21,943 nt of DNA from a virus. Of the stretch, positions 1 through 21,943 are shown in pieces. Location of the stretch: positions 1 to 21,943 of IMG/VR virus record IMGVR_UViG_3300049716_000091, one strand, 5' to 3'. The translations under genes were made by a program, and so were the position numbers. Numbering within the stretch: the stretch's first letter is position 1; the number at the start of each line of letters is the position of its first letter. Below the pieces are notes generated by a model. It searched no databases and was not told where the DNA came from. It worked only from the letters and a program-made list of their open reading frames with translations.

Positions 1-429
1 ATGCCAACAAAAAGCGCTACCCTCGATCTGCGTTCGCTCACGTCTGCCGCCGGGTTAAAGTTGCCTAACGAGATAAGCGGTTCCCTCTATCTGAGTTCGC
101 TCACGTCTGCCGCCGGGTTAAAGTTGCCTAACGAGATAAGCGGTTACCTCGATCTGCGTTCGCTCACGTCTGCCGCCGGGTTAAAGTTGCCTACAAAATG
201 CGGTTACCTCGATCTGCGTTCGCTCACGTCTGCCGCCGGGTTAAAGTTGCCTACAAAATGCGGTTCCCTCTATCTGAGTTCGCTCACGTCTGCCGCCGGG
301 TTAAAGTTGCCTAACGAGATAAGCGGTTCCCTCGATCTGCGTTCGGAAATAAAAAAAGAATATCTTGTAATTGTTGAAAAAATGAAAACAAAACAGAAAA
401 ATCGAAAAGCTAAGACCAGCAAATCATGA
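1..429 (+). CDS. Leucine-rich-like repeat protein (possibly 5'-partial)
   Basis: 142 residues. Residues ~12-113 are five near-identical 20/21-residue repeats built on LTSAAGLKLP followed by NEISG or TKCG and an LYL/LDL strand, then a basic Lys-rich tail (~115-142). The regular spacing of leucines and glycines suggests a short LRR-like solenoid used for binding; no enzyme motif is visible and the target is unknown. The first residues, MPTKSATLDLRS, align with the internal segment LPTKCGYLDLRS. The ATG at base 1 may therefore be an internal codon of a longer gene that begins before the window. Its stop overlaps the next gene's start by 4 bp (ATGA, 426-429), so the two are probably translationally coupled. 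The near-identity of the repeats at DNA level indicates recent expansion. The reading frame is certain; the function is not. Confidence 0.7.
   Translation: MPTKSATLDLRSLTSAAGLKLPNEISGSLYLSSLTSAAGLKLPNEISGYLDLRSLTSAAGLKLPTKCGYLDLRSLTSAAGLKLPTKCGSLYLSSLTSAAGLKLPNEISGSLDLRSEIKKEYLVIVEKMKTKQKNRKAKTSKS
32..340 (+). repeat. Five tandem 60/63-bp repeats inside the LRR-like gene
   Basis: Units start at 32, 95, 158, 218 and 278 and the array ends at 340. Units of 63 bp carry the NEIS variant and units of 60 bp the TKC variant. A second variable segment is either GSLYLS or GYLDLR. The constant core (for example TCGCTCACGTCTGCCGCC) is the same in every unit. The unit boundaries keep the reading frame. 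Confidence 0.95.
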
Positions 430-1862
430 AAGTCCAACTCAGACATTACCAATACGATGGTATTCGAGACATTCGAAACGCCTATTCTCAAGGTTTTCGA
501 GCGCCGCTTTTTGTGCTTCCTACCGGAGGTGGAAAGACAATAGTTTTTTGCTATATCACCGAAATGACGGCGAAAAAAAACAACTCCGTGATAATTTTAA
601 CCCATCGACAAGAGCTTCTTAGACAAACCTCCGACAAACTGGAAGACATGGGTATTTCTCATGGAATTATCGCCGCCGGTCATTCGATGTCTGGCGACTC
701 GATTCAGGTTGCCTCAGTGCAAACGCTCGTTCGAAGATTGGATCAAATTCGACGCGCGCCGGAATTAATAATTATTGACGAGGCGCATCATACCAATGCG
801 GGGACCTGGCGGAAGGTTGTTCAGGCGTTTCCTTCTGCACGACTGCTTGGAGTAACCGCCACGCCGGTAAGGCTTGATGGTACAGGATTGGGCCAAACGG
901 CTGGCGGTTATTTTGATACTCTTATTGAGGGCCCTACTATTAGAGACCTAATCGATCAGGGTTTTCTGGCTCCGCCGATTGTTTACGCTCCGCCAACCGA
1001 TGTCGATTTTTCCAAAGTAAAAATTACCATGGGAGATTTCGCGCAAAAGGAAATCGCTCATAAAATGGATGTTCCAACTATTACCGGATGCGCGATTGAG
1101 CATTATCAACGGATATGCCCAGGAGTTCCGGCAATTGCGTTTTGCGCCACGGTTAAACACGCCGAACACGTGGCCGAGCAATTCAATGCTGCGGGGATCG
1201 CCGCGTCGTCGATAGACGGAACGCTTTCAAGCGCGGTCCGAAAATATCGCATTCAGGCCCTGGCAAACGGGCAATTGTCGGTTTTAACCTCGTGCGAAAT
1301 TATTAGTGAGGGAACCGATATTCCAGTTGTAACCGCGGCGATTATGCTCCGACCGACGCAATCCACGGGATTGTATTTGCAGCAAGCCGGGCGCGTTCTT
1401 CGACCGCACGATGCAAAAACGCATGCCATAATACTTGACCATGTGGGTAATTGCGTTCGTCACGGTTTGGTTGATGATGTTCGCGCGTGGAGTTTGATGG
1501 GATCAAAGCGTAAGCGAATTAAGGAGGGAGAAGAAGTAGTTAAAATTCGCAAATGCGCGAAATGCTTTGCCGTTTTTTCTTGGAACCTTCCTCATTGTCC
1601 GCAATGTGGAACGAACTATGCTATGTCTCCTGGGAATGGTCGAGATGTTAAACAGGTTTCCGGGAACCTGGTGCAAATTACAAAGGCCGACATTGATGCG
1701 ATTAGAATGAAGCGTCGGCTCGAAATAGGTATGGCGCATAGCTTAGAGGATTTGGTACAGATCGGAAAATCTCGCGGGTATCATCCGGGATGGGCTGGAC
1801 GAATTTGGAATGTGCGCCGAATGAAATATCATACAGAGAAGCATCATACAGGGGTTGTATGA
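426..1862 (+). CDS. SF2 DEAD/DEAH-box helicase with C-terminal zinc ribbon
   Basis: 478 residues, COG1061/SSL2-like superfamily 2 helicase, expected to unwind or remodel nucleic acid during phage replication or recombination. Visible motifs: Walker A LPTGGGKT (31-38), motif Ia THRQELL (59-65), SVQTL (97-101), DEAH box (118-121), motif III TATP (144-147), motif V SEGTDIP (294-300) and motif VI QQAGRVLRP (319-327). A zinc ribbon follows (C377, C380, C391, C394), then a C-terminal segment RGYHPGWAGRIW of the kind seen in phage and prophage helicases of this group. The length is normal. The ATG at 426 overlaps the previous stop by 4 bp and has no strong Shine-Dalgarno, which fits coupled translation. 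Family call is secure; the exact substrate is not known. Confidence 0.93.
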   Translation: MKVQLRHYQYDGIRDIRNAYSQGFRAPLFVLPTGGGKTIVFCYITEMTAKKNNSVIILTHRQELLRQTSDKLEDMGISHGIIAAGHSMSGDSIQVASVQTLVRRLDQIRRAPELIIIDEAHHTNAGTWRKVVQAFPSARLLGVTATPVRLDGTGLGQTAGGYFDTLIEGPTIRDLIDQGFLAPPIVYAPPTDVDFSKVKITMGDFAQKEIAHKMDVPTITGCAIEHYQRICPGVPAIAFCATVKHAEHVAEQFNAAGIAASSIDGTLSSAVRKYRIQALANGQLSVLTSCEIISEGTDIPVVTAAIMLRPTQSTGLYLQQAGRVLRPHDAKTHAIILDHVGNCVRHGLVDDVRAWSLMGSKRKRIKEGEEVVKIRKCAKCFAVFSWNLPHCPQCGTNYAMSPGNGRDVKQVSGNLVQITKADIDAIRMKRRLEIGMAHSLEDLVQIGKSRGYHPGWAGRIWNVRRMKYHTEKHHTGVV

Positions 1863-1960
1863 AAATCGCTTGGTTTATAATAGGGTGTCTGAGTGTAATG
1901 GCTGGAATGTGGGTATCTTGGACCTTTTCAAATTTCATAGTAAGGATTATATGTGGATAA
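1859..1960 (+). CDS. Very small membrane protein (33 aa)
   Basis: Short gene with ATG at 1859 and TGA of the helicase at 1860-1862, an ATGA overlap. The product begins MKIAWFIIGCLSVMAGMWVS, is dominated by one hydrophobic segment (~3-29) and ends in a basic RIICG tail at TAA 1958-1960. It overlaps the next gene (ATG at 1951) by 10 bp in another frame. The exact stop/start overlap at one end and the good start at the other support it as a real gene. No function can be assigned; a single-span inner-membrane peptide is the likely form. Confidence 0.55.
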   Translation: MKIAWFIIGCLSVMAGMWVSWTFSNFIVRIICG

Positions 1961-2091
1961 TTCTTGGAATCGTTTTAGGATTTGTCGGAACCGTTTTTGT
2001 AATTGGATTATGTAAAGCCGCGCATAAGAGAGATTGCGCGTTTTGCAAGCATAGGGATGATTGTCGTTATCAATGTTATTTGGAGGGATAA
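1951..2091 (+). CDS. Small membrane protein with Cys-rich tail (46 aa)
   Basis: Starts at ATG 1951, with an AAGGA Shine-Dalgarno-like sequence about 6 bp upstream; a further upstream TTG in the same frame (1855) would swallow the neighbouring gene and is less likely. The product begins MWIILGIVLGFVGTVFVIGL, one clear transmembrane helix, followed by a short basic tail with four cysteines (pattern C-x2-C-x6-C-x4-C plus His residues) able to bind a metal ion. It ends at TAA 2089-2091, immediately before the next ATG. Function unknown. Confidence 0.6.
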   Translation: MWIILGIVLGFVGTVFVIGLCKAAHKRDCAFCKHRDDCRYQCYLEG

Positions 2092-2271
2092 ATGGATTCT
2101 ACGTTTAATCAGAGACGCGCATTATTCAATATGTATACTGCGCTCAAAAAGCCTAACAACGAAATCGCTAAAATTCGAAACATGGAATTTAATGAGGCAA
2201 GTATTGCGATTGCGGATGCGAAAAAAGAAATCGAATCAAAAGGGTTTCCGGTCCCGGATGAGGAAAAATGA
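2092..2271 (+). CDS. Hypothetical protein (59 aa)
   Basis: ATG at 2092 directly abuts the previous stop and is preceded by a good TTGGAGGGA Shine-Dalgarno (about 2082-2089). The product starts MDSTFNQRRALFNMYTALKK and is mostly charged helix, ending in PVPDEEK; no known domain is visible. Its TGA (2269-2271) overlaps the next ATG by 4 bp. Coupling on both sides and the strong ribosome site make this the real frame; a longer competing frame across 2003-2422 is an out-of-frame shadow. Confidence 0.75.
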   Translation: MDSTFNQRRALFNMYTALKKPNNEIAKIRNMEFNEASIAIADAKKEIESKGFPVPDEEK

Positions 2272-2480
2272 CAACAACACATCAGGCAAGCACGTCGTGT
2301 CCCTCATGCGGATCATGGTATCGAAACGGCGACAAATGCAATATTTGCGGTACGGTTATTCAAGAACCGGAAGAAAAAACGACTCAATTTGTTCGGCAAA
2401 ATATTGGCCGTCAATGGAGTAAATCGAAGCATCGATATTTAACCACCAAGGAAATCGCGGAAGGACAGAAGGGAGGATAA
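2268..2480 (+). CDS. Small zinc-ribbon protein (70 aa)
   Basis: 70 residues with a four-cysteine zinc ribbon near the N terminus: CPSCG (from residue 11) and CNICG (from residue 24), followed by a charged helical tail (KSKHRYLTTKEIAEGQKGG). Such ribbons commonly mediate nucleic-acid or protein contacts in phage proteins. It overlaps the upstream gene by 4 bp (ATGA), and its TAA shares one base with the downstream ATG (TAATG at 2478-2482). Specific role unknown. Confidence 0.75.
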   Translation: MTTTHQASTSCPSCGSWYRNGDKCNICGTVIQEPEEKTTQFVRQNIGRQWSKSKHRYLTTKEIAEGQKGG

Positions 2481-2875
2481 TGCTCGAATCGCCCATACAA
2501 AACAAAATTATGCTTGCTCTGGGGAGCCGTCCGGATGTTCGTATTTTCCGTAACAATGTCGGGAACGGATTTTTCGGGCGCGCGTTCGAAGAATCCGGGC
2601 GCTGCGTGACTCTCATTGATTACCGGCGCGTGCAATTCGGGCTAGCCGTTGGATCATCTGATTTGATAGGGTTTAAATCGGTGGAGATAACGCCAGACAT
2701 GGTTGGTAAACGTGTTGCCGTTTTTTTGTCGCCCGAAGTCAAGATACCTGGAGCGAGCGGGAAAGAACATCAAAAAAACTGGCGCGATATGGTTTCTTCC
2801 TTCGGAGGAATATCAGGAATTGTAAAATCGGTAGACGAGGCGCAAGAGTTGGTTGGAAAGCAGGGCGAATTATGA
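2480..2875 (+). CDS. VRR-NUC domain nuclease
   Basis: 131 residues matching the stand-alone phage VRR-NUC family, PD-(D/E)XK-type endonucleases thought to act on branched or recombination DNA. Visible elements in order: an N-terminal Glu (E3) with Q7, the VRIFRNNVG strand (20-28), GLAVGSSDLIGF containing the catalytic Asp D61, the E-x-K pair in SPEVK (E86, K88), HQKNW (97-101) and the closing FGGISGIVKSVDEA. The length is typical. A GGAGG Shine-Dalgarno (2472-2476) precedes the start. Gene neighbourhood with an SF2 helicase is common for this family and suggests joint work on replication or recombination intermediates. Confidence 0.88.
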   Translation: MLESPIQNKIMLALGSRPDVRIFRNNVGNGFFGRAFEESGRCVTLIDYRRVQFGLAVGSSDLIGFKSVEITPDMVGKRVAVFLSPEVKIPGASGKEHQKNWRDMVSSFGGISGIVKSVDEAQELVGKQGEL

Positions 2876-3003
2876 AACCTGTTTGTCCATATTCCGTAAA
2901 ATGCGAAGAAGATCGACCATGTAAGTTATCAATTACAAAGAGGGAAAAAGTAGCTTGTCCATTTGTCGAGAAAGCAATAATAAAAACAACGGCGGAAGGT
3001 TGA
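2872..3003 (+). CDS. Small cysteine-containing protein (43 aa)
   Basis: ATG 2872 overlaps the nuclease stop (ATGA, 2872-2875). The product begins MKPVCPYSVKCEEDRPCKLS and contains cysteines at 5, 11, 17 and 29, spaced so that a small metal-binding fold is possible. It ends at TGA 3001-3003, inside the left arm of a hairpin. No family is recognised. Last member of the coupled chain that starts at base 1. Confidence 0.6.
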   Translation: MKPVCPYSVKCEEDRPCKLSITKREKVACPFVEKAIIKTTAEG

Positions 3004-3023
3004 CATTAAAACGTCAACCGTTT
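2998..3023 (+). terminator. Weak hairpin at the end of the first gene chain
   Basis: GGTTGAC (2998-3004) pairs perfectly with GTCAACC (3013-3019) across an 8-base loop, followed only by GTTT. The stem contains the stop codon of the 43-aa gene. It may be a weak terminator or a 3' stabilising stem. The AT-rich leader up to 3070 probably carries start signals for the next gene, but I could not fix a convincing -35/-10 pair. Confidence 0.35.
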
Positions 3024-3070
3024 CACTCGTTGTCCAAAATTTTGTAAACTATTAATTTTATAGGCAGCGC

Positions 3071-3904
3071 ATGAAAATAGCAAGAGTATTCCCAACAAAA
3101 ACCAGATTGTCACCTATCGACTCTCTTGCCTATTTTGATGTGCCGGGAATGTTTGACGAAGCAGATGAGGTACATGTAAGCACTCTTTTTACATGGGATA
3201 AAGGCCGCGCTGAATATTTAGCGGGTCAATGGCGACACGTCGCGCCGGTTACGTTTGGAGGCCCGGTTTACAATCAACCGGGCGCAACCTTCGTGCCTGG
3301 AAAATACGTCCGTGAAGGTGCGGTAATAACGTCTCGCGGGTGTCCGAATAGGTGTTGGTTTTGCTCAGTATGGAAACGTGAATCCGGCCTTTTAGAGTTG
3401 CCAATCAATGCCGGAACAAACATTCTCGATGATAATTTACTGGCATGTTCGGAGCGGCATATACGCGCAGTTTTTGCTATGCTTAAGGTACAACACGGGC
3501 CAAAGCAGTTTACAGGAGGTCTCGAAGCAAATAGGCTTTTGCCTTGGCATGTAGATTTACTTGCCGACCTGCGGCCCGCTCAGATGTTTTTCGCGCTTGA
3601 TACTCCGGACGACGAAGAACCGCTCCGAACCGCCTCAAAGATACTAAGGCAGGCCGGATTCACTCGGAATGCGATGCGGTGTTATGTTTTAATAGGCTAT
3701 CCGCGAGACACGATTCAACAAGCGGAAACGAGGTTGCGCCTTTGTTTAGATTTAGGTTTTTTTCCTATGGCAATGTTGTGGCGCGACGAAAACGGTAAAG
3801 TGGATATAAATTGGCGAAAGTTTCAACGCGAATGGGCGCGGCCTGCTATAATAGCAAGCAAATGCGCTGCGGGAGCTTTCGGAAGTTTACAAAACATCGG
3901 CTAA
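3071..3904 (+). CDS. Phage-type radical SAM protein
   Basis: 277 residues with the radical-SAM iron-sulfur motif C-x3-C-x2-C in SRGCPNRCWFCSVW (C91, C95, C98), which binds a 4Fe-4S cluster and cleaves S-adenosylmethionine to a radical. Other conserved-looking segments are VTFGGPVYNQPG (~60-71), NILDDNLLAC (~117-126), FTGGLEANRLLPWH and CYVLIGYPRDT. I recognise this arrangement as a compact radical SAM family found in phages and plasmids whose substrate is not established. It has no visible B12 domain or auxiliary cluster motif. A weak AGG-type ribosome site precedes ATG 3071. It sits between nuclease/helicase and primase genes, so nucleic-acid or nucleotide modification is a reasonable inference only. 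Confidence 0.85.
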   Translation: MKIARVFPTKTRLSPIDSLAYFDVPGMFDEADEVHVSTLFTWDKGRAEYLAGQWRHVAPVTFGGPVYNQPGATFVPGKYVREGAVITSRGCPNRCWFCSVWKRESGLLELPINAGTNILDDNLLACSERHIRAVFAMLKVQHGPKQFTGGLEANRLLPWHVDLLADLRPAQMFFALDTPDDEEPLRTASKILRQAGFTRNAMRCYVLIGYPRDTIQQAETRLRLCLDLGFFPMAMLWRDENGKVDINWRKFQREWARPAIIASKCAAGAFGSLQNIG

Positions 3905-3911
3905 CAGCCGC

Positions 3912-3957
3912 GTTACGAAACGGTCAAGGGTAGCAAGTAAGCGTACCGCATCGTAAC
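3912..3957. other. Imperfect inverted repeat after the radical SAM gene
   Basis: GTTACGA (3912-3918) pairs with TCGTAAC (3951-3957), and CGGT (3921-3924) pairs with ACCG (3945-3948), separated by a symmetrical 2x2 mismatch. This gives 11 base pairs around a 20-base loop. It begins 7 bases after the stop codon and has no T-run, so it is not a standard terminator. It ends just before the tandem duplication begins at 3964. Confidence 0.5.
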
Positions 3958-3963
3958 ACGGCA

Positions 3964-4292
3964 AACGTTGGTTAACATTTGCGAATCTTTGGAGGTTAAT
4001 ATGGCGGCGGAAAAAACATTTCAGGAGTGGTGGGCACGATATTCATATCGCTTTGAGCCTGGACGAATTTTAGAAAATTCTGCGCGAACATGTTGGAATG
4101 ACGCCGCCAAGCTTTCGGAAGATTCGAAAACGTCAACCAACACGGCCAGCCCAAAATTGCCCACTTTTGAGGAACTATCTTCAATCATAGGAATTAAAAA
4201 CAGGCTCAAAGATAGTAACCATCAAAAATGCTTTATTGCGGGTGCTCACGCTATGTACACATTAATAGGTGGGCAACTTCGGGCGTAGCCGG
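3964..4292 (+). repeat. Tandem duplication, copy 1 (329 bp)
   Basis: This 329-bp block, from AACGTTGGTTAAC to GTAGCCGG, is repeated by eye without any difference at 4293-4621. It includes the ribosome site and the full 95-aa gene. AACGTT occurs at both copy starts and again at 4622-4627 just after copy 2, so the duplication is bounded by a 6-bp direct repeat. Confidence 0.97.
4001..4288 (+). CDS. Hypothetical 95-aa protein, copy 1
   Basis: 95 residues beginning MAAEKTFQEWWARYSYRF. ATG 4001 is chosen because GGAGGT (3991-3996) lies just upstream; an in-frame start at 3968 would precede that ribosome site. The N-terminal half is rich in Trp and aromatic residues (EWW, ARTCWNDA), the middle is Ser/Thr/Lys-rich, and the C-terminal half is helical with HQKCFIAGAHAMYTLIGG. 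Small phage proteins with a W-x-A-type helix resemble it loosely, but no family or function is recognised. The stop is TAG at 4286-4288. The product is identical to that of the next gene. Confidence 0.75.
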   Translation: MAAEKTFQEWWARYSYRFEPGRILENSARTCWNDAAKLSEDSKTSTNTASPKLPTFEELSSIIGIKNRLKDSNHQKCFIAGAHAMYTLIGGQLRA

Positions 4293-4621
4293 AACGTTGG
4301 TTAACATTTGCGAATCTTTGGAGGTTAATATGGCGGCGGAAAAAACATTTCAGGAGTGGTGGGCACGATATTCATATCGCTTTGAGCCTGGACGAATTTT
4401 AGAAAATTCTGCGCGAACATGTTGGAATGACGCCGCCAAGCTTTCGGAAGATTCGAAAACGTCAACCAACACGGCCAGCCCAAAATTGCCCACTTTTGAG
4501 GAACTATCTTCAATCATAGGAATTAAAAACAGGCTCAAAGATAGTAACCATCAAAAATGCTTTATTGCGGGTGCTCACGCTATGTACACATTAATAGGTG
4601 GGCAACTTCGGGCGTAGCCGG
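4293..4621 (+). repeat. Tandem duplication, copy 2 (329 bp)
   Basis: Second perfect copy of the 3964-4292 block, in direct orientation with no spacer. After 4621 the sequence continues AACGTTTACAC and diverges from the repeat after AACGTT. Confidence 0.97.
4330..4617 (+). CDS. Hypothetical 95-aa protein, copy 2
   Basis: Identical in protein, DNA and ribosome site to the gene at 4001-4288. ATG 4330 follows the duplicated GGAGGT. A longer in-frame extension upstream to 4228 reads through the tail of copy 1 in a different frame and is an artefact of the duplication junction. Two intact, identical genes would double the dose of this product. No divergence has accumulated, so the event is very recent, is maintained by gene conversion, or is an assembly artefact. 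Confidence 0.72.
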   Translation: MAAEKTFQEWWARYSYRFEPGRILENSARTCWNDAAKLSEDSKTSTNTASPKLPTFEELSSIIGIKNRLKDSNHQKCFIAGAHAMYTLIGGQLRA

Positions 4622-4652
4622 AACGTTTACACTATAGGAAACTTAAAAAAAT

Positions 4653-7388
4653 ATGATTGATTTCAACACCATTGCCCAAACAGCGCTTGTAAACGCCCGT
4701 TCGTTTCTCGATCAATGGGTTCCGGGAGGAAAAATTGTCGGAACCGAATACACGGTCAAGAACCCAACGCGCGCGGACGGTTCAGCGGGATCGTTTAAAA
4801 TCAATCTATCGACCGGGTGTTGGTCGGATTTTGCCACGGCGGACCGCGGTGGCGATCTGGTTAGCCTCTATGCATACATTCACGGGATTAAAAACGGGGA
4901 GGCGGCTGTTCAATTGAGCAAAATATTATCATGTGAGCAACCTGTACGGCCGTTAGAACCGCAATCGAATCAACCTAAGCCTCCAGACATATGGACCCTG
5001 CAAAAAATCGTCCCTGAAAATTCTCCGAAATTACCTGTTGAGCGCCGCATAAAAATCGATGGCGTTTGGATTGGTTATAAAATCACGCATTACTGGCCCT
5101 ACAAAAATCAGCTTGGCGTGATTCTTTTCTACGTGGTGCGTTATGAAACTCCAGACGGCAAAGAGACGCCTCAAATGACGCTCTGGAAAAATCAAGATGG
5201 AAAATTAAAATGGCGATTCAAGGGTGTCGAAGGAGCCCGCCCGTTATACAACCTGGATAAAATATCTCATTCTCCCGATGCGCAAATTATTGTTGTAGAG
5301 GGAGAAAAAAAGGCTGAGGCCCTCCAAGCTCTGTTTGATGAGGCCGTCACACCAATAGTAGCGACATGTTGGGTTGGCGGCGCACCTGGAGTTTTAAAGG
5401 CCGATTGGGCCCCTCTTCTCGCGCGAAACTGTATTCTCTGGCCAGATAACGACGATGTCGGCCGAAAGGCCATGGATGATGTTATGGCGCGCGTCGACGC
5501 GACCGAGTTTCTCGTGTTAAAGATCCCCGAGGACAAGCCAAAAAAATGGGACGCAGCCGACGCTATCTTGATTGACGGCTGGAAGTTTCAAGAGATCATA
5601 GCGTTTATTAAAAAAAACCGCATTAAAATTATTCCTGAACCGAAACAATTACCTGCACCAGACGCCCCCACGGAAGAATTGATTCCACTTCCTCCGGCAG
5701 ATATGCCGCCGATCGATACGGTTCCTGATGTAAAAGTTTTTCCGTTTTTGTTTTTGGGGTTTATCGGAGACCATTGTTATTATCTGCCGAACGGAACCCG
5801 GCAGGTTATGGCGATTAAACGATCTCAACATGGTTCTGGGGAATTACTTGCCCTGGCTAAATTAACTTTTTGGGAAAATCATTATCATAGTAAATCGGGT
5901 CCTAATTGGAAACAGGCTGCCGACGATTTATTGCGCGGAACGGAATCCGTTGGAATTTATGATTTCGACAAACAGCGGGGCCGCGGTGCTTGGTTTGACC
6001 ACGGGCGTTCTGTTCTGCATCTCGGAGATAGGTTGGTTGTGGATGGAGTAGAGGCTGGCCTCACCGAAATAAAAACCAGATTCATTTACGAGGCCGCGGT
6101 CCCACTGGAACATACGAAACGGCCGGCGCTGTCAAAACTCGACGCCAATAAGCTGCAACAAATTTCGGACATGCTTTTCTGGGAAAAACCGTTATATTCG
6201 AAATTATTTACTGGGTGGATTGTATGTGCCTGCATTTGCGGGTCTCTGAAATATCGTCCGCATTTGTGGTTGACCTCGAAGCCTGGGGCCGGAAAAACAT
6301 TTATAATCGAATCAATAATGCGTCCGATCCTGGGCGAATTTGCCTTGCCGTTATCGTCCTCTACCACTGAAGCGGGTATTCGGCAAACACTTAATACCGA
6401 CGCTTTGGCTGTGCTCATCGATGAGTTCGAAGGCGAAGATTGGCAGTCTCAACAGCGTATCCAGGCAATCCTAACACTCGCACGACAGGCGTTTTCGGAC
6501 AATGGCGCTCGAATTACTAAGGGCGGCCAGAACCATAAGGCAATTTCTTTTCGTATTCGGTCCTCATTTTTTATGAGTTCGGTTGGGGTAAACCTTTATC
6601 AGCATGCCGATAAAACCAGGGTTTCAGTTATAAGTCTCGATTCTCCTCGCGATGTTCCAGATAAAACAAAGAAACAGCATTGGCTTGAACTTAACAAGCT
6701 CATCACGGACACCATTACTGATAAATGGTGTGAGTCATTTCGTGCGCGCGTGATCAAAATGATACCGACGATACGAAAAAATATTGAGGTTTTTACCGGA
6801 ACCGTATTGGATAAAATAGGCAATCGCCGATCCGGCGACCAGATGGCTCCTCTCCTTGCCGGAGCATATTTGCTCGTGTCTGACGGGGTTATTTCTTCGG
6901 AGGCAGCTCAAAAATGGATTGATGAACAAGATTGGAGTGACCAAAAAACCGTCTCTGAAAACTCGGATGAAAAATCTTGTTTAGAACTCATTTTGGGATC
7001 GTGCATACCAAACGCATTAAAACCGGGGGAAATTTCAATTGCTGAATTGTTGAATAACGTTCAAAATTGGGTTGAAGCTTATGCCGGTGAAAACATAGAA
7101 ACCTCGCCGGAAGTCATGAGTTTGAAGCGTTACGGCATCCGTCTGGATAGAGACGAAGGAATAATTTATATTTCCGACACAAATTCAAAAATTGCGGTCC
7201 TTTTAAAAAACTCACCGTGGAATAAATCATGGGGGCAACTGCTGAAGCGTATCCCTGGCGCCGTCTCGAGTCAAAAACGGTTTCATTATTCACGATCAAT
7301 GGCAACAGGCATTCCGTGGGTTCAGGCGATGGGAGAAGCGGAGGCTGAGACCCCCGCTGTTTCGGAAGATAATCAGATGGGTTTTTAA
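4653..7388 (+). CDS. Primase-helicase (Toprim plus AAA+ ATPase)
   Basis: 911 residues. The N-terminal part (~1-95, CWSDFATADRGGDLVSL) resembles the primase zinc-binding fold but lacks the usual Cys/His ligands. A Toprim-like domain follows, with VEGEKKA (215-221) and WPDNDD (263-268), the acidic residues expected to bind catalytic metal. After a Pro-rich linker (~325-360) comes a DUF927-like region, then an AAA+ helicase core: Walker A SKPGAGKT (542-549) and Walker B LAVLIDEFE (585-593). This is the expected replicative primase and helicase of the phage, making primers and unwinding the fork. Start ATG 4653 has AGGA upstream (~4635). Its TAA overlaps the stop of the convergent HTH gene. Family-level call is firm; the precise subfamily is inferred. 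Confidence 0.88.
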   Translation: MIDFNTIAQTALVNARSFLDQWVPGGKIVGTEYTVKNPTRADGSAGSFKINLSTGCWSDFATADRGGDLVSLYAYIHGIKNGEAAVQLSKILSCEQPVRPLEPQSNQPKPPDIWTLQKIVPENSPKLPVERRIKIDGVWIGYKITHYWPYKNQLGVILFYVVRYETPDGKETPQMTLWKNQDGKLKWRFKGVEGARPLYNLDKISHSPDAQIIVVEGEKKAEALQALFDEAVTPIVATCWVGGAPGVLKADWAPLLARNCILWPDNDDVGRKAMDDVMARVDATEFLVLKIPEDKPKKWDAADAILIDGWKFQEIIAFIKKNRIKIIPEPKQLPAPDAPTEELIPLPPADMPPIDTVPDVKVFPFLFLGFIGDHCYYLPNGTRQVMAIKRSQHGSGELLALAKLTFWENHYHSKSGPNWKQAADDLLRGTESVGIYDFDKQRGRGAWFDHGRSVLHLGDRLVVDGVEAGLTEIKTRFIYEAAVPLEHTKRPALSKLDANKLQQISDMLFWEKPLYSKLFTGWIVCACICGSLKYRPHLWLTSKPGAGKTFIIESIMRPILGEFALPLSSSTTEAGIRQTLNTDALAVLIDEFEGEDWQSQQRIQAILTLARQAFSDNGARITKGGQNHKAISFRIRSSFFMSSVGVNLYQHADKTRVSVISLDSPRDVPDKTKKQHWLELNKLITDTITDKWCESFRARVIKMIPTIRKNIEVFTGTVLDKIGNRRSGDQMAPLLAGAYLLVSDGVISSEAAQKWIDEQDWSDQKTVSENSDEKSCLELILGSCIPNALKPGEISIAELLNNVQNWVEAYAGENIETSPEVMSLKRYGIRLDRDEGIIYISDTNSKIAVLLKNSPWNKSWGQLLKRIPGAVSSQKRFHYSRSMATGIPWVQAMGEAEAETPAVSEDNQMGF

Positions 7389-7894
7389 TCATCGATTCGG
7401 ATAGTAATTTTCTGGCGCATGGTGATTCGATAATTTCCGCTACGGTTTTTCAGGGTGTTTAATCGCGTCAACGCCTCAAATAACGATGCTCCGCTGGTTT
7501 CTTTCAGTTTTTTAGTGGCCCTGCTTAACAGTTGTCTCGATGCCGTGTTCGTAATCCCGAGCATTTTCGCTATTTCCTCATGCGGGAGACCTTCGGCGTA
7601 ATCGGCGATGATGTCGTTTACAGCCTGTTCGCGCATCGAGTCGATGATCGCGGTCCGGATTTTATCTGCGGTGTATCCGGCAAATAAAGCGTCGTGCGGG
7701 ATCTCTGTTAAAAACATGTGGCTCAGGTCCAGAATGAATTTCTTTCGAACGAGCGCGTGTTTTTTCAGTCCGGCCTCGATTTCGTCGAGCGTGAGGCCGT
7801 ATTTTTTAATGAGATCGTACTCAGACTTAAAAACTACTGGTTTTTTGCGCGGAAACGGCTCACCAACGTTGATAAGCTCAGTGAGGGTTATCAT
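7385..7894 (-). CDS. HTH protein resembling sigma-70 region 4
   Basis: 169 residues. The C-terminal half holds a helix-turn-helix of sigma region-4 or LuxR type (~90-132), with key segments YAEGLPHEEIAKMLGI and SRQLLSRATKKLKE. The N-terminal half (~1-85) is charged helix with no recognised -10-binding region 2. A transcription activator or truncated sigma-like factor is therefore more likely than a full sigma factor. It is the last gene of the minus-strand operon and overlaps the upstream gene by 4 bp. By position it is a candidate late-gene activator acting on the 10.6-11.3 kb region; that role is inference. The weak ribosome site is provided by the end of the upstream gene (GAGG). Its stop overlaps the primase stop head-on. 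Confidence 0.65.
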   Translation of the reverse strand: MITLTELINVGEPFPRKKPVVFKSEYDLIKKYGLTLDEIEAGLKKHALVRKKFILDLSHMFLTEIPHDALFAGYTADKIRTAIIDSMREQAVNDIIADYAEGLPHEEIAKMLGITNTASRQLLSRATKKLKETSGASLFEALTRLNTLKNRSGNYRITMRQKITIRIDD

Positions 7895-8382
7895 AGCGCC
7901 GCCTCGATTTCCTCGACCGATATACCTGTTTCTGCGGCGATCTGAATGATCTGCTGCAATTTCGTATAAATCTTCGGGTGATGCTGTTTAAGACAATCCG
8001 GGCAAATGCCATGGGATACAACTATAGGAGACAATGCGATGCGCCATGAGTCATCACCCTGGCGGACCTTCCAGCAACCCATACAAGCAACTCCAAACCC
8101 GCACGACGGGCAAACACCATAGATTGCAATTTTGCCACAAGCCTTGCATTTATGAAATATATCTGACTTAGCTCGAAGCTTGTGCCGGCGCGTGGCGCAC
8201 GAGAGATGGTAGTGACCTTTTCCGATCATTGCCGTCTCGTGTTGCTGCCAGATCGGGCGCAGGCAGGCCATGCAGACGTGGCCGGTGTCGAATAATATGC
8301 CATCAATACGGTCGATGAATTTTTCAAGTGAGGGAGAGATTTTCTTGCTGGCATGCCGTTTGCGAAGTATTTTGCGTATCAC
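7891..8382 (-). CDS. Cys-rich multi-zinc protein (GTG start)
   Basis: 163 residues starting at GTG (8380-8382), with a strong AGAAGG ribosome site five bases upstream that decides the start. Six metal-ligand clusters are visible: CMAC (37-40), HYHLSC (57-62), CKAC (79-82), CPSC (91-94), CMGC (100-103) and CPDC (127-130). Together they could form about three zinc ribbons or a treble-clef pair. The N terminus is very basic (MIRKILRKRHASKK). Such proteins usually bind nucleic acid or other proteins; no family is recognised with confidence. It is translationally coupled to the downstream HTH gene, which suggests a regulatory pair. Confidence 0.75.
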   Translation of the reverse strand: MIRKILRKRHASKKISPSLEKFIDRIDGILFDTGHVCMACLRPIWQQHETAMIGKGHYHLSCATRRHKLRAKSDIFHKCKACGKIAIYGVCPSCGFGVACMGCWKVRQGDDSWRIALSPIVVSHGICPDCLKQHHPKIYTKLQQIIQIAAETGISVEEIEAAL

Positions 8383-8395
8383 TGGAACCTTCTTT

Positions 8396-8403
8396 CTGTA
8401 CAG
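8396..8403. other. 8-bp palindrome CTGTACAG before the GTG start
   Basis: A perfect 8-bp palindrome lies 13 bases upstream of the GTG start codon of the Cys-rich gene, between the ribosome site and the hairpin. It could be an operator half-site pair, but it is too short to identify. Confidence 0.2.
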
Positions 8404-8420
8404 GACGGTTTTAGAGTGTA

Positions 8421-8465
8421 GGCTGATTTCCTGGCTTCAACAGGAAATCAGCCGTTTTTATTTTT
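8421..8465 (+). terminator. Strong rho-independent terminator, plus-strand sense
   Basis: GGCTGATTTCCTG (8421-8433) pairs perfectly with CAGGAAATCAGCC (8441-8453) around a 7-base loop, followed on the plus strand by G, TTTTT, A, TTTTT (8454-8465). On the minus strand the A-rich side comes before the stem, so it is not a terminator for the surrounding minus-strand genes. It could block plus-strand read-through from the primase operon, or end a short antisense RNA. Confidence 0.8.
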
Positions 8466-8475
8466 AGAGGAGCGA

Positions 8476-8883
8476 TTAATTATTTCGTCCTCCCATTTTG
8501 ATTTTAAGGTAAAACATATCGTATCCTCCGTTAACCATTGGAAGCGGGAACCTCTCCATGTTTGGAGCAAGCGGGTGCATGCATAAGTGCGAGTATCCGA
8601 GTTCGAAGCGTCCCGCGCGCGCTCCGGCGCCATAGTCGTAGTCTGCTCTAAACGGATAAAAATCGAATCCTTTGGCCGCCGGCAGACTGTACGACGTGAA
8701 CCCACCCGATATAAAGCCGTGTTTCCAGAATTCCGCTTCGGCTTGATAGTCCACCAGTACCGTGTGGTGAACGTCGACGTACTGCATTTGGTCCATTTGG
8801 CCATAGAGCGCCATGGTATGACCAGGGATGACCCCAAGCTGCAAAACGCCAGACACGAGGATGTTTGCGAGGAGAGAGGTCAT
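8476..8883 (-). CDS. Exported or outer-membrane-like protein
   Basis: 135 residues with a hydrophobic N terminus (MTSLLANILVSGVLQLGVIP), then many alternating aromatic/small residue strands (FISGGFTSYSL, RADYDYGAGARAGRFELGY) and a closing DMFYLKIKMGG. This pattern resembles a small beta-barrel outer-membrane protein rather than a cytoplasmic enzyme. The N terminus lacks the usual basic residues of a signal peptide, so export is not proven. ATG 8881-8883 has a GGAGGG ribosome site and overlaps the Bro-N stop by 4 bp. Overlapping frames on both strands here are shadows. Possible roles include lysis, receptor masking or envelope modification, none shown by sequence. Confidence 0.65.
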   Translation of the reverse strand: MTSLLANILVSGVLQLGVIPGHTMALYGQMDQMQYVDVHHTVLVDYQAEAEFWKHGFISGGFTSYSLPAAKGFDFYPFRADYDYGAGARAGRFELGYSHLCMHPLAPNMERFPLPMVNGGYDMFYLKIKMGGRNN

Positions 8884-9449
8884 AGGTCCCTCCGTATAAG
8901 ATGTAAAATCACGTCTGAATACGTGTGATTAAATCCCATTTTTTGAGATAGGTCGTCGTGCTTGTACTGCAACATCTTAAAGGCATATTCAGAAAGCCTA
9001 AGGTTCACAAAGTCGTCGGCGATGAAAACTTCGGGAATTTTTCTCTTAGATTTAATCATCGGAACCATTGTCGGTTCATCGTTAAAATCGAATAAATTCA
9101 CGACTTTTCCCTCTGGTACAGGGTTTTTGACCGCAAATTTCCCAGTTTTTCTGATCGACGGTAAGACGTCGTGCGTGATCCAACGCCGAAAAGCGTGCGC
9201 TTCAGGCTTGTTTGAGCGGATAATGAGCGTATAAAGGCCGGATTCGGAGATGATATTGCGATCAGGACCACTTTGACCTTCGCTTTTAACGACGGTGTCC
9301 CTTTCATCACTATCGAGTTTTTGAAGTGCCATCGTAATATTTTCCAGCCCTAACACCTCGCAAACGTCGCTTGCAATCCACCATGGTTCATCGTTGATCT
9401 GTAAAACCCTGACGTTTTTTCCCGAATAGACGAAATCAAGTTCGTTCAT
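8880..9449 (-). CDS. Bro-N family antirepressor
   Basis: 189 residues. Residues ~10-105 are a clear Bro-N domain: VRVLQINDEPWWIASDVCEV, LGLENITMAL, IISESGLYTLIIRS and HAFRRWITHDVLPSIRKTGK are all typical. Phage Bro-N proteins often act as antirepressors that interfere with CI-type repressors or other DNA binding. The C-terminal part (~110-189) is not the common KilA-C/ANT domain and includes a possible small helical module (FVNLRLSEYAFKML). Start ATG 9447-9449 overlaps the preceding stop by 4 bp. The divergent repressor at 9795 is the natural target candidate. Confidence 0.88.
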   Translation of the reverse strand: MNELDFVYSGKNVRVLQINDEPWWIASDVCEVLGLENITMALQKLDSDERDTVVKSEGQSGPDRNIISESGLYTLIIRSNKPEAHAFRRWITHDVLPSIRKTGKFAVKNPVPEGKVVNLFDFNDEPTMVPMIKSKRKIPEVFIADDFVNLRLSEYAFKMLQYKHDDLSQKMGFNHTYSDVILHLIRRDL

Positions 9450-9664
9450 GATAAGGCCTCCTCTGGCGTTAATGGTTTTTCTGAAACACTCTTTTCTGAA
9501 ACACTCTTTTCTGAAGTGCGTTTTTCTTTATTCCAATACGGACTTTTACATGCCGGGCAAAGTATTGGCTTCCATTTTTTAAAGTCCTCATGATCTGGAC
9601 ATCGAGAATTCCAACCATGATCGCAGCGCAAGCAGGTATACTGCTTTTCCTTTTCCGCTTCCAT
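9446..9664 (-). CDS. Small zinc-ribbon protein with SEKSV repeats
   Basis: 72 residues, with CLRC (11-14) and a second pair in CPACKSPYWN (~36-45). The CKSPYW ending is typical of a small zinc-ribbon family common on phages and mobile elements. The tail contains tandem SEKSV repeats encoded by a 15-bp DNA repeat (9477-9515). GGGGAGG just upstream of ATG 9664 is a very strong ribosome site. It is the first gene of the minus-strand operon; a regulatory or nucleic-acid-binding role is inferred. Confidence 0.78.
   Translation of the reverse strand: MEAEKEKQYTCLRCDHGWNSRCPDHEDFKKWKPILCPACKSPYWNKEKRTSEKSVSEKSVSEKPLTPEEALS
9477..9515 (-). repeat. 15-bp tandem repeat in the zinc-ribbon gene
   Basis: TTTTCTGAAACACTC on the plus strand occurs at 9477-9491 and 9492-9506, followed by a partial TTTTCTGAA (9507-9515). 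It encodes the SEKSV repeats and keeps frame. Confidence 0.9.
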
Positions 9665-9736
9665 AACGCCTCCCCATTTTGTATGTTATGATGTGATTTT
9701 ATATTCCTTCGGTGTATTAACCTGAGGAACGTTATA

Positions 9737-9766
9737 AGTATATATCAAGATTCTAATAAAAACCAA
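9737..9766 (-). promoter_or_regulatory. Candidate promoter of the antirepressor operon
   Basis: On the minus strand, TTGGTT (9761-9766) and TATACT (9737-9742) are separated by 18 bp, a plausible sigma-70 -35/-10 pair. Transcription would start near 9730, leaving a leader of about 65 bases before the 9664 start. The gap between the divergent genes (9665-9794) is the natural operator region for the repressor. No convincing symmetric operator could be fixed by eye. Confidence 0.5.
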
Positions 9767-9794
9767 GAAAAATATTAATAAATTGATATTTTTT

Positions 9795-10127
9795 ATGAAT
9801 TATAATTTGCCGGAAATTTTAAATAAAGCCGCAAAAACATTGGGCTTTGATCAAGCAGCAATGGCGCGGGCAATGGGATGTACGCAAGGAGGATATTCCC
9901 AAATTATCAATGGGACAACAAAAAATCCAAACATCTTACTATTTGCATATTTAATTAAAAATACTAATATTTCTCCCTCGTTTCTTTTAACCGGAAAAGG
10001 GCCGGTTCTCTGTGATGATTCGGATAAAAATGATCCGGAAGAAATCAACCGACTTCGGCAGGAACTTCACGATTTAAAAATTAAATTAGAAGCGTATCAG
10101 GAAATAATTAGATTGAAACAAAAATAA
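9795..10127 (+). CDS. Cro/CI-type HTH repressor
   Basis: 110 residues from ATG 9795; an upstream in-frame TTG at 9783 is less likely. Residues ~8-66 are an XRE helix-turn-helix domain (FDQAAMARAMGCTQGGYSQI as scanning and recognition helices, then SPSFLLTGKGP). Residues ~82-108 are a charged, leucine-spaced coiled coil likely to mediate dimerisation. There is no LexA-type peptidase domain, so induction would need an antirepressor rather than RecA-stimulated self-cleavage, consistent with the divergent Bro-N gene. No Shine-Dalgarno is visible before the ATG, so translation may be leaderless, as for lambda CI. It probably maintains lysogeny. Confidence 0.82.
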   Translation: MNYNLPEILNKAAKTLGFDQAAMARAMGCTQGGYSQIINGTTKNPNILLFAYLIKNTNISPSFLLTGKGPVLCDDSDKNDPEEINRLRQELHDLKIKLEAYQEIIRLKQK

Positions 10128-10150
10128 TTTTTTTTAACAAAGGAGTATTT

Positions 10151-10594
10151 ATGTTGCGAATTTTAACGCTTTTCTTTTTTATAATAATTATGGCAGGATG
10201 TTCTGTTTATAAAATATCTTCATACGATTTTAATGATAAGATTTCAGAGGAATTTATTACAAAACCAATTTATTCCGGAATTGGTTCAACCATACCTGAT
10301 ATTTTGCTTGATGCTTTGGTTTTAGTCCCAAGCATGTTTTATCCGTTTTCTTTTATTGAAAGCAATGATATGACATTTTATGGCGGGATGGATCTTAAAA
10401 AATACTTAAGAAATACATTAGGACCCGACGGAAGACTTTTTCCACGATTTTTAGTTGTTCAAACCGGAATAACTACGACACCATGGGTAACATTTACAGA
10501 CAGCTCGGGTAAAATTGTTACTATAACAGGAAAAGCGTTTAAAATTGAACGAATAAAATTAGGCGTCCCCATTTTTATGGGAGTTTTTAACTAA
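10151..10594 (+). CDS. Lipoprotein downstream of the repressor
   Basis: 147 residues. The N terminus (MLRILTLFFFIIIMAGCS) is a lipoprotein signal peptide with lipobox M-A-G-C and lipidated Cys17. Ser at the next position favours outer-membrane sorting in enterobacterial-type rules. The mature part has no recognised enzyme motif. A good AAAGGAG ribosome site precedes ATG 10151, only 23 bp after the repressor stop, so it is likely co-expressed in the lysogen. Lipoproteins in this position often serve superinfection exclusion or lysogenic conversion; that role is inferred from context only. The DNA is noticeably AT-rich compared with the structural genes, which may mark a transferred accessory gene. 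Confidence 0.75.
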   Translation: MLRILTLFFFIIIMAGCSVYKISSYDFNDKISEEFITKPIYSGIGSTIPDILLDALVLVPSMFYPFSFIESNDMTFYGGMDLKKYLRNTLGPDGRLFPRFLVVQTGITTTPWVTFTDSSGKIVTITGKAFKIERIKLGVPIFMGVFN

Positions 10595-10860
10595 ACAATA
10601 CATTTTCTTCTTAATTTACCATTTCAACCCTCAAAACTTTTAAGGGTTGACTATCATCTTTAACAGTATTTTCCACAAAAAACCTCCCAATTTTCCCCTC
10701 CAACACAACACCTATTATATAGAGACGATTTTCGACGGTGTCATAAAAAAACACAAAAAACAGTGGCAACCCAAATAACGTTCCAGCGTTTTCTATATAA
10801 ATCAATGACTTAAACGGGTGTCTATTTCACCACTTGAGATACCTATATAAAAGACTCTCT

Positions 10861-10970
10861 CACGCGCGTCCCGCGCATGCGCACCCGCACGCGCCCATAC
10901 GCGCATACGTATATGCATTGTGTATCATGTATTATTATGTATATGTATTTGTATAAATATATATAAATCA
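10861..10970. other. Alternating pyrimidine-purine, Z-DNA-prone tract
   Basis: Runs of strict alternation such as CACGCGCGT, CGCGCATGCGCAC, CGCACGCGC and CATACGCGCATACGTATATG are joined by single CC phase slips. Composition changes from almost pure GC to AT-rich ATATATATA within about 100 bp. It includes the palindromes GCGCATGCGC (10873-10882) and ATACGTAT (10905-10912). Confidence 0.8.
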
Positions 10971-10982
10971 ATACAATAGATG

Positions 10983-11021
10983 GCCTAAAGGCTGGCAACA
11001 AGCTGCCTAAAGTATGGCAAC
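10983..11021 (+). repeat. Two iteron-like 17-bp direct repeats
   Basis: GCCTAAAG-NN-TGGCAAC occurs at 10983-10999 and 11005-11021, 22 bp apart (about two helical turns). A degenerate TGGCTAAC follows at 11023. Same-face spacing suggests binding sites for one protein. Confidence 0.75.
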
Positions 11022-11121
11022 GTGGCTAACAATTTTACATAATAAGAAAAAACGTTACTTAAATCAATGTGTTATGTGGATATAAAATAAATGAGTTTTA
11101 TTGTAAGTAAACTACCAATCC

Positions 11122-11158
11122 AAAACCCTGCATAAACCCGCTAAAACCTGCTAAACCT
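11122..11158 (+). repeat. Short degenerate AAACCYGCTA repeats
   Basis: Three to four adjacent units (AAACCCTGCAT, AAACCCGCTAA, AACCTGCTAA, ACCTC) with a 10-12 bp period lie next to AT-rich DNA. Possible protein-binding array. Confidence 0.45.
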
Positions 11159-11304
11159 CAACAATTCGATTTGTTTAAGCGCTTTTCCATTGCGGATTAG
11201 TTATTCAAGTGGTATGTTTTAACAACACAATTATCTAACAATTGTATTCAATTTTATTATACTAAAGCCTTTTATTTTAAACGATCCATTCATGATTTAA
11301 GATT

Positions 11305-11760
11305 ATGCCGCTAACGAAATCTAATAAAAAACCCGGAAGACCGGTCGCTCGCGCGAAAAAAGTCGCGTCGACTCGCGCACTTGCTTATGCAATTCTCTCA
11401 GGTGTTGGTGGTCTCAGTAAATGCGAAGCCAAAAAGCGCGCTGGATATCATGCTGGTTATTCTCCAGAACGCACACAATCATATTTGCCGATCCAGGAGC
11501 GCATTGAGGCTGCCTGTGATGTGGTCGGCGTAAGCGTTGAGGCTAATGCAGCGACCCTTGGCAGCATTGCATATGATGCAGAGAACGCATGTCCTGAACG
11601 AGTGTCTGCAATACGAGAGATCAACAACATGGCAGGATGGCACGCGCCTGAACGCATTGAAGTGCAGCAACACACAACCAACGTCTCAATCCTGATAGAC
11701 ATGGTACGCAACCAAGGATTAAGTATGGGTGAGTTAATAAGACAGGCGCAATCTGCATGA
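11305..11760 (+). CDS. Putative terminase small subunit
   Basis: 151 residues: a basic N terminus (KSNKKPGRPVARAKKV), a helix-turn-helix-like region (~25-60, LSKCEAKKRAGYHAGYSP), a helical middle and EINNMAGWHAPERIEV (~125-140), a pattern common near the C terminus of phage small terminase subunits. The small subunit binds the packaging site and recruits the large subunit. It lies at the start of the packaging block, two genes upstream of the large subunit. The ribosome site is weak. DNA-binding by an HTH is reasonable; family membership is inferred rather than certain. Confidence 0.62.
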   Translation: MPLTKSNKKPGRPVARAKKVASTRALAYAILSGVGGLSKCEAKKRAGYHAGYSPERTQSYLPIQERIEAACDVVGVSVEANAATLGSIAYDAENACPERVSAIREINNMAGWHAPERIEVQQHTTNVSILIDMVRNQGLSMGELIRQAQSA

Positions 11761-11762
11761 TA

Positions 11763-11803
11763 ATTACAATCTATTACAATGTTGTTAAGTTGAAAGATTG
11801 TAA
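11763..11803. other. ATTACAAT direct and inverted repeats
   Basis: ATTACAAT at 11763-11770 and 11773-11780 (10-bp period) and inverted ATTGTAA at 11797-11803 just before the next ATG. These could form a small stem or an operator. Confidence 0.3.
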
Positions 11804-12169
11804 ATGAATATCAATACAACTGTTACGCGTTTAACTAAATGGATTCTCAATCCATTGCGATTAATTTGGACGGTCATAGCCGCCCCCTCCTTTTTTCGGA
11901 GACCCCCAGGGGGGAGTCCGCCAGACGACTCGGTCCACCAGGTACATCCGCCTCAGCCTTTAAAATTTCCTATAAAATCGACTTTACAAAAGATACAAGA
12001 ACCGGATTACAGATTAATGCTTGTCGAGAACAAGGAGCGTTTAAATCGGATTCGGTATTCGCTTGAGACGTCGATACCGGTTGATGCTAACCATGTTTTA
12101 ATTCGAGGAGTGGATAATTCGGATTTTATTAATCGGTTTTGTGAATATAGAAATTTGTCGAGGAGATAA
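11804..12169 (+). CDS. Hypothetical protein, possible membrane anchor
   Basis: 121 residues. The N terminus has a hydrophobic helix (~10-30, WILNPLRLIWTVIAAPSFF), then a Pro/Gly-rich linker (RRPPGGSPPDDS) and a charged, helical C-terminal part (YRLMLVENKERLNRIRYSLE). No family is recognised. A competing frame at 11839-12066 is a shadow. The linker DNA contains an uninterrupted G/C run that is part of an inverted repeat. Weak GAAAG-type ribosome site; the next gene begins 3 bp after its stop. Confidence 0.55.
   Translation: MNINTTVTRLTKWILNPLRLIWTVIAAPSFFRRPPGGSPPDDSVHQVHPPQPLKFPIKSTLQKIQEPDYRLMLVENKERLNRIRYSLETSIPVDANHVLIRGVDNSDFINRFCEYRNLSRR
11897..11920. other. G/C-run inverted repeat inside the 11804 gene
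   Basis: CGGA (11897-11900) and CCCCC (11903-11907) mirror GGGGGG (11909-11914) and TCCG (11917-11920), centred on one A. It is a compact, slippage-prone palindrome inside the Pro/Gly linker coding sequence. Confidence 0.45.
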
Positions 12170-12172
12170 GCG

Positions 12173-12415
12173 GTGAAGGTTTTTACGACACAGAATGTTC
12201 AGGGATTAAGTTTTGACCGGGTGATGAAGAAGGTTAAACCGGTTGAGGCATTGCAAATAGAGGAGGAATTTCAGATACCGACATATGACGGTGATGTGTT
12301 GCAAGGGGAGTCGGGAGATTATTTGATTTGTGACGAGAAGGATCGGTTGTTTGTGGTTCGACAGGAAGATTTTAAAAAAGGCTATCGTTTTTATCGTGAG
12401 GAAATAGACGCGTGA
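12173..12415 (+). CDS. PGDYG-like small protein
   Basis: 80 residues from GTG 12173, chosen because AGGAG (12161-12165) lies upstream and the frame begins right after the previous stop. The C-terminal half, SGDYLICDEKDRLFVVRQ followed by EDFKKGYRF, matches the pattern of PGDYG-type small phage proteins (a short beta fold). No catalytic residues are evident and the function of the family is unclear. GTGA overlap (12412-12415) couples it to the large terminase. Confidence 0.65.
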   Translation: MKVFTTQNVQGLSFDRVMKKVKPVEALQIEEEFQIPTYDGDVLQGESGDYLICDEKDRLFVVRQEDFKKGYRFYREEIDA

Positions 12416-14187
12416 AACCGATCGCTAAAATCGACGTTAAATCGCCGTTGGAAGGCACAACGCTTCTTGAAGCGGTTCGGGAGATGGTAAGACTATACCC
12501 GACGCTTGGACACGTGCCTAATACGGCTCAACGTCGCATTATGGCGCCGTGGGAGAAGGGGCCGTATCCGTTTATGGTGGTATCGTCGTGCGGAAACGGA
12601 ACAGGAAAGACGAACGTTGTTCCTGTGGATTTGGTTGGGTGTCTGTGTGGACCTGAGTTTTTGAATGACTGTTGGAACGCAGGACCAGACGGAAAGTCGA
12701 TAGGAATGACGCATTATCGGTATTATCACGATTGCCGGGAGTTGCGGGAAAAGGGAGAGTTTCAGTATCGACTGCTTTGTGGTCCGGAGGACATGAAAGA
12801 GGGCGGGTCGCTTTACGTTGAGATCAAAAAATATATTCCGACTGCAAATTTTAAAGGAAAGACGTCGACGGGATCGTATAAACAGATAGAGATTCCATTA
12901 CCTTCGAATCCTTCGGTAAAAAATTACGTTGATATAAAAACGTTTGATCAGGAAGTAACGACGCACGCCGGGGCGAATCTGCATCGAATTGGGATCAATG
13001 AGCCTCCGCCTTATCCGGTGTTTGCGGAAACAATATCGAGGATACGGTCGCAAAAAGGACAAGTGCAGTGTACGATTCTGATGAACGCGACGATTTTGGA
13101 TGTGGCAACGTGGATTTTTGATTTACAGGACGACGAGTTTTTTAAAGGAAAGATTGTTTTTGTTCAAGGGTCTATTTGGGAAAACTGCGTTGGGGAGGAA
13201 ATTACTCAGGACATTGCGGACCAGTTAGAGGAAAAGCTTAACGTTGTACTGGAAAAAGATACCGCCGGCCACTATCTCACGTATGGACATCTGACCAGGT
13301 CGTCGATTGAAAACCAGATACATTTTTTTGAGCGGACGGACCCAAATCAGATCGAGGCGCGTATTTGGGGAGCGAATACCCAGACGTTTGGAGCGGAATT
13401 TAAGACGTTTAATATCAATATTCACGTATGTCCTTCCCGAGTTATTCCTCGAAATGTTCCAGTGTTTCAGGTGGTTGACCCGCACCCTGTGAAGCCGGAC
13501 CTTGCGGGATATTTCTTTGTTGATCACCTTGGACGCAAACACTGGTTTGAGGAATGGCCGCATCTTCCTTGGGAAAAATTGAGTTCGAGGAATAAGACTA
13601 TTGCGGAAATATGCGCGGAGTGGACGGCGCTTGAATCGCGTCTCGGAATTTCCGACCAGGTCGTTACGCGGATCGGCGACCCGAACAGGTTTATGACCGC
13701 GGACTCGCGCGATAATCTCGCGCTATGGGCTCTCTATGTACCGCATGGGTTTTCGTTTAATTGTTTCGTTCGGGATAATTTGGAGTTTGGACATCAGCAA
13801 ATTCATTCGGCGCTGTATTTCGATAAGCGAGTGGCAAAGACCGACCCATCGGACATCCTTGCTCAACCAGGAATGGACTTCACGTCAAACTGCGAGAACC
13901 TGATTAATTCGTGCAAGTTTTATGGACGCAAGGCGCGTAAGGATGTTACGACCGCGGTCAATGAGTCCATCGATAAAAAATATAAGGACGGCATGGACAT
14001 CATCAGGTATGGAACGGTATTCACTTCAGGAAAAACGTTTGATGAATTATGCGGATTGAAGTCTATCGAAGGGGACGATTATTCCCGGATTCGAAAAAGC
14101 AGGGAAGATTACGACGGACCGTATGAGATTCCAAAGGAAAGATTAAAGGGGCGCCGTTTCGTTTCGTTTGTTGGTGCTGGAGCATAA
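12412..14187 (+). CDS. terL: Terminase large subunit
   Basis: 591 residues, GTG start overlapping the previous stop. ATPase domain: Walker A SCGNGTGKT (59-67), Walker B-like HRIGINEPP (191-199) and a coupling segment TILMNATILD (~221-230). In Walker B the usual Asp-Glu pair reads Asn-Glu. The C-terminal nuclease region begins near VFQVVDPHPVKPD, with further acidic sites such as RIGDPNRF. The enzyme powers DNA translocation into the prohead and cuts concatemers at the portal. Length and order (small subunit, large subunit, portal) are typical. The call is firm; the packaging mode (headful or cos) cannot be decided here. Confidence 0.9.
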   Translation: MKPIAKIDVKSPLEGTTLLEAVREMVRLYPTLGHVPNTAQRRIMAPWEKGPYPFMVVSSCGNGTGKTNVVPVDLVGCLCGPEFLNDCWNAGPDGKSIGMTHYRYYHDCRELREKGEFQYRLLCGPEDMKEGGSLYVEIKKYIPTANFKGKTSTGSYKQIEIPLPSNPSVKNYVDIKTFDQEVTTHAGANLHRIGINEPPPYPVFAETISRIRSQKGQVQCTILMNATILDVATWIFDLQDDEFFKGKIVFVQGSIWENCVGEEITQDIADQLEEKLNVVLEKDTAGHYLTYGHLTRSSIENQIHFFERTDPNQIEARIWGANTQTFGAEFKTFNINIHVCPSRVIPRNVPVFQVVDPHPVKPDLAGYFFVDHLGRKHWFEEWPHLPWEKLSSRNKTIAEICAEWTALESRLGISDQVVTRIGDPNRFMTADSRDNLALWALYVPHGFSFNCFVRDNLEFGHQQIHSALYFDKRVAKTDPSDILAQPGMDFTSNCENLINSCKFYGRKARKDVTTAVNESIDKKYKDGMDIIRYGTVFTSGKTFDELCGLKSIEGDDYSRIRKSREDYDGPYEIPKERLKGRRFVSFVGAGA

Positions 14188-14188
14188 G

Positions 14189-16456
14189 ATGGCCGAGTCA
14201 ATAACAGGAAAATTTTCTCCTTACGAAATCAGTGAGGACGACATCACCATTGATGGCCGCGAGTGGGACGACGATTTAATGCGCCTTCTTTGGACTCGCC
14301 ACATGTTGATTTCGGATAGGATGTTTTCGTATTGGAAGCCTTATTACGATAGGGGAAAGACCTGTTTCAACTATGAAAAAGGGAACATCTTTACCTCGAA
14401 ACAACGAAAGAAATATGCCAAGGAAGATAAGTTGTGCGTTGAACCGCGTCTCGTGGAACAGCGCATTTACTCATTGATAGGACAGATACTTCGTGGGCGA
14501 CGGTCCGGATCAATCACGACCGAAGGCGGAAGTCTTGACAATCCAAATGAAAGCGCGATGGCCTGCGAAATTGCGTCGATTGTCATGAAGGATATGGAGA
14601 AAAAATTCAAGGAGCGGCAACTTGAAAAGGATTTACTTCACAACGCGCTCATAAGTTGTTTCCCGAATTGGGCATGGATCGAGAAGGAGTCACCGTCAAA
14701 GGGAGAAGGGGTCCTGAAAGCAACTCTCCTACCCTGGGACTCCGTCGCGGTGGCTCCTTTTAATTTTCTTTACTCTCAAGACATCACCTGCGTTTCTTAT
14801 CGGTCGTTCCTCAAGGAGGCCGAACTCATCGATTATTATCCGAAAATGGAAGAACAGATCAAAGCCCATCGTCAAAACTTGAAGGACAAAGATTACGAAC
14901 TTGAATCTTCCATTTCAGAGTGGAATACACAGCTTTCTTCAGAGAATCGGTCAACACTTTTTTCCATTATGGTTAGCGGGCGGTCATCGATTGTAATGCC
15001 TGATTCTTTTTACGAAGTAATCAAGCGGGTTTTTCAAATTAAACGTAAAGAAAAAATTGCGATCAACCTGGAAAATCCAAACGACTTTCATATTCGGCCG
15101 CCGGATTGGGACGTTGAACGATGGAACGCTTTTATTCAGGAAAAGAAAGACAAAGACGGAATTGAATATTCGGAAGACGAGCGCCTCGTGACTGCCCTGT
15201 GGGAAACGACTGGAACATCTTCCGGGCTCATGGTTCAAAACCAACACCATTGGTATCAAGAAAACGGTCGCATGCCTGGCGCGGCATATTGGCCCGCTAT
15301 GATCGACGCGGACATCTGCGGGCCCGGTGAAAAAATGTTGAGCAATGTTCTGAAAGCGGCTTGCGCCGAAACGGAATTCCTTGACGAAGTGATGAAGGGA
15401 TCAGGAAGTATTTGGCTTTTACGAAACGGGTATATTGCGAACATCGACGACTTTCAAACAGAAGTATCAAAAAGCAATGGTACTGTTTTTATAAAAGGAG
15501 ATTTTCCCGGGCCTCTTGACAATGTGGCTAAGAATATTCAACGTAAACCAAACTCTGCAACCCTTGAGTATGCCCAAAAAGTCAAGGCGGATATTGAAGA
15601 AGAAACCCGGTTGAACCAGAGTATGCAAGGGGCTTCCCAAGGTGATCAATCCGGCGTGGCAAAATCAATGGAAATTGCTCAAGGTATGGTTGCCCAAACC
15701 GACTATGTTGAAAACTTCAATAATTGGTGGGAAGAATTCCAGGACTTAAAATGTTCACTCATTCCTTACGGATATGACCAGTTTGACATCATCGAAATCG
15801 TTGACGAAAAAACAAGTCAGAAAAAAAGCGTCGAAATCAATGCTCCTGTTTCCGACATTACCGGGGAAATAATCGGAGTGGCAAACGATTTGACCGCTCA
15901 TAATTTTAAATTCAAACTTCAGCCGGTTGATGATTCACCGACGGCAAAGGCAGAAGAACAGCGGCAAGCAATTGTCTTCTTAAATGCGGTCCCTGGCCCG
16001 CTTTCCGCAATCGATCCGAGCGGCGAGACCTTGGCATATTTCATGATGTCGCTGCCGAATAGAATTCTGCAGGACGCCGGGAAAAAACTATTGTCGGCCG
16101 CCCAAGGTCGAGCGCAAGCTCAACAACAGCAGGCACAAACCAAGCAGATGCTTGACGCTAATGAGCGTTTACAGAAACTTAAAAACGAAGCCGACAGAAT
16201 CAGGGCAAGCAAAATCATGTTCTCGGTTACCGGCGAACAGCTTGCGCAGTTTCCGATGTTGGCTCAGTTACTAAATGAAATCGGGTATTTCACTCCGCCT
16301 CCCCAGCAATTACCACCGGAATCACAAGGCGCGCTCCCTGCGTCTCAAGATCCCGGAGCTGAGGTTCCAGCGGCTCAGGAATTACAAAACCAACAACCAC
16401 CTCAACCACAACCACCTCAACCACAAAATCAACCACAACCATCCAGTCAAGGGTAG
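14189..16456 (+). CDS. Portal protein (P22-like size)
   Basis: 755 residues from ATG 14189, one base after the terminase stop; an in-frame TTG at 14168 would overlap the terminase end and is less likely. The N-terminal region (MLISDRMFSYWKPYYDRGKT, VEPRLVEQRIYSLIGQILRG) and overall size match large portals of P22-like phages, which form the dodecameric ring for packaging and tail attachment. The C terminus is Gln/Pro-rich (~725-755, repeated QPQPP), encoded by a CAACCACCT-type low-complexity run, and is probably flexible. Position between terminase and scaffold supports the call. Confidence 0.82.
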   Translation: MAESITGKFSPYEISEDDITIDGREWDDDLMRLLWTRHMLISDRMFSYWKPYYDRGKTCFNYEKGNIFTSKQRKKYAKEDKLCVEPRLVEQRIYSLIGQILRGRRSGSITTEGGSLDNPNESAMACEIASIVMKDMEKKFKERQLEKDLLHNALISCFPNWAWIEKESPSKGEGVLKATLLPWDSVAVAPFNFLYSQDITCVSYRSFLKEAELIDYYPKMEEQIKAHRQNLKDKDYELESSISEWNTQLSSENRSTLFSIMVSGRSSIVMPDSFYEVIKRVFQIKRKEKIAINLENPNDFHIRPPDWDVERWNAFIQEKKDKDGIEYSEDERLVTALWETTGTSSGLMVQNQHHWYQENGRMPGAAYWPAMIDADICGPGEKMLSNVLKAACAETEFLDEVMKGSGSIWLLRNGYIANIDDFQTEVSKSNGTVFIKGDFPGPLDNVAKNIQRKPNSATLEYAQKVKADIEEETRLNQSMQGASQGDQSGVAKSMEIAQGMVAQTDYVENFNNWWEEFQDLKCSLIPYGYDQFDIIEIVDEKTSQKKSVEINAPVSDITGEIIGVANDLTAHNFKFKLQPVDDSPTAKAEEQRQAIVFLNAVPGPLSAIDPSGETLAYFMMSLPNRILQDAGKKLLSAAQGRAQAQQQQAQTKQMLDANERLQKLKNEADRIRASKIMFSVTGEQLAQFPMLAQLLNEIGYFTPPPQQLPPESQGALPASQDPGAEVPAAQELQNQQPPQPQPPQPQNQPQPSSQG

Positions 16457-16468
16457 GAGGAGAGTTTT

Positions 16469-17707
16469 ATGGGCACGGAAAAAGAATCGGTAGTCGATAC
16501 CGGGTTTACAAGTTCGAAAGGCGAAGCGGAATACGCCACCGCCATGTTGGCCGACGATCCGGAATATCAGAAACAGGTAAAAGAAGAGGCGGCCGCGGCG
16601 GCATCGAAACCGGGCGAGAAACCTATCGAGGAAAAAGAAGAACCTCCAAAAGAGGATGAACCGGCAAACGAAGAACCTGAGACCGTTGTTGAAAAAAACG
16701 ACGACATCGATGGGGACGGCGAAGAACCCGCGAAAGAAGAAGTCGAATACGAGGATAACGTTATTCCTGGCCTTACCGGAAAACAATTCAGCGCTCTTCC
16801 GGACGACGTTCGGGAAGTCGTTGCCAAAGCAGCAACCCAAGCCGAAGAACTTAAAACCAAAAGTTCGGAAACACAATCACGCCTTGAAAAACTTTTAAAT
16901 GATCCCATTGTAAAACATCGTGACGAAATGATAAAAACCGGGAAGTCGGACCTCACGTATGAGCTTCCCACGATTACCGATCAGCAATTCGCGGAAATAC
17001 TTAAATGCGTGGACGAAGATACTCCGGAGGCCCGCAAAAAAGCCCGCGATATTTTAGGCGACATTGTAAAACAGTCGTCGGAATTATCCGAAAGCAATAC
17101 GCGCATTTTAGAAAATTCAAAATTCAATACCCAAAAAATGTTAAATTCCGCCGGGAAAAACCTATTGAAGCTTGGGGAATTAAACGCGGAATTGAAATGT
17201 GATATAACCGACCCGGATAAGTTGGTAGAAACTCCATTTGAAAAGCTTGGGAACCTTGGCAAGGTACTTCAAAAGCTTTCCGAAATGCAAGCCAATAAAA
17301 CCATTACCAGTGTCGCCAAATACATCAGTGAGCGAAAGCCGGAAGCGCTCTATGCCGAAATGGCCGTGGAATTAGGGTTGCCTTTGGTGCTTAATGCCGA
17401 CAAAAAAATCCGCGACATCGTAAAGAAATCCAACCAGGCCCTGGCTGACAGGTACAGGAAAAACAAGGATGGCAACGGCGGTCAAATGCCGTCCGGGAAA
17501 GAAGTCGATTCCAAAAAAATTAAAAGCGGACAGGTTGTTGATGGAATTGACATCGTAAAGCTGGCAACCAATGACGACTATCATGAAAAAATGCTCTATA
17601 AAAATTCCGGCGATTTGAAATGGGTGGATAAAATTTCGAGATTGAGAGAAAGAGGGGAGCGGTTTCTAATTGAGAACCCCGACCAATCCTCCTCTTCTGG
17701 AAAATAA
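16469..17707 (+). CDS. Putative scaffolding protein
   Basis: 412 residues. The first ~95 are highly acidic and Glu/Pro/Ala-rich (EEKEEPPKEDEPANEEPE), and the middle and C-terminal parts are long charged helices with coiled-coil character (EELKTKSSETQSRLEKLL). There are few aromatic residues and no enzyme motif. Internal scaffolds of phage heads have this acidic, elongated helical make-up, and the gene lies exactly between portal and coat. A strong GGAGGAG ribosome site precedes ATG 16469. Whether it also carries a protease is not indicated. Confidence 0.65.
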   Translation: MGTEKESVVDTGFTSSKGEAEYATAMLADDPEYQKQVKEEAAAAASKPGEKPIEEKEEPPKEDEPANEEPETVVEKNDDIDGDGEEPAKEEVEYEDNVIPGLTGKQFSALPDDVREVVAKAATQAEELKTKSSETQSRLEKLLNDPIVKHRDEMIKTGKSDLTYELPTITDQQFAEILKCVDEDTPEARKKARDILGDIVKQSSELSESNTRILENSKFNTQKMLNSAGKNLLKLGELNAELKCDITDPDKLVETPFEKLGNLGKVLQKLSEMQANKTITSVAKYISERKPEALYAEMAVELGLPLVLNADKKIRDIVKKSNQALADRYRKNKDGNGGQMPSGKEVDSKKIKSGQVVDGIDIVKLATNDDYHEKMLYKNSGDLKWVDKISRLRERGERFLIENPDQSSSSGK

Positions 17708-17732
17708 TAAATCTTAACAGGAGGCTTGAGGT

Positions 17733-19016
17733 ATGGCTGGTCAACAAACATGGGGAAACGCAGGGGATACGAATAATGCGTATATCGTAGTCCCGAAACG
17801 AGAGAAGGAAATTTACGTTAAGTCAACCTACAATACCATTGTGGGAAAGCTTAACGGAAATCGGAAAATGAGCACGCAGATTTTGCGCTTTGGAAACAAA
17901 ACGCAAAACGTGTTCGTCGGAAATTCGAGCTGTATATGGGAAACGGAGATTTCTTCGGGGAATGAATCCCGTATCACCATGATCGAGAACCGGGCGGGCA
18001 TGCCGTCGGGTTATGGCGATTATCCCGTACAGACCGGAAACTACGACAAATACAAACATTCCCAGGTGTGGGTCAACCAGATCGATTCGGAAGCCGTGCC
18101 GGTTCCCGGTCGATGCAGCCTCAAACAGGTCAAGGACATTCTCAACGACCCCAAAGGCGATGCGCTGAATGGGCTCGAAGTGTGGTCCTCCGGTGAAATC
18201 GATTGGGAATTTCTTATTTCCTGCCTGATGGGAGCTTCGAAAAACCTTCTCTCGACAACGCGCGGCGGCCTTGGAATCACTCTGCCGGGTTGCAGTGCCG
18301 GCCAAACTCGGTCATGCTGGAATACCTACGTTGTGGGTAACGGTCTCGTGACCCAGAATACCACTCGGGCGACGTTCGAAGCGTCCGTTGGCACGGCGTT
18401 ATCCGGACTCAGCGACAACGCGCTCTATGCCTTCAACTACAAGCAGCATAACCTCATGCTTGACTTGATCGGATCGCTTTTCTTCAAGAAAAGTGAAGTC
18501 GGCGGGAAATCGTTGAACGCTGTTGTCCTTTCCGATCCGTGGTTGATTGCCCGGCTTGCGGCGACGAGTGGAGACTACGATATGAAGATGCGTTCCGCGT
18601 TCATGGGCAAGGGTTTCGACAGTCCCTCGATCGACAGTATGAGCCCTATCGTTCTGGATGACGTCATGTATATCCCCTGCGAACAGCTCAAGAAGTTCCG
18701 CGCATCCGTAAGTACAAACCCGATTTACGGACCCGGCATCACGGCCGACCCTCGGACCTACGTTAACACCCAGAAAATCTGCTGTCAGATTTGGATGGGG
18801 CCCGGCGCCATTCTTCGGGCAACGGATCGGCGCATGTGGGTAACGGCCGCGCAAGTCGATCAGCATAAGGACCAATACGAGTACGCCCTGCATTGGGATG
18901 ACGGCTTTGTACGGCGCGACTGGTTCGCTAAAGACGGACGGACCGAATTCGATTGCGATAGTATTGCCGTCGGATGGTGGTTTGATCCCGGTGTTGAGAA
19001 AGCGTTCGCGGCGTAA
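17733..19016 (+). CDS. Putative major capsid protein
   Basis: 427 residues with a strong AGGAGG ribosome site. It is rich in beta-strand and Gly, with segments such as KREKEIYVKSTYNTIVGK, IWETEISSGNESRITM and a closing DCDSIAVGWWFDPGVEKAF. The length suits an HK97-fold coat of N4- or P22-like type. It follows the scaffold candidate and is itself followed by a hairpin, as expected for a highly expressed coat gene. No decisive motif exists for this fold, so the call rests on order, size and composition. Confidence 0.7.
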   Translation: MAGQQTWGNAGDTNNAYIVVPKREKEIYVKSTYNTIVGKLNGNRKMSTQILRFGNKTQNVFVGNSSCIWETEISSGNESRITMIENRAGMPSGYGDYPVQTGNYDKYKHSQVWVNQIDSEAVPVPGRCSLKQVKDILNDPKGDALNGLEVWSSGEIDWEFLISCLMGASKNLLSTTRGGLGITLPGCSAGQTRSCWNTYVVGNGLVTQNTTRATFEASVGTALSGLSDNALYAFNYKQHNLMLDLIGSLFFKKSEVGGKSLNAVVLSDPWLIARLAATSGDYDMKMRSAFMGKGFDSPSIDSMSPIVLDDVMYIPCEQLKKFRASVSTNPIYGPGITADPRTYVNTQKICCQIWMGPGAILRATDRRMWVTAAQVDQHKDQYEYALHWDDGFVRRDWFAKDGRTEFDCDSIAVGWWFDPGVEKAFAA

Positions 19017-19034
19017 GCGTTCGATGGTTTAACC

Positions 19035-19076
19035 GGGGCGAAGAAATTCTTCGCCCCATTCTTCGATAAATTTTTT
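19035..19076 (+). terminator. Hairpin after the major capsid gene
   Basis: GGGGCGAAG (19035-19043) pairs with CTTCGCCCC (19049-19057) around a 5-base AT loop. A T6 run (19071-19076) follows 13 bases later, so this is an attenuator, 3' stabiliser or weak terminator rather than a canonical terminator. The ribosome site of the next gene (AAGGAG) begins right after it. Confidence 0.6.
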
Positions 19077-19089
19077 AAGGAGTTTAATA

Positions 19090-19821
19090 ATGAGTATACC
19101 CACGGTTGCACAAGACAAGCTCGGTATAACCAACCTCGTTCCTGAGGGTGCTACCGCGCTGGGGGCCCAGGCAAAAGTTGAAGGGCTTCAAAATATTTTT
19201 GCAGGAGTCCAGGCCAACTGGTCGGGAGCCGGTGACGGAATTCTCGCCCAAAACGACATATGGTTTATCGGTGGCCGCGTCGAGCCGACCTCCTCCGATT
19301 ATCCCAATGCTCCGATAGGATCGCTTTTCTTTTGCTGGCATACGGACAGCGCGAAAACGAATCCGTACGATTCGAAACTTTTCATCAAAACCCAGTACGG
19401 CTGGGAAGCGACCGATACAATGCTTTACGCTTCGGTGTCGTTAACGCTTACCCAATTGCTGGCATTGTACACGACTCCGATTCAAATCGTAGCGGCGCCC
19501 GGAGCGACAAAGGCGATTGTACCGATCCGGGCAGCGTATCAGTACACGTATGGGTCCGCGGCGTTTGGCTTGGGTAGTGTTGTGGACCTTGAAATCCGAT
19601 ATACCGGCACGAGTGGTGCGGCTCTTATCAAGATGCCGACCACGGGGGTATTAGACCAGACAGCCAACGCAACGGCGTGGGGAGCGCCACAGGCAAACGC
19701 GATCATGGCGGCAAACGCCATTGCGTGCGTGCATATCACAGGTGCGAACCCCACTACTGGAACCGGATGTTCCGCCAAGGTTGGGTTTTGGTATAAAGTG
19801 ATGGACGTAGCCGCGTTCTAA
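19090..19821 (+). CDS. Hypothetical virion protein (decoration candidate)
   Basis: 243 residues, with a strong AAGGAG ribosome site. It is Gly/Ala/Thr-rich and beta-like (TQLLALYTTPIQIVAAPGAT, YQYTYGSAAFGLGSVVDLEI) and ends in KVGFWYKVMDVAAF. Low charge and small-residue richness fit a virion structural protein; the place directly after the coat gene suggests a head-decoration or head-completion protein. It is flanked by a hairpin on each side. No family is recognised. Confidence 0.7.
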   Translation: MSIPTVAQDKLGITNLVPEGATALGAQAKVEGLQNIFAGVQANWSGAGDGILAQNDIWFIGGRVEPTSSDYPNAPIGSLFFCWHTDSAKTNPYDSKLFIKTQYGWEATDTMLYASVSLTLTQLLALYTTPIQIVAAPGATKAIVPIRAAYQYTYGSAAFGLGSVVDLEIRYTGTSGAALIKMPTTGVLDQTANATAWGAPQANAIMAANAIACVHITGANPTTGTGCSAKVGFWYKVMDVAAF

Positions 19822-19838
19822 CGGTTGCAGTTAATGGC

Positions 19839-19881
19839 GGCGCGCTGGAAACGGCGCGCCTATCATTCTTTTTTTATTTTT
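19839..19881 (+). terminator. Rho-independent-like terminator
   Basis: GGCGCGCT (19839-19846) pairs with GGCGCGCC (19853-19860) around a 6-base GGAAAC loop, followed by a T-rich run TTCTTTTTTTATTTTT (about 19866-19881). It should at least partly end transcription from the capsid genes. Confidence 0.7.
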
Positions 19882-19898
19882 AAAAAACGGAGAGTGCT

Positions 19899-20366
19899 AT
19901 GAATCAGTTCGACCCCAAAATGATGGTTATGGTCTTGGACGTTACCGAGGGAGTTCCTCCTGATATTCTGTATTACAATTACGGACCAGATCAGGAGCTT
20001 CGGTCATTTGAACCCAATTTCGATTTAGGGGTTCCATCGTATTCGTTACCCCGCGATTATGCCGAAAGGCAATTGGAGAACGCGGGTGGCCGGACGTTTT
20101 TACTTTATTCCCCGAATAAGTTGATCGTTAGAAAACCTAACGGTCGTGGGGGAACGTCGCTGATTACGCTCAAGGCGCACAAAAAAGGCGACGACGGAAA
20201 ATGGGTCGAGAAAACCGACGCCGAAATCGACGCGGAAGGAAGTCCGGCGGTAAACACGGTCATGGAAAAGGTCGTGGCTGCCGCCTCGGAAGAAGTTGAA
20301 CCGGTCAACGAAGAACCGACTCAAGAGGAAAAACCGATTCGCGGAAAATACGGAAAACGAGTATAG
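19899..20366 (+). CDS. Hypothetical virion-region protein
   Basis: 155 residues with a GGAGAG ribosome site. The N-terminal part has an aromatic/acidic segment (DILYYNYGPDQELRSFEP) and a compact beta-like middle (RTFLLYSPNKLIVRK). The C-terminal third is highly acidic and likely disordered (SEEVEPVNEEPTQEEKPI) before a basic end, RGKYGKRV. The place between the decoration candidate and the propeller protein fits a head-tail joining or head-completion protein, but no family is recognised. Stop is TAG 20364-20366. Confidence 0.65.
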   Translation: MNQFDPKMMVMVLDVTEGVPPDILYYNYGPDQELRSFEPNFDLGVPSYSLPRDYAERQLENAGGRTFLLYSPNKLIVRKPNGRGGTSLITLKAHKKGDDGKWVEKTDAEIDAEGSPAVNTVMEKVVAAASEEVEPVNEEPTQEEKPIRGKYGKRV

Positions 20367-20369
20367 TCT

Positions 20370-21943
20370 ATGCCTACCCTTGCATCATACGTCGCACAAT
20401 TGCCGCCGATATTGAAGCAAAAATACGGAGACGCTTTCTGGATTTCTGCCGCGAATAATATCCTTGAGATATTATCGAGTGAAAGAATTCTGAGGGAGTT
20501 GTCTTATCAAAAAGGGGTAATCGTAAAATACAAAAAATGGATTACCCCTCCTGCGAATTATCGGCAGGCAAAGAAGTTGTTTTCTCCCACGGATTATAAT
20601 TCCGAATTTCCGTTTATTGAAGATGACGGAAAATTGATGCTCACGAACGCCACCGTTGACGAAGATCCCGCGCCGATTGTTCCGCTTGTGTTCTCAAATT
20701 CCAATATAGATTCAATTACGATTTGCGATTTGAATTCGAATAACGTTCCTAATTTGGATAATTCATGGATTCAGGTTGCTCAAAGTTTGAATTGGTACGC
20801 TGTAGCGATGTCCTCCGACGGTGTTAAGCAAACGGCGGTGGTCAACGGCGGGTACATCTGGGTTTCGACCGATTCAGGAAATACCTGGACGCAGAAAGCA
20901 ACATCGTTGAATTGGTACGCTGTAGCGATGTCCTCCGACGGTGTTATTCAAACTGCAACGGTTTACGGCGGATACATTTGGGTTTCGACCGATTCAGGAA
21001 ATACCTGGACGCAGAAAGCAACATCGTTGAATTGGTACGCTGTAGCGATGTCCTCCGACGGTGTTATTCAAACTGCGGTGGTCAAAGGCGGGTACATCTG
21101 GGTTTCGACCGATTCAGGAAATACCTGGACGCAGAAAGCAACATCACCAAACTGGCGTGGAATAGCAATATCCTCCGATGGAACCGTACAGACGGCGGTG
21201 GCTGGCATTGGTTACATTTTGGTTTCGACGGATTCGGGAGCAAACTGGACGCAGAAAGCAACATCGTTGAATTGGTACGCTGTAGCGATGTCCTCCGACG
21301 GTGTTAAGCAAACGGCGGTGGTCAACGGCGGGTACATCTGGGTTTCGACCGATTCAGGAAATACCTGGACGCAGAAAGCAACATCGTTGAATTGGTACGC
21401 TGTAGCGATGTCCTCCGACGGTGTTATTCAAACTGCAACGGTTTACGGCGGATACATTTGGGTTTCGACCGATTCAGGAAATACCTGGACGCAGAAAGCA
21501 ACATCACAAAACTGGCATGGAATAGCAATATCCTCCGATGGAACCGTACAGACGGCGGTGGCTGGCATTGGTTACATTTGGACGATGTCGTCATTGGCTC
21601 GCAATCAAGACGATTTAAAAGATTACCTCCTTGTCGTAACTGCCGGGAACCAGGCAGGGAATACGCTTGCAATTGCCGGAAACGACGCAAGCGTAGGCCG
21701 GGCGACAAAACTTTATTACTATCATTTATTGTCAACTGCGTTGGGTATCGGTTCAGACATAACCTCTGCGGTCATCGTTTCGCCGGACAACTATATCATG
21801 CTTTCGTACAAAGGAAGTTTCGTTGAAATCAAGGCGACTACCGACGAAATCCCGATAAATAATAATCACGAACATCAGATCATGCGCGCCGGGTTGTCCA
21901 TGCTTGGCTTTGAACAGCTTCCTTCCGGGCCTGACGCTCCTAT
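20370..21943 (+). CDS. Structural protein with Asp-box beta-propeller (3'-partial)
   Basis: Open from ATG 20370, three bases after the previous stop, to the window edge without a stop: 524 codons plus 2 bases. Residues ~1-135 form an N-terminal domain (LPPILKQKYGDAFWISAANN, KLFSPTDYNSEFPFIEDDGK). Residues ~139-404 are seven 40-residue repeats, each of the first six ending in an Asp-box (S-T-D-S-G-N-T-W). Asp-boxes mark BNR/sialidase-type beta-propellers, which usually bind glycans or proteins. A third domain (DDLKDYLLVVTAGNQAGNTL, ASVGRATKLYYYHLLSTAL) continues to the end. The propeller looks inserted between two structural domains. It is a virion protein by position; a host-surface-binding role is inferred. 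It is too long and repetitive for the usual tail-adaptor families. Confidence 0.75.
   Translation, partial: MPTLASYVAQLPPILKQKYGDAFWISAANNILEILSSERILRELSYQKGVIVKYKKWITPPANYRQAKKLFSPTDYNSEFPFIEDDGKLMLTNATVDEDPAPIVPLVFSNSNIDSITICDLNSNNVPNLDNSWIQVAQSLNWYAVAMSSDGVKQTAVVNGGYIWVSTDSGNTWTQKATSLNWYAVAMSSDGVIQTATVYGGYIWVSTDSGNTWTQKATSLNWYAVAMSSDGVIQTAVVKGGYIWVSTDSGNTWTQKATSPNWRGIAISSDGTVQTAVAGIGYILVSTDSGANWTQKATSLNWYAVAMSSDGVKQTAVVNGGYIWVSTDSGNTWTQKATSLNWYAVAMSSDGVIQTATVYGGYIWVSTDSGNTWTQKATSQNWHGIAISSDGTVQTAVAGIGYIWTMSSLARNQDDLKDYLLVVTAGNQAGNTLAIAGNDASVGRATKLYYYHLLSTALGIGSDITSAVIVSPDNYIMLSYKGSFVEIKATTDEIPINNNHEHQIMRAGLSMLGFEQLPSGPDAP
20784..21581 (+). repeat. Seven 120-bp Asp-box repeats, order A-B-C-D-A-B-D'
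   Basis: Units start at 20784, 20904, 21024, 21144, 21264, 21384 and 21504; the last is truncated near 21581. 20787-21023 and 21267-21503 are identical, 480 bp apart. Unit 3 is a mosaic of B (left half) and A (right half) differences. Unit 4 shares its left half with unit 7 (two differing bases) and its right half with the other units. Confidence 0.95.

Follow-up and report, generated by a model that had tools for sequence, protein, structure and literature searches.

Gene content around the duplicated locus

The window analyzed here, that is, the whole 21,943-base stretch of one IMG/VR virus record, is a fragment of an uncultured tailed phage. Its gene order runs from a DEAD/ResIII-type helicase, a VRR-NUC nuclease and a radical-SAM protein to a duplicated gene and a primase/helicase, followed by a sigma-70 region 4 protein and a BRO-N protein (both on the minus strand), an HTH-like ORF (plus strand) and, further along, a P22-like portal protein and more structural genes. 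The features at and around the duplicated gene are as follows.

3071..3904, plus strand: radical SAM domain protein, 277 aa, upstream neighbor (PHROG 9298, E=1.6e-17; Radical_SAM, E=1.1e-5, short of the curated cutoff)
3898..3983, unstranded: non-coding spacer with three consecutive hairpins (3898-3910, about 3911-3958, and 3961-3983), identified by fold z-scores
3964..3969, unstranded: AACGTT, left breakpoint (exact comparison)
3964..4292, plus strand: repeat unit 1, 329 bp (exact comparison, Tandem Repeats Finder)
4001..4288, plus strand: orphan 95-aa ORF, copy 1, with GGAGG five bases ahead of its ATG (ORF list, codon score)
4293..4298, unstranded: AACGTT, junction between units (exact comparison)
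4293..4621, plus strand: repeat unit 2, 329 bp, identical to unit 1 (exact comparison, Tandem Repeats Finder)
4330..4617, plus strand: orphan 95-aa ORF, copy 2, with its own GGAGG (ORF list)
4622..4627, unstranded: AACGTT, right breakpoint (exact comparison)
4653..7388, plus strand: DNA primase/helicase, 911 aa, downstream neighbor (PHROG 35358, E=7.5e-104)

The primase reaches identities of up to about 37% with the primases of cultured phages. IMG/VR phages contain at least 107 relatives of the radical-SAM gene (80 kept), and the gene that follows it varies among the loci examined, but the phage record collection yielded a single match; the radical-SAM gene is a widespread and poorly known phage accessory gene.

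A perfect tandem duplication with a 6-bp repeat at every edge

In an exact comparison, 3964-4298 matches 4293-4627 without interruption over 335 bases (offset 329), with the identity stopping at the left edge, where position 3963 is A and position 4292 is G. Tandem Repeats Finder recovered the same array, with a period of 329, 2.0 copies, a 100% match and a score of 1328, and an exact repeat of this size is too long to have arisen by chance. A preliminary description of this DNA had proposed a perfect 329-bp tandem duplication with AACGTT at the start of both copies and again after the second, and both parts of that proposal are borne out, the hexamer being seen at 3964, 4293 and 4622. The junction between the units reads GTAGCCGGAACGTTGGTTAAC and the right edge GCCGGAACGTTTACAC. 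The copies thus lie head to tail, with a short direct repeat at the outer edges and one at the junction, as is characteristic of a microhomology-mediated tandem duplication.

With 14 sites where 10.4 +/- 2.9 are expected, the hexamer is not unusually frequent in the window. A 6-bp repeat at this spacing is no rarity in random sequence, however, and 87 such pairs exist within the 2 kb around the duplicated locus. Among random breakpoint pairs drawn from the window sequence, 0.23% have junction homology of 6 bp or more, suggesting that homology at the breakpoints probably contributed to the duplication. Two resemblances of 33 and 20 bp (79-85%) between the end of the radical-SAM gene and the repeat differ in order and were judged to be due to chance.

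The left breakpoint falls within a structured spacer. Folded as RNA, the minus strand of 3898-3983 has a z-score of -4.6, with none of 200 shuffled sequences folding equally well; the corresponding values are -3.8 for DNA and -3.3 for the plus strand as RNA. The stem of the third hairpin, GCAAACGTTGGTTAACATTTGC (about 3961-3983), contains the left breakpoint, a location that could have favored polymerase stalling. The spacer matched no Rfam family and no tRNA, and an RNA gene at this position was therefore rejected.

The duplicated gene encodes an orphan protein

Each 329-bp unit contains TTTGGAGGTTAATATG and a single TAG-closed ORF of 95 codons, in agreement with the earlier proposal that a complete gene with its ribosome site had been copied. 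Because 329 is not a multiple of 3, the copies form separate genes rather than a fusion. When ten larger window genes are used to train a codon score, the ORF obtains 0.08 in its own frame and negative values in the other five, a result similar to that of the neighboring radical-SAM gene (0.075). This makes it likely that the ORF, despite being an orphan, is a genuine gene, and both copies are predicted to be translated.

The encoded protein, which starts MAAEKTFQEWWARYSYRF, has no relatives in IMG/VR, phages, plasmids or GTDB genomes, no family match in PHROGs, Pfam, NCBIfam or PADLOC, and no relative among PDB sequences (best E=0.76). The fetched loci contain 6,880 small ORFs, and searches of these by regular expression and phmmer likewise returned none. 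The sole weak profile match, to DUF7083 (E=0.025), was discarded, as its 15.1 bits fall below the cutoff of 27. An AlphaFold2 model computed without an alignment consists of four helices with a pLDDT of 60, which is too poor for a fold search.

Structural variation within the lineage

A scan with the portal protein retrieved a record, L003, that matches window positions 7337-21943 at 99.7-99.8% identity in its main aligned blocks. This record starts inside the primase gene, near its 3' end, and nowhere contains the duplicated locus, so it cannot settle the copy number of the 329-bp unit. A 76-bp intergenic unit is present once in the window (10613-10688), flanked by AATTTACC and AATTTTCC, and in 3.1 copies in L003 (2901-3136), with AATTT-type direct repeats at every edge. 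Window positions 9764-10139 (376 bp) are missing from L003, which retains a clean junction in their place. The missing segment holds the HTH-like ORF (9783-10127, 114 aa), and its presence in one record and absence from the other may represent the gain or loss of a repressor in this lineage.

The 76-bp array resembles the 329-bp duplication in the short direct repeats at its unit edges, and differs from it in being intergenic and in comprising 3.1 copies that are about 98% alike, differing at a few bases. It bears the same signature at a separate site: a single-copy unit ends in short direct repeats, one of which stands at each junction once the unit has expanded. Near-identical members of one lineage are hence set apart by an expansion at short repeats and by an indel the size of a gene, and these differences provide the strongest support for regarding the 329-bp duplication as genuine and ordinary in kind.

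Other repeats were observed in the same set of sequences. Window positions 20787-21581 comprise 120-bp repeats in 360-bp superunits about 92% alike, lying within an apparent tail protein with recurring YIWVSTDSGNTWTQKATS units, and a further record (L004) carries 2.7 copies related to these repeats. L003 has a further array of 141-bp repeats at 15147-15891, and the left end of the window contig (12-345) consists of 63-bp tandem repeats encoding a repeated LRSLTSAAGLKLP protein motif.

Origin and age of the duplication

We consider a recent tandem duplication, by slippage or recombination at the 6-bp direct repeat, to be the likely origin of the array. The single-copy ancestor would have carried AACGTT ahead of the leader of the orphan gene (3964) and a second time directly behind the stop codon. 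As the genome was replicated or a break repaired, a strand would have paired with the wrong AACGTT, through slippage or microhomology-mediated recombination, and this mispairing would have doubled the 329 bp between the repeats, with a single AACGTT left where the units meet. Homology of 335 bp would then permit easy expansion, or loss to one copy, by homologous recombination, so that copy number probably varies within the phage population. The preliminary description had put forward the same origin, which is the best available explanation and gains support from the second expansion in L003. Taken as a whole, its interpretation is supported in part: for dosage selection and gene conversion, which it also raised, the analysis gave evidence in neither direction.

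The repeat geometry, the short homology and a like event elsewhere in the lineage are observed; the molecular pathway and the age of the duplication are inferred. By the rule of three, the absence of differences over 329 bp limits the divergence of the copies to about 0.9%, and fewer than one difference would be expected between them at the divergence separating the window from L003, so that identity by itself indicates recency and not selection. The earlier suggestion that the duplication is extremely recent fits this bound, as well as a lineage that varies by such events at 0.2-0.3% divergence. We found no single-copy relative with which to polarize the duplication, as no relative covers the locus.

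Alternative explanations

The array could instead reflect an error of assembly, in which one real copy, or three or more, were written as two. IMG/VR records are mostly short-read metagenome assemblies, and an exact repeat of 335 bp exceeds the k-mers usually employed in them. The copy number here rests on one assembly, since no other record found covers the locus, and the 21-mer spanning the junction was found in no other IMG/VR record. Exact tandem repeats of at least 100 bp are also rare: across 103 sequences totaling 1.18 Mb (the window plus the viral loci fetched by then), we identified one other, with a period of 72 bp (in L094). Part of this rarity is attributable to assemblers, which collapse or break at exact tandem repeats. 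Against an artifact, a de Bruijn assembler can link two units end to start only when the junction is present in the reads, which makes it probable that there are some tandem molecules; moreover, L003 is a separate assembly showing a like expansion, and the differences among its copies argue that it is no copying artifact. We regard an error in the existence or number of the copies as unlikely, while a copy number of exactly two is not secure.

Adaptive amplification, in which the duplicate is kept because more of the small protein is beneficial, for instance against a host defense, appears distinctly unlikely on present evidence. The duplicated segment is suggestive in this regard, as it holds little beyond a single small orphan gene and the ribosome site that goes with it. 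Under selection by ToxIN, phage T4 amplifies the gene for the 85-aa TifA in the same manner (PMC9391042), and phage T6 amplifies anti-defense loci with SegB (PMC13096335). On the other side, the 95-aa protein matches no family in the four collections searched, identical copies can yield no dN/dS signal, and the L003 expansion sits in an intergenic stretch with no evident gene, indicating that such events also arise without an obvious dosage benefit. These explanations are not mutually exclusive, for selection could act on a duplication generated by slippage or recombination. The more specific proposal, that the orphan is a new counter-defense or otherwise dosage-limited gene caught amplifying under host selection in a wild population, is improbable.

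An old duplication whose copies are kept identical by gene conversion is highly improbable. Zero differences are also compatible with ongoing conversion, and phage repeats of 335 bp should be homogenized by homologous recombination. Such an origin requires a long-lived pair, whereas arrays of this kind tend to collapse, and no relative with two copies was found in IMG/VR, phages, plasmids or GTDB genomes.

The insertion, twice, of an integron-like or otherwise mobile gene cassette with the hairpin region as its recombination site has a close to negligible probability: AACGTT does occur at every unit edge, and the strong upstream hairpin group has outer arms resembling attC R boxes (GGCTAAC...GTTGGTT), but each arm deviates from RYYYAAC/GTTRRRY at one position, none of the 11 distinct proteins scanned from the window, and nothing in the ORF list of this partial contig, was recognized as an integrase, and the cassette is largely refuted by the missing hairpin at the 3' unit ends, where no comparable attC-like fold is found (z of -0.45, -1.65 and +0.07). 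Nor does the spacer hairpin recur behind the radical-SAM genes of other phages, and its central 15-mer occurs in IMG/VR at about chance level, in matches without a pairing arm; the integron cassette was consequently rejected.

Comparison with known phage amplifications

In T4, tandem amplifications have their boundaries at unique short homologies, typically of 6-10 bp, one of which is kept between neighboring repeats (PMC9391042). The closest counterpart of the present locus is the T4 dmd-tifA amplification described in the same work, which likewise consists of tandem repeats with short-homology boundaries, one left between units, and involves a small gene of unknown family (85 aa for TifA, 95 aa here). 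It differs in its coverage, which rises about tenfold, in that the selection, ToxIN, is known, and in having been shown by PCR and sequencing depth, whereas the phage studied here has two copies in one metagenome contig and an orphan protein unrelated to TifA. The T4 gene 16-18 amplifications (Wu, Wu and Black 1991, cited in PMC9391042) are similarly reiterated tandem duplications at short homology, but involve a larger segment with packaging genes and a known selection. The SegB-driven segmental amplification of phage T6 (PMC13096335) is comparable in that a phage locus is amplified by segment, but it depends on the homing endonuclease SegB, and none was recognized in the present partial contig.

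Implications

The 329-bp duplication adds a new case to a known class of events, one that is ordinary in phages unless the extra copy is selected. Taken with the 76-bp expansion and the presence or absence of the 376-bp segment, it suggests that this lineage changes in such ways within a few SNPs per kb. Short-homology duplication is known mainly from selection experiments with T4, and, if real and segregating, the duplication described here would offer a natural snapshot of this process acting on a gene in an uncultured phage, and it singles out a small orphan gene as a candidate for a dosage effect.
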